Notes under the pieces: model-generated
The model's input: the letters and a program-made list of their open reading frames with translations, nothing else
Database searches by the model: none
Told to the model about the DNA's origin: nothing
In this document: positions 1-64,000 of the stretch, piece after piece
Layout of the letters: the number at the start of each line of letters is the position of its first letter
Position numbering within the stretch: position 1 is the stretch's first letter
Made by a program: the position numbers and the translations under genes
Origin: Streptomyces sp. WMMC940
GTDB lineage: Bacteria > Actinomycetota > Actinomycetes > Streptomycetales > Streptomycetaceae
Reading direction: 5' to 3'
Assembly (NCBI RefSeq): GCF_027460265.1
Contig: NZ_JAPZBC010000001.1
Coordinates: forward strand, 2,259,501 to 2,323,500
Length of the DNA: 64,000 bases

Positions 1-2180
1 GAGGAACCGCTGCCCGACGTGGCCGGGTCGCCCGCCGAGCCGCTCTCACCGGGCCGGGCGGTGCCCGGGGCCGCCGGAGCGCCACCCGACGTACCGCCGG
101 TGGTGCCGTCCGCGGGACCGCTCGTGGAGTCGTCGGAAGGCTCGTCGGCGTTGAGGCCGTCGCTCCCCTCGCCCTCGTTCGCCGAATGTTCGCTGGTCAC
201 GCGGTTCGCCGGAGTCTCCTCGTCGGAGGTCGCCCCGAGCGTCACCACCGTCCCGAGGACCACGGCCAGCAGGACGCCCGCTCCGGCTGCGACGAGATGG
301 CGCCGGGGGCCGGAGACGGCGAGCCGGCGGGCGCCGGCGAGCAGTCCGGCCGGCGAGGCAGGGGTGTCACGGCGGGTCACCAGCGTCTCGACCGGCGCGG
401 AGACGACCGCGAGGCCCTTGCCCGGGGACACCGGCTCCTCGGTGCGGACGGACGGAGCACCTTCGCCCTCGGACGTGTCCGTGCCGGGGAGCCGGGCTCC
501 CTCGCGGTCGGTCACGAGGGCCAGCGCCCTCCGGCCGGCGACCGTGCCGCGCTTGTCGGCCAGCGCTCCGCGCATGGCGATGGACGCCTCGAGTTCGGCC
601 CGCGCCCGGTCGAGGCTGCCCGAGCAGAGGGCCAGTACGCCGAGCTCGTGGAGGAAGTAGGCCTCCTCGGCGACCTCGCCCGCGGTCCGGGCCGCCTCCT
701 GACCGGCGCGCAGGGCGCGCTGCCACGCCTGCCAGTGCAGTCCGGCCGCGAACGCGGGTGCGGCGCTGCGGGCCAGCAGCACGGCGGTGCTGGCGTGCCC
801 GGTCTCCTGCGCGGGCACCAGCGCGCCCAGTGCCGCGAGGATCGCGTCGGCCTCCGACGACGCCCGCGCGGGCGTCACCGAGGGGTGCCCCGTCCACCAG
901 GCGTAGTGCTGGGCGGCCGTGTGGGCGCGGCCGAGGGCGCCCTCGCCGTACCCGGCGGCCTCGAGCTGCGCGGCGACCCCGGCCGCAAGCCGGTAGCGGG
1001 GGCCGACGGGGCTGAGCAGGGCGCAGCCGGTCAGTTCGCCGAGCGCGGCGTCCGCGTGGGTGTCGCCGACGAGGGCGGGGAGATGGGCCTGGTGCGGGAC
1101 CTCGCCGCCGAGGGCGACCGCGAACCGGAGGGTGTCCCGGGTGGACTCGCTGAGCCGGGAGGCGAGCAGCGCGGCGGGGGCGGCACCTTCGCCCAGCGTC
1201 GGCAGCGGGACGTCGGGACCGTCGCCGAAGACGTTGTCCCCGTCGTCGTCATCGTCGTCGCGCTCCTCGGGGACGTTGCGCAGGGCGTCGCGCTGCCTCA
1301 GCAGCGCGCCGGCCTGGACGAAGCGCAGGGGCAGCCCCTCCGACTCGAACCAGAGGTCGCCGGCCCAGTTGGCCTCCTCGTCGGTGAGCGGCCGGTCCAC
1401 GGCCCGCTCGAGGAGCTCCAGCGCCGTGCCGCGCTCGAGCCCGGAGAGGAAGACCTCTTCGACTCGGGAGTCGGCCGAGGGCGGCGCGACGTCGGGTGTC
1501 GCGGCGAGCAGGAAGGCGCATTCCGGGGTGGCGTCCAGCAGTTCGTCCAGGGCGCTCCCGCCGAACTCCAGGTCGTCCACGAGGACGACGGCGCCGATCT
1601 CGCGGACGTGTCCGAGGAGCTCCGCACGGTCGGGCCGGTGCAGGGGCGCGTTGTGGACGGCGGTGAAGAGTTCGTAGAGGAGCTCGGCAGAGGTGCGGTG
1701 GTGTCCGGAGAGGCGGACGACGCCGTCGGGGGCGAGGTCCGCGCAGTCGGCGGCGACGGCGTCGAGCAGGGCGGTGCGACCCGATCCGGCCGGGCCGGTC
1801 AGCCGTACCGTACGGCCGTGCCCCAGGAGCCGGACGAGCCGCTCGCGCTCCTCCTGACGCGCCAGCAGCGGCAGCGCGGGGGCGGCCGGTCCGGGCGGGA
1901 CCGGGGGCCGGCCGGCGCGCCGCAGTTCGTCGCGCTCCTCGGTGGTGTGCCGGACGGGGGCGGCGGGTTCCGTGCCGGGGGGACAGGGCTCGATCTCGCT
2001 GCCGTCGACCGGGTTGACGGTGAGCGCGAAGTCGCCGGCGACCACGCGCACCGTCCGTGCGGGTGCGGCCTTCTGGTGGGCGAACTCCGGCGGTACCGCG
2101 TCGCGCGGCGGCCGCTGCGGGGTGCCGCCCTCCTCGGTGCCGCGGTCGTACTCGTCCGGTCCCGGATTCCTCGGGTCCAT
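1..2180 (-). CDS. Large P-loop NTPase / TPR-like protein, 3' end cut by the window edge
   Basis: An uninterrupted frame of 726 codons runs from an ATG at 2180 to the window edge, so the C-terminus is missing. A G-rich Shine-Dalgarno run precedes the ATG. After a Pro-rich N-terminus there is a Walker A loop, TGPAGSGRT (about residues 128-136), then VVLVDDLEF as a likely Walker B. The middle is Ala/Leu-rich helical sequence resembling the STAND/LuxR-type ATPase plus TPR layout, with an acidic run of Asp near residue 300. One hydrophobic segment, VAAGAGVLLAVVLGTVV, lies near residue 645 and is followed by a Ser/Gly/Thr-rich tail, suggesting a single-pass protein with a low-complexity outer segment. 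No DNA-binding domain is visible in the part present. The family is inferred from the P-loop and helical layout; the function is unknown. Confidence 0.75.
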   Translation of the reverse strand, partial: MDPRNPGPDEYDRGTEEGGTPQRPPRDAVPPEFAHQKAAPARTVRVVAGDFALTVNPVDGSEIEPCPPGTEPAAPVRHTTEERDELRRAGRPPVPPGPAAPALPLLARQEERERLVRLLGHGRTVRLTGPAGSGRTALLDAVAADCADLAPDGVVRLSGHHRTSAELLYELFTAVHNAPLHRPDRAELLGHVREIGAVVLVDDLEFGGSALDELLDATPECAFLLAATPDVAPPSADSRVEEVFLSGLERGTALELLERAVDRPLTDEEANWAGDLWFESEGLPLRFVQAGALLRQRDALRNVPEERDDDDDDGDNVFGDGPDVPLPTLGEGAAPAALLASRLSESTRDTLRFAVALGGEVPHQAHLPALVGDTHADAALGELTGCALLSPVGPRYRLAAGVAAQLEAAGYGEGALGRAHTAAQHYAWWTGHPSVTPARASSEADAILAALGALVPAQETGHASTAVLLARSAAPAFAAGLHWQAWQRALRAGQEAARTAGEVAEEAYFLHELGVLALCSGSLDRARAELEASIAMRGALADKRGTVAGRRALALVTDREGARLPGTDTSEGEGAPSVRTEEPVSPGKGLAVVSAPVETLVTRRDTPASPAGLLAGARRLAVSGPRRHLVAAGAGVLLAVVLGTVVTLGATSDEETPANRVTSEHSANEGEGSDGLNADEPSDDSTSGPADGTTGGTSGGAPAAPGTARPGESGSAGDPATSGSGS

Positions 2181-2399
2181 GGTCAAAGCCCCCCAGATGA
2201 CGTCTCGTGCGGAAGCCCCTCCCGGCCGGTCTGCACGCTCCGCTGCCGCTTCTGGTCCGGTGCCCGCCGTGTGGGTTCGTGAAGAGGCAGGCGACCGGAG
2301 CCTAGACGCTCGCCGGGTGTCGGGGAACAGCCGGGGGGCCGCCCGCCCCAGGACGTCACGGTCTCGTGATGATTGTGCGCCCTGGCAGGTGTCGTCCGC

Positions 2400-2723
2400 T
2401 CAGACCCGGGGCAGGGACTCTGCGGCGATTCCGCCCTCGATGGCCAGGATGCGGTGCAGCCGGGTGGCCACGAGGAGCCGCTGCATCTGCGGCGGCACAC
2501 CCCGCAGGACGAGGCGCCGGCCGCAGCGGCCGGCCCGCCGGTGCGCGCCCATGATGACGCCGAGGCCGGTGGCGTCCCAGGAGTCGAGATTGCTCAGGTC
2601 GAGCACGAGATCGCCCACTCCGTCGTCGACGGCCGAGTGCAGGACCGTTCGGGCGTCCGCCGCGCTCCGGACGTCGAGGCGGCCCCCGACGACCAGCTCG
2701 GCATGGTCGCCCCTGATGTGCAT
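2400..2723 (-). CDS. STAS-domain protein (anti-sigma factor antagonist type)
   Basis: A 107-residue protein that is a single STAS domain, the fold of SpoIIAA/BldG anti-anti-sigma factors, which bind anti-sigma kinases and free sigma factors. I chose the ATG at 2723 (MHIRGDHAEL) because GGGGAG sits six bases upstream; the frame is open further but without a comparable ribosome site. The core LVVGGRLDVRSAADAR, LVLDLSNLDSWDATGLGV and the Arg-rich helix after it match the family in order. In SpoIIAA the phosphorylated serine directly follows Asp in DSSG; here the motif reads DATG, so Ala replaces that serine and only the next position (Thr) could be phosphorylated. It may act constitutively or by a different switch. 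It is monocistronic, between two unrelated genes. Confidence 0.85.
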   Translation of the reverse strand: MHIRGDHAELVVGGRLDVRSAADARTVLHSAVDDGVGDLVLDLSNLDSWDATGLGVIMGAHRRAGRCGRRLVLRGVPPQMQRLLVATRLHRILAIEGGIAAESLPRV

Positions 2724-2954
2724 ATGCGCTCCCCGAGAGTGCCTGTGTCCGTCAGGTCTGACTTGTACGTCTGTCTTCTGACTCTGCGTTCGATTGTCGC
2801 GTTCGACCGTGAGCTTCGACTGCGTATTTCTTTGCACCAACTGACTGCCACACGGGCAGAGAAGTTGCCGTCTGTAAGCGAACCGATACCGAATTCACCC
2901 TGAGGGGTGACGGTACGCAGGGGCGTACGGCCCCCGCGCACCCAGGGTCGGAGT

Positions 2955-3803
2955 TCAGTGCTTGTAGAAGCCCTGCCCGCTCTTGCGTCCGATGTCACCG
3001 GCGTCCACCATCCGGCGCATCAGCTCCGGCGGCGCGAACTTCTCGTCCTGCGACTCGGTGTAGATGTTGCCGGTGGCGTGGAGCAGGATGTCGACGCCGG
3101 TCAGGTCGGCGGTGGCCAGCGGCCCCATCGCGTGGCCGAAGCCGAGCTTGCAGGCGATGTCGATGTCCTCGGCGGTCGCCACGCCCGACTCGTACAGCTT
3201 GGCGGCCTCCACGATGAGCGCCGAGATCAGACGGGTGGTCACGAAGCCCGCGACGTCACGGTTGACGACGATGCAGGTCTTGCCCACGGACTCGGCGAAC
3301 TCACGGGCGGTGGCGAGCGTTTCGTCGCTGGTCTTGTAGCCGCGGACGAGTTCGCACAGCTGCATCATGGGAACGGGCGAGAAGAAGTGGGCACCGACGA
3401 CGCGCTCCGGCCGCTCGGTCACGGCCGCGATCTTGGTGATCGGGATGGCGGAGGTGTTGGACGCCAGCACCGCCTCGTCCCGTACGAGCTTGTCGAGCGC
3501 ACGGAAGATCTCGTGCTTCACCTCGAGCTTCTCGAAGACCGCTTCGACGACGACGTCCGCGTCGGCCACCGCGTCGAGGTCCGTGGTCGTGGTGATGCGC
3601 CCCAACGCGGCCTCGGCGTCGGCAGCTTCGAGCTTCCCCTTGGCCACGAACCTGTCGTAGGACGCCTTGATGCCGTCGGTGCCGCGAGTCAGGGCCGCGT
3701 CGGTGACGTCACGCAGCACGACGTCCCAGCCCGCCTGGGCGGAGACCTGCGCGATACCGGACCCCATGAGTCCGGCCCCGATGACGGCGAGCTTCCTGGC
3801 CAC
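2955..3803 (-). CDS. 3-hydroxybutyryl-CoA / 3-hydroxyacyl-CoA dehydrogenase
   Basis: This 282-residue NAD(P)-dependent enzyme is predicted to oxidise or reduce 3-hydroxybutyryl-CoA in fatty-acid, butanoate or PHB metabolism. The N-terminal Rossmann motif AVIGAGLMGSGIAQ starts at residue 4. The family signature SNTSAIPITKIA and the substrate-handling segment AHFFSPVPMMQLCELV follow. A C-terminal helical domain ends GDIGRKSGQGFYKH, typical of the single-function HbdA/PaaH type (usual length about 282-290). The start is a GTG (ARKLAVIGAG) preceded by AAGGGG at a suitable distance; the frame is open several hundred bases further upstream, but that part is arginine-rich and not protein-like. It appears to be a single-gene transcript. 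Confidence 0.95.
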   Translation of the reverse strand: MARKLAVIGAGLMGSGIAQVSAQAGWDVVLRDVTDAALTRGTDGIKASYDRFVAKGKLEAADAEAALGRITTTTDLDAVADADVVVEAVFEKLEVKHEIFRALDKLVRDEAVLASNTSAIPITKIAAVTERPERVVGAHFFSPVPMMQLCELVRGYKTSDETLATAREFAESVGKTCIVVNRDVAGFVTTRLISALIVEAAKLYESGVATAEDIDIACKLGFGHAMGPLATADLTGVDILLHATGNIYTESQDEKFAPPELMRRMVDAGDIGRKSGQGFYKH

Positions 3804-4316
3804 TGCTGCACCCCTTAACACACGTTTACATATCGGATCTCTGCGGAGGTTAGCGGCCTCGGGGCGCCGTGTGGCGGCGAAGAGATACGCGTCACGTCTC
3901 AGATGACGGACATCACATCGGGAGGCGGGAGGGCGCCGCTTCACGCACCGTCCCGGGCGGTGCCCGTACGGTCCCGCCGGGCCCGGGAACCGGGGGACGC
4001 GGCGCCTCGGACGCGCACTCACCGAGTCGCCGGGACAGCCCCGGCGCGACCGTACGGGGACGGGCCCGCCGCCCCGTGACGGTACCGCCCCGGCAGGCCG
4101 CGGCGGGGGCCCCGGGGCGGCGCGCCTTCGCGGACACGGCCCGAGGGCCGTCCGTGATCCGCGGTGGATCGGCGCGCGGCATCGGATGCGGAGCATCGCA
4201 CGACAGAGCGGCGTCCTCCTGCTCGGGCGTATTCGGATGATCCAACGACGCAGCCAGTGCCGCGGCCGACGTCGTGTGCCCGATGGGGGTCACGAGACAG
4301 CCCTTAGGCTGGCCGC
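3804..4316. other. Non-coding interval, about 0.5 kb
   Basis: Very GC-rich intergenic DNA between the dehydrogenase (leftward) and the adenosyltransferase (rightward), so it should contain both promoters. Several open frames cross it, but their translations are Arg/Pro/Ala strings without family resemblance. I see no convincing operator or RNA gene. Confidence 0.5.
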
Positions 4317-4889
4317 ATGGTCAATCTGACGCGCATCTACACGCGCACCGGCGACAAGGGCACCACGGCGCTCGGGGACATGAGCCGCACGAGCAAGACC
4401 GATGTGCGCATCTCCGCCTACGCGGACGCCAACGAGGCCAACGCGGCCATCGGGACCGCCGTCGCGCTCGGCGGGCTCCCGGAGGAGGTCGTGAAAGTCC
4501 TCGTGCGGGTCCAGAACGACCTCTTCGACGTGGGGGCGGACCTTTCCACACCCGTCGTGGAGAACCCGGAGTACCCGCCGCTGCGCGTGGAACAGCAGTA
4601 CGTGGACAAGCTGGAGGCGGACTGCGACCGCTTCCTCGCCGACCTGGACAAGCTCCGCTCGTTCATCCTGCCGGGCGGCACGCCGGGCGCCGCGCTGCTG
4701 CACCAGGCGTGCACGGTGGTACGGCGGGCCGAGCGCTCCACCTGGGCGGCCATGGAGGTGCACGGCGAGACGATGAACCCGCTGACGGCGACCTACCTCA
4801 ACAGGCTGTCCGACCTGCTCTTCATCCTCGCCCGGACGGCGAACAAGGAGGTCGGGGACGTCCTCTGGGTGCCCGGCGGCGAGCGCTAG
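4317..4889 (+). CDS. PduO-type cob(I)alamin adenosyltransferase
   Basis: A 190-residue enzyme that transfers the 5'-deoxyadenosyl group of ATP to cob(I)alamin, making coenzyme B12 for enzymes such as methylmalonyl-CoA mutase and class II ribonucleotide reductase. The N-terminal ATP-binding loop YTRTGDKGTTALGD (residues 7-20) is the PduO signature. FILPGGTPGAALLHQACTVV with the downstream arginines (VRRAERS) forms the second conserved block, and NRLSDLLFILAR is the third. Length matches the PduO family. The ATG lies at 4317, and the gene is convergent with the membrane-protein gene downstream. Confidence 0.95.
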   Translation: MVNLTRIYTRTGDKGTTALGDMSRTSKTDVRISAYADANEANAAIGTAVALGGLPEEVVKVLVRVQNDLFDVGADLSTPVVENPEYPPLRVEQQYVDKLEADCDRFLADLDKLRSFILPGGTPGAALLHQACTVVRRAERSTWAAMEVHGETMNPLTATYLNRLSDLLFILARTANKEVGDVLWVPGGER

Positions 4890-4896
4890 CCGCACT

Positions 4897-4965
4897 GCCC
4901 GGGCGCCCGGCGCCCGGGCCGGGAGGTGTTCCGAAGTCCGTCCGTCCGCCCGCGGCCGGACGGAC
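4897..4965. terminator. Two hairpins between convergent genes (probable bidirectional terminator)
   Basis: GCCCGGGCGCC (4897-4907) is followed almost immediately by its complement (4909-4919). A second hairpin pairs GTCCGTCCG at 4936 with CGGACGGAC ending at 4965. They lie between the ends of two convergent genes and have no long T run, as is usual in high-GC actinobacteria. Confidence 0.55.
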
Positions 4966-4991
4966 CTCCCCGACCTCCCAGGACGGAACGC

Positions 4992-5561
4992 CTAGTAGGA
5001 CTTGGTCAGGTCCCCCGCCGAGGCCTTCTTCGGGCCCTTCTTCGGAAAGAGCGCGTAGCTCAGCGCGAAGAGTCCGTGGAAGGCCACGATCCGCCAGGAG
5101 GTGTGCATCCAGCCCTCCAGCGAACCCGTCCGCGCGGCGTCGCCGACGTACCAGGCGGCGGCCTGCAGCAGACCGGTGGCGACGGCCGCACCGACCACCG
5201 TGCCCAGCCAGACCCGGCCCTCGTGCCGGGCGCGCGCGGCGCCGTGGGTCGGGGGCTTCACGGGCGGCGGACCGCCGCCGAGCCGGTGCGCGGCATGGCC
5301 GTCGAGCCACTTGACGGTCCGATGGCCGTGGCCCACGGTGTAGCCGATGTAGAGCGCGGCGAGACCGTGCTTCCAGCTCGGGTCGGCCCCGTTCCTGAGG
5401 TCGAGGGCCGTCACCACCAGCAGGACGATCTCCAGCAGCGGCTCCATGAGCAGGATGGCCAGTCCGGTCCTCGGCATCCTGAGCGGATAGCGCGCGGCGA
5501 GACCGGCGGCCAGCAGCACCCAGAATCCGACCTCGCAGACGATGATCAGCGTGACGATCAC
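4992..5561 (-). CDS. Putative integral membrane protein
   Basis: A 189-residue protein starting at a GTG at 5561 with AAGGGGGG upstream. Hydrophobic segments are visible at about residues 1-20 (IVTLIIVCEVGFWVLLAAGL), 33-52 (GLAILLMEPLLEIVLLVVTA), 110-130 (VWLGTVVGAAVATGLLQAAA) and near 160 (IVAFHGLFALSYALF). A hydrophilic loop with GYTVGHGHRTVKWLDGH follows the second segment. It ends in a Lys-rich tail. This looks like a conserved actinobacterial membrane protein of unknown function; I do not recognise a named family. It is divergent from the histidine kinase gene, so they may share a promoter region. Confidence 0.8.
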   Translation of the reverse strand: MIVTLIIVCEVGFWVLLAAGLAARYPLRMPRTGLAILLMEPLLEIVLLVVTALDLRNGADPSWKHGLAALYIGYTVGHGHRTVKWLDGHAAHRLGGGPPPVKPPTHGAARARHEGRVWLGTVVGAAVATGLLQAAAWYVGDAARTGSLEGWMHTSWRIVAFHGLFALSYALFPKKGPKKASAGDLTKSY

Positions 5562-5698
5562 GGTGGTTCCCCCCTTCGTACCGGAACCAGGCTCCCCGAC
5601 GGCGCACCCGGACGCGTCGTCGCCGGTGACGAACCGTGACTGCACCCTTCGATGTATCCGGGCTCACCCCGGACGGGGAGGCCGGGAGGCTCCCCGGC

Positions 5699-6922
5699 GT
5701 GTTTCATGGGGTGGTGACCATCCCCCGCCCTCATCGCCACGACGCCGTCATCGCCGTCACCGGCCTCGTCGGCGGTCTGCTGCTGTGGTCGCTCGGTCTG
5801 CACACCACCGAGGGCGGCCGTCCGCTGTCCGGGCCGTGGGTCACACTCGTGCCGCTCTTCGCCATGTCGGGGCTGGAGCTGCTGCGGCGGACCATGCCGA
5901 GGACTGCGCTCCTCGCCGGCACGGCCGCGGTCGTGGCGGACCAGTTCACACCGGGCAACCTCGCGACGGTCCTGATGTTCACGGACATCGTGTACGCGGC
6001 CGTCGTGTACGGCCCGCCGGCCTCGGCACGGCGCATCCCGTACACCACCGGGCTGATCACGGTCGGGGCGACGATCGGCTTCCTCACCTGGTTCCGGCAT
6101 CCCTCCGCGCTGCTCGTCGGGGTGGTCGTGGGACTGGTGTCGTTCGGCCCGGCGGCGACCGGCGCGCTCGTGCGCGACCACCGCGAGGCCGCGGAGGCGG
6201 CACGGCTGCGCGCGCAGCAGACGGCGCTGCTCGCCGAGATGGACCGGAGGGAGGCGATCATCGCCGAGCGCACCCGGATGGCCAGGGAACTGCACGACCT
6301 GGTCGCCAACCACCTCTCCGCGATCGCCATCCACTCCACCGCGGCGCTGTCCCTGGACGAGCCCGCGACGACGCGGCAGGCACTCACCGTCATCCGGGAG
6401 AACAGCGTGGAGGGACTGGCGGAGATGCGGCGGCTGATCGGGCTGCTGCGGGACAGCGGCGACGGCGCCGAGCCCGCCGTCGCCCCCACCCTGGCCGGCC
6501 TTGACGCGCTCATGGCGCAGGCCCGCACCAACGGCGCCGCGAGCGGACTGGACTTCATGCTGGACGACGCGATCGACACGGATACCGCGCCTCCCGTCCC
6601 GGTGGCGCTCGCGGCCTACCGGATCGTGCAGGAGTCGCTCACGAACGCGCTGAAGCACGCGGACGCGGGCGAGGTCGCCGTCCGGCTCACCGGCACCACC
6701 GGCCGGGCGCTGACGGTGACGGTGACCAGCCCGTACGGCAGCGGGCCGGGGCCGCGCGCGCCGGGGTCGGGCGCCGGGCTGGTCGGGATGCGGGAGCGGA
6801 TCGCACTGCTGGGCGGTGAGTTCGCGGCGGGACCCGAGCCCGGCCCGGCCGGCGGCCCGGCGAGGATCTGGCGGGTACGGGCGGTGCTGCCCATGGTGGA
6901 CGACAAGGAGCCCTCGGCATGA
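5699..6922 (+). CDS. Sensor histidine kinase, DesK/NarX-type (HisKA_3)
   Basis: A membrane histidine kinase. The N-terminal half has about four to five hydrophobic segments with no large extracellular domain. A coiled stretch (REAAEAARLRAQQTALLAEM) leads into the HisKA_3 dimerisation helix RTRMARELHDLVANHLSAI, whose His (about residue 199) is the phosphorylation site. The HATPase region follows, with IVQESLTNALKHA (N box) and GAGLVGMRERIALLGG (G box). I chose the GTG at 5699 because GGGAGG lies nine bases before it; an in-frame GTG at 5636 has no clear ribosome site, and GTGs at 5711/5714 are alternatives. The stop overlaps the next gene by four bases (ATGA), so kinase and regulator are translationally coupled. 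Confidence 0.9.
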   Translation: MFHGVVTIPRPHRHDAVIAVTGLVGGLLLWSLGLHTTEGGRPLSGPWVTLVPLFAMSGLELLRRTMPRTALLAGTAAVVADQFTPGNLATVLMFTDIVYAAVVYGPPASARRIPYTTGLITVGATIGFLTWFRHPSALLVGVVVGLVSFGPAATGALVRDHREAAEAARLRAQQTALLAEMDRREAIIAERTRMARELHDLVANHLSAIAIHSTAALSLDEPATTRQALTVIRENSVEGLAEMRRLIGLLRDSGDGAEPAVAPTLAGLDALMAQARTNGAASGLDFMLDDAIDTDTAPPVPVALAAYRIVQESLTNALKHADAGEVAVRLTGTTGRALTVTVTSPYGSGPGPRAPGSGAGLVGMRERIALLGGEFAAGPEPGPAGGPARIWRVRAVLPMVDDKEPSA

Positions 6923-7566
6923 TCCGGGTAGTGGTCGCGGAGGACCAGAAGTCCGTCAGGGCCGGTCTGGTCCTGATTCTGGGCAGCGCCCCCGACATCG
7001 AGGTGGTGGGCGAGGCCGGGGACGGCGAGGAGGCGGTACGGCTGGCCCGGGGACTGCGGCCCGATCTGGTGCTGATGGATGTGCAGATGCCGCGGCTGGA
7101 CGGGGTCTCGGCGACCCGTCAGGTCGTCGCGGAGGGCCTCGCGGACGTGCTGGTGCTGACGACGTTCGACCTCGACGAGTACGTCTTCGGCGCACTGCGC
7201 GCGGGGGCCGCCGGCTTCCTGCTGAAGAACACCGAGGCGAAGGACCTGATCGAGGGGGTGCGCACGGTCGCGCGCGGCGAGGGCCTGGTCGCGCCGGCGG
7301 TGACCCGGCGGCTGCTCGCCGAGTTCGCCTCGCCCACGCCCGTGCCGTCGCCGGACGCTCCCGACACCGCCGTGCTCGACGTGCTGACGCGGCGCGAGCG
7401 CGAGGTGCTGTCCTGTCTGGGTGAAGGGCTGTCGAACGCCGAGATCGCGGTGCGGCTGCAGATGGCCGAGGCCACGGTGAAGACCCACGTCAGCAGGCTG
7501 CTGGGCAAGCTGGAGCTGCGCAGCCGGGTGCAAGCGGCCGTACTGGCACAGGAGTTGGGGGTCTGA
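6919..7566 (+). CDS. NarL/FixJ-type response regulator
   Basis: The 215-residue partner of the kinase just upstream. The receiver domain (1-120) has the acidic pocket at AEDQ, the phospho-acceptor Asp54 in LVLMDVQMPRLDG, and the conserved Thr/Lys at VLTTFD and FLLKN. The C-terminal LuxR-type helix-turn-helix (about 150-205) reads LTRREREVLSCLGEGLSNAEIA...ATVKTHVSRLLGKL. It is probably a DNA-binding transcription factor activated by phosphorylation. Whether the chitinase gene 160 bp downstream is a target cannot be told from sequence; a regulator gene next to an exoenzyme gene makes it plausible. Confidence 0.95.
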   Translation: MIRVVVAEDQKSVRAGLVLILGSAPDIEVVGEAGDGEEAVRLARGLRPDLVLMDVQMPRLDGVSATRQVVAEGLADVLVLTTFDLDEYVFGALRAGAAGFLLKNTEAKDLIEGVRTVARGEGLVAPAVTRRLLAEFASPTPVPSPDAPDTAVLDVLTRREREVLSCLGEGLSNAEIAVRLQMAEATVKTHVSRLLGKLELRSRVQAAVLAQELGV

Positions 7567-7595
7567 CAGCCCGGACAGCCGCCCCACCCCGCCGA

Positions 7596-7637
7596 TGGTC
7601 TGGACCTCTTGACGATTGGTCCAGACCTTCCTACGCT
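7596..7637 (+). promoter_or_regulatory. chiC promoter with two DasR-type operators
   Basis: Two 12-bp imperfect palindromes, TGGTCTGGACCT (7596-7607) and TGGTCCAGACCT (7617-7628), lie 21 bp apart, two helical turns. Both match the known consensus for the N-acetylglucosamine repressor DasR (core TGGTCTAGACCA), which controls Streptomyces chitinases. A sigma-70-like promoter overlaps them: TTGACG (7609-7614), a 17-bp spacer that holds the second site, and TACGCT (7632-7637). Repressor bound here should block polymerase directly. Confidence 0.85.
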
Positions 7638-7725
7638 CGCCGCACGCACACCGCGGTGAGCCCCGCGGAGTGCTCTGCACGGACCGACCCCCGACCCCGT
7701 CCGTCCGCGAACTCGAGGAGCACCC

Positions 7726-9591
<1,866 letters not shown>

Positions 9592-9603
9592 CCGCAGCGC
9601 CCG

Positions 9604-9634
9604 AACGGGGGTGGTGCTCCGCACCACCCCCGTT
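9604..9634 (+). terminator. Rho-independent terminator of chiC
   Basis: A perfect 14-bp stem, AACGGGGGTGGTGC paired with its complement across a TCC loop, begins 13 bases after the chiC stop and ends with a short T run (GTTTCCC). It also separates chiC from the convergent membrane-protein gene. Confidence 0.85.
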
Positions 9635-9685
9635 TCCCGTACGGCGCGGGGGCGTGGGCTGCTCACCCCGCGCCCCGTCGCTGCC

Positions 9686-10456
9686 CTACACCGTCACCGG
9701 ATAGGACAGCAGAAGGCTCACGGCAGCCAGCAGGGCCGCCACGGTGAGCCCGAGCAGCACACGCTGGGCGCGCCCCGCCCGGGCCCGCCCGGCCACCGCG
9801 GCGAAGAACAGGACCAGGGCGAACAGCACGGCCGTCAGGACGTAGTTGTCCGATCGCTGATTCGCCTGACGCGCCGTCGCCGACTTCCGTTCCGCCTGGC
9901 GAAGGAGGCGGTCGGCCGCCTCGTCGGCGGCGAGTCGGTACTCCGGCATGGCGAACGGCGTCGGTGGCGCCTCGAGGTTCCTCAGAGGACGCTCCGCGAG
10001 CCAGGCGGACACGGCCGGCTTGAACTCCTGGCGGAACCTCGCGAAGAGGAAACCGGAGACGCTGTTCGGGTCCGGTGTGTACACACCCTCGGGCCGCTTC
10101 GACGGGTCGGCGGCGATCTCCTCGTTGAGCGCGGTGAGCCACTGCGTGAAGGAGATGACGTCGATGGTCAGGAGCTGGCCCGCCTCGGCCGAACGCCGTG
10201 AGGACTCTGTGCGCGCCGCGGACGCCTGCGCGTAGGAGTTCGCCTGCACACCACTCCATTTGGCGCTCTGGAACCCGGCCCACGCGGTACCGACCGCGGC
10301 CAGCGCGAGGATGACCGTCAGAAGGAGCTCGATCCGGTCCCGTCCGCGCCCCGTTTCCACCGGTTCGTCACCGGCCGGGCCTCCCGTACCGCCGCTTCCC
10401 CGACCCGGTCCGCCGTCGTCCGCGCCCTCCTCGGCACGCTCGTCCGCTGTGCTCAT
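9686..10456 (-). CDS. Conserved membrane protein (DUF4337-like topology)
   Basis: A 256-residue protein. A charged, Gly-rich cytoplasmic N-terminus (1-40) precedes one membrane segment (IELLLTVILALAAVGTAWAGF, about 42-62) with a following AKWSGVQANSYAQASAARTESS. A long soluble helical domain (about 65-195) is rich in Glu, Arg and Ala, and two more membrane segments end the protein (NYVLTAVLFALVLFFAAVAG and VLLGLTVAALLAAVSLLLSY). This layout resembles DUF4337-type proteins of unknown function; the assignment is by topology only. The gene follows DUF2550 on the same strand but a strong hairpin separates them, so it probably has its own transcript. Confidence 0.85.
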   Translation of the reverse strand: MSTADERAEEGADDGGPGRGSGGTGGPAGDEPVETGRGRDRIELLLTVILALAAVGTAWAGFQSAKWSGVQANSYAQASAARTESSRRSAEAGQLLTIDVISFTQWLTALNEEIAADPSKRPEGVYTPDPNSVSGFLFARFRQEFKPAVSAWLAERPLRNLEAPPTPFAMPEYRLAADEAADRLLRQAERKSATARQANQRSDNYVLTAVLFALVLFFAAVAGRARAGRAQRVLLGLTVAALLAAVSLLLSYPVTV

Positions 10457-10586
10457 GGCGCGAGCCTATGCGTGCCGAGATCGGAAAGTGCCGCGAACCG
10501 GACCGCAGTCGTCCGGGCGGGGGCGCCACGAGCCGAGTATCACCCGGATTCCGTAAGGACACCGGCCCGGCCTCAGGCGCAACACC

Positions 10587-10620
10587 GACTCTCCCCCGGA
10601 CTCCGTTCCGGGGGAGAGTC
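10587..10620 (-). terminator. Terminator after the atp-DUF2550 transcript
   Basis: A perfect 14-bp stem, GACTCTCCCCCGGA against TCCGGGGGAGAGTC, with a six-base loop, lies immediately downstream of the DUF2550 stop. Its strength and position suggest it ends leftward transcription from the ATP synthase region. Confidence 0.8.
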
Positions 10621-10627
10621 CCTCCAA

Positions 10628-11080
10628 CTAGGCCACATTGACTCGTTGGCCGGGAGGTGCCGCCTCCAGCCAGGCCAGGAAGCCGGTCAGCGCGTCCTCG
10701 CTCATCGCCAGCTCGAGACGGGTGCCGTGGTGCAGACAGCCGAGGACGACCGCGTCCGACAGCAGCGCCAGCTCCTCCTCGCCCTCGGGCAGACGCCGGG
10801 CGACCACCTCGATCGCCGAGCGCTCCAGGGCGCGCCGCGGACGGAGGGCGTAGGAGAAGACCCGGAACCACTCGACCCGGTCGCCGTTGTAGCGGGCCAC
10901 GCCGTACACCCAGCCCTTGCCCGAGTGGTCGCCGTCCTCCGGCACGTTCCAGCGCAGGCTGCAGTCGAAGGTGCCGCCCGAGCGCTGGATCAGCCTGCGG
11001 CGCAGACCGAAGACGAAGAGCCCGATCACCACCAGTGCGACGACCAGTCCGCTCACGAGCAGAGCGAGGAACATCTTCAC
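10628..11080 (-). CDS. DUF2550 membrane protein
   Basis: A 150-residue protein with one N-terminal membrane anchor (FLALLVSGLVVALVVIGLFVFGLRRR), then a soluble domain starting GGTFDCSLRW and containing GWVYGVARYNGDRVEWFRVFSYALRPRR. This is the DUF2550 family, found directly downstream of atpC in many actinobacteria; its function is unknown. The GTG start at 11080 has GAGGAGG just upstream. The constant link with the ATP synthase operon suggests a role tied to the membrane or to energy metabolism, but that is only contextual. Confidence 0.92.
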   Translation of the reverse strand: MKMFLALLVSGLVVALVVIGLFVFGLRRRLIQRSGGTFDCSLRWNVPEDGDHSGKGWVYGVARYNGDRVEWFRVFSYALRPRRALERSAIEVVARRLPEGEEELALLSDAVVLGCLHHGTRLELAMSEDALTGFLAWLEAAPPGQRVNVA

Positions 11081-11115
11081 CGACCTCCTCGCTTCGTCCC
11101 GTAGCGGAATACGAC

Positions 11116-11139
11116 CTGCACCTGCATCTGCACCTGCAT
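11116..11139. repeat. Tandem hexamer repeat (CTGCAC/CTGCAT)
   Basis: Two copies of the 12-mer CTGCACCTGCAT, four hexamers in all, in the gap between atpC and the DUF2550 gene. It lies just outside an inverted repeat. No function can be assigned. Confidence 0.8.
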
Positions 11140-11142
11140 TGC

Positions 11143-11190
11143 CTCAGCCGCGACCTGGTCTGGAGAAGTCCAGTCCGGGCCGCGGCTGAG
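11143..11190 (-). terminator. Hairpin between atpC and DUF2550
   Basis: CTCAGCCGCG (11143-11152) pairs perfectly with CGCGGCTGAG (11181-11190) around a 28-base loop that itself contains CTGG/CCAG. Placed 24 bases after atpC, it could attenuate leftward transcription or protect the atp mRNA end. Confidence 0.5.
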
Positions 11191-11213
11191 AGTGGTTCAT
11201 CGGCGGGGTGCGC

Positions 11214-11585
11214 TCAGCGCACCGCCACCGCGCGCAGCCGAACCTCGGCGCGCCGCTCGGCGGCGGCGTCGTCGTCGGCCTTGGCGCGCTCCAGCGCACG
11301 CTCGGCGCGCTGGGCGTCGATCTCGTCCGCCAGCTCGGCGATCTCCGCCAGCAGCGACAGCTTGTTGTCGGCGAACGACATGAAACCGCCGTGCACTGCG
11401 GCGACGACCGTTCCCTCGTTCGTACGGATGGTCACCGGGCCCGACTCCAGCACACCGAGCAGCGGCTGGTGACCGGGCATGACGCCGATGTCGCCGGACG
11501 TGGTGCGCGCGACGACCAGGTTGGCCTCGCCGGACCAGACCTGGCGGTCGGCGGCGACCAGCTCGACGTGCAGCTCAGCAGCCAA
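11214..11585 (-). CDS. atpC: F1Fo ATP synthase epsilon subunit
   Basis: A 123-residue epsilon subunit of the F1 central stalk, which transmits rotation and can inhibit ATP hydrolysis. The N-terminal beta-sandwich reads AAELHVELVAADRQVWSGEANLV, with the family block GDIGVMPGHQPLLGVL (31-46) and HGGFMSFADNKLSLLAE (65-81). The C-terminal helices (EIDAQRAERALERAKA) carry the regulatory hairpin. It is the last structural gene of the operon, 186 bp downstream of atpD, and a GC hairpin lies between the two. Confidence 0.97.
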   Translation of the reverse strand: MAAELHVELVAADRQVWSGEANLVVARTTSGDIGVMPGHQPLLGVLESGPVTIRTNEGTVVAAVHGGFMSFADNKLSLLAEIAELADEIDAQRAERALERAKADDDAAAERRAEVRLRAVAVR

Positions 11586-11728
11586 GGGTGGCTCCTCGGG
11601 TCACCACCCGGCGGTCATGCCGGGTGTTGGGTCATAAGTCTAATAGGGGCCCGGGCGCCGAAACGCCCGGGGCCGTCCGGGGCCCGCCGCACGGGCGGCT
11701 GATTCAGGACCCCGGGAGGGCGTGAGAA

Positions 11729-11754
11729 GGGGGGCGGGACGGACCCCGCCCCCC
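11729..11754 (-). terminator. GC hairpin between atpD and atpC
   Basis: GGGGGGCGGG pairs with CCCGCCCCCC around a six-base loop, 18 bases after the atpD stop. As atpC must be transcribed too, this is more likely a partial terminator or mRNA-stabilising structure that lowers atpC output than a full stop. Confidence 0.5.
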
Positions 11755-11771
11755 GTCACGAGTCACGGGAC

Positions 11772-14149
<2,378 letters not shown>

Positions 14150-14169
14150 GAGTCAGGTCCCTTCCGTCG

Positions 14170-15765
14170 TCACTTCGAGACGTTGACGGTCGCCGCGTCC
14201 TCGCCGAGCAGCTTGCCGTCGGAGGTCTCGAACTGCTTCTTGAAGTCGGCGATCGCCTCGGCCAGCTTCTCCAGCAGGTCGTCGGACATCTTGCCGCCCT
14301 CGCGGATGGAGGTCATCAGCGTCTTGTGCTCGCGGTGCAGGAACTCGAGCAGCTCGGACTCGAAGCGGCGGATGTCCTCGACCGGGACGTCGTCCATCTT
14401 GCCGGTGGTGCCGGCCCAGATGGAGACGACCTGGTTCTCCGTCGGGTACGGGGCGTACTGCGGCTGCTTCAGCAGCTCGACCATGCGCTTACCGCGCTCC
14501 AGGGCGGACTTCGAAGCGGCGTCCAGGTCGGAACCGAAGGCGGCGAACGCCTCCAGCTCGCGGTACTGGGCCAGGTCGACACGGAGTCGGCCGGAGACCT
14601 GCTTCATGGCCTTGTGCTGGGCGGAGCCACCGACGCGGGAGACCGAGATACCGACGTTCAGGGCCGGGCGCTGACCGGCGTTGAACAGGTCGGACTCCAG
14701 GAAGCACTGGCCGTCGGTGATGGAGATGACGTTGGTCGGGATGAACGCCGAGACGTCGTTGGCCTTGGTCTCGACGATCGGCAGACCGGTCATCGAGCCG
14801 GCGCCCATCTCGTCGGACAGCTTGGCGCAGCGCTCCAGCAGACGCGAGTGCAGGTAGAAGACGTCACCCGGGTAGGCCTCACGGCCCGGCGGGCGGCGCA
14901 GCAGCAGCGACACGGCGCGGTAGGCGTCGGCCTGCTTCGACAGGTCGTCGAAGACGATGAGGACGTGCTTGCCCTCGTACATCCAGTGCTGGCCGATGGC
15001 CGAACCGGTGTACGGCGCCAGGTACTTGAAGCCGGCCGGGTCGGACGCCGGGGCGGCGACGATCGTCGTGTACTCGAGGGCACCGGCCTCCTCCAGCGCG
15101 CCGCGCACGGACGCGATGGTGGAGCCCTTCTGGCCGACGGCGACGTAGATGCAGCGGACCTGCTTCTTCGGGTCGCCGGAGCGCCAGTTGTCGCGCTGGT
15201 TGATGATCGTGTCGACGGCCAGCGCGGTCTTGCCGGTCTGGCGGTCGCCGATGATCAGCTGACGCTGGCCGCGGCCGACCGGGGTCATCGCGTCGACGGC
15301 CTTGTAGCCCGTCTCCATGGGCTCGTGGACCGACTTGCGCTGCATGACCGTCGGGGCCTGCAGCTCAAGGGCGCGGCGGCCCGAGGTCTCGATCTCGCCG
15401 AGGCCGTCGATCGGGTTGCCGAGCGGGTCGACAACGCGGCCGAGGTATCCCTCGCCGACGGCGACGGACAGGACCTCGCCGGTGCGCTGGACCGGCTGGC
15501 CCTCCTCGATGCCGCTGAACTCACCGAGGACGATGGCACCGATCTCGCGGTCCTCGAGGTTGAGGGCGAGGCCGAGGGTGCCGTCCTCGAACTTCAGCAG
15601 TTCGTTGGCCATCGTCGAGGGAAGACCCTCGACCTTCGCGATGCCGTCGCCGGCAAGGCTGACCGTACCGACCTCCTCGCGCGAGGCCGCGTCCGGCTTG
15701 TACGACTGGACAAAGTTCTCCAGCGCGTCCCGGATCTCCTCCGGCCGGATCGTGAGCTCCGCCAT
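14170..15765 (-). CDS. atpA: F1Fo ATP synthase alpha subunit
   Basis: The 531-residue non-catalytic nucleotide-binding subunit of F1. The N-terminal beta-barrel carries [15 protein letters not shown]. Walker A reads [14 protein letters not shown], the Walker B region ends [16 protein letters not shown], and [17 protein letters not shown] is the alpha-subunit signature with the arginine that reaches into the catalytic site. The C-terminal domain ends with a short tail, as in other Streptomyces. The gap to atpH (145 bp) is unusually long for this operon and contains hairpins. Confidence 0.98.
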
Positions 15766-15804
15766 CTGGGTTCCCTGCTCTCCTTGTTGGGCCCGAAGTT
15801 TCTT

Positions 15805-15880
15805 TGGGGGTCTGGGGCTGTATCCGTGACGGCTTGCGCCGCGGGACCCCCAGGAATCCTCTGCGGCCCAACCGGGCCGC
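15805..15880 (-). other. Two inverted repeats between atpH and atpA
   Basis: TGGGGGTC (15805-15812) can pair with GACCCCCA (15845-15852). Beside it GCGGCCC (15863-15869) and GGGCCGC (15874-15880) form a 7-bp stem with an AACC loop. They could be mRNA processing or stability elements adjusting the subunit ratio; no T run supports full termination. Confidence 0.4.
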
Positions 15881-15910
15881 CTAGCAATTCTTGTTTTTCT
15901 TGGTGGCCGG

Positions 15911-16726
15911 TCAGCCCGCGAGACGGCGCTGCGCCTCGGCGATGCGGTCCAGGACCGTCCCGTCGATCAGCTCGTCGCCGACCCGCACCGAGATCCCGCC
16001 GAGGACCTCGGGGTCCACGTCCAGGTTCAGGTGCATCTCGCGGCCGTACACGTTCGCCAGTACGGCTCCGAGGCGCTGCTTCTGCCGGTCGGACAGCGGT
16101 ACCGCGGAGGTGACCACGGCGACCGTCCGGTTCCGGCGCTCGGCGGCGAGCTTGGAGAGGGACTCGAGTCCCGCTTCCAGGCTACGTCCACGCGGTGCCG
16201 TGACGAGACGGGCCACGAGCCGCTCGGTGCCGGCGTTGGCCTTGCCGCCGAGGAGGCTGCGGACCAGCTGGGACTTGGCGGCCGCAGTGGCGGTCCGGTC
16301 GGTCAGCGCGGCGCGCAGCTCCGGGTTGGAGGAGACGATTCGGCCGAACCGGAACAGCTCGTCCTCCACGTCGTCCAGGGCGCCGGCCTTCTGCGCGGCC
16401 GTGAGCTCGGCGGTGGCCGCCAGCTCCTCGAGCGCGTCCACCAGGTCGCGGGACTGCGACCAGCGGGAACGGACCATGCCGGAGACCAGGTCGACGGCCT
16501 CGCCGCCCACCTGACCGCTCAGCAGTCGCGCGGCCAGCTCGACCTTGCCCTCACCGGGCTGCGCCGGGTCGGTCAGGACCCGACGCAGCGACACCTCGCG
16601 GTCGAGCAGCGCGGTAACGGCGACCAGCTCCTCGGCGAGCTTCGCCGCGTCGACCGACGTGCTGTCGGTCAGCGCGTCGAGACGCTCGCGTGCGGCGGCC
16701 AGTGCCTCGCGGCTCGCTCCGTTCAT
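15911..16726 (-). CDS. atpH: F1Fo ATP synthase delta subunit
   Basis: A 271-residue delta subunit (OSCP equivalent) linking F1 to the peripheral b stalk. It is about 90 residues longer than the E. coli protein, as usual in actinobacteria. The N-terminal helical bundle contains [17 protein letters not shown], and the C-terminal family block reads [39 protein letters not shown]. It overlaps atpF by four bases, indicating coupled translation. Confidence 0.97.
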
Positions 16727-17271
16727 CGGGCAGCCTCGGCCTTCTCCTCGAGCTCGTCGAGGAAGCGGTCGATGACGCGGCTCTGGCGGGCGTGGTCCTC
16801 GAGGGACTCACCGACCAGCTTGCCGGCCAGGTCGGTGGCGAGCTTGCCCACGTCCTGGCGCAGCGCGGACGCCGCGGCCTTGCGGTCGGCCTCGATCTGG
16901 GCGTGACCGGCGGCGACGATCTCCTCGCGCTGCCGCTGGCCTTCCGCGCGCATCTCGGCGATGATCGCGGCGCCCTGCTCCGTGGCCTCCTGGCGCAGAC
17001 GCGCGGCCTCGTGACGGGCCTCGGCGAGCTGAGCGCGGTACTGCTCGAGCACGCTCTGGGCCTCGACCTGGGCCGCCTCGGCCTTCTCCATGCCGCCTTC
17101 GATGGCCTCGCGGCGCTCTTCCAGAACCCTGTTGATGTTCGGGAGGAGCTTCTTGGCGAGGAAGAAGAAGACGATGGCGAAGGCGATCGTGCCGACGAGC
17201 AGCTCGGGGCCCGGGGGAAGGAGCGGGCTCTGCTCCTCCCCGGCCGCCAGCTGAACGAGGTTGGCGATCAC
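16723..17271 (-). CDS. atpF: F1Fo ATP synthase b subunit
   Basis: A 182-residue peripheral-stalk subunit. One membrane segment near the N-terminus (ELLVGTIAFAIVFFFLAKKLLP) is followed by a long charged coiled coil (RVLEERREAIEGGMEKAEAAQVEAQ onward) and a C-terminal helix ending EEKAEAAR. The start MIANLVQLAAG at 17271 fits the usual short outer leader. It is 39 bp downstream of atpE. Confidence 0.97.
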   Translation of the reverse strand: MIANLVQLAAGEEQSPLLPPGPELLVGTIAFAIVFFFLAKKLLPNINRVLEERREAIEGGMEKAEAAQVEAQSVLEQYRAQLAEARHEAARLRQEATEQGAAIIAEMRAEGQRQREEIVAAGHAQIEADRKAAASALRQDVGKLATDLAGKLVGESLEDHARQSRVIDRFLDELEEKAEAAR

Positions 17272-17310
17272 ATCAATGCCTTTCGTCGAGAAGTGTCAGG
17301 TAGCTGTGAA

Positions 17311-17562
<252 letters not shown>

Positions 17563-17625
17563 TCATTCACGGACCGGTGGGGGTTGGCCACCGGACGTTC
17601 GGGGGTGGTGCGGGCGAGGTACGAC

Positions 17626-18444
17626 TCAGTGGTGCTCGGCGAGAGCGCCCTGAATGTAGGAGCAGGCCAGCAGGACGAAGACGTACGCCTGGACGGCCTG
17701 GACGAAGAGCTCGAAGACGATCATGGCCATCGTCATCGCGAAGGAGACGCCGGCGGCCGGGATCATGTAGCTGTTCAGCAGGTACCAGGAGGCGACGGTG
17801 AACATCACCAGCATCAGGTGACCGGCGAACATGTTCGCGAAGAGCCGGACCGCGTGGGTGAACGGGCGGACCAGCAGGTTCGAGAACAGCTCGATGAACG
17901 AGACCAGCCACTTGATGGGGCCGAGCGACGGGTCGTAACCGGTGATGTTCTTCCAGCCGCCGACAAAGCCGTGGCGTTTGAAGGTCAGCGACACCCAGAT
18001 CACGTAGACGAGCACCGCGAGGACGATCGGGTACGCGATGATCGACGACACCGGGAACTGGGCCAGCGGGATCACGGACCAGATGTTCATGATCCACACG
18101 AAGAAGAAGATCGAGACCATCAGCGGGACGTACTTCTCGCCCTCCCGCTTCCCGAGGGTCTCGTAGACGATCCCGCGGCGCACGAAGTCGTAGCCGGCCT
18201 CGCCGATCATCTGCAGCTTGCCCGGGACCACCTTGGCCTTGCCGAAGGCCACCCAGAAGAAGCTGACGACGACGAGCGTGGTGAGCAGCGCGAGCAGCAT
18301 CACCTTGTTGAAGCCGTAGCCACCGACGGTGAAGATCGGCTGGAAGAGGAAGGAGTGCAGGCCCGGTGCCGGAAAGCCACAGCCGTTGTCGGCCATGATG
18401 CGGCAGCTCCAGTCAAAGGCGAGCGTGGTCTGTTCAGCACTCAC
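17626..18444 (-). CDS. atpB: F1Fo ATP synthase a subunit
   Basis: A 272-residue proton-channel subunit. I set the start at the GTG at 18444 (SAEQTTLAFD), with AAGGAG six to nine bases upstream, although the frame is open 36 bases further. It has five to six membrane segments. The conserved channel helix is LVRPFTHAVRLFANMFAGHLMLVMF, where the second Arg is the essential one. The last helix pair ends in VQAYVFVLLACSYIQGALAEHH. Confidence 0.96.
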   Translation of the reverse strand: MSAEQTTLAFDWSCRIMADNGCGFPAPGLHSFLFQPIFTVGGYGFNKVMLLALLTTLVVVSFFWVAFGKAKVVPGKLQMIGEAGYDFVRRGIVYETLGKREGEKYVPLMVSIFFFVWIMNIWSVIPLAQFPVSSIIAYPIVLAVLVYVIWVSLTFKRHGFVGGWKNITGYDPSLGPIKWLVSFIELFSNLLVRPFTHAVRLFANMFAGHLMLVMFTVASWYLLNSYMIPAAGVSFAMTMAMIVFELFVQAVQAYVFVLLACSYIQGALAEHH

Positions 18445-18670
18445 CGCGGGCTCCTTCGGCGTGACGCATGGGTTCGGCAACCTCGTTGTGTCGGCGCGGC
18501 GCGCAGCCGCGAGTCGGCACCGGACTGGTGTTTCGGATGTGGGGGCGGCGGTCAGGCATCGAGGCCTCGCGATCGAGCAGGCGTCAGCTCAGATGCCCGC
18601 GCCCGCAGTGCCGCAGTTGGCACCGGACGATAGCAGTTTCTCGAACGCGCACTTATCCCGGCCCTACCCG

Positions 18671-19108
18671 TCACGTCGACGGCCCCGTCTTTTCGCCCTT
18701 GCGGGGATCAGACGGCTCCGGTTCGACGTAGAGGATCTTGGCCTTCATATGGGCACGGGCCTGTGCGGCCACCCAGACGAGCGTCGACGCGACGATGGAG
18801 GCCGCGAACGTCCTGGGGTTGAACAGCGTGGTGTCCTTGAAGGCGGCGACGAAGATGAACAACACGAGCAACTGGGTCGTGTAGAGCATCAGTCCCATCG
18901 CCTGGAACAGCTGCGGGAGGTGCTTCGCCGTCCTCTGCAGGACGACGATCCCGATTCCCATGAAGACGATGACCACCAAGGTGCCGACGACCGCGCCGAG
19001 GGCCCCCTTGCCGCCGGCGAGCACACCGCTGACGATCGCGGCGATCACGCCGACGGCAGCGGTGGGCACGACGGTCTGCAGGAGAGTCCGGACGTCGTTG
19101 GACGGCAT
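18671..19108 (-). CDS. atpI: AtpI-like membrane protein at the head of the ATP synthase operon
   Basis: A 145-residue protein beginning MPSNDVRTLLQTVVPTA at 19108, with GGAG eight bases upstream; a longer frame adds 27 Pro-rich residues and is less likely. Four membrane segments occupy residues 10-125, followed by a short charged tail (KAKILYVEPEPSDPRKGEK). Position and topology match actinobacterial AtpI, an accessory protein implicated in c-ring assembly or ion uptake. The 226 bp to atpB hold no recognisable gene. Confidence 0.85.
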   Translation of the reverse strand: MPSNDVRTLLQTVVPTAAVGVIAAIVSGVLAGGKGALGAVVGTLVVIVFMGIGIVVLQRTAKHLPQLFQAMGLMLYTTQLLVLFIFVAAFKDTTLFNPRTFAASIVASTLVWVAAQARAHMKAKILYVEPEPSDPRKGEKTGPST

Positions 19109-19503
19109 GGCGGCGGCTCCGCGGGGTGGTGGGGGCACTGGTGTCGTCAAGGACGAGCGTAGATCCGGTCCGAGGTGGGTCTCGGGCACCGAGGAGACCG
19201 TCGCACTGCGGCCTCCCGGCTCTGTCTCCGGTTCTCGTGAACCGTATCACAAACTATTTGAATAGGTCTTTACCCGCCGGTGTGCCAACTCTCACACATG
19301 AGAGTGAGGCCGCGCGTGTGTGCATGACGGTAGACCACTTTGTCTGGTAATGGCCTTGATGTGCCTGACTATCGGCACCCTGGGGCACGTGGGGCGCACG
19401 AACCTTGGGCCCCGCAGCCGCAAGGAAGAGCCGTCCGATCCGCCATCGGGCGCACTCCGTTCGTCACATTGTGTGGTCGATCGCACCACACGTCTGTTGA
19501 CGG
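19109..19503 (-). promoter_or_regulatory. Leader region of the atp operon with an 18-bp palindrome
   Basis: This 395-bp gap, unusually AT-rich for the window, lies upstream of atpI. A perfect 18-bp inverted repeat (arms ACTCTCA/TGAGAGT) sits at 19288-19305. On the minus strand TTGGCA (19288-19283), an 18-base spacer and TATTCA (19264-19259) form a possible promoter that overlaps the palindrome edge. The leader from there to atpI is about 150 bases. Promoter placement is inferred, not shown. Confidence 0.4.
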
Positions 19504-20856
19504 CTACTTCCTCGCCGCCGTGAACCGCGAGCGCGCCCCGATCGCCGTCGCCCCGTTGATGCCCGCAGGCACCGGGATACGCCGCTCGTCGGGACCCACG
19601 GCCGCCGCGTCGGCGGGATCGGTGGGGTCCGGTGCCGTAGCGGCCGGGACACCCGGTGCCGTGGGCGGCGCCGGCACCACGGGGCGCGGGCGGCGGCGGT
19701 AGCGCGGCGGGACGAAGGACTCCGCCCAGCGCGGCGCCCGCGGGGTGAAGCGCGGCAGCAGCAGGAGCACCAGGCCGACGAAGCTCAGCACCACGATCGC
19801 GAAGACGATCCACATCGAGGCGCTGTGCACCGAGTACAGGACCACGCCGAAGGCGATCAGAGCCGACCAGAAGTACATGATCAGCACCGCGCGGCTGTGC
19901 GAGTGCCCGATCTCCAGCAGCCGGTGGTGGAGATGCCCGCGGTCGGCGGCGAACGGCGACTTGCCCTTCCAGGTCCGGCGGACGATCGCCAGCAGCAGGT
20001 CCGCCACGGGGATCGCGATGATCGTGAGCGGCAGCAGCAGCGGGATGAAGACCGGCAGGGCGGCGTGGGTGGCCTGGCGGGTACCGCCCTCGAACAGCTT
20101 CAGCGCGTCCGGGTCCACCTGGCCGGTCACCGAGATCGCGGACGCCGCCAGCACCAGGCCGATCAGCATCGACCCCGAGTCGCCCATGAAGATCCGCGCC
20201 GGATGCATGTTGTGCGGCAGGAAGCCCAGGCACATGCCCATCAGGACGGAGGCGAAGAGGGTCGCCGGAGCCGCGGCCTCGATCCCGTAACCGAACCACA
20301 TCCGGTAGGCGTAGAGGAAGAACGCCGCCGACGCGATGCAGACCATGCCCGCGGCCAGGCCGTCCAGGCCGTCCACGAAGTTCACCGCGTTGATCGTGAT
20401 GACGACCAACGCGACCGTGAGCAGCGTGCCCTGCCACTGGGTGAGGGAGACCGTCCCGACGCCCGGGATCGGCAGCCACAGGATCGTCAGACCCTGCATC
20501 ACCATCACGCCCGCAGCGATCATCTGACCGCCGAGCTTGATCAGGGCGTCGATCTCGAACTTGTCGTCCAGCACCCCGATCAGCCAGATCAGCGCGGCGC
20601 CGGAGAGCAGGGCGCGCGGTTCGTTGGACAGTTCGAACACGCTGTTGAGATTGCTCAGGTGGTCGGCGACGAGGAGGCCGGCGCAGAGGCCGAAGAACAT
20701 GGCGATGCCGCCGAGCCGCGGCGTCGGTTCGCGGTGGACGTCGCGGGCCCGGATCTCCGGCATCGCTCCGGTCGCGATGGCGAACTTCCGCACCGGTCCG
20801 GTCAGAAGGTAGGTCACCGCAGCCGTGACGCAGAGCGTCAGCAGGTAATCACGCAC
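19504..20856 (-). CDS. MraY/WecA-family undecaprenyl-phosphate sugar-phosphate transferase
   Basis: A 450-residue polytopic membrane enzyme (about 11 segments) that transfers a sugar-1-phosphate, probably GlcNAc-1-P, from UDP-sugar to undecaprenyl phosphate, starting wall-polymer or glycan synthesis. Diagnostic motifs are LIGVLDDKFEID (the Asp-Asp pair), VNFVDGLDGLAAG, and FMGDSGSMLIGLVLA with HNMHPARI before it. The cytoplasmic WecA-type loop FAADRGHLHHRLLEIGHS is present. The GTG at 20856 has a GGGG site upstream; a second GTG at 20895 is possible. The last 80 residues are a Pro/Ala-rich cytoplasmic tail specific to actinobacteria. Confidence 0.93.
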   Translation of the reverse strand: MRDYLLTLCVTAAVTYLLTGPVRKFAIATGAMPEIRARDVHREPTPRLGGIAMFFGLCAGLLVADHLSNLNSVFELSNEPRALLSGAALIWLIGVLDDKFEIDALIKLGGQMIAAGVMVMQGLTILWLPIPGVGTVSLTQWQGTLLTVALVVITINAVNFVDGLDGLAAGMVCIASAAFFLYAYRMWFGYGIEAAAPATLFASVLMGMCLGFLPHNMHPARIFMGDSGSMLIGLVLAASAISVTGQVDPDALKLFEGGTRQATHAALPVFIPLLLPLTIIAIPVADLLLAIVRRTWKGKSPFAADRGHLHHRLLEIGHSHSRAVLIMYFWSALIAFGVVLYSVHSASMWIVFAIVVLSFVGLVLLLLPRFTPRAPRWAESFVPPRYRRRPRPVVPAPPTAPGVPAATAPDPTDPADAAAVGPDERRIPVPAGINGATAIGARSRFTAARK

Positions 20857-20969
20857 GGGCTGCCCCAGAGGAATCGCTGGCCATCTCAGCCCCACACACT
20901 AGCTTTGTTGGCCACATGCTTGAGGACATACGAGCGGGCCGGACGGTTGCAGGGCCTTCCCGTCTGTCC

Positions 20970-22232
20970 TCAATACGGCGGAAATCTCCCGACCAGTTCC
21001 CGCACTTCTTCGCGAACGCGGTGGATCTCCTCGCCTTCCGCGCGCAGCGCCGTGGTGAAGAGCACGGCGATCCTCGCCATCTCGGCCTCGCCCATGCCCT
21101 GCGTGGTGACGGCCGCGGTGCCGAGTCGGATGCCGCGGCCGTCGCCGTACGGCAGCGCACAGGTGTCGAGCACCATCCCGGCGGCGGCGAGCCGCCCGCG
21201 TGCCGTGCGGCCGTCCAGGCCCAGCGGCGCCGGGTCCGCGGTGATCAGATGGGTGTCCGTGCCGCCGGTGGTGATCGCGAAGCCCTCCGCCTCCAGCCCT
21301 TCCGCCAGGACCCTGGCGTTGGCGACGACGTGGTGGGCGTAGCCGGCGAACCCAGGGGTGGCCGCCTCGCCGAAGGCCACGGCCTTGGCGGCGATCGTGT
21401 GCATCTGGGCACCGCCCTGTGTGAAGGGGAACACCGCCCGGTCGATCCGCTCCGCCAGATGGCTGCCGCAGAGGATCATCCCGCCGCGCGGACCGCGCAG
21501 CACCTTGTGCGTCGTGGCGCACACGACGTCCGCGTACGGGACCGGGCTGGGGGCCGCTCCCCCGGCGATCAGACCCATCGGATGCGCCGCGTCGGCGATG
21601 AGGTACGCACCCACCTCGTCGGCGATCTCCCGGAACGCGGCGTAGTCGGGGTGCCGGGGGTACGAGATCGAGCCGCAGACGATCGCCTTCGGCCGGTGTT
21701 CGCGGGCGAGCCTGAGGATGTGCTCGTGGTCGAGCAGCCCCGACTCGGCGTCGACGCCGTAGGGCACGAACGTGAACCAGCGGCCCGAGAAGTTGGCCGG
21801 TGAGCCGTGTGTGAGGTGCCCGCCGAAGGCCAGGCCCATCGCGAGGACGGTGTCCCCCGGCCGCAGCAGCGCCGCGTACGCCGCGAGGACGGCCGAGGAG
21901 CCGGAGTGGGGCTGCACATTGGCGTGGTCGGCGCCGAAGAGGGCGGTGGCGCGGTCGACGGCGATCCGCTCGGCGGCGTCGACGAGCTCGCAGCCGCCGT
22001 GGTGGCGCGCCCCTGGATAGCCCTCGGCGTACTTGTTGGCGAGCGGGGAGCCCAGCGCCGCGAGGACCGCGGGGGAGGTGAAGTTCTCCGCGGCGATCAG
22101 CTGGAGGCTGTCGGCCTGCCGGGCCGTCTCGCCGAGCACGACCTCGGCGATCTCGGGGTCCTGGCGGCGCAGGACGTCGAGGTCGGCGGGCGTGGCAGGG
22201 GTGCGGGCGGGTGCGGGGGTACTGACCGGCAT
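20970..22232 (-). CDS. glyA: Serine hydroxymethyltransferase (paralogue)
   Basis: A 420-residue PLP enzyme interconverting serine and glycine with tetrahydrofolate. The start MPVSTPAPARTP precedes LQLIAAENFTSPAVLAALGSPLANKYAEGYPGARHHGG, the SHMT substrate site. PLP binding uses HSGSSA and ADAAHPMGLIAGG. The Schiff-base lysine is in the motif ATTHKVLRGPRGG. Streptomyces often carry two glyA genes; this copy, next to a cell-wall transferase and a phosphatase-like gene, is probably the second one. That reading rests on location only. Confidence 0.93.
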   Translation of the reverse strand: MPVSTPAPARTPATPADLDVLRRQDPEIAEVVLGETARQADSLQLIAAENFTSPAVLAALGSPLANKYAEGYPGARHHGGCELVDAAERIAVDRATALFGADHANVQPHSGSSAVLAAYAALLRPGDTVLAMGLAFGGHLTHGSPANFSGRWFTFVPYGVDAESGLLDHEHILRLAREHRPKAIVCGSISYPRHPDYAAFREIADEVGAYLIADAAHPMGLIAGGAAPSPVPYADVVCATTHKVLRGPRGGMILCGSHLAERIDRAVFPFTQGGAQMHTIAAKAVAFGEAATPGFAGYAHHVVANARVLAEGLEAEGFAITTGGTDTHLITADPAPLGLDGRTARGRLAAAGMVLDTCALPYGDGRGIRLGTAAVTTQGMGEAEMARIAVLFTTALRAEGEEIHRVREEVRELVGRFPPY

Positions 22233-22429
22233 CGTGGTCTCCCGGCCTCACGTGGGGTGTACGGCCCCTCCAATGTAGGCCCGGTCGGGCACGGCCGCCC
22301 GGTGTCCGGCGGCCTGGATCCGCCCCGTTCGGCCGTACGGCCCTCGTCACCGTTCACCGGTCCGCGCCCGCCTGTCCGGTGACCGGCCACCACCCTGCGG
22401 TGGGGACGTGCGGCGTTCCGGACCGCCCC

Positions 22430-22542
22430 GTACGCCGACCGGGCCACCGCGCCGGGGGGTCGTGATGTCCGTCCGGGCCGGGTGAGTACGCCGACCGGGC
22501 CACCGCGCCGGGGGGGTCGTGATGTCCGTCCGGGCCGGGTGA
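22430..22542. repeat. Tandem duplication of a 56-57-bp unit
   Basis: Copy one (22430-22485) and copy two (22486-22542) both start GTACGCCGACCGGGCC and end GTCCGGGCCGGGTGA. They are identical except for one extra G in the G run of copy two. The near identity indicates a recent duplication by slippage or unequal recombination. Confidence 0.9.
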
Positions 22543-22651
22543 GCGCGGGGACGGGGCGCCGGGACGGGCCGGAGGCGTGAGCGGCAGCCGCCGTCCGAAA
22601 CGCTCCGGGCCCGGCCGACCTCCGTGAGGCGGTGCGACGACGCCGCGGGGA

Positions 22652-22687
22652 GTGCGACGAGCCCGTCGGCCGGTGCGACGAGCCCGT
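22652..22687. repeat. Direct repeat of GTGCGACGAGCCCGT with 21-bp period
   Basis: Two perfect 15-bp copies (22652-22666 and 22673-22687) plus a diverged third copy just before them (GTGCGACGACGCCG) show a 21-bp period directly after the end of the phosphatase-like gene. Confidence 0.75.
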
Positions 22688-22715
22688 GGCGGCGGCCCCC
22701 GCCCCGCCGTGGTCC

Positions 22716-23366
22716 TCAGCGGCGGGCCGATACGCCCGTCAACGCCGTCAGCACGGGGTCGAGAGCCTGGTGGATCTCGTCGCCGATGGAGCGGAAGAAG
22801 GTGATGGGCCCCCCGTACGGGTCGTAGACCTCGTCCGCCTCCGCGCTCGGCGCCAGCAGCCAGCCGCGCAGTGCCGCGGCCGCCCGCACGAGGGCCCGGG
22901 CCCGCTCGACGACACCGTCGTGGTCGGGGTCCGGCAGGGTCGCCGGGTCTATCGCCCGGACGAGCCGGGTGAACTCCTTCAGCGTGAACGTGCGCAGACC
23001 CGCGGAGTGGCCCATGGAGATGACCTGCGCGCGGTGGTCGCGAGTGGCGGTGAGCACCAGGTCCGCCCGGATGACGTGCTCGTCGAGCAGCTCGCGCCCC
23101 GTGAAGCCGCTGGGGTCCGCGCCGAAGTCGGTGAGGACCGTCGCAGCGTTCGCCTCCATCGGCGCACCCTCGTGGCCCCAGGTGCCCGCGCTCTCCACGA
23201 GCAGCCCTCCGGCGAGGGGGTCGCCCAGCCGGTGGCTCAGGGCATGCCGCGTCAGCCGCTCGGTGATCGGCGAGCGGCAGACGTTGCCGGTGCTGACGTG
23301 GAGGATCCGGAATGTGCCGCCGACGGCGGCCGTACCTTCTATGCCACGCCCCTCAGGGACGGTCAC
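22716..23366 (-). CDS. Low-molecular-weight tyrosine-phosphatase-fold protein lacking the catalytic cysteine
   Basis: A 216-residue protein with the fold of low-molecular-weight protein tyrosine phosphatases (arsenate-reductase-like). The P-loop is recognisable at residues 23-33 as HVSTGNVCRSP. The family motif is V-C-x-G-N-x-C-R-S; the first cysteine, the nucleophile, is Ser25 here, while the second cysteine, Arg31 and Ser32 are kept. The general-acid DPY motif is also kept near the C-terminus (VYDPYGGP). The protein may bind phosphotyrosine without hydrolysing it, or may act on another substrate. It starts at a GTG, 28 bases after the threonylcarbamoyl-AMP synthase gene. Confidence 0.85.
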   Translation of the reverse strand: MTVPEGRGIEGTAAVGGTFRILHVSTGNVCRSPITERLTRHALSHRLGDPLAGGLLVESAGTWGHEGAPMEANAATVLTDFGADPSGFTGRELLDEHVIRADLVLTATRDHRAQVISMGHSAGLRTFTLKEFTRLVRAIDPATLPDPDHDGVVERARALVRAAAALRGWLLAPSAEADEVYDPYGGPITFFRSIGDEIHQALDPVLTALTGVSARR

Positions 23367-23394
23367 TGTGCCGGCCCCCGGCTGTTCGCTCCGG

Positions 23395-24042
23395 TCACGG
23401 TGCCACCTCGAGGTCGGGTACGACCTTGCGGAGCTCGTCCGCCTCCAGGGCGCCCGCGCGCAGCAGGACCGGAACCTTGCCGGTGACGTCGACGATCGAG
23501 GACGGCACGTTGCCGGGGGTCGCGCCGCCGTCGAGGTAGACGGAGACCGAGTCGCCGAGCATGTCCTGCGCGGCGTCGCAGGTCTCGGGTGCCGGATGTC
23601 CCGTCAGGTTCGCGGACGACACGGCCATGGGGCCGACCTCGGTGAGCAGTTCGATGGCGACGGGGTGAAGCGGCATCCGGATGGCGACGGTGCCGCGGGT
23701 GTCCCCGAGGTCCCACTGGAGCGACGGCTGGTGCCGGGCGACGAGCGTCAGCGCACCGGGCCAGAACGCGTCGACGAGCTCCCACGCCTGCTCGGAGAAG
23801 TCGGTGACCAGGCCGTGGAGCGTGTTCGGGGAGCCGATGAGGACAGGGGTGGGCATGTTGCGGCCGCGTCCCTTGGCCGCCAGCAGGTCGACGACGGCCT
23901 CGGAGCTGAAGGCGTCCGCGCCGATGCCGTAGACGGTGTCGGTGGGCAGCACGACGAGCTCGCCGCGGCGGACGGCCGAAGCGGCTTCGCGCAGGCCGGT
24001 GGTGCGGTCCGTCGCGTCGTTGCAGTCGTATCGCCGAGCCAT
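23395..24042 (-). CDS. L-threonylcarbamoyladenylate synthase (YrdC/Sua5 family)
   Basis: A 215-residue enzyme making threonylcarbamoyl-AMP from threonine, bicarbonate and ATP, the first step of the universal tRNA modification t6A37. The motif LVVLPTDTVYGIGADA is the family hallmark. KGRGRNMPTPVLI, FWPGALTLVA, GTVAIRMPLHP and SSANLTGHPAP follow in order. It has only the YrdC domain, without the extra Sua5 domain. It lies downstream of prmC on the same strand, as in many actinobacteria. Confidence 0.95.
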   Translation of the reverse strand: MARRYDCNDATDRTTGLREAASAVRRGELVVLPTDTVYGIGADAFSSEAVVDLLAAKGRGRNMPTPVLIGSPNTLHGLVTDFSEQAWELVDAFWPGALTLVARHQPSLQWDLGDTRGTVAIRMPLHPVAIELLTEVGPMAVSSANLTGHPAPETCDAAQDMLGDSVSVYLDGGATPGNVPSSIVDVTGKVPVLLRAGALEADELRKVVPDLEVAP

Positions 24043-24178
24043 CAGCGGGCCTCCTCGTTTTCGGTCACACGGTTCTTCTCCCGGCCGCCGGCCGGGAGGA
24101 CCCCCGAGCCGCTCTGGCGGGCGTCGACGGCCGGTCGTACGCGGTCCCTGGCCTGCCGTGACCTTCGTGCGGTCTCCC

Positions 24179-25060
24179 TCACGGCAGGGCCTTGCGGGCC
24201 GTGGCGAAGCGCGGTCGGTTGTTCAGGTCGGGGTGGTCGGCCGCGTCCGCCCAGCCCGCCTCCTCGTTGAAGATCCAGGGCACCTGGCCGCCCTGGGTGT
24301 CGGCGTGCTCGACGACGACCAGACCGCCCGGGCGCAGCAGCCGGTGCGCGGTGCGCTCGATGCCGCGGATGGTGTCGAGGCCGTCCTCACCGGAGAAGAG
24401 GGCCATCTGGGGGTCGTGGTCACGCGCCTCGGGCGCCACGTACTCCCACTCGGTGAGCGGGATGTACGGCGGGTTGGAGATGACGAGGTCGACCTGGCCG
24501 TCGAGCTCGGGGAGGGCGGCGAGGGCGTCACCGTGGTGGACGGTGACGCGGGAGCCCTCGGCGTTCTTCCGCGTCCAGCCGATCGCGTCGTCGGACAGTT
24601 CCACGGCGTGCACGCGCGAGCGCGGCACCTCCTGGGCGATGGCGAGCGCGATGGCGCCCGAGCCGGAGCACAGGTCGACGACGAGCGGCTCCACGACGTC
24701 CATGGCGCGCACCGCGTCTATGGCCCAGCCGACGACCGACTCGGTCTCGGGCCGCGGCACGAAGACGCCGGGGCCCACCTGGAGCTCCAGATAGCGGAAG
24801 AAGGCGCGTCCGGTGATGTGCTGCAACGGCTCGCGGGCCTCGCGGCGGGCGACGGCCTCCCAGTAGCGGGCGTCGAAGTCCGCGTCCTTGACCAGGTGCA
24901 GTTCGCCGCGCTTGACGCCGTGGACGAACGCGGCGAGCTCCTCCGCGTCGAAGCGCGGTGAGGGCACGCCGGCGTCGGCCAGCCGCTGGGTGGCCTGGGC
25001 CACCTCGGCAAGCAGCAAGGAGCGGGGGTACCGGGGTCGTCCCCCGGGGAGCGACTGCAC
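24179..25060 (-). CDS. prmC: Peptide chain release factor N5-glutamine methyltransferase
   Basis: A 293-residue SAM-dependent enzyme that methylates the Gln of the GGQ motif in release factors. An N-terminal helical domain (LAEVAQATQRLADAGVPSPRFDAEELAA) is followed by a Rossmann methyltransferase domain with VVDLCSGSGAIALAIA as SAM motif I and the catalytic NPPYIPLTEW. It sits 43 bp downstream of prfA, which encodes its substrate, so the pairing fits. Confidence 0.96.
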   Translation of the reverse strand: MQSLPGGRPRYPRSLLLAEVAQATQRLADAGVPSPRFDAEELAAFVHGVKRGELHLVKDADFDARYWEAVARREAREPLQHITGRAFFRYLELQVGPGVFVPRPETESVVGWAIDAVRAMDVVEPLVVDLCSGSGAIALAIAQEVPRSRVHAVELSDDAIGWTRKNAEGSRVTVHHGDALAALPELDGQVDLVISNPPYIPLTEWEYVAPEARDHDPQMALFSGEDGLDTIRGIERTAHRLLRPGGLVVVEHADTQGGQVPWIFNEEAGWADAADHPDLNNRPRFATARKALP

Positions 25061-25103
25061 GCTGGTCCTCCGGGCTGGGCGGGGCTGTTCGGGGTTACGC
25101 GGC

Positions 25104-26177
25104 TTACGCCGCGGCGAGCTTCGCGGCGGAGTCGGCGTCGAGGCAGGCCTGGATCACGGCGTCCAGTTCTCCGTCGAGCACCTGGTCCAAGTTGTACGCC
25201 TTGAAGCCCACGCGGTGGTCCGAGATGCGGTTTTCCGGGAAGTTGTACGTACGGATCTTCTCGGAGCGGTCGACCGTGCGGACCTGGCTGCGGCGGGCGT
25301 CCGCCGCCTCCTGCTCGGCCGCCTCCTGGGCCGCCGCGAGAAGCCTGGAGCGCAGGATACGCATCGCCTGCTCCTTGTTCTGGAGCTGGCTCTTCTCGTT
25401 CTGGCAGGAGGCGACGACTCCGGTCGGGATGTGCGTGATGCGCACGGCGGAGTCCGTGGTGTTGACGGACTGGCCGCCGGGGCCGGAGGAGCGGTAGACG
25501 TCGATGCGCAGATCGTTGGGGTTGATCTCCACGTCGATCTCCTCGGCCTCGGGGGTCACGAGGACGCCGGCGGCGGAGGTGTGGATCCGGCCCTGGGACT
25601 CGGTCGCGGGGACCCGCTGCACCCGGTGCACCCCGCCCTCGTACTTCAGGCGCGCCCAGACGCCCTGGCCGGGCTCCGGCGTCGCGTTGCCCTTGAGCTT
25701 CACGGCGACCTGGACGTCCTTGTAGCCGCCGAGCTCGGACTCGGTGGCGTCGATGATCTCGGTCTTCCAGCCGACGCGCTCGGCGTAGCGGAGGTACATC
25801 CGCAGCAGGTCGCCGGCGAACAGCGCGGACTCGTCGCCGCCCGCGCCCGCCTTGATCTCCAGGATGACGTCCTTGTCGTCGCTGGGGTCGCGGGGCACCA
25901 GCAGCAGCCGCAGCTTCTCGGTGAGCTCCTCGCGCTGCTTCTCCAGCTCCTTCACCTCGGCGGCGAAGTCCGGGTCGTCCGCGGCGAGTTCGCGGGCCGT
26001 CTCGATGTCGTCCCCGGTCTGCTTCCAGGAGCGGTAGGTGCCGACGATCGGGGTCAGTTCGGCGTACCGCTTGTTGAGCTTGCGCGCGTTCGCCTGGTCG
26101 GCGTGGACCGAAGGGTCGGCGAGCTGCTTCTCGAGGCCGGCGTGCTCGCCGACCAGTTCCTCGACCGCTTCGAACAT
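25104..26177 (-). CDS. prfA: Peptide chain release factor 1
   Basis: A 357-residue class I release factor recognising UAA and UAG stop codons. The peptidyl-hydrolysis motif GGQ is in [18 protein letters not shown]. The N-terminal helical domain ([22 protein letters not shown]) and [21 protein letters not shown] are standard, and the stop-codon-reading region is intact. It lies between rpmE and prmC, probably co-transcribed. Confidence 0.97.
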
Positions 26178-26282
26178 CGAAGGCTCCTGGTTCTCGTACG
26201 GCTGGGTGGCTGCGGGAGAGACGGCAAAGCGCCGGTCCCGGCCGCCCGCGCAGGGGCAGCCGAAGACCGGCGCAGTGGCTCG

Positions 26283-26507
26283 CTACTTCTTGGCGGAGCC
26301 GGCAGCCTTGCCGAAGCGGGCCTCGAAGCGGGCCACACGGCCACCGGTGTCGAGGATCTTCTGCTTGCCCGTGTAGAACGGGTGGCACTCGGAGCAGACC
26401 TCGGCGCGGATGTTGCCGCCCTGGATCGTGCTACGGGTCGTGAACGACGCGCCACAGGTGCAGCTCACCTGGGTCTCGACGTACTCGGGGTGGATGTCGC
26501 GCTTCAA
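26283..26507 (-). CDS. rpmE: 50S ribosomal protein L31, zinc-binding type
   Basis: A 74-residue ribosomal protein. The start is a TTG at 26507 ([12 protein letters not shown]) with AGGAG six bases upstream; a longer frame adds 12 residues without family support. Cysteines in VSCTCGASF and [15 protein letters not shown] form the zinc site of the C+ type, the form normally replaced by a zinc-free paralogue under zinc limitation. It is 105 bp upstream of prfA. Confidence 0.96.
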
Positions 26508-26677
26508 GGTTTCTCCTAGATTCGGGAGGGCGCCGGGTCGCACGCGCGGGATGCGCGGACGTGAACCGGGGCCGACGTACCAGTCTGCCAGGACCGGCCG
26601 TATCTCCCAAAACCGGGGGTCGCCGCCGGGTATTCCCGGCCTGCTCGGGGCCTGCTCGGGCCGTGGTACCGGTCTGC

Positions 26678-26710
26678 CGCGGACCCCGGTCGCGGACCCC
26701 GGTCGCGGAC
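26678..26710. repeat. Tandem 13-bp repeat
   Basis: CGCGGACCCCGGT occurs twice head to tail (26678-26690, 26691-26703), followed by half a third copy. An 11-bp duplication, CCTGCTCGGGG, lies just before it at 26640-26660. Both sit in the gap between rpmE and the LCP gene. They look like slippage products. Confidence 0.8.
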
Positions 26711-26754
26711 GGCCGGGCCGGGCTGCGGCTCGCGCCCCGGGCGGGTCCGGTCCG

Positions 26755-27843
26755 CTACTTCACGATGCCCTCGGCCTGCCCGTCCGCGGTGCCCTCGGTG
26801 GCTGAGGCGGGGATCGGCAGATCGTTGCGCAGCGCGGTCCAGACCTGCTCACCCTGTTTCTCCAGGGGCGCGACGCGGTTGGGGTCCCACTTGTCGTAGT
26901 CCACCGGCATGGTGATCATCTGGATGTCGCCGGGGCCGAGGCCCTTGAGGCGGTCGGCGAAGCCGATGAGCTCCTGGACGGAGTCGAGCTCGGAGTCGGG
27001 AGTGATCGCCTTGGTGGCGGTGTCGGCGAGGTCGTACAGCTTCTTCGGGTTGCTGAACACGCCGATGTCCTTGACCTGCTGGATCAGCGCCTTGATGAAG
27101 GCCTGCTGCAGCTGGATCCGGCCGAGGTCGCTGCCGGTGCCGACGGCCTTGCGGGTGCGCACCAGCCCGAGGGCCTGCTCCCCGCTGAGGGTGTGCGTGC
27201 CGGGTTCGAGGTCGAGGTGGCTCTTGGAGTCCCTGATCGCCTCGGTGGTGGTGACGTCCACGCCGCCGAGTTCGTCCACGAGCTTCTTGAAGCCGGTGAA
27301 GTCCACCTCCACATAGTGGTCCATGCGGATGCCGGAGATCTTCTCGACGGTCTTCACCGCACAGGCCGGGCCGCCGACCTCGTACGCCGTGTTGAACATG
27401 GCGCGGCGCTCGCCGGGAACGCCGTCGCCCCGGCTGTCGGTGCAGGGGGGCCGGTCGATCAGGGTGTCGCGGGGCACGGACACGACGGCGGCCTTCTTGT
27501 GGCCCTCGTATATGTGCACGATCATCGCCGTGTCGGAGCGGGCGCCGCCCTCGTCCCTGCCGTACTCGCCGTTCGCTCCGGCGCGGGAGTCGGAACCGAG
27601 GACGAGGATGTCCATGGAGCCGTTGTCGACGTCGTCCGGGCGGTCGGTGCCCAGCCGGCCGCTGATGTCGACGCCCTGGATGTTGCCGTCGAGCTTGAGG
27701 TATACCCAGCCGAGCCCCGACCCCCCGACGAGCACGAGCCCGGCCGCGGACCACGCGGCGAGCGTCGCGGCCCGGCGTCGCGCGGTGGGCTGCTTACGGC
27801 GACTGCCCGTACCGCGTATTCGGCCCTTGCTCTGGTCCGCCAT
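26755..27843 (-). CDS. LytR-CpsA-Psr (LCP) family cell-wall glycopolymer transferase
   Basis: A 362-residue membrane-anchored enzyme thought to attach teichoic acid-like or arabinogalactan-like polymers to peptidoglycan. A cytoplasmic basic N-terminus (1-28) is followed by one membrane helix ([21 protein letters not shown]). The extracytoplasmic LCP domain contains [34 protein letters not shown], and [27 protein letters not shown] carries the conserved arginines that hold the polyprenyl pyrophosphate. It is monocistronic; a strong hairpin upstream separates it from the protease gene. Confidence 0.95.
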
Positions 27844-27999
27844 GGCTCCCCCAGTCCTCGTAGGTCCCGTTACCCCCGGCCACGGTCTTCAGCCACGGTT
27901 TCATCCACCCTGTCAAGCTTTGTTACTCCACCTGTGAGACCGGCGAGGGGCAAGAAGGGTTGCACGGGGCCCTGAGAGGTCCATGAGAAGCGCATGGAG

Positions 28000-28043
28000 A
28001 AGGGCCTGTGCGCACCGAAGGGAATCGGTGTGCACAGGCCCTT
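28000..28043 (-). terminator. 19-bp-stem hairpin ending the trypsin/FG-GAP gene
   Basis: AAGGGCCTGTGCGCACCGA pairs with its complement at 28025-28043, 19 bp with one G-T wobble and a six-base loop. It lies downstream of the leftward protease gene and upstream of the LCP gene, in a 338-bp gap (27844-28181) where I see nothing else. Confidence 0.75.
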
Positions 28044-28181
28044 GGTGACCTGCGAGGACGCTCCGGCCGGCCGGGGCCGAGGGCCCCTTTCACCGTGGAC
28101 CGCCGCCGGGGCGTGTGGTGTACGTCCCACCGCGCCCGGCGGCTTCCGCCGGATCTGTTCGGGTTCGCACCCCTGGCGGGA

Positions 28182-29984
28182 TCAGCCGAACAGGTTGTAC
28201 GCCTGCCAGCCGCTGCCCATCGCCACGCGGGCGTTGAAGCCGCCGTTGCCCTTGCCCGGGTAGAGCCAGAGCTTGCCCGCGGTGTCGCGGGTCAGGACGT
28301 CCGCGTGGCCGTCGCTGTTGACGTCGCCGGTGGTGACGATGGCGTTCATGGCGCCGAAGGCGCCGACCAGCACGGGGGCCGCCCAGGGCTTGGTGGCGAC
28401 ACCGGTGCCCTTGTAGAGGTAGGTCTTGCCGTCGCTCTTGCGTGCGAAGACGTCGGCCTTGCCGTCGGCGGTGAAGTCGCCGTGGCCGCGGACCATCGTG
28501 AACGTGCCCCAGCCCGAGCCGACGGCGATCGGCGCGGCGAATCCGCCGTTGCCCCTGCCGGGGTAGACGCGCATGGTGCCGGCGGAGTCGACCGCGAGCA
28601 TGTCGGGCAGCTCGTCGCCGGTGACGTCGCCGGGGGCGACGATCTGCTTGTGCTTGCTCCAGCCCTTGGCCACGAGCTTGGACGCCCAGTCGCCCTCGGT
28701 GCCGCCGGGGCCGGGCACGTAGTGGTCCCAGTACACGTCGCCGTTGCCGACGCGGTACAGCAGGTCCTGGTTGTCGTCCCGGTCCAGGTCGGTCTGGACC
28801 AGCAGGCTGACGCCCTTGAAGTTGCCCAGGTTGTGGGTGCGGGCGAGGCTCGTCACCTTGGAGTGCCAGCTGAACAGGGAGTTGTCCGAGGCACGGCGGG
28901 CGAGCAGGTCCGCGGTGTGGCCGTCGCCGCTCCAGTTGGTGTCGTCGACGCGCGACTGGATCGGCGCGGAGTACGTGGTGGCCTTGGCGTACACGCCGTA
29001 CTTGCCGGCGGCCGAGCAGTTCTCGTCGCCCCAGGAGACGATGCCGGCGAGCTTGCCGCCGACGACCAGCGGGCCGCCGGAGTCGCCGTTGCAGGTGGTC
29101 TCGCTGGTGGCGTCCTCGCCGGTGGGCGCGGCGCCGGCGCAGACCATGTGGCCCTTGATGAAGCCGTCGGGGTACGCGGCGGCGCACGAGGCGTCGGAGA
29201 CGATGTCGGCGTCGGCGACCTTCAGCGTCTGCGAGGAGCTGTTGGGGTTGGTGGAGCTGGTGCGGCCCCAGCCGTACACCTTGCCGTCGCGGCCGGCCTG
29301 GTACAGCGCGGAGTCGGTCGGCTGCGCGAGCGGCAGCGTCCCGACCGTGGACGGCACCGGCGAGGTCAGCGTCAGCACCGCCACGTCGTTGTCGATCGTG
29401 TACGGGCTGTACTGCGGGTGGTGCCACTGGCGGTAGGCGCCGAGGAGGGTGCCGCCGTGGAGGTCCAGGGAGCCGTCGGTCTTCTGGGTCGGCATCTGGT
29501 CGGTGCCGACGACGACCGCGCCGTCCCGGTACCACTTGATGCCCTTGACGCAGTGCGCCGCGGTGGCGACCTTGGTCGGGGCGATCACCACGCCGCCGCA
29601 GAAGTAGCTGCCCTCGGCGTCGGAGAAGTGGAGCTGTGCCATCCAGGGCGCGGTGGAGATGGTGGTCGTGGAACCACCGATGATGCGGGCGCTCGGCGCG
29701 CTGCGGGTCTCCTCGGCGGCGGCGGAGTCGGGCTGCTTGATGAGGGACCGCTCGTTCTTCGCATCGGCCTTCATGGCCGCGATCACGCGTCCCCGCAGCT
29801 CGCCCTGCGACGGCTGGGCGGGCTTCTGCGACTCGGCGGTGATCTGCGGTGTCTCACCGGCCTCGGCCGACCCGGAGCCGGTGATCGCGATGCCGGCGCC
29901 GGTCAGCGCGACGATGACGGCGACAGCAGGCACCGCGAGTCTCATGCGGCGCTTGTGCCGGCCACCGCGGGTGCGTATCTGCAC
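28182..29984 (-). CDS. Secreted trypsin-like serine protease with FG-GAP/VCBS repeats
   Basis: A 600-residue exported protein. The GTG at 29984 has AAGGGG seven bases upstream, although the frame extends 58 codons further. A signal peptide lies at 1-42 (basic start, core LAVPAVAVIVALTGAGIAI). A propeptide leads to the mature trypsin N-terminus IIGG at 101. The catalytic triad is His144 (TAAHC), Asp200 (DNDVAVL) and Ser302 (CNGDSGGP), so the protease should be active. The C-terminal half is a set of calcium-binding-like FG-GAP repeats (DLDRDDNQDLLYR, DVTGDELPDML, DFTADGKADVF, DVNSDGHADVL), probably a beta-propeller. It is a common Streptomyces exoenzyme architecture. Confidence 0.92.
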   Translation of the reverse strand: MQIRTRGGRHKRRMRLAVPAVAVIVALTGAGIAITGSGSAEAGETPQITAESQKPAQPSQGELRGRVIAAMKADAKNERSLIKQPDSAAAEETRSAPSARIIGGSTTTISTAPWMAQLHFSDAEGSYFCGGVVIAPTKVATAAHCVKGIKWYRDGAVVVGTDQMPTQKTDGSLDLHGGTLLGAYRQWHHPQYSPYTIDNDVAVLTLTSPVPSTVGTLPLAQPTDSALYQAGRDGKVYGWGRTSSTNPNSSSQTLKVADADIVSDASCAAAYPDGFIKGHMVCAGAAPTGEDATSETTCNGDSGGPLVVGGKLAGIVSWGDENCSAAGKYGVYAKATTYSAPIQSRVDDTNWSGDGHTADLLARRASDNSLFSWHSKVTSLARTHNLGNFKGVSLLVQTDLDRDDNQDLLYRVGNGDVYWDHYVPGPGGTEGDWASKLVAKGWSKHKQIVAPGDVTGDELPDMLAVDSAGTMRVYPGRGNGGFAAPIAVGSGWGTFTMVRGHGDFTADGKADVFARKSDGKTYLYKGTGVATKPWAAPVLVGAFGAMNAIVTTGDVNSDGHADVLTRDTAGKLWLYPGKGNGGFNARVAMGSGWQAYNLFG

Positions 29985-30200
29985 TCGGTTACCCCTTGGG
30001 TAGACCCGGCAGAGCGCGACCGCCCCACCGGAGAAATCTCTGGTTCGGTGGGGCACGACTGGTTTGTGGGCAGCACGCCTCAAGAGGCCCCCCGGCCCCG
30101 GCTGGTGCCGCGCAGTGGATTCCCCCCCACCCGGAATCGCCGATGATACGCGTGTCAACTGACGGTTGACCAGTGGACGGTGGGGCTCCGGCGAAACGAG

Positions 30201-30233
30201 ACCGCCCCGTCACCTTCGGGGTGACGGGGCGGT
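30201..30233 (-). terminator. Terminator downstream of rho
   Basis: A perfect 14-bp stem, ACCGCCCCGTCACC and complement, with a TTCGG loop, about 20 bases after the rho stop. The minus-strand side continues into TCTCGTTTCG, giving a weak T run. Confidence 0.85.
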
Positions 30234-30254
30234 CCGGTTGCCTATGCGGCGACG

Positions 30255-32240
30255 TCAGTCGCCGTTGCCCGGCGCGGGCGTCGTCTTCTGGATCTGCAGC
30301 AGGAACTCGGCGTTCGACTTCGTCTGCTTCATCTTGTCGAGCAGCAGCTCGATCGCCTGCTGCTGGTCGAGTGCGTGCAGCACCCGGCGCAGCTTCCAGA
30401 CGATGGCGAGCTCCTCGCCGCTGAGCAGGATCTCCTCCTTGCGGGTGCCGGACGCGTCGACGTCCACCGCGGGGAAGATGCGCTTGTCGGCGAGCTTCCG
30501 GTCGAGCTTGAGCTCCATGTTGCCGGTGCCCTTGAACTCCTCGAAGATCACCTCGTCCATGCGCGAGCCGGTGTCGACCAGCGCGGTGGCCAGGATGGTC
30601 AGCGAGCCGCCGTCCTCGATGTTGCGCGCGGCGCCGAAGAAGCGCTTCGGCGGGTAGAGCGCGGTCGAGTCGACACCACCGGACAGGATGCGGCCGGAGG
30701 CCGGGGCCGCCAGGTTGTACGCACGGCCGAGCCGGGTGATGGAGTCCAGCAGGACGACCACGTCGTGGCCCAGCTCGACGAGACGCTTGGCGCGCTCGAT
30801 GGCCAGTTCGGCGACCGTGGTGTGGTCCTCCGCCGGGCGGTCGAAGGTCGAGGAGATGACCTCGCCCTTGACCGACCGCTGCATGTCGGTGACCTCCTCC
30901 GGACGTTCGTCGACGAGGACGACCATCAGGTGGCACTCGGGGTTGTTGTGGGTGATCGCGTTGGCGATCGCCTGCATGATCATGGTCTTGCCGGTCTTCG
31001 GCGGGGCCACGATCAGACCGCGCTGACCCTTGCCGATCGGCGACACGAGGTCGATGATCCGCGTGGTCAGCACGCCCGGGTCGGTCTCCAGACGGAGCCG
31101 GTCCTGCGGGTAGAGCGGGGTCAGCTTGTTGAACTCCGGGCGGCCGCGGCCGGATTCGGGCGCCATGCCGTTGACGGAGTCCAGACGGACCAGCGCGTTG
31201 AACTTCTCGCGGCGCTCGCCCTCCTTGGGCTGCCGGACCGCGCCGGTGACGTGGTCGCCCTTGCGCAGGCCGTTCTTGCGGACCTGGGCGAGGGACACGT
31301 ACACGTCGTTCGGGCCGGGCAGGTAGCCGGAGGTCCGGATGAACGCGTAGTTGTCCAGGATGTCGAGGATGCCCGCGACGGGGATCAGCACATCGTCCTC
31401 GGCGAGCTGCGGCTCGCCGCCGAACTCCTCGCGGCCGCGACGGCCACGGCGGTCGCGGTACCGGCCGCGGCGCCCGCGCCTGCCGCCCTGCTCGTCGTCG
31501 AAGTCGTCCTGCGGGCCGCCGCCCTGCCGCTGCTGCTGGCCGCCCTGCTGCTGGCGCTGGCCGCCGCCCTGCTGGTCGTCGCCCTTGCCGCCGCGGCGGT
31601 CGCGCTGACGGTCACGGCGGTCGCCGCGCTCACCGCGGTCGCGCCGGCCGTCGCCGCGACGGCCCTCGGCGGTCTCGGTGGCCGCCTCGGCCTTGGCCTC
31701 CGGCTGCCCCTCGGTCCTGGTCTCGGAACGGACCTCGGTCTTGAGGTCGCCCTTCGCCTCGCCCTTGACCGCGTCGCCCTCCGGGCTGCCCGCGGGAGCG
31801 GTGGCCCGGCGGCGGCGGCGCTCGCCCGCCGGGGCGTCGTCGCTGGCCGGCTGACCGGGGATGTCGATCTGCTGCTGGGCGGCGGGGGACTCGGCCTTCG
31901 GCTCGGCGGCGCCCTCACCCGTACGGGCCTTGGAGGCGGCTCGGCGCTTCGGCTTCGTCTCGGCCGCGCCGCCGCTCGCCTCGGAGCCCTTGGCGGGGGC
32001 TCCTCCGGCGGCCTGCGCCTCCTTGATGACCTCGATCAGCTGGCTCTTGCGCATCCGCGCGGTGCCCCTGATCCCGAGGCCCGAAGCGACCTGCTGGAGC
32101 TCGGCCAGGACCATGCCCTCGAGGCCGGTGCCGGAACGGCGGCGCCGGGAGGTGGTGCCAGTGGCAGCACCTGCGGCGGGCGCGGCGGTGTCGACACTGT
32201 TGTCGGCAGTCACGCCCATCAGATCGGTGGTGTCGCTCAC
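30255..32240 (-). CDS. rho: Transcription termination factor Rho
   Basis: A 661-residue hexameric RNA helicase/translocase. The N-terminal Rho_N helical domain is at about 40-76 ([20 protein letters not shown]). A very long Arg/Gly/Gln-rich insertion (about 80-285) is typical of actinobacterial Rho and gives extra RNA binding. The OB-fold primary RNA site follows ([27 protein letters not shown]). The ATPase core has Walker [12 protein letters not shown] and Walker [17 protein letters not shown], and the Q-loop region [17 protein letters not shown]. The gene has its own 390-bp leader and a strong terminator. Confidence 0.97.
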
Positions 32241-32630
32241 GAAGGGTCCTTCCCTGGAGCGGACGTCGGCCTTCTGGCTCGGCGACCGGTTGTGCTGTCC
32301 GGCGCGGTCTTCGATCTTTCTGATCGCGGACCGGAGCCGGGGCGGTGGTCCGCCGGGGTACGGCGGAGGAATGTACGTGCAAGGTCCGGCCCGAGTTCCC
32401 CCTGCTCGGCCCTCTCTTCGGGAGAAGCGAGGGGTGTCGTGCCGGTTCCGGAGCGTGCTCGAAACTGCTCAGGCAGGCTGCTCAGGCAGTTGGGGAGGCT
32501 CCCGGAAGAATGGTGGTCCCGGAAAGGGACACGAAGCACCGCGCCACAAGATTGTGGGCTGCGTACTTGAGGTTAACACTACCGGCTCCAACAAACATTC
32601 CCCCTCTCTGTCACCGGCAATCCCGTGTCG
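32241..32630 (-). promoter_or_regulatory. Leader region of rho (non-coding, about 0.4 kb)
   Basis: The gap between thrB and rho. It contains the direct repeat GCTCAGGCAG (around 32466-32490) and an AT-richer block around 32570-32600 that should hold the rho promoter (minus-strand TAGTGT is a possible -10 element). A long leader is in keeping with Rho autoregulation, but no element is firmly identified. Confidence 0.35.
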
Positions 32631-33548
32631 CTACGAAGCGAGCGGGAGAACGCTCGCTCCCGCGGCGTCGAGGGCGAGCCTGTTCGCCGCCCAGCCCTCG
32701 CCCGCCAGCCGTGCGACCTTGTCGGCCGCACCGTCCTCGGCCAGCGCGAGCACGGTGGGGCCCGCACCGGAGATGACCGCGGGGACGCCGTCCGCGCGCA
32801 GTCGGTTCACCAGGTCGACGCTCTGCGGCATCGCCGGAGCACGGTACTCCTGGTGGAGGCGGTCCTCGGTGGCGGGAAGCAGCAGCTCGGGGCGCCTGGT
32901 GAGGGCCTCGACGAGCAGCGCGGCCCGGCCCGCGTTGACGGCGGCGTCCACGTGCGGGACCGTGCGCGGCAGCAGCCCGCGGGCGGTCTCGGTGAGCACC
33001 GGCTTACTCGGCACGAAAACCACCGGAACGATGGATTCGGATGGGTCCATCCTGATCGCACGGGCCGCGCCGCCATCGGTCCAGGCGAGGGTGAAACCGC
33101 CGAGCAGGCAGGCGGCGACGTTGTCGGGGTGCCCCTCGATCTCGGTGGCGAGCTCCAGCAGCGCGGCGTCGTCGAGCCTGGCGTCGCCGCCTATCGTCAC
33201 CGCGCGGGCGGCCACGATGCCCGCGCAGATGGCGGCCGACGAGGACCCGAGCCCGCGCCCGTGCGGGATGCGGTTCGCGCAGACGACCTCGAGGCCGCGG
33301 GGCTGCCCGCCGAGCAGGTCGAAGGCCGTGCGCAGCGAGCGAACGAGGAGATGACTCTCGTCGCGCGGCAGCGTCTCGGCCCCCTCACCGGCGATGTCGA
33401 TGTGCAGCCCGGTGTCGGCGACACGGACGACGACGTCGTCGTACAGGCCCAGCGACAGGCCGAAGGCGTCGAAGCCCGGTCCGAGGTTGGCGCTGGTGGC
33501 GGGCACGCGCACTCGGACGGCGGCGGCGCGGAACGCGGGACCGGCCAT
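32631..33548 (-). CDS. thrB: Homoserine kinase
   Basis: A 305-residue GHMP-family kinase phosphorylating L-homoserine at the expense of ATP, the penultimate step to threonine. Motifs are VRVPATSANLGPGFDAFGLSLGLYD near the N-terminus, the ATP-binding loop PHGRGLGSSSAAICAGI, and the C-terminal GHMP motif AVISGAGPTVLAL. It lies downstream of thrC and hom on the same strand; the 485-bp gap to thrC (33549-34033) suggests a separate promoter. Confidence 0.97.
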   Translation of the reverse strand: MAGPAFRAAAVRVRVPATSANLGPGFDAFGLSLGLYDDVVVRVADTGLHIDIAGEGAETLPRDESHLLVRSLRTAFDLLGGQPRGLEVVCANRIPHGRGLGSSSAAICAGIVAARAVTIGGDARLDDAALLELATEIEGHPDNVAACLLGGFTLAWTDGGAARAIRMDPSESIVPVVFVPSKPVLTETARGLLPRTVPHVDAAVNAGRAALLVEALTRRPELLLPATEDRLHQEYRAPAMPQSVDLVNRLRADGVPAVISGAGPTVLALAEDGAADKVARLAGEGWAANRLALDAAGASVLPLAS

Positions 33549-34033
33549 CGATCGACGACACTCCTTGGTTCTGATCGGTGCTGATCTCGATGATCTGTGT
33601 GATCGGGTCTGATCGGCGTGATGATGACGTGAAGATGCGAAGACCCACGGGCCGGCGACGGCAACGACCGCGGCATATGCGGCGGCGGGGTTGCGTACAG
33701 CCTATCCAAGGAAGGTTCCGCGGCGACATAGGGCGCACAGGAGGCGCACGATGCGTGTCGCACTCCCCTGTGTGCCTCATCGGGACATGCTGGACGACTT
33801 GCCGTCTACGCGCGCCACGCTCGCGAGACGCGGCCCGGCGCTCGGGAACCGTCCCGCGTGCGCCCGCCCCTTGCGGCACCGCCACCGGTGGCGCGTACGC
33901 GAGCCGGCGCGGGCACACGGCCGCACCACTCGTGCGGCCGCTCCCGTGCACGGCGCGACGCCTCTCCCGCAGCGCCCCGCGACCCGGGACCGGTACCGGG
34001 CAGCGCAGGTACCACCCCGCGGCCGGGAACGCC
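33549..34033. other. Non-coding interval between thrC and thrB
   Basis: A 485-bp gap with no protein-like frame or clear hairpin. It should carry the thrB promoter; the AT-richer stretch at 33560-33640, just upstream of thrB, contains repeated TGATC words (CTGATCGGTGCTGATCTCGA). Confidence 0.4.
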
Positions 34034-35101
34034 TCAGACGAGCCCGAGCTGCTGCGCCGCCGTGGCCGCGTCCACCGGGACCGTGAGCGGCTGGGGCGCC
34101 CCGGCGACCGCCCAGTCGGGATCCTTCAGGCCGTTGCCCGTGACCGTGCAGACGATCCGCTGGCCGGCGTCGACCTTGCCCTCCTCGGCGGCCTTGAGCA
34201 GACCGGCCACCGAGGCGGCCGAGGCGGGCTCCACGAAGACGCCCTCGCGCGAGGCCAACAGCTTGTAGGCACGGAGGATCTGACGATCGGTCACCTCGTC
34301 GATGAAGCCGCCCGACTCCTCCCTGGCCGCCAGCGCGAACTCCCAGGACGCGGGATTGCCGATCCGGATCGCGGTCGCGATCGTCGACGGGTCCTTGACG
34401 ACCTCGCCGCGAACGATGGGCGCGGAACCGGACGCCTGGAAGCCCCACATGCGCGGAGTGCGGGCCGACATCCCGTCCGCCGCGTACTCCTTGTAGCCCT
34501 TCCAGTACGCCGTGATGTTGCCGGCGTTGCCGACCGGCAGCACATGGACGTCCGGCGCGTCGCCGAGCGCGTCGACGATCTCGAAGGCCGCGGTCTTCTG
34601 GCCCTCGATCCGGACCGGGTTCACCGAATTGACCAGCGCCACGGGGTAATTCTCGGACAGACCCCGGGCCAGCACCAGACAGTCGTCGAAGTTGCCGTCG
34701 ACCTGCAGGATCTTCGCCCCGTGGACCAGCGCCTGACCCAGCTTGCCCATCGCGATCTTGCCCTGCGGGATCAGCACGGCGGAGACCATTCCGGCGCGGC
34801 CCGCGTAGGCCGCGGCGGACGCCGAGGTGTTGCCGGTGGAGGCGCAGATGACGGCCTTCGCCCCCTCCTCCTTGGCCCTGGTGATCGCCATCGTCATCCC
34901 GCGGTCCTTGAAGGACCCCGTCGGGTTGGCGCCCTCGACCTTGAGATATACGTCACACCCCGTGGCCTCGGAGAGGGACTGCGCGAAGACGAGCGGCGTG
35001 CCGCCCTCGCCGAGAGTGACGACCGGCGTCGTGTCCGTCACCGGAAGCCGGTCACGGTACTCCTCGATGATGCCGCGCCACTGGTGAGTGCGAGTGCTCA
35101 T
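34034..35101 (-). CDS. thrC: Threonine synthase
   Basis: A 355-residue PLP enzyme converting O-phosphohomoserine to threonine. The PLP lysine is in [17 protein letters not shown], where the following residues are the threonine-synthase signature. The phosphate-binding glycine loop [13 protein letters not shown] and [20 protein letters not shown] are present. It starts six bases after the hom stop, so the two are co-translated. Confidence 0.97.
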
Positions 35102-35107
35102 GGGTCC

Positions 35108-36400
35108 TTACTCTCCTTCAACCCGCATGATGCTGGCGACACCGCGCACGGTGTCGAGCTTGCGCAGCGCCGCGACGGTCCCCGAAAGGGCGGCGTCGGG
35201 CGCGCGGTGGGTGACGACGACGAGCGATGCCTCGCCGTCCTTGCCCGTCTGGCGCACCGTGTCGATGGATACGCCGTGCTCGGCGAAGACCGTCGCCACC
35301 TGGGCGAGCACACCCGGCTTGTCGGCCACGTCGAGGCTGATGTGGTACCGCGTCACGACCTCGCCCATCGGACTGACCGGCAACTGCGTGTACACGGACT
35401 CGCCGGGCCCCGTCGCCTCGGCGAGCTTGTTGCGGCAGACGGCGACCAGGTCGCCCAGGACGGCGGAGGCGGTCGGCGAACCGCCGGCGCCGGGGCCGTA
35501 GAACATCAGCCGGCCGGCCGCCTCGGCCTCGACGAACACCGCGTTGTACGCCTCGCGGACGGAGGCCAGCGGATGGCTCAGCGGGATCATCGCCGGGTGC
35601 ACACGGGCCGTGACCGACCTGCCGTCCGCCGCCCGCTCGCAGATCGCCAGCAGCTTGATGGTGCAGCCCATCTGCCTGGCGGAGGCGAAGTCCGCGGCGG
35701 TGACCTCGGTCATGCCCTCGCGGTACACGTCGTCGAGGCGCACCCGGGTGTGGAAGGCGATGCCGGCGAGGATCGCCGCCTTGGCTGCGGCGTCGAAGGC
35801 CTCGACGTCTGCGGTCGGGTCGGCCTCGGCGTACCCGAGCGCGGTGGCCTCGTCCAGGGCCTCGGAGTAGCCGGCGCCGGAGGTGTCCATCTTGTCGAGG
35901 ATGAAGTTCGTCGTGCCGTTGACGATGCCGAGGACCCGGTTGACCTTGTCGCCCGCGAGGGACTCGCGCAGCGGCCTGATCAGCGGGATCGCACCGGCCA
36001 CGGCGGCCTCGAAGTAGAGGTCCCGGCCGTGTTTCTCGGCGGCGGCGTACAGCGTGGCGCCGTCCTCCGCGAGCAGCGCCTTGTTGGCCGAGACGACCGA
36101 GGCGCCGTGCTCGAAGGCGGTGGTGATCAGCGTCCGGGCGGGCTCGATACCGCCGATGACCTCGACGACCACGTCGATGTCGGTGCGCGAGACGAGCGTC
36201 TTGGCGTCGGTGGTGATGAGTTCCTGCGGGATGCCCTCACGGACCTTGGCGGGGCGGCGGACGGCGACCCCGGCGAGCTCCACCGGGGCCCCGATCCGCG
36301 CGGCGAGGTCGCCGGCGTGCGTCGTCATGATGCGCGCCACCTCTGAGCCGACCACTCCACAGCCCAGCAGCGCCACCTTCAGCGGACGCGTACGCATCAT
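35108..36400 (-). CDS. hom: Homoserine dehydrogenase
   Basis: A 430-residue NAD(P)-dependent enzyme reducing aspartate semialdehyde to homoserine, the branch point to threonine and methionine. The Rossmann loop ALLGCGVVGSEVARI is at the N-terminus. VEVIGGIEPARTLI, ANKALLA, and the catalytic region GIVNGTTNFILDKM with YAEADPTADVEAFDAAAKAAILAGIAF follow. The C-terminal 80 residues are an ACT domain (YHISLDVADKPGVLAQVATVFAEHGVSI), implying feedback control by threonine. It leads the hom-thrC pair. Confidence 0.97.
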   Translation of the reverse strand: MMRTRPLKVALLGCGVVGSEVARIMTTHAGDLAARIGAPVELAGVAVRRPAKVREGIPQELITTDAKTLVSRTDIDVVVEVIGGIEPARTLITTAFEHGASVVSANKALLAEDGATLYAAAEKHGRDLYFEAAVAGAIPLIRPLRESLAGDKVNRVLGIVNGTTNFILDKMDTSGAGYSEALDEATALGYAEADPTADVEAFDAAAKAAILAGIAFHTRVRLDDVYREGMTEVTAADFASARQMGCTIKLLAICERAADGRSVTARVHPAMIPLSHPLASVREAYNAVFVEAEAAGRLMFYGPGAGGSPTASAVLGDLVAVCRNKLAEATGPGESVYTQLPVSPMGEVVTRYHISLDVADKPGVLAQVATVFAEHGVSIDTVRQTGKDGEASLVVVTHRAPDAALSGTVAALRKLDTVRGVASIMRVEGE

Positions 36401-36496
36401 CCGACCTCGATTCCTTCATAAACCAGAGTGCGAACCAGTCTCACCCACCGCACGGGGCTTTCCGCTCCCTGTCCGGATTCTGAGACATATATTTCA

Positions 36497-37888
36497 TCAG
36501 CCGACATCCAGACGCAGGAGATCTTCCTCCGTCTCACGCCGGACGATCACCTTCGCCTCGCCGTCGCGCACGGCGACGACGGGCGGGCGGAGCGCGTGGT
36601 TGTAGTTGCTGGCCATGGAACGGCAGTACGCGCCGGTCGCCGGCACCGCGATCAGGTCGCCCGGCGCCAGGTCGGCGGGCAGGAAGGCGTCCCTTACGAC
36701 GATGTCGCCGCTCTCGCAGTGCTTGCCGACGACGCGCACGAGCATCGGCTCGGCGTCACTCGCTCGGGAGACGAGGGCCACGCTGTACTCGGCGTCGTAC
36801 AGCGCCGTGCGGATGTTGTCGGACATGCCGCCGTCGACGCTGACGTACGTCCGCAGCCCCTCGAGCGGCTTGATCGTGCCGACCTCGTACAGCGTGAAGG
36901 CGGTCGGCCCGACGATCGCGCGGCCCGGCTCGACGGAGATGCGGGGAGTCCGCAGACCGGCGGCCTCGCACTCACGGGTGACGATCTCGCTGAGCGCCTT
37001 GGCGATCTCGTGCGGCTCGCGCGGATCGTCGTCCGAGGTGTAGGCGATGCCGAGACCGCCGCCGAGGTCGATCTCGGGGAGCTCGACGCCGTGCTCGTCC
37101 CGGACCTCCTTCAGCAGTCCGACCACCCGGTGGGCGGCCACCTCGAAGCCGGAGGTGTCGAAGATCTGCGAGCCGATGTGCGAGTGGATGCCGATGAGTT
37201 CCAGCCCGTCGAGCCGAAGGGCCCGCCGCACCGCCTCCGCCGCCTGCCCGCCCGCGAGCGCGAGACCGAACTTCTGGTCCTCGTGGGCGGTGGCGATGAA
37301 CTCGTGGGTGTGCGCCTCGACGCCGACGGTGACGCGGATCTGGACGCGCTGGCGCCTGCCGAGGGACCGGGCGATGTGCGCGACGCGGACGATCTCCTGG
37401 AAGGAGTCGAGGACGATGCGCCCGACGCCCGCCCGCACCGCGTTCTCGATCTCCTCCGGGGACTTGTTGTTGCCGTGGAAGGCGATGCGCTCGGCGGGCA
37501 TCCCGGCGTCGAGCGCGGTGGTGAGCTCACCCCCGGAGCAGACATCGAGGTTGAGCCCCTCCTCGTTCAGCCAGCGCACGACGGCGCGGGAGAGGAACGC
37601 CTTGCCCGCGTAGAAGACGTCGGCGTCCTTGCCGAAGGCGTCGGCCCAGGCACGGCAGCGGGCGCGGAAGTCCGCCTCGTCGAGGAAGTAGGCAGGGGTG
37701 CCGAACTCCTCTGCCAGCCTGGTGACTTCGACGCCGGCGACGGTGACGACGCCGTCGCCGGAGCGGCTGACCGTGCGCGACCAGACCTTCTCGTCCAGCA
37801 CATTGAGGTCGGCCGGCGGGGCGGAGTAGTGGCCGTCGGGGAGGACGTCGGCGTAACGGGGCCCGGCGGGGTGTGCGGAACGGCTCAT
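36497..37888 (-). CDS. lysA: Diaminopimelate decarboxylase
   Basis: A 463-residue PLP enzyme making L-lysine from meso-diaminopimelate. I set the ATG at 37888 ([12 protein letters not shown]); the open frame continues upstream only because it overlaps another frame of the ArgS-like gene. Fold-III motifs are the PLP lysine in [40 protein letters not shown] and, near the C-terminus, [11 protein letters not shown] carrying the active-site Cys and CRSMASNYN. It begins 13 bases after the end of the upstream ArgS-like gene, so the two are probably one transcript. Confidence 0.96.
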
Positions 37889-37901
37889 TCTTCTCTCACA
37901 T

Positions 37902-39080
37902 CTACAGGTGTTCGGGTGCGCTGATGCCGAGCAGGGCCAGGCCACCGGCCAGCACCGTCCCGGCGGCTTCGGCGAGGGCGAGCCGGGAACGGTGGGTGGC
38001 CGAGGGTTTCTCGTCACCGAGGGGCAGCACGGTCTGCTGGAAGCCGAGCAGGGCGTCGGCGGTGGCCTCGAGATGGCGCGCGACCCGGTCGGGGGCGCGC
38101 AACCGGGCGGCGGACTCCAGGACGGCGGGGTGGTCGCCGAGAGCGGTGAGGAGCGCGGAGGTAGCCGCGCTGCCGCGAACGGGGCGGGGCGGGGGCAGGT
38201 CCGCGGTGCCACGAACGGGGCGGGGCGGGAACGGGTCCGCGCTGCCGCGAACATACCCCGACGGAAGCGGGACCTCGTACCCATCGCGCGCGACGGGAAG
38301 GTCCCCGTCGTACGAGACGTCCCCGCCATGCGAGACGTCCCCGACGCACGAGACATCATCGTCGTACGAGATGCCACCGTCGTACGAGACGGGGACACCT
38401 AGCCGATCGGCCGCGCGCAGCAGAGCCCGGCTGCGGGAGTACGCGTACCGGACCCGGAAGAGCGCGTTCGACTCCTTCTGTACGAGCAAGGCACCGTGCG
38501 CGAGGGGCTGGTCGTGGGCGGCGGGCCGGAGCAGCGCCCAGAGGGCGGCATCACGGCCGGCACGCTCGAAGATCGCCTCGTCCTGGACGGGCAGGGCGGT
38601 GATCCGCTCGCTGCCCCCGGGCTCGACGACGGCCGTCGCACCCTGCGCCGCCAGCAGCCGCACGACGGTGTCGGTGATCACCCGGGCGCGGAGCTCGCGG
38701 GCCGGCGCGAAGCCGAAACGGACCCCGGAGAGGCCGTCGCCGTGCCCGTACTCCAGGCCGTGCGCACCGATCACACGCAGGAGCACGGCGGCCGGGTCAC
38801 CGTCGAGGGTGAAGTTCAGGAAGCCGGGGCCGGTGATCTCGACCCGGGCGATGCCGGGTGCGTCGGCGATCCGGGCCCTCAGCACTTCGGCGACGTCCCG
38901 GGCCTGCCGCCCGGTGGGCCCGGCGAGCCGGAGCGCGACATTGGTGGCGTAGTCCCCGCGGCCTCCGGGGCGCGGGCGCTCGACCTTGATCCGCTCGGGT
39001 ACGGGTGCGTGCAGGGCGCCCTCCTCGACCGCACGGCACACGGCGCCCAGCACGGTACGGGAGAGATCTGCGGGGGTCAC
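37902..39080 (-). CDS. ArgS-related anticodon-binding protein (NrtL type), no catalytic core
   Basis: A 392-residue protein starting at a GTG ([11 protein letters not shown]). Residues 1-110 match the N-terminal additional domain of arginyl-tRNA synthetase ([25 protein letters not shown]). The last 110 match its DALR anticodon-binding domain ([12 protein letters not shown] with [23 protein letters not shown]). The HIGH- and KMSKS-containing synthetase core is absent, so it cannot charge tRNA; it may bind tRNA-Arg. Between DALR segments sits a low-complexity insertion made of YDGG/SYDGD-like hexapeptides and [16 protein letters not shown] repeats. The gene is conserved upstream of lysA in Streptomyces as I recall; its function is unknown. 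Confidence 0.85.
38161..38398. repeat. In-frame coding repeats inside the ArgS-like gene
   Basis: Two repeat families lie side by side. 38299-38398 carries about five 18-bp units around CGTACGAGACGTCCC, encoding hexapeptides like VSYDGD. 38161-38260 carries a diverged ~36-bp unit around CGAACGGGGCGGGGCGG, encoding [16 protein letters not shown] text. Both keep the reading frame. Confidence 0.8.
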
Positions 39081-39135
39081 GGGACAAGCGTATGGGAGAG
39101 AGGGGGTGTGATCGCGAACCGGTTTCGCCATGCGG

Positions 39136-39570
39136 TCAGCCCCGTGTGCTCCCCGCCCTCCCGGCGCCATGCCTGCCGTCTACGGACGGCGGGCCCTCCC
39201 CGTACATCAACCGTCGGACGAGCCGCACCAGCTCGGCGGGCTCGAAGGGCTTGGCGAGAAAGGCGTCGACACCCGCGGCGATACCCGTGTCGACCTCCTG
39301 CTGCGTACAGGCGCTGATGATCGCGACGGGCACACGCCTGGTCCTGGGATCCGACCGCAGCCGCGCGGCGGTCCGCAGGCCGTCGAGCCGCGGCATCACC
39401 ACATCGAGCGTGATCACATCCGGCCGCACCTCGTGGACGACCTCCAGGCACTCGGCACCATCGGCCGCGGTCACGACCTCGAAGCCCTCCAGCTCGAGAT
39501 TGACCCTGATCAGCTGCCGGATCACCCTGTTGTCGTCGACGACGAGCACCCGGCCGGACACGCCTGACAC
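39136..39570 (-). CDS. Single-domain response regulator (CheY-like)
   Basis: A 144-residue protein with a receiver domain and no output domain. The acidic pair is in VLVVDDNRVIRQ. The phospho-acceptor Asp is in DVITLDVVMPRLDGL, the Thr/Ser site is IISACT, and the Lys is in DAFLAKPFEPAEL. GTGs at 39570 and 39561 are both possible starts; I used the first. The C-terminal 20 residues are an unstructured Gly/Arg tail. It probably signals through a partner protein not encoded here. The frame extends upstream into Pro-rich sequence that is unlikely to be translated. Confidence 0.85.
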   Translation of the reverse strand: MSGVSGRVLVVDDNRVIRQLIRVNLELEGFEVVTAADGAECLEVVHEVRPDVITLDVVMPRLDGLRTAARLRSDPRTRRVPVAIISACTQQEVDTGIAAGVDAFLAKPFEPAELVRLVRRLMYGEGPPSVDGRHGAGRAGSTRG

Positions 39571-39929
39571 AACTCGAGAGTAGGTCCGCGAACGCACCCG
39601 CGTCCGGCTTTTCCCCACTTCTGACCCGGACGGGGGGCGCAGGACGGGTGGAGGGGCTGTACGGACGGGGCGCCTGGCGGGGGCGGCCGGTGCGGGGTGG
39701 TGGGGACTCCGGGGGTTGGGCGCCCGACAGGTCCGGCCGGACTGCACGGCGTCCCGGGCGCGGCTTGGGTCGGGATCGGGTGGGGCGCGCGGGCGGCCAA
39801 GCCCGGGAGGCGAACGGCCGGCGTCCCCGGGGGCCCGGCGGCCCCACGGTCACGGGCTGGAAATACCTGTTCACGGGCACCCCATCAGAGCTGGTAGGGT
39901 TCTACCCGTCGCCGCCGAGAGCGGCGGAC
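39571..39929. other. Intergenic region with the tRNA-Arg promoter
   Basis: A 359-bp gap between divergent units. A likely -10 element for the tRNA is TAGGGT at 39895-39900, about 30 bases before the mature tRNA, with TTCACG (39870-39875) as a weak -35. The rest is G-rich sequence with no gene. Confidence 0.45.
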
Positions 39930-40001
39930 GCCCCCGTAGCTCAGGGGATAGAGCAACGGCCTCCGGAGCCGTGTGCGCAGGTTCGAATCCTGCCGGGGGC
40001 A
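39930..40001 (+). tRNA. tRNA-Arg (anticodon CCG)
   Basis: A full cloverleaf: acceptor GCCCCCG/CGGGGGC, D-arm GCTCAGGGGATAGAGC, anticodon arm ACGGC-CTCCGGA-GCCGT with anticodon CCG reading CGG, T-arm GCAGGTTCGAATCCTGC, discriminator A; CCA is not encoded. Its 3' 46 bases plus one more base are duplicated exactly at 56,772, showing that it is the integration site of the downstream island. The gene itself is intact because the element carries the replacement 3' end. Confidence 0.97.
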
Positions 40002-40002
40002 C
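39956..40002. repeat. Left attachment repeat (inside tRNA-Arg)
   Basis: A 47-bp core from the anticodon stem (ACGGCCTCCGG...) to the base after the discriminator (GGGGGCAC). It is identical to the copy at 56772-56818; the next base differs (T here, C there). Confidence 0.93.
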
Positions 40003-40012
40003 TCCGGGAAAG

Positions 40013-40049
40013 AACTCCTGACCTGCAGAAATACAGGTCGGGAGTTTTT
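40013..40049 (+). terminator. Rho-independent terminator donated by the island to tRNA-Arg
   Basis: AACTCCTGACCTG pairs with CAGGTCGGGAGTT (one T-G wobble) across an eight-base loop and is followed by TTTTT. It lies 11 bases after the tRNA inside the island, so integration replaced the original terminator, which now lies beyond the right repeat. Confidence 0.85.
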
Positions 40050-40422
40050 GCGTTCACATCAAAACGCACACGGTCTTTTGACCGTTGCTCTTTTCGAGGA
40101 AGGCGCTGCGCCACGGCTTGCCGATAACCCATTCCACAGGTCGATTTCCGCAGGTCAACGACTCACCGCTAGGCATTCAGCGACCTCGCTCCCCAGCAAA
40201 TGTCGGCCGAGCCGCGTCGCGGGAACCATGGGGTCGCTTTCCTTCGAACATCGCGCATGGCCTGCCTTTATGTGACTGACGGCACATGGAAACGCAAACG
40301 GTCTGGTGGGTCGTTGCCGCTTCGGCTTGGAGTGTTGACAGCAGCCTCACAGGGCGCGAGTCGAGCCATTCGTCACTCCAGCGCTGCAGTAGATCCCGCC
40401 GCGTATAGGAGGGCCTGTCCCC
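40050..40422. other. Island left end, non-coding
   Basis: About 370 bp of lower GC than the flanks. Short frames exist on both strands but none has protein-like composition or a ribosome site. It may contain the promoter for the small frame at 40423. Confidence 0.4.
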
Positions 40423-40590
40423 ATGGCTTCGTATGTTGGCAACGGCGGAAGAGTAACGACCGGCACGGACACGCCAGGGCCGGACTTCGCACCCGACGGA
40501 TCCGCAGCAAGCAAGGCGGACACCCAGCCGGCGCCACGGTGCGCCTGCACCGATGCACCGCGTGGCCGGAAGACGCGAGCACGGCTGTGA
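40423..40590 (+). CDS. Small open frame with a good ribosome site (55 residues), uncertain
   Basis: ATG at 40423 has AGGAGGG nine bases upstream, the best ribosome site in this part of the island. The product (MASYVGNGGRVTTGTDTPGP...) is Gly/Thr/Ala-rich, has two cysteines as CAC near its middle and ends in a basic RGRKTRARL. I recognise no family. It stops 31 bases before the DUF4241 start, so it may be a leader cistron, a small peptide, or the 5' end of a gene cut by a past deletion. Confidence 0.35.
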   Translation: MASYVGNGGRVTTGTDTPGPDFAPDGSAASKADTQPAPRCACTDAPRGRKTRARL

Positions 40591-40621
40591 CAGGGCCGCC
40601 CTCCCCGACGCTGAGATCAGC

Positions 40622-41905
40622 GTGATCATTGACGTGACGTACGGGGAGGGCTGGGACGCCGCCTCCCGCATGGTCCTTGGTCCCATCAGCCGGGAGCACG
40701 CCGCGAACCGGGACGCTACGGGCGAGCGGTACGCCGTGGTGCTGCGCGAGCGAGGGCGCCCGCAGCCGGTCGCCGTGCTGAACATCGCCTGGGCGCACGA
40801 CTACCTGGGCGTGTGGGCGTACGACGATCAGGGCCGTCGCACCCGTGAACTCGATCTGCGCCGCTTGGAACCCGATCGGCTCCTCCTCCGCCACATCGCT
40901 CAGTGGAGGTACGACAGCGACGACATGGCGGAGTTCGCAGACCGCGTGGGGCGCGTGCTCATCGACCTCTACCCGGACGGCAGGGGCCGGAAGGTGTCCG
41001 AACCGAAGGGGATCGGGGGCGGCTCGCTGCACACCCTGGCCGATGTTCCGGACGAGCAGCGCTGGGCGCCAGCTCCCGCATTCGGCGACTGGGCGTGGGC
41101 GGTGGCCATGGCGACCGACGGGCACGTATCCGGCGTCTCCCTGCGGGACGCACCGGTACAACGTCCTCCCCAGGACGGTCCGGCGGAAGACCGGGAGCAC
41201 GGTCATGCCACCGCCCCCGGGTGGTGTCTGCCCAGCCCCCTGCGCCCGCGCTACCTCGACGAGATGTTCACGCCCGGCACCCGCTTCACCCCACCGGACA
41301 CCCAGGCCACCGGCCCGTATGTCGTCGAGCGCGTCGTCGACGCAGGATCGCTACGGCTGCCGACCGGTCGGATCGTCGCCTGCGATCCGGGTTGGCTGGA
41401 TCCCGGCGAGCCGTTCACGGTGGCCGTACCGCCCGGCAGCTACCGCATGCAGATCGCGACTGCGGCCTACCGGACCGAGCACTGGGGCAAGACACTGGAC
41501 ATGCAGGATTTCACCGCCGCGCGCATCCTCATCTCCGGCAAACCCACGGCGACTTGGGAGCTGGCGCTGCGTCTCGGGGAGGACCCGCGGACGCTGCGCG
41601 ACGGCGAGTTCTACGGATTCGGCGTGGACACAGGCACCGGCTGCTTCGTCGACGCCGCGGCGGCCGACAGGCTCACCGGCGGAGAGAACACTGTCCCGGA
41701 CGACGACAGCCCCGACGGCATCGTCGTCCTCGACGACCCGACGTCCGGCGGCAACCTCATCGTCTACCCAAGCGGCATGGGAGACGGCTCCTACCCGGTG
41801 TGGATCGGCCGGGACGCCGACGGGGAGGTCACGTGCCTCGTCGCCGACATGCTGATCCTGCGCCATCAGGAACTGCTGCCGAACCGATCTCAGCAGGACT
41901 CGTAG
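40622..41905 (+). CDS. DUF4241 domain protein
   Basis: About 427 residues from a GTG at 40622 (IIDVTYGEGWDAASRM); an upstream ATG at 40553 in the same frame is possible. The N-terminal half is unassigned. The C-terminal half (from about residue 215) matches DUF4241: TGRIVACDPGWLDP, SYRMQIATAAY, WELALRLGEDPR, FYGFGVDTGTGCFVDAAAADRL and VYPSGMGDGSYPVWIGRDADGEV. DUF4241 proteins have no established function and often occur among toxin-immunity or accessory genes. It is the first large gene of the island. Confidence 0.75.
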   Translation: MIIDVTYGEGWDAASRMVLGPISREHAANRDATGERYAVVLRERGRPQPVAVLNIAWAHDYLGVWAYDDQGRRTRELDLRRLEPDRLLLRHIAQWRYDSDDMAEFADRVGRVLIDLYPDGRGRKVSEPKGIGGGSLHTLADVPDEQRWAPAPAFGDWAWAVAMATDGHVSGVSLRDAPVQRPPQDGPAEDREHGHATAPGWCLPSPLRPRYLDEMFTPGTRFTPPDTQATGPYVVERVVDAGSLRLPTGRIVACDPGWLDPGEPFTVAVPPGSYRMQIATAAYRTEHWGKTLDMQDFTAARILISGKPTATWELALRLGEDPRTLRDGEFYGFGVDTGTGCFVDAAAADRLTGGENTVPDDDSPDGIVVLDDPTSGGNLIVYPSGMGDGSYPVWIGRDADGEVTCLVADMLILRHQELLPNRSQQDS

Positions 41906-42102
41906 CGGAACTCGCCGGCGCCTCGGCGCGACGGACCGTCGGGCACCCCTCAGGCTCTCATAGCTCTGGAAACAGTGGCCGTCGACGTAACGGGCGGTCG
42001 AAAAGGGCTGGTGCGGTTCCCTGCGCCGCAGGGCGTTGGGCTTGGCTTGGACTCGGTGACTCCTCCGCGACTGCGAGATCGTCTGCGCTACCGTCGGGTG
42101 CT

Positions 42103-42876
42103 GTGGAGAGCACTGCGAAACTGGCGGTATTGATCGACGCCGACAACGCCAAGCCCTCGGCTCTGGAGGAGCTGCTGGCGGAGGTCGCCAAGTACGGGAC
42201 CGCGCACGTCAAGCGGGCCTACGGCGACTGGACCGGAACTCAGCTGAAGGGCCGGAAGGACCAGTTGCTCGCCCAGTCGATCCAGCCGATCCAGCAGTTC
42301 GCCTACACCACCGGAAAGAACGCCACCGACTCCGCCATGGTCATAGACGCCATGGACCTGCTGTACTCGGGGCGCTTCGACGGGTTCTGCATCGTCTCCA
42401 GCGACAGCGACTTCACCCGCCTCGCGGCCCGCATCCGCGAGTCCGGCCTGACTGTATACGGCTTCGGAGAACGCAAGACCCCTAAGCCGTTCGTCGCGGC
42501 GTGCGACAAGTTCCTTTACATCGAGAATCTCAAGAGCGCCACCGCCCCGGCTGAGGCGAAACCGGCCGCGCGAGCCACGGCGGTCAAGCTGAAGGGCGAC
42601 ACCGCGCTGGTCAACCTCCTTCGTCAAGCAGTGGAGGCAGCCTCCGACGACGACGGCTGGGCCCACCTCGCGAACGTCGGCCACATCATCACCAAGCAGC
42701 GCTCCGACTTCGACTCCCGCACGTACGGCTACACCAAGCTGAGCGACCTCCTGGCCGCCACCACTCTGTTCGAGATGGACCGCCGCACTCCCGGCGGCGG
42801 AAAGACGGCCGTCATATACGCTCGCGACAAGCGCCACACCGGCAACGGTCCCAAGGAGACAGTGTCAGAGGACTGA
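42103..42876 (+). CDS. NYN-domain protein with C-terminal OST-HTH/LOTUS domain
   Basis: A 257-residue protein starting at a GTG (ESTAKLAVLIDADNAKPS). The N-terminal NYN domain (1-145) has the PIN-like acidic residues: DADN, KNATDSAMVIDAMDLL and VSSDSDFTRLA. These fit a metal-dependent RNase of the LabA type. The C-terminal part (about 165-235: VNLLRQAVEAASDDDGWAHLANVGHIITKQ...DFDSRTYGYTKLSDLL) is an OST-HTH (LOTUS) RNA-binding domain. Together they suggest RNA cleavage or surveillance. It stands alone, 197 bp after the DUF4241 gene. Confidence 0.88.
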   Translation: MESTAKLAVLIDADNAKPSALEELLAEVAKYGTAHVKRAYGDWTGTQLKGRKDQLLAQSIQPIQQFAYTTGKNATDSAMVIDAMDLLYSGRFDGFCIVSSDSDFTRLAARIRESGLTVYGFGERKTPKPFVAACDKFLYIENLKSATAPAEAKPAARATAVKLKGDTALVNLLRQAVEAASDDDGWAHLANVGHIITKQRSDFDSRTYGYTKLSDLLAATTLFEMDRRTPGGGKTAVIYARDKRHTGNGPKETVSED

Positions 42877-43491
42877 TCTTCCGGCGCTGCTCAAACCCCT
42901 GTTGCCGCCCGCGGCATCCGGATCGACCGATCGGCGCACCAGTCACAGAACGTCCCAAATCACCGGTTCGGTGACAGCTTCGCACCCGGCCTCTGATACC
43001 GGACGTTGGTCCGGTGGTGCCTCGCACGGGGCGAGAGCCACCGGCTCGTCCACGCCGGGGGAAGGCGCCGATTGTGAGAGGGCGCGATGACGTTCGCTCA
43101 GCCGTCGCGCCAACCGGGACCACCGCAGCGGCGCGCCGAAGCTCGACTATGTCATGGCCACGCGGGGAGGCAGGCAGGTGACGGGGGAGAGCACCTGCCT
43201 GCCTCGGATACGGGCGTACCCGCTCACGAGGGGAGGAACGGGCATCACGGGACCTTTGCATACGGTCCACCTGCTCCAGCGTCCCGGCCGCCCGAAGCGT
43301 CACACCCGCACTCCCGTGTCCGCCGGATCGGGGTCGGCCATCCGCACCGGTTTCTTGGGCCGCAGCCTGTTGCCTCCGGAGCGGGAAGGCCCGGAGTCTG
43401 GGGCTGCCGCCATGTGTCCGCATCGTCTCCTGTCCGACGGTTCGTCCATGACCAGGGCCCACTGTCAGTGCCCGGCGGCACAATCGACCTC
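42877..43491. other. Non-coding interval in the island, about 0.6 kb
   Basis: A frame continuous with the next gene crosses this stretch, but its translation is His/Pro/Arg-rich and unlike the protein that follows. I see no RNA gene or strong hairpin. It should contain the promoter of the zinc-ribbon gene. Confidence 0.4.
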
Positions 43492-44514
43492 ATGCGCGAC
43501 CACCGCAACTTCAGAATGGCCGAGGGCGCAGAAATCGTCGGCCGCCAACGTGATGCGTACGAGATGCGGATCAGCATCCCGCTCGACGAAGACGGCTTCC
43601 TCGGACGCCAGTGCCCGGCCTGCTCGCTGCTCTTCCGCATGGACGCGCAGCAGTACGAGGCGCTGCCCGACGACCTCACCCTGTGGTGCGTCTACTGCGG
43701 CCACCACGCCGAGCACTCCGAGTTCGTGACCGCCCAGCAGCGCGAACGCCTCATGCAGGCCGTGGGCGACCTCGGCATGCAGATCGTGAGCCGGGAACTG
43801 AACCGCGCCTTCAGCGGCCTGTCCCGCCGAAGCTCCCGAGGGAGTGGGGTGTCAATCACCTATCGGTCGCAGCCCTACTACCCCCGTCCCCTGCCAGGCA
43901 TCAGCGAAGAACGCCTCGCCCGCATCCGCACCTGCCCCGGCTGCCAGGGCCGGTATGCGGTCTTCGGGGAACACCGGTACTGCCCAGTCTGCGGACAACT
44001 CCCCGCCGGTTCCGTGGCGTTCGACGCCCTCGAGGCCGACAAGGCGCGACTGGACGCTTTGGAGGCCCTACCGCCCGAAGCCAAAGCGCCGCTGCGCGAG
44101 CAAGGGGTCTTCACCCGCAACTGGGTGGACACGATCGAGAACATGGTGGGCGCCGTCGAGTCGCTTGCCTCCGCCACCTTCCGCGCGGCCGTGCCCAATG
44201 CGGAGGACCACCTCAAGGGCAAGGGCAACGTCTTCCAGCGCCTCGACGACACAGCGGACCTGTTCGTCGCCACCGGACACGCGGACGTCCGCACCGCTGT
44301 CGGGCCCGCGACCTGGCAGCGGCTGACGGAGACCTGGGCGACCCGCCACGTCTTCACGCACAACGACGGGGTCGTGGACGCGCGATACCTGGCCAGAGTC
44401 CCCGCGTCCACTGCCCGCGTCGGGCAGCGCCTCGTCGTCACCGGCGAAATGTGCCGCCAGGCGCTCGACGACACCACCACCCTCTGCGAAGCCCTCGTGG
44501 CGCTCACACCCTGA
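43492..44514 (+). CDS. Zinc-ribbon protein with HEPN-like C-terminal domain
   Basis: A 340-residue protein from the ATG at 43492. Two zinc ribbons are evident: CPAC (41-44) with CVYC (66-69), and CPGC (148-151) with CPVC (164-167). The C-terminal 140 residues are helical and end in TWATRHVFTHNDGVVDARYL, which contains R285-x4-H290, the spacing of the HEPN ribonuclease motif (Rx4-6H), followed by N and G as in many HEPN proteins. I infer a nucleic-acid-binding protein with possible RNase activity. It is not a family I can name, and the HEPN call rests on one motif and helical context. Confidence 0.7.
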   Translation: MRDHRNFRMAEGAEIVGRQRDAYEMRISIPLDEDGFLGRQCPACSLLFRMDAQQYEALPDDLTLWCVYCGHHAEHSEFVTAQQRERLMQAVGDLGMQIVSRELNRAFSGLSRRSSRGSGVSITYRSQPYYPRPLPGISEERLARIRTCPGCQGRYAVFGEHRYCPVCGQLPAGSVAFDALEADKARLDALEALPPEAKAPLREQGVFTRNWVDTIENMVGAVESLASATFRAAVPNAEDHLKGKGNVFQRLDDTADLFVATGHADVRTAVGPATWQRLTETWATRHVFTHNDGVVDARYLARVPASTARVGQRLVVTGEMCRQALDDTTTLCEALVALTP

Positions 44515-44533
44515 CGAATGCGAAGGTGCAGCG

Positions 44534-45115
44534 ATGGACACTGGGGTGGCTGCCCTGCTGGGTACAGCCGTGGGAGGACTCCTCGGAGCAGGCGGGACAC
44601 TAGGGCAGCCGCCCTGACGGGGACGGTCTCAGGGACGCAGTCAGCACTCGCAATGGCGACGTCAGGGGCGACGCGAGGTATACAGCAGATTCCTTGAGGC
44701 CATCACGGCCCACCAGGAAGCTCTGGGACGTCTTTCGTCCATGGCCTACGCCTCCGTCCGGGGAGACCACTCTTCGGAAGAACTCGGCACCGCGTGGCAG
44801 GAGGTATCCGCGCTCCTGCCGGCAGTGCGCGCCACCGGCCCCATCGTCATGGTCGAAGGACCACGCGGCATCGCAGACCTGGTCGCGGCCATCGTGGATC
44901 TTGCGACCACCGCCACACACAACGCCAGGTCATATTCCTTGATCCACGCCAAGCGCGCGTACGACGATCCAGCACTTGGCCAACGCTCGCGAGCGGCGTC
45001 GATGGCTGCCTCCGAACTCAAAGAGAAGCTTTCAGCCTTCGCAGAGCGGGCGCGAAACGCCCTGGACGCTCCGGACGGGCTTCTCGACGACATCGGCCTC
45101 CCAGCACAGCGCTGA
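44534..45115 (+). pseudogene. Broken gene of a membrane-anchored hypothetical protein
   Basis: ATG at 44534 starts MDTGVAALLGTAVGGLLGAG, a short hydrophobic anchor, but hits TGA at 44615-44617. The same frame resumes with RSQHSQWRRQGRREVYSRFLEAI and continues to 45115. The expected family text at the break (an Ala-rich turn then LTGRSQ) appears in the next frame just before the TGA, so I infer a one-base loss near 44604 and a one-base gain near 44622 that compensate each other. An ATG at 44741 could start a 124-residue remainder, but it lacks a ribosome site. Confidence 0.6.
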
Positions 45116-45324
45116 CACCGCGCAGGGCGTACAGAGGCCCTGACTTTGCCTTGATCGGGACCGTCGAACGGACCTCCGTCGTGGGGCGGGCTGGCTTCTG
45201 ACTGGGTCCCGCGCTGCCCAAGAGCCTGGACCACGATGCGAGCCGGGGTCTGCTTCATAACCGCCTCGTACCGGTCGAGCACCAGGGCCATCAGCTGGTG
45301 CGCGCCTTCAGCCATCAGGTGCGG

Positions 45325-45353
45325 TGAACGACCGCCCGTATCGCACGTACCCT
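45325..45353 (+). promoter_or_regulatory. Candidate promoter of the island rpoA
   Basis: TGAACG (45325-45330), a 17-bp spacer and TACCCT (45348-45353) resemble a sigma-70/HrdB promoter and lie 54 bases before the rpoA start. The ribosome site CTGGAGG follows at 45390-45397. The 5' leader would be about 45 bases. Confidence 0.4.
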
Positions 45354-45406
45354 CGTGGTGTCTACGGCGTCACATAGCGGGCGCCAAACACTGGAGGCAA
45401 TACCTC

Positions 45407-46426
45407 GTGCTGATTGCTCAGCGTCCTTCGTTGACCGAAGAGGTCGTCGACGAGTTCCGCTCCCGGTTCGTGATCGAGCCGCTGGAGCCGGGCTTCGGCT
45501 ACACCCTCGGCAACTCCCTTCGCCGCACGCTCCTCTCCTCGATCCCGGGTGCGGCGGTCACGTCCATCCGTATCGACGGTGTCCTGCACGAGTTCACCAC
45601 CGTGCCGGGCGTCAAGGAGGACGTCACCGATCTGATCCTCAACATCAAGCAGCTGGTCGTCTCCTCGGAGCACGACGAGCCGGTCGTGATGTACCTGCGC
45701 AAGCAGGGCCCGGGTCTGGTCACCGCCGCCGACATCGCGCCTCCGGCCGGTGTCGAGGTACACAACCCCAACCTCGTCCTCGCCACGCTCAACGGCAAGG
45801 GCAAGCTGGAGATGGAGCTGACGGTCGAGCGCGGTCGCGGTTACGTCTCCGCCGTGCAGAACAAGCAGGTGGGCCAGGAGATCGGGCGCATCCCGGTCGA
45901 CTCGATCTATTCGCCGGTTCTGAAGGTCACGTACAAGGTCGAGGCCACGCGTGTCGAGCAGCGTACCGACTTCGACAAGCTGATCGTCGACGTCGAGACC
46001 AAGCAGGCGATGCGTCCGCGTGACGCCATGGCCTCCGCCGGTAAGACCCTGGTCGAGCTGTTCGGTCTCGCCCGCGAGCTGAACATCGAGGCCGAGGGCA
46101 TCGACATGGGCCCGTCCCCCACGGACGCCGCCCTTGCCGCTGATCTGGCGCTGCCGATCGAGGAGCTCGAACTCACCGTCCGTTCGTACAACTGCCTCAA
46201 ACGTGAGGGCGTCCACTCGGTGGGTGAGCTTCTGGCGCGTTCCGAGGCGGACCTGATGGACATCCGTAACTTCGGTGCGAAGTCCATCGACGAGGTCAAG
46301 GCGAAGCTGGCCGGCATGGGCCTGGCCCTCAAGGACAGCCCGCCCGGATTCGACCCCACGGCCGCGGTCGACACCTTCGCCACCAACGACGCGGACACGA
46401 GGTTCGTCGAGACCGAGCAATACTGA
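45407..46426 (+). CDS. rpoA: DNA-directed RNA polymerase alpha subunit, extra copy on the island
   Basis: A complete 339-residue alpha subunit starting at a GTG ([11 protein letters not shown]) with GGAGG ten bases upstream. The N-terminal assembly domain has [18 protein letters not shown], including the Arg pair (39, 40) needed for binding beta. The C-terminal domain keeps the UP-element and activator residues: Arg259 and Asn262 in [10 protein letters not shown], Gly290, Lys292 and Ser293 in NFGAKS. The end FVETEQY is the normal Streptomyces tail, as I recall it. Arg codons are often CGT, as in highly expressed genes and unlike the neighbours. In Streptomyces rpoA normally sits between rpsD and rplQ; neither is here, so this should be a second copy carried by the island. 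Confidence 0.95.
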
Positions 46427-46598
46427 ACGCTCTTCGCTGCCCGCCCAAGCCAGTGTGCCCGGGCGCATTCAGTCGCGCCGGCATACCAGCTCGGCTGCGA
46501 CCCCGGGAGCCGTGAGGGGAGCTGCTGCTCTGGGCCAGGCTGACGCGGATGGCCCGCACCAGCTCCGCACCGAGCTTGCCCGCCAAATCCGCGACGCC
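46424..46598 (-). pseudogene. Decayed fragment of a tyrosine integrase
   Basis: On the minus strand VADLAGKLGAELVRAIRVSLAQ matches residues near the N-terminus of the intact island integrase (VAGLAGEFGAELVRAIRVGLAE). After a frameshift the text SWYAGATECARAHWLGRAAKS matches its continuation (SWYSFATEYARAHWPGRAAKT). The fragment ends exactly at the rpoA stop codon. No start, catalytic domain or stop is present. It is a remnant of a related but distinct integrase. Confidence 0.8.
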
Positions 46599-46715
46599 AA
46601 GGTACGAGAGAGGGCAATCCAGAGCAATCGGACGCGGCCGGGAGTATACGCACGTTCAGCGCCGGCCCAGGAGAAACCACTCGATCATTCCCTCCGCGGC
46701 GAGGATCATGGCGGA

Positions 46716-48233
46716 ATGGCTGCGTACCTGTATGACCGGCTGGTGACGGAGGACGAATACCGCCAGCGCATCCGGCGGCACCGTCCCAGCTCACTGCTGC
46801 CCCTGATCGCTGCGGCGGCGGCCCGCTACAGCTCGCCCGAGCAGCCACAGCCGTGGCTGAAAAGCCCCTCAATGAAGTACACGCCCTGGGCGCTGGCTGA
46901 CGCGGCCCGCGTCAGCCTGGCCTACGGAACCGAGCACCTGCGCTCCGAGGCCACCGAACGCGACCTGCTGGAGATCCTGGCCGCGTACTCCAGCCTGAAG
47001 GAACCGACCCTTCACGGCACCGACGAGGGCCCGGTCCGCCTGCGGGACTTCATGATGCGCCTGGGCGGCGAGCAGATGGCCTTCCAGGCACCGGAGTTCT
47101 TCAGCCTGGCCCGTACGGCGGCGCTGTACCTTCACACTCCGTTCCCCGCACACCGCCAGCCCCGCTGCATGGTCCCCGGCTGGGACACCGAGGTGTTCGG
47201 CTGCCCGCTGCCCGACTACGTCGGCACCGCACAACTGCTGTGGGGATGTGCGCTGTTCAACACAGGGCGTTTCGATCCCGCGCTCTACGACGGCCCGGAC
47301 GGGGAGAACTTCAACCGCACCGTCAGCCGGGACACCGTCCTGCGCGTCGTCGAACGGCACTTCGCCACCGACGTGGCCTCTATCAAGGCAGCCGAGAAGC
47401 AGGCCACGCGGAACCTGGCGAGGGTGGCTGGCGGCACAGCGGCACAGCTGCGCCGCTTCACCTACAACCCGCTGCTGGGCCGGCCGGCGGTCACCGGCTT
47501 CGGACCTGGCCTGCTGTGTCCCTCGCCCCAGCTGGTCTGGCGCAAAGCGACCCCGTCTGGCATCTACCACACAGGACGCGAGCACTTTGGACCCGACTTC
47601 CTGCAGGAGACCGGCTACCTCTTCGAGGAGTACGTCGGCCGCCAGCTCCGCCTGATACCGGACGCCGACGTGGTCTCGGAGATCACGTACCGGGTCAAGC
47701 GGAACGAACTGCAGAGCGTCGACTGGATCGTCGTCTTCGACGACCTGGTGCTGCTCGTGGAGGTCAAGTCCATGATGCCGACCGAGAACGCCCGGCTCGG
47801 CCTGGAACTCGGAGTCGCCGAGACCGACAGCAAACTGGCCCGCGCCTACCGCCAGGTCGACGCCACCTCGGCCCAGATCGACCAGCGCCATCCGGCATTC
47901 GCCGGCATTCCGGCCGACCGGCCACGCCAGGCGCTGATCGTCACCCTTGAGCCGTTCCCCGTCGCCAACGCCAACCTGCCCCACCTCGGCCTGCCCACCG
48001 TCGATGTCCCGACCACGGTCGTCGCGGCCCACGAAGTCGAACGCCTGGCGACCCTGACCGACACCACCCCCAGCTCTCTGCTCCTGGAGCGGGCGGCCGA
48101 CCCCCAACGCTCCACCTGGGCCCTCAACGAGTGCCTGAACGGGCACGAGAACTCCCTGAACCCGGTCCTCGTCCAGGGATGGGCGTCCTACCCCTGGGCC
48201 AGCGGCCGGCTGTCGGCCCTGAACACGCCGTAG
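46716..48233 (+). CDS. Large protein with PD-(D/E)XK/NERD-like nuclease motif
   Basis: A 505-residue protein from the ATG at 46716 with a GCGAGG ribosome site. The N-terminal 290 residues are helical and unassigned. Residues 300-355 carry a restriction-nuclease-like core: GYLFEEYVGRQLRLI (helix with Glu304/305), ITYRVKRNELQSVDWIVVFDDLVLLVEVKSMM, with Asp336 and the E349-V-K351 motif. The rest has GVAETDSKLARAYRQVD (a helix after the core) and a C-terminal domain with PRQALIVTLEPF. I infer a metal-dependent nuclease, perhaps a defence effector. It lies downstream of rpoA and the integrase fragment. Confidence 0.7.
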   Translation: MAAYLYDRLVTEDEYRQRIRRHRPSSLLPLIAAAAARYSSPEQPQPWLKSPSMKYTPWALADAARVSLAYGTEHLRSEATERDLLEILAAYSSLKEPTLHGTDEGPVRLRDFMMRLGGEQMAFQAPEFFSLARTAALYLHTPFPAHRQPRCMVPGWDTEVFGCPLPDYVGTAQLLWGCALFNTGRFDPALYDGPDGENFNRTVSRDTVLRVVERHFATDVASIKAAEKQATRNLARVAGGTAAQLRRFTYNPLLGRPAVTGFGPGLLCPSPQLVWRKATPSGIYHTGREHFGPDFLQETGYLFEEYVGRQLRLIPDADVVSEITYRVKRNELQSVDWIVVFDDLVLLVEVKSMMPTENARLGLELGVAETDSKLARAYRQVDATSAQIDQRHPAFAGIPADRPRQALIVTLEPFPVANANLPHLGLPTVDVPTTVVAAHEVERLATLTDTTPSSLLLERAADPQRSTWALNECLNGHENSLNPVLVQGWASYPWASGRLSALNTP

Positions 48234-48377
48234 TCCGTCTCCCCCGGCCGGGGCGCCAGGTCGTCTGGGGACTCCCGCAGGGACGGATCACCGGCGGGCC
48301 GGTGGCCGCCCGGCCTCGTACGGTCGGGTCCGAGTTCCGCACACACAGGTAGGAGGATGAGCGGTAGGATAGGTAGC

Positions 48378-48641
48378 ATGAGTGAGCCTACCGGCAAGTA
48401 CTCGATCACCATGCCGCGCGACATCGCCGAAGCCGCCAAGGCCCGCAGCGGCCCCTCCGGCCTGTCCGCCTATGTCGCCGCCGCCGTCGCCCGCCAGATC
48501 GAACGCGACAACCTCAACGAACTCATCACCGTCGCCGAAGCCGAACACGGCCCCGTCACCGACGAGGAGATCCAGGCCCTGCGCGACCAGCTCCACCAGG
48601 CCCGCGACAACCAGGCGACGGGCGGAGCGAACGCCGCGTGA
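48378..48641 (+). CDS. RHH-type antitoxin (VapB-like)
   Basis: An 87-residue protein. Residues 5-45 (GKYSITMPRDIAEAAKARSGPSGLSAYVAAAVARQIERDNL) form a ribbon-helix-helix DNA-binding domain, and the acidic C-terminus (AEAEHGPVTDEEIQALRDQL) should wrap the toxin. I chose the ATG at 48378; an in-frame ATG at 48357 sits directly on an AGGAGG run and is a poorer start. The stop overlaps the toxin start by four bases. Such antitoxins normally repress their own promoter; the repeated GGTAGGA words upstream (48349-48376) are a candidate operator. Confidence 0.88.
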   Translation: MSEPTGKYSITMPRDIAEAAKARSGPSGLSAYVAAAVARQIERDNLNELITVAEAEHGPVTDEEIQALRDQLHQARDNQATGGANAA

Positions 48642-49051
48642 CCCGCTCCCCCGCCACCCCCGGCGGCACCCTCGTACTGGACAGCGAGGGACTGGCCAAG
48701 GCCGTCCTCCGCGACCGCACGGTCACCGCCTGGCTCGCCCTCGCCCGAGCCGACGACCTGCGGGTGATCACCTCCGCGGCCACCCTGGTGGAAGTCGTCC
48801 ACCCGCGGATCAACCGCCCCGCCCTGGAGTGGACGCTCTCGCGCCTCGTCGTCGAACCGGTCACCGAGCCCATCGCCCGCCACGCCGCCGCCCTCCTCGC
48901 CGACGCCGGCCTGCACGGCCACAAGTACGCCATCGACGCCATGCTCAGCGCCACCGCCCTCGCCGCCCCCGGGCCGGCCACGATCCTCACCTCGGATCCC
49001 GAGGACCTGACCGCGCTGTGCGGTGGGCACGCCACCGTCATCAAAGTCTGA
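48638..49051 (+). CDS. PIN-domain toxin (VapC-like RNase)
   Basis: A 137-residue PIN-domain protein with the acidic metal-binding set: Asp in TLVLDSEGLAKAV, Glu in AATLVEVVHPR, Asp in KYAIDAMLSATAL and Asp in ILTSDPEDL. VapC toxins cleave tRNA or rRNA when freed from antitoxin. The ATG overlaps the antitoxin stop (ATGA), the usual coupling that keeps toxin below antitoxin. The pair can stabilise the island by post-segregational killing. Confidence 0.88.
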   Translation: MTRSPATPGGTLVLDSEGLAKAVLRDRTVTAWLALARADDLRVITSAATLVEVVHPRINRPALEWTLSRLVVEPVTEPIARHAAALLADAGLHGHKYAIDAMLSATALAAPGPATILTSDPEDLTALCGGHATVIKV

Positions 49052-49148
49052 TCCTGCTCTCGACTTATGGCTGAGTCATGGCCGCTCTCTGCGACGCCCG
49101 TTCAAGATCCACCTTGGGATCCGTTACACCGGGAGTGAGGGTGTCTAC

Positions 49149-51068
49149 CTACGGCGCTTCGTACTCCTTGGGCATATGGATTTGCCGGATGGTGGCCGGG
49201 TCGCGTGGCACCGGAACGGCTTGGGTGCTGATGATCTGGGTGCCCGTGGCCTGGGCCGCGTTTGCCAGATCCTGCAGGACGTCGTCGACCACAGTGGTGC
49301 CGATGCCCTGCTGGTAGGGGTTGTCCAGGAGCAGCAGGCCGGGGGCTGCTGCTCCTTCGTCGAGGTCAGAGGCCAGGAACAGGGTGGCGTAGCTGTAAGC
49401 CAGGAAGAAGAGCACCTTCGTCTCTGCCCCCAGGGCTTGGTCCCAGGGGCGAGTGCCGACGTAGAAAGTGAGGTCACTGTCGTTGATGGTGATGGCGCCC
49501 TTGACCCAGCCGCGTTCGCGGTAGCGGTGCAGGAATTCGTTCATTCGCTCGGCGAACAGGGCGCATCGTTCGACGGAAGTGAGCGTAGCTGTGGCAACTG
49601 CGGCGGGCTCTTGGGCGAGTGCGTCGACGGCTTGTTGTGCAGCGGTGACGGCCTGGCTGGCTACGGCGCGGCGTTGGAGGATCTCCTCGATGGCCGGAAA
49701 GGCTGTCATCTTCTGTTCGAGCTGGGCGATCTGGGCGGCGAGGTTTTCGAGGCTGGCCATGAAGGGGGCCAGCTGCGCGGCGCGTTCTTCGTTGATGCGA
49801 TGCGCGAGCCGTGCCTGTTCGTTTTGAAGGTCTGCTCGGCGGGTGCGGGCCGTCTGCAGATCGGCGGCGGTGCGGGCGGTGACATCTTCCAGGTCGGCAA
49901 GTTCTGACTTGAGTGACCGGATCTCCACCTGTGCCCGTCGGCGGCGCTGGTCGTCGTCGACCGGTTGGAAGCACAGGTAGCAGGCGTCTTCGCCATGCTC
50001 TCGGTGCGGGTCCACGCGTTGTTCGCATGCTGGGCAGAGTCGTACGGGGAGGGCGTCGAAGGTCTCCACGGAGGCGATGAGGCGTTCCATGCGGGTCACT
50101 TCCGAGGTGACCGTCTGGGCGGAGTAGGCGTGTTCGTTGCTGAGTTGTTCGAGCGCGACGACCTCGTCGACCGCCAGTTGCAACCGCCTGGATATGTCTT
50201 CGTAGGCGCTCGTCAGTGACGAGTCGTATCCGGCTGCCGTCTCGGTGGTGGACGTTCCCTGCAGGAGGCTGTTGATCTCGCGCGTCAGTTCATGACGTCG
50301 TTGGCGAACCGCGTGCAGTTGAGCGGTGACCTCTTCCCGTGCGGTCGCTACCTGGTCGAGGGTGCGGGCGACGGGAATGCGGAGCCGTTCGGAGATGGCG
50401 GTGACGGCCTGCAATGTGCTGTCCTGCACGTCCCGCTCCACTGCCTGGGCTTCGGCAAGGCGCCGCCTGGCCTGGGCGACGGCGAACTCCTTGGTGTCGT
50501 AGCGGGAGCCGGCAAAGCCGAGGAGCATGCTGACGACGCCGCGCCGGATGAATTCCTGCTCCTTGTTGGCGAAGCTCGTCCAGGACTCCTCGTTGCGGTA
50601 GAAGTGGCGCAGCAGGTTCCGGAAGGACAAGGGCGTCAGTTCACTGGCCGTGGCCGGGTGGAGACCCTTGGGGATGCGCAGGTTGGGCCAGCCCAGTTCG
50701 CGCAGGATCCAGTCGGAGAAGTCGGCGTCGGTCAGCTCGTCTCCGTCGACGTACACCTTGTTCATGCGCCCGTGCTGGAGGAGACGAGTCAGGGTGCGGG
50801 GGTGGCCGTTGAGCCGGATCGCGGTGGAGACCTCGATGTACTCGTCGGAGACGGCGGCACCGAGAGCATCGATCATCCCGCCGCGGTCGCCGAAGCAGTA
50901 GTCGATGACCTTCAGCGTGGTGGTCTTGGAGCTGTTGCGGGGCCCGCTGAGGATGTTCAGCATGCCTGTTCCGAAGGCATACTCGTCGATTTCTGCGGTG
51001 TTGTGGACGAGCTTGACGGAGTCGATCCTGATCCCGCGGTCGGGGTGGGCGGTCACGGGTTTTGTCAT
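49149..51068 (-). CDS. SMC/Rad50-like ATPase of an ABC three-component (ABC-3C) system
   Basis: A 639-residue ATPase. The N-terminal Walker A is SGPRNSSKTT (41-50), followed by YCFGDRGGM. Long coiled coils span about 195-335 and 375-500, with a central zinc site CPAC (345-348) and CYLC (363-366), like a Rad50 hook. The C-terminal half-site has GAETKVLFFLAYSY (547-560, signature position) and Walker B PGLLLLDNPYQQG (576-588), then IISTQAV. This is the ATPase of ABC-3C conflict systems. It is last in a three-gene operon, overlapping the middle component by four bases. Confidence 0.88.
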   Translation of the reverse strand: MTKPVTAHPDRGIRIDSVKLVHNTAEIDEYAFGTGMLNILSGPRNSSKTTTLKVIDYCFGDRGGMIDALGAAVSDEYIEVSTAIRLNGHPRTLTRLLQHGRMNKVYVDGDELTDADFSDWILRELGWPNLRIPKGLHPATASELTPLSFRNLLRHFYRNEESWTSFANKEQEFIRRGVVSMLLGFAGSRYDTKEFAVAQARRRLAEAQAVERDVQDSTLQAVTAISERLRIPVARTLDQVATAREEVTAQLHAVRQRRHELTREINSLLQGTSTTETAAGYDSSLTSAYEDISRRLQLAVDEVVALEQLSNEHAYSAQTVTSEVTRMERLIASVETFDALPVRLCPACEQRVDPHREHGEDACYLCFQPVDDDQRRRRAQVEIRSLKSELADLEDVTARTAADLQTARTRRADLQNEQARLAHRINEERAAQLAPFMASLENLAAQIAQLEQKMTAFPAIEEILQRRAVASQAVTAAQQAVDALAQEPAAVATATLTSVERCALFAERMNEFLHRYRERGWVKGAITINDSDLTFYVGTRPWDQALGAETKVLFFLAYSYATLFLASDLDEGAAAPGLLLLDNPYQQGIGTTVVDDVLQDLANAAQATGTQIISTQAVPVPRDPATIRQIHMPKEYEAP

Positions 51069-51643
51069 GGCCGGATCTCCTGGCGGAAGGGCGCGTTGCC
51101 GACCTCGTCTGGGAACAGGTCGTAGATCAGGTTCTTCAGGTCGGTGCCCGACATGGCAGCCAGATTTCCTCGCATAGCCTGACAGCGCCGGACCAGTGGC
51201 TGGAACTGAGGGGCCTCGGTAAGGCGTTGTGCGGTCCTCTTGCCGGCGGCTTTGAGTTTCACTCGTTCGACCCGGTGGGTGGTGATGGTCACGAGGTCCC
51301 GAGAGACGAGGAAGGCGAGGAATTGCCGGTAGCGCTGGTCCCAGGGTCCGTAGCGGTAGCGGATCATAGGTGCCTCGACTTCGGACGGGTCACGGGCGAG
51401 AAACGCGGTTTCGGTATCGACGGCTTCCGGCATCGCGGCGTGGGCCCGCTCCAGGAATCCTGGATAGCGCACGAAGAAATCAAGTTTGGCGAACTTCGTC
51501 CGTCCCTCGATATAGGGGCCGGGCTCCTCGCCGCAGAGGTAGATGAGCAGCAGGAGCCGTGTTGCGTGGAAGTCAGGGGAGTCGTCCGGGTCCCAGGCGC
51601 GATACAGCGGGGGCACCACGCTGCTGCCGATCTTATGAGGCAT
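51065..51643 (-). CDS. ABC-3C middle component
   Basis: A 192-residue protein between the ATPase and the nuclease. The text ATRLLLLIYLCGEE, GRTKFAKLDFFVRYPGFLERA and MIRYRYGPWDQRYRQFLAFLVSRDLV follows the ABC-3C middle-component pattern (a winged-helix-like adaptor thought to link ATPase and effector). It overlaps the effector gene by 11 bases and the ATPase gene by four. No catalytic residues are evident, in keeping with an adaptor role. Confidence 0.85.
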   Translation of the reverse strand: MPHKIGSSVVPPLYRAWDPDDSPDFHATRLLLLIYLCGEEPGPYIEGRTKFAKLDFFVRYPGFLERAHAAMPEAVDTETAFLARDPSEVEAPMIRYRYGPWDQRYRQFLAFLVSRDLVTITTHRVERVKLKAAGKRTAQRLTEAPQFQPLVRRCQAMRGNLAAMSGTDLKNLIYDLFPDEVGNAPFRQEIRP

Positions 51644-52721
51644 CGGCGTACCTGTTCTGGCAGCGTGCCGTGATGTCGGAAAGCACTGCGTGGGCCTCGG
51701 CGAGGGTGAACTGCCGGCTGGTCACCTCGGGCAGGTCGCTCACGGCCACAAGCGTCTCGAAGTACGCCGCCGAGCCGGCGGCGAGGCGTCCGGCGCGTCG
51801 TTTCGCCATCGTGAGCGTGCAGATGGCGTTGATCTGATCGGCCAGGTCGTCGTACGCGCGGCGCCGGGTGCCGACACTGGCGCGGTAGGTCCGACGGTAG
51901 GCGAGCATGGCATCGTGCTGGGCTTCCGCCTCGGGCTCCGGTATTTCGGCAGCTCGCAGCTTGAGCTTGAGTTTCATCAACAGTTCGGTGGAACCGTCTC
52001 GCCGTCGCCCGGTTGCTCTGCGCACGCTGTCGTCCAGGTCCCGGCCGAAGTCGTCCGCGGTGAAGGTTGTCGGTCGCAGCTCAAGGGCGCTGCGGGCTAT
52101 GTACTTGGAGATCAGCCAGATCATGACCTCCTCGACTTCCTCGTACAGCGGTTTCTCGCCCAGGCACGCTTCCACCAGTGGCGCCAGTCGCGCCATGGCC
52201 TCGGCCTCGACCTGGTCGATGGTGCGCGCCTCCACCAGGACGTCCAGGCGGTCGACACACCATCCGATGTCCCTGCCGTCTGGCAGTTGCACCCCGCTGA
52301 GCCTCTTGACGATGTCCGCGCGGGCGTCCGCGCTCACCGGGCCGCGAGGACGATCACGTTCCGCGACGAACGCATACAGGTCCCGCTGGGGCGTCTCGTT
52401 GACGATGAAGGTGAACCGTGTGCCGTCCGGCAGCGGCTTGCCCAGGAACAGCTTGCCCAGATAGCTGCTGTCTGCGGCCTTCTTCTCCTCCGGCTTGCAA
52501 ACGTTGGCGATACTGTGCCGCGTACCGGCTTCCTCGATCGTCTTGACCTGCCGGTATACGGGGGCGCCGTCCCGATGACACAGGATGTCCTCCAGGTCCT
52601 CCCACGAGACAGCCGTCCACCGCCCTTCGAGCATGTCCAGGCAGTCCAGCAACGTGACGGCATCCTGGTAGGCGAACCCGCGCCTGCTCCGACGGCCGCC
52701 GTCAGCAGGCGCGAGAGCCAC
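51633..52721 (-). CDS. ABC-3C effector with DUF4297 (Cap4-type) nuclease domain
   Basis: A 362-residue protein from a GTG at 52721 (ALAPADGGRRSRRGFAYQ) with a GAGG site six bases upstream; an ATG at 52799 would add 26 residues without a ribosome site. The N-terminus is the DUF4297 restriction-like fold: GFAYQ (15-19), WEDLEDI (40-46) and the catalytic YRQVKT (56-61), where Glu/Asp and Gln-x-Lys match the PD-(D/E)XK core of Cap4-like DNases. The C-terminal 250 residues are helical and probably the sensing or ATPase-docking part. It is the first gene of the operon, so it should be the toxic effector. Confidence 0.85.
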   Translation of the reverse strand: MALAPADGGRRSRRGFAYQDAVTLLDCLDMLEGRWTAVSWEDLEDILCHRDGAPVYRQVKTIEEAGTRHSIANVCKPEEKKAADSSYLGKLFLGKPLPDGTRFTFIVNETPQRDLYAFVAERDRPRGPVSADARADIVKRLSGVQLPDGRDIGWCVDRLDVLVEARTIDQVEAEAMARLAPLVEACLGEKPLYEEVEEVMIWLISKYIARSALELRPTTFTADDFGRDLDDSVRRATGRRRDGSTELLMKLKLKLRAAEIPEPEAEAQHDAMLAYRRTYRASVGTRRRAYDDLADQINAICTLTMAKRRAGRLAAGSAAYFETLVAVSDLPEVTSRQFTLAEAHAVLSDITARCQNRYADAS

Positions 52722-53050
52722 GGCTGCCTCGTGCGCGCTGGCGCACAGCGCTGAACCCTCGATACACGGCAAAATGGCCTGTTCGCACAGTTCCCCCATA
52801 AGCCACTTCGGAGCATGCAGTAGATCACCGCATCACCCAGAAGAGCAACGGTCGTGCAGAACATCAACCCCGCTCCGTGTCCGCGCCGCTACACCTGCGG
52901 CACGGCAGGAGATGTGACGGCGGCTCAAGCGCGAGCCACGGACATGCGCAGGGGAACCGTCGGAGACGCGCACGCACCCGAGCGCACGCCGCAACGGTCG
53001 GACCGCGTACCCACCCACGCCATGTCCGCGATCCCAGGCTAATCGTGCGC

Positions 53051-54244
53051 CTAGTCAGGCTCAGGCGGCTGGCCGTAGGAGCTCAACAGCCCTTCGATGC
53101 GCTGGTTGTTGATGGACTGCCGGTCATACAGGCACTTCGCGTACCGGGACAGCAGAACCTCGACACTGTTGCCGGCCCGCTGGGCGACCTCGGCCGGGTC
53201 CGCGCCCGCGCACAGCCACGTGGACAGCGCCGAATGCCGCAGATCGTACGGCCGCTTCGCGAGCGGCGTGCTGGTGAGCGCCGGAGACAGGGCAAGGTCG
53301 CGGCTCTCGCGCCAGACCCGGTGGTAGGTGGAGTAGCTGACGACCCGGCCCTGTTCGGTGAAGAACAGCCGCCCATCGTCGGCCGTGCCGAACGTGGCAA
53401 CATGCTCCCTCCACATCGCCACCAGATGCGGGGGCAGCGGCACCACCCGCGTCTCCCCGGGCGGGCGGTTCTTCAGCCCGCGCTCATCATGGAACTCGCC
53501 GGTGTCGGTCCACCGTTTACCCGCCTGCGGCCGAGTACGGTGCAGGATCAGCCGCCCCCACCCAGTGCGGGGCAGCCGGCAGTCCGGCAGCGCCACCGCG
53601 ACCGCCTCCTCCGGACGCAGGGCCCGCGTAGTACATCTGCCCAGCTCGCCCCGCTCCACGGCGTAATGCAGCGCGTGCACCAGCACCTTGCGCTTACGGC
53701 GCATCGTCTCCACCGCCGCCTCACTCCCGTCCAGCTTGCGGCGCAGCGACTCCAGCACATCACGTGCCAGGACCGGATCATGCAGATCCACCAGGGGACG
53801 GGATGCCTTGGCGACCCACTGCAGCACCAGCCGGTCCTGCACCGACATCTCCCCCTGTCCCGGCCGGAGCGTGACGAACGCCCAGTGCCGCAGGGCACGG
53901 CGCAGCAGGTGCCCGTTCGGCCGGCCCGGAAGGTCCCCCAGCATCGCCATCGTGACGGCCGTCAGCGCGTCGCTGACCTCGTCCCGGGTCTTCGCCGCCC
54001 GGCCTGGCCAATGGGCTCGCGCGTACTCGGTCGCGAAGGAGTACCAGCTCATGTGCGACGGCCCCCGTGCCCCCTGGCCGGAGTTGCTCACCTCGGCCAG
54101 TCCCACGCGGATGGCCCGCACCAGCTCCGCCCCGAACTCTCCGGCCAAGCCCGCGACCGCGCTGCCGCCGTGCGGCTGCGCCGGGGTTCGGTCCGCAGGC
54201 TGCTCGGGCTGAGATGCGGCGCCGTGGTGCTCGTTCAGGTCCAT
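53051..54244 (-). CDS. int: Tyrosine-family site-specific integrase of the island
   Basis: A 397-residue recombinase starting at the ATG at 54244 with AGGAGG five bases upstream. An N-terminal Ala/Arg-rich arm-binding region includes LAGEFGAELVRAIRV and WYSFATEYARAHWPGRAAKT. A SAM-like core-binding domain and the catalytic domain follow (LRPEEAVAVALPDCRL... HRTRPQAGKRW). Box II reads KRPYDLRHSALSTWLCAGADPAEVAQRAG and the nucleophile Tyr lies in VLLSRYAKCL. It should catalyse integration at the tRNA-Arg repeat. It lies 2.5 kb from the right repeat rather than next to it, which is unusual, and no excisionase gene is seen beside it. Confidence 0.92.
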   Translation of the reverse strand: MDLNEHHGAASQPEQPADRTPAQPHGGSAVAGLAGEFGAELVRAIRVGLAEVSNSGQGARGPSHMSWYSFATEYARAHWPGRAAKTRDEVSDALTAVTMAMLGDLPGRPNGHLLRRALRHWAFVTLRPGQGEMSVQDRLVLQWVAKASRPLVDLHDPVLARDVLESLRRKLDGSEAAVETMRRKRKVLVHALHYAVERGELGRCTTRALRPEEAVAVALPDCRLPRTGWGRLILHRTRPQAGKRWTDTGEFHDERGLKNRPPGETRVVPLPPHLVAMWREHVATFGTADDGRLFFTEQGRVVSYSTYHRVWRESRDLALSPALTSTPLAKRPYDLRHSALSTWLCAGADPAEVAQRAGNSVEVLLSRYAKCLYDRQSINNQRIEGLLSSYGQPPEPD

Positions 54245-54503
54245 ACCCGCCTCCTTCTGATCGGCGGGAGAATGGCTGCCCGGCACATCCACTCCAACAT
54301 CCCCTCGCAAGAGGGCACTCGAGCGGCGTCATGTTGACGAGCGCGGATTGTCGGACGTTCGACCCGGCTTCCGTCACCACTGGTCATACCTGGTCCCGGT
54401 GTGGCCAGTTGTGGTCCTTGCCGCACTATGCGCACTTGCACGCGCCCCGATGTCCCGAACTACCGTTCCCGGCCAGCCAGAGCACGGACACCGTGGGGGA
54501 TGC

Positions 54504-55904
54504 ATGGCGAGAACCGCGCGACAGATCCTGAACGCTCTCAGCCGCTCGACGAGCGTTCACATCCACTCGACGACAGAACTGGCCGCGCACGTGGACTCCG
54601 CGGCGGCGGCCATCGACAAGCGGCGTCGGCAGAAGGGCCAGGAGGCAGCGCGCAGGAAGCCCGACCTGCGGCCGGTCGCGCTGGCCGAGCACGGGCGGTC
54701 CATTGACCTGACGCCGTGGCAGGTGCTGCATGCCGTAGCCCGCGGCTACGTGCTGGCCGGCCAGGGAATGGGGCGCGGGCTGGCGGAACACTGGCTGAGC
54801 CTGAAGTTCTGCGAGGCGCTGGACGGCAATCGCGCCGGCGCCATGGATCTCACCGACAAGGGCCGCTCTTCCGAAAGCTGGTACAAGGGCATGCAGGCGC
54901 GGGAGCTGGCCGTCGGCTTCGGGCTCGCGGTGGCGGAGCACATCGTGCAGCAGCGTTACCCCGACCACATCGTCTCGGTCGTGGACACGAACACGGTGCT
55001 GCGAGCCGGCTGGCCCCTGAGCGTCTCCCAACGGAACAAGGGCTCACGGCCCCGGCCCGACTACATCATCGAGGCATGGAAACCCGGCGAGCCGTCGAAA
55101 GTCACCTTCGTGGCCTGCCGCGGAAACCACCAGAAGCCCAGCAAGCGCACCGGCCGAACCCGCAGCACCACGATCCAGCAACTGGTCAAGGGAGCAGAAC
55201 TGACCGAGGGAATGCAGATCGGCCCCTGGAACACGACGCCCTGTCTGATGCTGTCCACCGAACTCATGGGCCAGAGCGGGGTCGTGGTCAATGTGCTGCA
55301 ATCCCCAGGCGAGGCACTGCTCCCCCTCCGAATACCCGGCGCCCTGAATGACGCCGACGAGGAGATCAGGGACAATCCCGGAATCCCCTACCCCAACGCC
55401 ATTCGCGTACCGGCCCGGGACGGTCGACGGGCGCGGACGGTCGACGGCTTCCAGGTGGGCGAGGACGATCTCGCCTGGTTCGGTCAGCTCCTGGCCCGTA
55501 CCGCAGCAGCCGGCCTGACCGCTTTCTCCGGCGGACGGAAATACACGGCCGGGTATCTCACCGCCCGCCAAGGGCGAGAGCACTACGACGTGCCCGCCTT
55601 CGCCGCAACCTCGAGCGTCGACGACGCGGACATCGAGGTCGGCGACACGAAATTCGTCGGCACAGACAACGTCTTCCGCATGGGGACCGCACGCATCGAG
55701 GCGTTCTCCGGAATGGACTCAGAACTGTACGAACTGATCAAAGACGGCCGCGTGGAGGAGTACCGGCAAGCGGCCTACGAACTCCACTCCAAACGGCGCG
55801 ACTCCCATGCAGCCGGGAAATGGAACGACCCGATCTCGTTCCAAGACGACAGCACCGTCATGGCCCTGAGCATCCTGCCCATCCGCAAACGGCGCCCGCT
55901 CTGA
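54504..55904 (+). CDS. Large island protein of unknown function
   Basis: A 466-residue protein from the ATG at 54504. It begins with a helical, basic region (RQILNALSRSTSVHIHSTTELAAHVDSAAAAIDKRRRQKGQEAARRK). The central part includes RPRPDYIIEAWKPGEPSKVTFVACRGNHQ, which has the shape of a nuclease-like sheet (PD, then E, then a basic residue), but the canonical ExK is absent. The C-terminal third is mixed alpha/beta. I recognise no family. It is divergent from the integrase, with about 260 bp between them, and is the last intact gene before the right repeat. Confidence 0.75.
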   Translation: MARTARQILNALSRSTSVHIHSTTELAAHVDSAAAAIDKRRRQKGQEAARRKPDLRPVALAEHGRSIDLTPWQVLHAVARGYVLAGQGMGRGLAEHWLSLKFCEALDGNRAGAMDLTDKGRSSESWYKGMQARELAVGFGLAVAEHIVQQRYPDHIVSVVDTNTVLRAGWPLSVSQRNKGSRPRPDYIIEAWKPGEPSKVTFVACRGNHQKPSKRTGRTRSTTIQQLVKGAELTEGMQIGPWNTTPCLMLSTELMGQSGVVVNVLQSPGEALLPLRIPGALNDADEEIRDNPGIPYPNAIRVPARDGRRARTVDGFQVGEDDLAWFGQLLARTAAAGLTAFSGGRKYTAGYLTARQGREHYDVPAFAATSSVDDADIEVGDTKFVGTDNVFRMGTARIEAFSGMDSELYELIKDGRVEEYRQAAYELHSKRRDSHAAGKWNDPISFQDDSTVMALSILPIRKRRPL

Positions 55905-56771
55905 ACCAACAACTCAGGAGATCTTGGCTCTCCTGCGCTCACCGCTACGGCAGCGCAACATAGCTCGGGATCGCCGGTTGGCCAAACCGGCGATCCTCCG
56001 GAGCATTGACAGTCCACCGCCACCACCTGCCCGCACGTCGAAAGGCCGCATCCCTAATCCCAGCCTCACAACTTCACACGACCGGCCGCCTGTATTCACG
56101 ACCAGGCAGCCCGAGCAGCGCTTCCAGGACGCGGTCGACCCACCGGGTCGGCCTTCCCAGGGCATTACGCAAGAGCGTCGCGCCGACGCCGAGCGCTGCC
56201 GGGCGAAGGGAGAGCGGCGCCGTCTTGGCCTTGGTTCGCGCCGACTGGCCTTCGCCTGCCGTCTGCGACTGCCGGCAAAGCCGCCGGCATCCGACTCGCA
56301 CGTTCGCAGTCGCGGTTCGCCGGCCAACACCGTCTACCGCGCTGCGGCGTGGTGCCCACTCCGGCACCAAGTCAGGGCGGGTCTCCCTCAGCCCGCCGGA
56401 GGCTGGAGAGTCAGCAGGGACACACACGCCAAGGTCATGCGGATGAGAAGCGGCGGGACGCGCCCGTCGGCCACCGTTCACCCCGGCACCGCGCGCGAGC
56501 GCCCCCACCGAGCCAGGCGCACAACCCGCTCTCTTGGCCTGCCCGCACGCTCCGGGCAGCCTCCTTGTTCGATTGAGGGCGCACCATATACCCCTACGCT
56601 TGCCCGAGGAAATCGTGATCTACGTCATGGCGCATGGATCGACTATCGCGGGGAACGATAGGGACAAGGCGAGCAAAATAGGCTTTTTCATTCTCGCGGG
56701 ACATGCGCGGGACGGCGGGCCTGACAACCTGTCAAGTAAGCCGCTGACCTGCGAAAACACGCGGGAAGCCG
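55905..56771. other. Non-coding island right end, about 0.9 kb
   Basis: Frames of up to 245 codons cross this stretch, but the translations are Arg/Pro/Ser-rich and inconsistent between strands. It is probably decayed DNA between the last gene and the attachment repeat. I see no convincing RNA gene or transposase remnant. Confidence 0.45.
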
Positions 56772-56818
56772 ACGGCCTCCGGAGCCGTGTGCGCAGGTTC
56801 GAATCCTGCCGGGGGCAC
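56772..56818. repeat. Right attachment repeat
   Basis: An exact 47-bp copy of the tRNA-Arg 3' end (ACGGCCTCCGG... to GGGGGCAC). It lacks the 5' half of the tRNA, so it is not a gene. It marks the right edge of the island. Confidence 0.93.
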
Positions 56819-56835
56819 CTCGAAGAAGGTGCCCA

Positions 56836-56875
56836 AAGACCCCGCCACCAGCGAGAACGCTGAGGACGGGGTCTT
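56836..56875 (+). terminator. Ancestral tRNA-Arg terminator, now beyond the island
   Basis: AAGACCCCG (56836-56844) pairs with CGGGGTCTT (56867-56875), enclosing a smaller GCG-AGAA-CGC hairpin. Lying 18 bases after the right repeat, it is most likely the terminator that followed the tRNA gene before integration. The remaining gap to leuC (56876-57257) shows no gene. Confidence 0.6.
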
Positions 56876-57257
56876 CGCGCATGTGCAGCCGTGTGCCGCC
56901 CGGAGTGGCCGTACGAGCGGATCTGTGGCCTATCGCGCGACAGGCCACAGGATGAGGTTCCCCCGAGACGCGGGGAGAGGTGACAGCAGGTCAGATGGGG
57001 CTCACGAGAGGCGCTCTCATGGTGCCTGCCCCGAGGAAGTACCCGCCGGCTCTCCCGGCGGCTCGCGCCGGAACCCTCAGTCTTCGCCGCGGTGGTGTGG
57101 CCGCATCCGGGATCGGCTCGGGACGCCGGCTGTCCCGCTCTCCCCCATATCCCGGCCTCGTCCCGCCCGGGTTGAGGACCGATCAAGGACGGCCCGGGGA
57201 GTGATCCCCCTAGCGTCGACGGCATGACAGGACTGATCGTCGGCCGGAGGGAAAGCG

Positions 57258-58001
57258 ATGGGTAGGACACTCGCGGAGAAGGTCTGGGACGATCATGTCG
57301 TCCGGCGCGTCGAGGGCGAGCCCGATCTCCTCTTCATCGATCTCCACCTGCTGCACGAGGTGACGAGTCCGCAGGCGTTCGACGGTCTCCGTCAGAACGG
57401 GCGCCGGGTGCGGCGGCTCGACCTCACCATCGCGACCGAGGACCACAACACCCCCACCCTGGACATCGACAAGCCCGTCGCCGACCCCGTCTCCCGTGCG
57501 CAGCTGGAGACCCTGCGCAAGAACTGCGCGGAGTTCGGCGTCCGGCTGCATCCGCTGGGTGACGTCGAGCAGGGCGTGGTCCATGTCGTAGGGCCGCAGC
57601 TGGGGCTGACCCAGCCGGGCACCACCGTGGTCTGCGGCGACTCCCACACCTCCACCCACGGCGCCTTCGGCGCGCTGGCGTTCGGTATCGGCACCTCCCA
57701 GGTCGAGCACGTACTGGCCACCCAGACCCTGCCCATGGCCCGCCCCAGGACCATGGCGATCACCGTCGACGGGGAACTGCCCGACGACGTCACCGCCAAG
57801 GACCTGATCCTGGCCATCATCGCCAGGATCGGCACCGGCGGCGGCCAAGGCCACGTCGGCGACCCAGTGGGCGAGTTCGCTGGTCAGGCTCTTGTGAGGG
57901 CCTTGTGCGAGTTCGAGGTCCGTGCATTCCTCGACCGCCGAGAGACGCGTTTCGTTCACGCCGGCCGCCCCGAAGGGGTACCGGGCGCCCGCTCACTTTG
58001 A
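57258..58001 (+). pseudogene. leuC: 5' fragment of leuC (3-isopropylmalate dehydratase large subunit)
   Basis: The ATG at 57258 has GGAGGG upstream. The first ~196 residues are typical Leu[77 protein letters not shown], and [20 protein letters not shown]. The match stops there, near 57,860, and the frame runs on for about 50 residues in the antisense of a different gene. Full LeuC is about 470 residues; the three cysteines that hold the 4Fe-4S cluster lie in the lost part, so this product cannot be an active isomerase. The true leuC is presumably elsewhere in the genome. Confidence 0.88.
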
Positions 58002-58041
58002 GCTCCAACGGCCCGAGCACTCTGAACTCGACTCCATGCAT
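57866..58041 (-). pseudogene. Deleted SARP-type regulator remnant
   Basis: On the minus strand an ATG at 58041 begins [23 protein letters not shown], the typical first strands of a SARP/AfsR DNA-binding domain. The text then jumps, with a frame change, to [32 protein letters not shown], which matches the middle of a bacterial transcriptional activation domain (usually R-L-x-A-V-E-E-R...L-A-L-G-x-H). About 150 residues between them and everything after are missing. It abuts the leuC fragment tail to tail. Confidence 0.7.
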
Positions 58042-58260
58042 TGAAGTTGAGACCCCGATCTCGCATTCTGAACGGATGTGCGTGATTGCCGTCGCACGCG
58101 GCGCTGCGTGACGGCGGGAGGTGAGAAGTACGGCTCCCGCCCGGGCCGGGGTGAGACCACGAGCGGAAGCCGAGAAGCCTGCATCACCATCCCCCTGTGG
58201 CGATGCGGAACTTCGGGCACGGGTTGCCCAAGTGGCCGGAAAATGCCCCTGATCGGGGGC

Positions 58261-59265
58261 TCAGCGGCCGGTGGATCCTGTGTGCACGGGCTCCGCCGGG
58301 TCGTCGGCGGCCTGTCCGGGCGTGGTGGCGGGCGCCCTCTGGCGGAGTCGGCCCTGGGTGACGGCCAGCAGCGCGCCGGCGAGCATGACGACCGCACCCG
58401 CGGCCTGGAGCACGGTGAAGGACTCGCCCAGGAAGACGACGGCGCAGGTCACCCCGAAGACGGGGACCGTGAACATGATCACGGTGGCGGTCGAAGGGCT
58501 GACGAGGCGCAGCCCGCGGTAGTAGAAGAGGTACGCCACCGCGGTCGGACCGACGGCGAGGTACGCGACGTTCATCCAGGTGCTTCCGGACAGTGCCGCC
58601 CAGTCCACCTCGGGCATCGCCGGGATGGCCGGAACGAGCAGGGCGAACGCCCCGGCGAGGGTGCCGATGGTGGTCGCGCGGAGTGGGTCCGTCCCTGCCA
58701 GCACCCTTTTCGACGCGATGCTGTAGAGGGCCCAGGAGAGCGCTCCGAGAAGGTAGATGAGATCGCCGGTGAGACGCGATCCGTCCGCGCCGGCACCCGC
58801 GCCCCCCGCGCCGACGAAGAACAGCGCCGCACCCGCGACACCTAGCCCGAGTCCGCAGATCCGGGCGGCCGAGGCCTTTTCCCTGCCGAGCACGACGAGA
58901 AGTCCCGTGGTAATCACCGGACTCAGCACCGGAACGATGATGCTCCCGTCGATCGAAGGAGCGAGGGAAAGGCCCCAGAAGAAGAAGAGATTGTAGGCGA
59001 ACACCCCGAGCAGTCCCACTGCCGCCGCCCACATCACCTGTCCGGCAGTGAGTTTGTTTCCCTTGGACTTCCGCCCCACGAGCAGGAGCAGAAGTACCAG
59101 GATCAGCGCTCCGCCACCGAATCGCAGAACTGCCGCCACCTGATGCGGCATATGACCGACGACCGATTTTGAACTGGCGAAGGCGCTTCCGAAGAACGCC
59201 ATGGTAGCGAGCAGGTAGAGATAGGCGTTCGCCGACTCGTTCCGCGAATTCAATTCGTTCTGCAC
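58261..59265 (-). CDS. EamA/DMT-family transporter
   Basis: A 334-residue membrane protein from a GTG at 59265 with GGGGA seven bases upstream. It has ten hydrophobic segments in two homologous halves (EamA repeats): YLLATMAFFGSAFASSK begins the first, and LIYLLGALSWALYSIASKRV begins the second. GLSLAPSIDGSIIVPVLSPVITT and GLRLVSPSTATVIMFTVPVFGV are the paired fourth-fifth helices typical of drug/metabolite exporters such as RhaT or YdcZ relatives. The C-terminus is a short Thr/Pro tail. The substrate is unknown. It follows the DUF2000 gene by 19 bases, so the two are co-transcribed. Confidence 0.92.
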   Translation of the reverse strand: MQNELNSRNESANAYLYLLATMAFFGSAFASSKSVVGHMPHQVAAVLRFGGGALILVLLLLLVGRKSKGNKLTAGQVMWAAAVGLLGVFAYNLFFFWGLSLAPSIDGSIIVPVLSPVITTGLLVVLGREKASAARICGLGLGVAGAALFFVGAGGAGAGADGSRLTGDLIYLLGALSWALYSIASKRVLAGTDPLRATTIGTLAGAFALLVPAIPAMPEVDWAALSGSTWMNVAYLAVGPTAVAYLFYYRGLRLVSPSTATVIMFTVPVFGVTCAVVFLGESFTVLQAAGAVVMLAGALLAVTQGRLRQRAPATTPGQAADDPAEPVHTGSTGR

Positions 59266-59284
59266 GACACGTCCCCAGGGCCGC

Positions 59285-59716
59285 TCACGGGTGCATGCGA
59301 GCGCCCTTGATGATCTTGTCCACCGCGTTTCGCGGCCCGTAGACCGCGATGCCGACCAGGTCAAGCTGGTCACGGTGCACGGCGCGCACGGCAGCCCTGT
59401 TGTCCCGGTCGTTGTTGGTGGTGAAGAGGTCCGTGGTGAACACGGACAGGGGAACGGCCCTGCCGACGGCGCGCTGATGGCACGTCGTCAGCTGCTCCTT
59501 GCTCGCCTCGAATACGAGTACCGGCTGCCGGAACATGGGGAGGTACTCGGTGCCGTCGGCATCCGCATAGGGTTCGCCGATTACCTCCGGCTCCTTTCGG
59601 CCGATGCCGCTGACCAGAAACGCCGTCATGTTGAGGCGCTGCCACATCTGAAGATCATCGCGCAAGACCACGGCGATCTTTGTCTCGAAACGAACGGGTT
59701 CGTTGACGGTTTCCAT
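59285..59716 (-). CDS. DUF2000 family protein
   Basis: A 143-residue soluble protein from the ATG at 59716. RFETKIAVVLRDDLQMWQRLNMTAFLVSGI, YLPMFRQPVLVFEASKEQL and VGIAVYGPRNAVDKIIKGA match DUF2000, a small alpha/beta family seen next to transporters and AraC regulators and with a fold related to peptidyl-tRNA hydrolase 2. Its role is unknown. It leads the operon with the EamA gene and is divergent from the AraC gene, 49 bases away. Confidence 0.88.
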   Translation of the reverse strand: METVNEPVRFETKIAVVLRDDLQMWQRLNMTAFLVSGIGRKEPEVIGEPYADADGTEYLPMFRQPVLVFEASKEQLTTCHQRAVGRAVPLSVFTTDLFTTNNDRDNRAAVRAVHRDQLDLVGIAVYGPRNAVDKIIKGARMHP

Positions 59717-59717
59717 G

Positions 59718-59732
59718 GGGTTGATTCAACCC
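59718..59732. promoter_or_regulatory. 15-bp palindrome between DUF2000 and araC-type genes
   Basis: GGGTTGATTCAACCC is a perfect inverted repeat two bases upstream of the DUF2000 start and 33 bases before the AraC start. It may be the operator of the divergent pair. A TACGAT element at 59754-59759 lies six bases before the AraC ATG, the spacing expected of a leaderless transcript. Confidence 0.45.
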
Positions 59733-59765
59733 GGTGACCGGTGCGAAGTCTTGTACGATCTTTGC

Positions 59766-60590
59766 ATGGTTGAGCGTCCGCAGATCCGGGCCTGGCGTCC
59801 GCCGCTGGCGGGAATCGACGAGGTCTTCCATGCCCGCATCACCGACCACGTCTACCCCATGCACACCCATGAGACATGGACGCTGCTGATCGTGGACGAC
59901 GGCATGGTCAGGTACGACCTCGAGCGTCATGAGCACGGCGCCCTCGACCGGACAGTCACCCTGCTGCCCCCGCACGTCCCACATAATGGACGCTCCGTCA
60001 CTCCGGACGGATTCCGGAAGCGGGTGGTGTACCTCGACTCCACCCAACTCGATGACGGCCTCGTCGGACTCGCGGTGGACAGCCCGGTCCTGGACGATCC
60101 GCTGTTGCGCCGCCGCATCCACCAACTGCATCTGAGTCTCGAACATGTCGGCGACGAACTGGAGGCGGAGAGCCGGCTGACGCTGGTGTCGGAGCGGCTG
60201 CGCGACCACCTGCTGCAGCGGGTCGAGGACCGGTCCGAGGTACGTGACGCCGGGATCGCGCACCGGCTGCGCGAACTGCTCGACGAGAGGTTCGTGGAGG
60301 GGGTGAGCCTTCAGGACGCCTCCGAGGCCCTGCATGTCCATCCGGCCCATCTCGTGCGGGTGTTCAGCCGCGAGTTCGGCATGGGACCGCACCAGTACCT
60401 CACCGGCCGCCGCGTCGACCTCGCCAGGCGTCTGCTGCTGGGCGGAATGGCGCCACGCCTCGTGGCCGCCGCGTCCGGCTTCTACGACCAGTCCCACTTC
60501 AGCCGGCACTTCAAGCGGATGCTGGGCATCAGTCCCGGCCTGTACGCCCGCAGCGGCGGCGACCCCCGGTCGGCCCTGACAACGTTGTGA
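59766..60590 (+). CDS. AraC-family transcriptional regulator
   Basis: A 274-residue regulator from the ATG at 59766. The N-terminal cupin-like sensor (1-110) has HVYPMHTHETWTLLIVDDG, with His residues that could bind a ligand or metal, and TLLPPHVPHNGRSV. The C-terminal DNA-binding domain (about 170-265) holds two helix-turn-helix units: VSLQDASEALHVHPAHLVRVFSREFGMGPHQYL and AAASGFYDQSHFSRHFKRMLGISPG. It probably controls the divergent DUF2000-EamA operon in response to a small molecule that the transporter exports. Confidence 0.94.
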   Translation: MVERPQIRAWRPPLAGIDEVFHARITDHVYPMHTHETWTLLIVDDGMVRYDLERHEHGALDRTVTLLPPHVPHNGRSVTPDGFRKRVVYLDSTQLDDGLVGLAVDSPVLDDPLLRRRIHQLHLSLEHVGDELEAESRLTLVSERLRDHLLQRVEDRSEVRDAGIAHRLRELLDERFVEGVSLQDASEALHVHPAHLVRVFSREFGMGPHQYLTGRRVDLARRLLLGGMAPRLVAAASGFYDQSHFSRHFKRMLGISPGLYARSGGDPRSALTTL

Positions 60591-60618
60591 CGTCCCCGTC
60601 GCACGGCACCGCGTACCT

Positions 60619-60668
60619 CACCGCACCGCACCTCACCGCACCGCACCGCACCGCACCGCACCGCACCG
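60619..60668. repeat. CACCG simple-sequence repeat
   Basis: About ten units of CACCG in tandem with one CACCT variant, directly after the AraC gene. It is a slippage-prone microsatellite; the copy number probably differs between strains. The rest of the 389-bp gap (60591-60979) has no gene. Confidence 0.9.
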
Positions 60669-60979
60669 GGAGCAGGGGATCGGAGGGGCGGCGGCGACGC
60701 GCCAGAGCGACGACAGCTCCGGCCCGGGTACGGCCCACGGTCCCCGGAAGAGACCGCTGCCCTCACTTTCCGTCCCTGATCCCGGAGCCGCTGTCAAGTC
60801 CCGAATTCCCCTGCCACGCGATCCAGGGGCATGACGCTCGTCGCCCGGTCCGGCGTAATGGAGAGGCGGGCCCGGCCGGCGCGGTCGGACCGCGCGGCTC
60901 GTCGGTAAGTGGTCTCGCGAATGCCCCGGGTCGTTTCGACAGATCCCTCTTGCCACCCCTCTTGACGGAAGTGATTTTC

Positions 60980-61603
60980 ATGTCCCATGGAACCCGGACC
61001 CTGACCCGGACGAAGCGTGCCCTCGTGCTCTCCCTCGCCGCCGCTGCCGTCGCCGGAGGCGCTGCGGCGTCCACCACTGCGAACGCCGCCCCGGTCACAC
61101 CGCGTACCGGTGTCGTCACCGCGATCCAGGCCGAGCTTCGTGCGGGGTGGGTGAAGACCACCGACGCCCCCACGGGGATCACCGTGGACCTGCCCGGCAG
61201 GGCGACCGTCGAGAAGCACACGGAGCGCGTCCTCGGCCAGGAGGTGACCAGCCGCGGATACCTGGTGGAGACCGAGGAGGGATTCGTGGTCTTCGCCGTC
61301 ACGGAAGTGCCGGACAACTACGACATGAAGCTCCCGACCGAGCTCCAGTCCTTCATGGAGGGAGTGCAGGAGGAAACCGGGGCCTCGTTCATCAGTACGG
61401 GCGCCGAGGAGACCACGGTCGAGGGCCGGCCGGCGCTCGATGCGCGGATCGCGACGGACGAGGGGGAGCGGATGACCGGGTCCACCCGTCTCATCGACGG
61501 CGACAAGTACCTCGTCCAGGCCGTGACCGTCGGCCCGGAGGCGAACGAGAAGGCGCTGGAGAAGACGCATCGGGAGATCGTCGACAGTATCCGTATTCCG
61601 TAG
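60980..61603 (+). CDS. Secreted protein of unknown function
   Basis: A 207-residue protein from the ATG at 60980 with a GGAAG site. The first 36 residues are a Sec signal peptide (basic TRTLTRTKRA, core LVLSLAAAAVAGGAAA, cleavage after ANA). The mature part has beta-strand-rich text (GITVDLPGRATVEKHTERV, GYLVETEEGFVVFAVTEV, TGSTRLIDGDKYLVQAVTVGPEANE) and a C-terminal helix ending REIVDSIRIP, similar in shape to small PsbP/DUF-type lipid-binding folds. No lipobox or enzyme motif is visible. Function unknown. Confidence 0.8.
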   Translation: MSHGTRTLTRTKRALVLSLAAAAVAGGAAASTTANAAPVTPRTGVVTAIQAELRAGWVKTTDAPTGITVDLPGRATVEKHTERVLGQEVTSRGYLVETEEGFVVFAVTEVPDNYDMKLPTELQSFMEGVQEETGASFISTGAEETTVEGRPALDARIATDEGERMTGSTRLIDGDKYLVQAVTVGPEANEKALEKTHREIVDSIRIP

Positions 61604-62465
61604 GCGCTTCGCCCTGGGGCCAGGATCCGGGCCACGCTCCACGAGCGGGGCGGCAGCCCGTCAGCACCGCGGTACGCCGTTCGTGTGACGGCCGTCAGGG
61701 TTTCCTTCGACGGTCGTCACGGCACCCTTCCGGCGGTCCGCACCGAGCAGGGCGGTCCCCGGCCCCCCGCCCCAGCGCCCGGCCCAGGCGGAGTGAGCTC
61801 CCGACGCCAACCCGCAGAAAGCCCGGCCCGGGCGGCGCGCGGTCCCGGCGCCACCCCGCACGGGGCCCGGCCCAGGCGCGCCGGATACCGGTCCAACCGG
61901 GACGCACCCGCGTGACCAGCCCGTCCGGGCCGGCATCCCGCACCGGTGTTTCCCGCTCCGTCATCAGCACGCCCGGCGCACGCCCGCGCACCTCTTCCTC
62001 CCCCCACAGACGCCCCGCTCACTCGTCCGGTCGAACCCAGCTCGGCACTTTGAAGACATTTGATTGATGAATTTCCCATCCGGCCGGGCGCCGGTACCGA
62101 ATACCTGACGGGTGCGATTCAAGCGCTTCCCGAGGCGGCCGCTACCAGCGGTCGACGCCGGGGGCCAGCGCCTCGTCCCGACGATGACAAAAACTTTGGT
62201 GCGGTGGCTGGACCGGAGGCCGTCGGTGGTTCGCCGGCCGGGATTCATGAGCGTTGCCGTCACGTCGCAGGGCAGTCCGAAGGGATCTGGTCCGAGTGGC
62301 AACCCTGCGATGCACGACGGAGACTGGTGATCGTGATTGTGACCGGAGAAGAGCTCACGACCGCGTGACTTCCGGATTGCTCGCTCCGGCCATCGCTGGA
62401 GCGTGAGGACAACGAGTGCCGGCCGCGCGGGACGATGGCGACCGGCATTTCCTCAAGGAGCTCGC
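61604..62465. other. Non-coding interval, about 0.9 kb
   Basis: The first part is extreme GC with short repeated words (GCCCGGCCCAGGCG twice, near 61778 and 61866). The second part is more balanced. No frame has protein-like composition on either strand. The last 200 bases should hold the promoter of the following gene. Confidence 0.45.
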
Positions 62466-64000
62466 ATGGTGGAAAAGTCTGTCGAGGTCCTGACGCCCGA
62501 GCCGGATGAATCGGCGCTCACCGAGCACCGAATTGACGGTCCGGCGACGGGAACGGGGACGGCAGGTGCCGAGAAGGACTTCGCCGAAGTGCTGGCCGGC
62601 CTGGTCAAGGCCGAGCAGATATCCGCGGAAAGCCACTTCTTCGAGGACCTGTGCGCCAACTCGCTGGTCATGGCGCAGTTCTGTGCCCGGGTCAGGAAGC
62701 GCGACGACCTTCCCTCGGTGTCGATGAAGGACATCTATCAGTACCCCACGATCCGCAGCCTGGTGACGGCGCTCGTGGCCGAAAAGCCCGCATCCGAAGC
62801 CGCACCGCCACCCGAACCGGCCGAGAGCGCCGTACCCGTCAGCAGAAGGACGTACGTCCTGTGCGGAACCGCGCAGACCCTGATTTTCCTTGCCTACTGC
62901 TTCGCCCTCGGCACCGTCACCGTCCGTGGCTACGAGTGGGTTTCCAGAGGCTCGGGCCTCCAGCACATCTATCTGCGGTCCATGGTCTTCGGCAGCGCCG
63001 CGATGATTGCGCTCTGCCTCTTCCCCATCGCCGCCAAGTGGATTCTGGTGGGCCGTTGGAAGCCACAGGAATTCCCTGTCTGGGGACTCGCCTATCTGCG
63101 GTTCTGGACCGTCAAGGTGCTGGTCAACGCGAACCCGATGAGATTCTACGTCGGGAATCCGCTGTACGTCCTCTATCTGCGGGCCCTCGGTGCCCGTATC
63201 GGAAAGGGCGTCACCATCCTTTCCCGGACCGTCCCGGTGTGCACCGACCTGCTCACGATCGGCGACGGCACGGTCATCCGCAAGGAGTCCTACTTCATCG
63301 GCTACCGCGCCCACGCCGGACGCATCCAGACGGGCCGCGTCACGATCGGACGGGACGCGTTCGTCGGTGAGAAGACCGTGCTCGACATCGACACGTCGAT
63401 GGGCGATCGGGCCCAACTGGGCCACACCTCCGCATTGCAGAGCGGTGAGTCGATCCCGGCCGGCGAGCACTGGCACGGCTCCCCGGCCGAGCGCACCGAC
63501 GTCGACTACGTGCGCGTGCCGGCGGCGCGTTGCAGCACGCTGCGCCGGACGCTCTTCGGGCTCGGCACCGTGCTGCAACTGTTCGTGCTGTACGTCCCGC
63601 TGATGGTCGGCGGCGCGTACCTCCTGGTGACGGAGATTCCGGCGCTGAACCAGGTACTCGGCCCCGGCGCCACGCACATCGCGTCGGCGAGCCTTTACAT
63701 CGACGCCCTGGTCCTGTCCGTCGTCCTCTTCTTCGGCTTCCTCGTCCTGGGTCTGGTCTGGCTGTTCACCGTGCCGCGGCTGCTGAGCCTGGCGATCGAG
63801 CCGGACAGGGTCTATCCGCTGTACGGCCTGCAGTACTCGCTGCACCGGCTCATCGCGCGGATGACCAACGTCAAGTTCTTCGGCTGGCTCTTCGGGGACA
63901 GCTCGTACATCGTCCACTACCTGCGCTTCCTCGGCTACGACCTGTCCAAGGTGGAGCAGACCGGGTCCAACTTCGGCACCCATGTGCAGCACGAGTCCCC
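62466..64000 (+). CDS. Carrier-domain plus NRPS-terminal-domain protein (Pls/PosA type), 3' end cut by the window
   Basis: The ATG at 62466 has AAGGAG five bases upstream, and 511 codons are present before the edge. Residues 35-105 are a phosphopantetheine carrier domain: SHFFEDLCANSLVMAQFCARV, where the Ser of NSL is the attachment site; the usual Gly-Asp before it is altered. The rest resembles the C-terminal region of poly-lysine-synthetase-like (Pls/PosA) NRPSs: membrane helices (about 130-190, then pairs near 365-395 and 410-440) and a left-handed beta-helix acyltransferase-like part (IGKGVTILSRTVPVCTDLLTIGDGTVIR, VTIGRDAFVGEKTVLD). No adenylation domain is fused here, unlike the full synthetases. 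It probably handles a carrier-bound amino acid at the membrane. Confidence 0.8.
   Translation, partial: MVEKSVEVLTPEPDESALTEHRIDGPATGTGTAGAEKDFAEVLAGLVKAEQISAESHFFEDLCANSLVMAQFCARVRKRDDLPSVSMKDIYQYPTIRSLVTALVAEKPASEAAPPPEPAESAVPVSRRTYVLCGTAQTLIFLAYCFALGTVTVRGYEWVSRGSGLQHIYLRSMVFGSAAMIALCLFPIAAKWILVGRWKPQEFPVWGLAYLRFWTVKVLVNANPMRFYVGNPLYVLYLRALGARIGKGVTILSRTVPVCTDLLTIGDGTVIRKESYFIGYRAHAGRIQTGRVTIGRDAFVGEKTVLDIDTSMGDRAQLGHTSALQSGESIPAGEHWHGSPAERTDVDYVRVPAARCSTLRRTLFGLGTVLQLFVLYVPLMVGGAYLLVTEIPALNQVLGPGATHIASASLYIDALVLSVVLFFGFLVLGLVWLFTVPRLLSLAIEPDRVYPLYGLQYSLHRLIARMTNVKFFGWLFGDSSYIVHYLRFLGYDLSKVEQTGSNFGTHVQHES

Follow-up and report, generated by a model that had tools for sequence, protein, structure and literature searches.

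The 64,000-nucleotide stretch of Streptomyces DNA analysed here (the window) carries a complete second gene for the alpha subunit of RNA polymerase, rpoA2, on the forward strand at 45407..46426. Its reading frame runs uninterrupted from a GTG at 45407 through codons up to 46423 to a TGA ending at 46426 and encodes 339 aa, in which the dimerisation, insert and C-terminal domains of Pfam each score above the cut-off. Arg39/40 and the C-terminal residues 259, 262, 263, 290, 292 and 293, which we take to be the assembly and the DNA-contact residues of alpha, respectively, are kept. An earlier note on this DNA was thus right in describing a full-length rpoA with its key residues intact, and the good ribosome site that it mentioned is a GGAGG at 45393-45397, ahead of the GTG. 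Upstream of the gene, at 45332..45406 (+), pattern matching and identity comparison place a leader that is common to a whole family of second rpoA genes. A plausible promoter, also claimed earlier, was not recovered: we found no sigma-70-type promoter in 44900-46800, although the leader is conserved among second copies. The closest solved chain to the product is the alpha of 7vpd, from which it differs before position 269 at two residues, 122 and 228.

The gene lies in an island of about 16.8 kb enclosed by two 47-bp repeats without a mismatch. The left attachment repeat (39956-40002) consists of the last 47 bp of a tRNA-Arg (CCG) gene at 39930..40002 (+); the right one, identified by repeat comparison as a perfect copy of that 3′ end, spans 56772..56818 (+), and a tRNA match slightly below the cut-off (56747-56817) coincides with this right border. 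In at least 6 of the 25 relatives searched (G006, G009, G011, G013, G014 and G015), the outer flanks adjoin, in G006 at a distance of ~55 bp, which represents the empty site. Integration at a tRNA gene, as proposed in the earlier note, is therefore confirmed, as is the lack of ribosomal-protein neighbours: none occurs among the called genes around rpoA2 in the island. An Rfam scan of 39500-57500 returned nothing beyond the tRNA and antisense matches on it. Right of the island, 616 bp (57242-57857) corresponding to a leuC-like 5′ part are identical to C1:2063283-2063898 on the opposite strand; this duplicate may reflect a recent rearrangement or an assembly join.

Among the island genes is a 397-aa tyrosine recombinase (53051..54244, −), which matches a PHROG integrase profile and has relatives named tyrosine-type recombinase. 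Because ~60 internal profile positions found in its relatives are missing, this recombinase is perhaps inactive, and the island may have lost the capacity for self-excision. Directly behind the rpoA2 stop codon lies a fragment of a tyrosine-recombinase gene (46431..46595, −) that shares 74% DNA identity with 53989-54157 and was missed by a broader integrase profile. Profile matches further revealed a protein with NYN and OST-HTH/LOTUS domains (42130..42876, +), a weakly GapS1-like protein under the curated cut-off (46716..48233, +) and three genes resembling Lamassu LmuB, LmuC and LmuA/HamA, with a Cap4 nuclease domain (49149..52799, −). A small protein and a PIN-domain protein, the latter assigned by Pfam (48378..49051, +), constitute a probable toxin–antitoxin pair, their pairing being something we infer. 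For a 437-aa protein (54591..55904, +) no family was found, yet in the genome G188 a 95% identical relative of it, together with a related integrase (75%), resides near a second rpoA. In its 47-bp tRNA-end repeats, integrase, defence-like cargo and empty site, the element resembles other tRNA-integrated islands, from which it differs in harbouring an intact core RNA polymerase gene and in the internal gap of its integrase.

The genome itself (7.67 Mb, three contigs) contains one further full rpoA at C1:2992310-2993329 (−), 96% identical, and the genome-wide search suggested in the earlier note thus yielded a canonical copy. This leaves virtually no chance that rpoA2 is the relocated essential gene or a misassembly. 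The duplicated leuC-like piece could mark a wrong join, but one outside the island; the contig measures 7.63 Mb, the repeats are clean, relatives have the empty site, and the unit of leader and gene recurs in many genomes. Relative to its own canonical counterpart, the window copy shows Y17F, D122N, D228E, I269V, V276L and L284M, along with differences in the last twenty residues and in the start codon. Only three differences fall in the N-terminal assembly domain (residues 2-235), where there is no divergence of the Francisella type.

In the protein search of relatives, alphas elsewhere in the genus were at most 97% identical to the rpoA2 product; the second copy of G188 shares 99% protein identity with it. 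CGT accounts for 10 of the 20 Arg codons of rpoA2 and 9 of 19 in the G188 second copy, against 3 of 19 in the rpoA native to the host and between 1 and 6 in each of eight further genes of the island, in agreement with the earlier observation that its Arg codon use is unlike that of its neighbours. By dS, the host's own rpoA ranks only 32nd of 41 for the window copy, and the middle of the gene has not been overwritten by the resident one. Given this rank and the resemblance of its Arg codons to those of the G188 second copy, the window rpoA2 is, as judged from sequence comparison, foreign to its host. The proposed capture from a chromosome is upheld, the gene being derived from a chromosomal rpoA, and the choice that the earlier note had left between self-duplication and foreign origin falls on the latter. 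Being unconverted by its present host, the copy suggests a recent arrival together with the tRNA-Arg island.

Second rpoA genes are widespread in the genus. Protein searches identified a second full-length rpoA in 12 of 72 same-genus relatives, a count that leaves out G001, G021 and G032 with split pieces; two full copies occur in none of the 47 relatives from outside the genus. The leader pattern, applied with up to 3 mismatches and fitted by the window leader with zero, matched 56 of 295 genomes of the genus, own included. After removal of seven genomes with canonical-type matches only (three checked by position or protein search, and four, G143, G197, G212 and G227, set aside on leader sequence alone), a second-type leader stands in 49 of 295 genomes, own included, or about one in six. 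All 50 readable second-leader loci run into rpoA. When 36 carriers were searched with the protein, rpoA matches, whole or in pieces, appeared in every one, and at least two in all except G205, which was left out because that rpoA is its only one. An exact leader scan of 84,980 species returned 48 stretches, from Streptomyces plus one Actinacidiphila and one 'Actinobacteria bacterium OV320' record; all 48 run into rpoA, 42 with GTG (two read by eye) and 6 with ATG. S. noursei is among the carriers recovered in this way.

Some genomes carry several such loci: three second-type leaders occur in G189, two in G259 and two identical ones in G300. The G300 loci (L124 and L125) lie towards the two opposite ends of the chromosome in identical surroundings, a situation to be expected if the copy sits within terminal inverted repeats. 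The identical twin, G300b, was excluded from tree, neighbour and integrase counts and kept in residue, dS and leader counts. G131 and G193, with the leader at a contig edge, were left out, as was G341 (L110), in which a second-type leader joins at ~codon 71 and the first 70 codons are absent; the genome's other copy is likewise truncated at that codon, and the damage may be due to deletion or decay, or to an assembly fault. The incomplete genes of G032, G325 and G327 were omitted from protein, dS and tree counts, and the dS set contains no own canonical copy for G188, G189 and G230.

The leaders of second copies have a common stretch unlike the leaders of canonical rpoA. For 49 of 50 second leaders, the nearest leader is another second leader, the exception being the hybrid G301, and median leader identity is 0.85 between second copies compared to 0.65 between a second copy and its own canonical. 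A GTG start is used by 43 of 47 second copies, compared to ATG in 41 of 41 canonical ones. The window copy bears both marks usual, albeit not universal, in the family, the GTG start and Val269. The common leader and the usual GTG start therefore argue for one origin of the second copies. A 2011 study called the rpoA pair of S. avermitilis a fairly recent duplication, in the parts of that source available here (PMC3294249); extended to all carriers, this reading would have each genome duplicate its rpoA independently and recently. Many second copies do pair with their own canonical in a whole-gene tree, but such a history is exceedingly unlikely, contradicted as it is by the common leader (49/50), by GTG in 43/47 against ATG in 41/41, and by conflicting trees for the middle and the end of the gene.

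Gene conversion reconciles these patterns. By dS, 31 of 42 second copies have their own canonical as the nearest among 41 (the remaining 11 include the window's), and 32 of 42 share their longest run with it. In a tree of codons 81-240, 23 of 46 second copies are sister to their own canonical, and a single clade of second copies is rejected (p-AU 0.001, lnL difference 714). For codons 241 to the end, only 3 of 46 are sister to it, and the test does not reject one clade (p 0.16); identical rows present on both sides, a single set, were left free in these region trees. Hybrids exist: G301 combines a second-type leader with a canonical ribosome site and ATG, and G189b has a canonical-looking end. 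Since the middle often matches the resident rpoA, and the leader and C-terminal part seldom do, the simplest account of these sequences is that the resident gene overwrote the middle, comprising most of the N-terminal assembly domain, of many second copies. The mosaic is roughly symmetric about the gene middle, with the 5′ and 3′ ends retained to a similar extent; distance from the ends of homology may thus explain which parts are kept, and the C-terminal part may have been retained through an edge effect of conversion rather than through selection. Altogether, the second copies suggest an old, mobile family masked by conversion.

Second copies occupy many unrelated places, from chromosome arms and interiors to islands and linear plasmids. 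On 11 of 27 chromosome-scale contigs, the second copy lies in the outer 10% of either end (expected 5.4, p 0.011, G300 counted once). Matches to at least 97% of the gene plus leader occur in 21 Streptomyces plasmid records; on one of these plasmids, NZ_CP108499, a 130-kb mobilizable linear plasmid, rpoA2 lies near genes for single-stranded-DNA-binding and terminal proteins. The earlier statement that genes for core RNA polymerase almost never move consequently does not hold for rpoA in Streptomyces, whose chromosomes commonly carry a second copy that is also found on linear plasmids. Six plasmid regions were fetched, one window-like with GTG and five with an ATG leader variant (L170-L174). This leader subtype, ATTGCCGATACCGTGCGG with near variants and an ATG start, was also seen in the chromosomes of G047, G322 and G330, and is perhaps a separate plasmid lineage.

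Integrase pieces cluster close to second copies, with a density of 12.3 per 100 kb in the nearest 600 bp (7 sides of 6 loci) compared to 0.4, 1.8 and 1.7 per 100 kb at 0.6-3, 3-6 and 6-9 kb, and none occurs within 600 bp of the 41 canonical copies. Most of these pieces lie on the opposite strand and cover the same C-terminal portion. Depending on the search, 6 or 7 of 49 loci have a piece at 600 bp or less, and owing to shared descent these may represent fewer than six events. A general link to tRNA genes was dismissed (9 of 52 loci, about chance by estimate). Carriage by phages was not supported either, as 20 of 50,697 phage records matched, none above 63% identity, and a Tsukamurella 'plasmid' match turned out to be a normal alpha operon. 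When 19 upstream regions, one of which is the canonical itself, were compared to their own canonical region, the leader and short weak matches were all that emerged, and the idea of ribosomal genes copied along was abandoned.

Among the matches listed, the neighbours of second copies differ nearly everywhere, with a few genome pairs having some in common. Our neighbour scans covered 186 of the 188 neighbours of 49 second copies, two very long ones being left out; in the lists, which gave up to 25 Pfam families with the most frequent first, no family occurs in more than 4 of either neighbour set (92 and 94), with one exception. That exception is a CarD/TRCF-RID-like gene of 73 aa, which precedes the second rpoA on the other strand at 11 of 50 loci (L042, L044, L105, L108, L109, L113, L114, L115, L135, L137 and L139). 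It was mostly missed by the gene caller, and its domain (PF02559) scores slightly below the cut-off; the distance to rpoA is ~200 bp in eight cases, 427 bp in L042 and 3.7 kb in L108. The gene is absent at the other 39 loci, the window's included.

The neighbours also bear on the proposal of phage resistance, according to which a spare alpha would escape phage proteins that act on alpha. The Lamassu-like, PIN-domain and weakly GapS1-like genes of the window island speak in its favour, and to this extent the earlier suggestion stands; it is not supported for the family in general, in which no defence family recurs more than three times among the 186 neighbours of 49 copies (each PADLOC family matched at most 3 of 92 and 3 of 94, counted from second-copy loci alone). 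As the C-terminal contact residues are moreover those of the host alpha, we regard an anti-phage device as very unlikely.

None of the assembly and DNA-contact residues named above varies among the 47 full second copies, and the rpoA2 product should therefore join the host polymerase and bind DNA normally. Because of this invariance, the shift in promoter choice suggested in the earlier note is weakened. Changes from the consensus at residues 245-310 number zero in 41 canonical copies and average 3.8 in 46 second copies, with still more change in the tail; residue 269 is Val in 42 of 47 second copies and Ile in all 41 canonical ones. The retained 5′ segment shows no protein divergence comparable to that of the C-terminal part. 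A specialised alpha, which through its changed C-terminal domain and tail would work preferentially with other activators or promoters as part of a special programme, would account for these differences, and the RID-like gene at 11 loci agrees with it. However, the C-terminal changes are mostly conservative, relaxed constraint accounts for them too, and most loci lack the RID-like gene, which makes such specialisation rather unlikely. As sequence patterns, the changes fit either relaxed constraint or mild specialisation.

Second copies change faster in protein than canonical ones, and this, with one truncated copy (G341), patchy distribution and neighbours that have almost nothing in common, would be expected of a passenger of little benefit, which islands and plasmids carry along and which conversion and recent arrival keep intact-looking. 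We nevertheless consider a mere passenger unlikely: no rpoA match in the protein searches of relatives and carriers contains an internal stop, the medians between second copies are 0.025 for dN and 0.26 for dS, and the leader is retained at a median identity of 0.85.

Our main reading, to which we assign a probability of roughly 0.65, is that the window gene belongs to a mobile family of accessory alpha genes whose product would be expressed from the leader typical of the family and built into the host polymerase. Production from this leader would place the subunit outside ribosomal-operon control. As the N-terminal domains nearly match, the accessory alpha would be expected to dimerise freely with the host alpha, and part of the polymerase pool would then contain one accessory alpha, or two, differing slightly from the host subunit in the C-terminal domain and tail. 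Of the conceivable benefits, the most likely would be extra alpha that allows polymerase assembly while the ribosomal operon is down. We prefer an extra, separately controlled alpha over specialisation as the putative function. A broader idea, which we put forward only tentatively, is that of a mobile core subunit evolving by domains, in which conversion would keep the assembly half matched to the host, the leader and C-terminal half would form a separate lineage, and the outcome would be a separately controlled polymerase variant, in some lineages with a CarD/RID-like partner.

Genes of the core transcription machinery serve as textbook cases of resistance to transfer. In Streptomyces, such a gene travels on islands and linear plasmids and is present as a second copy in about one sixth of the sampled Streptomyces genomes. 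Domain-wise conversion is a possible way for a transferred gene whose product forms complexes to stay compatible with its host. Our findings also call for caution where rpoA is naively used in Streptomyces as a marker for phylogeny or copy number, and they make it testable, with safe laboratory organisms, whether and why a cell runs two alphas. In the literature searched, where coverage of subscription journals is thin, nothing described an rpoA family as mobile or plasmid-borne, and the 2011 Francisella paper was the sole note on Streptomyces rpoA duplicates. In the parts consulted, that paper lists a pair of rpoA genes for Francisella, Chloroflexus and S. avermitilis as well as two segmental cases of very recent date, and describes RpoA1 and RpoA2 of Francisella as a lineage-specific duplication, said to be present in every sequenced genome of the genus, that evolved faster and underwent subfunctionalisation (PMC3294249). 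As in Francisella, two non-identical full-length alpha genes per genome make a mixed dimer possible; unlike the Francisella pair as portrayed there, rpoA2 is patchy and mobile and has its N-terminal part homogenised with the host gene. The same parts of the paper give no leader, mobility, plasmid or conversion data for S. avermitilis or Chloroflexus (PMC3294249), and the second rpoA of S. avermitilis may well be a member of the rpoA2 family.

With the canonical rpoA of the alpha operon, rpoA2 shares 92-99% protein identity within a genome, the key residues and a leader hairpin; the canonical gene differs in its ATG start, its own type of leader, its ribosomal-protein neighbours and residues 245-310 that are identical in 41 of 41 copies. 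The hairpin is small (GGCGTC, loop ACATAGCG, GGCGCC; 45366..45385, +), lies ~42 nt before the start in both rpoA types and shows compensatory changes in canonical leaders. Among 20 unique canonical hairpins, which are related sequences, 119 of 120 inner pairs are maintained and two pairs covary, compared to a mean of 111.6 and a maximum of 116 pairs in 2000 shuffles. The hairpin is a possible site of regulation.
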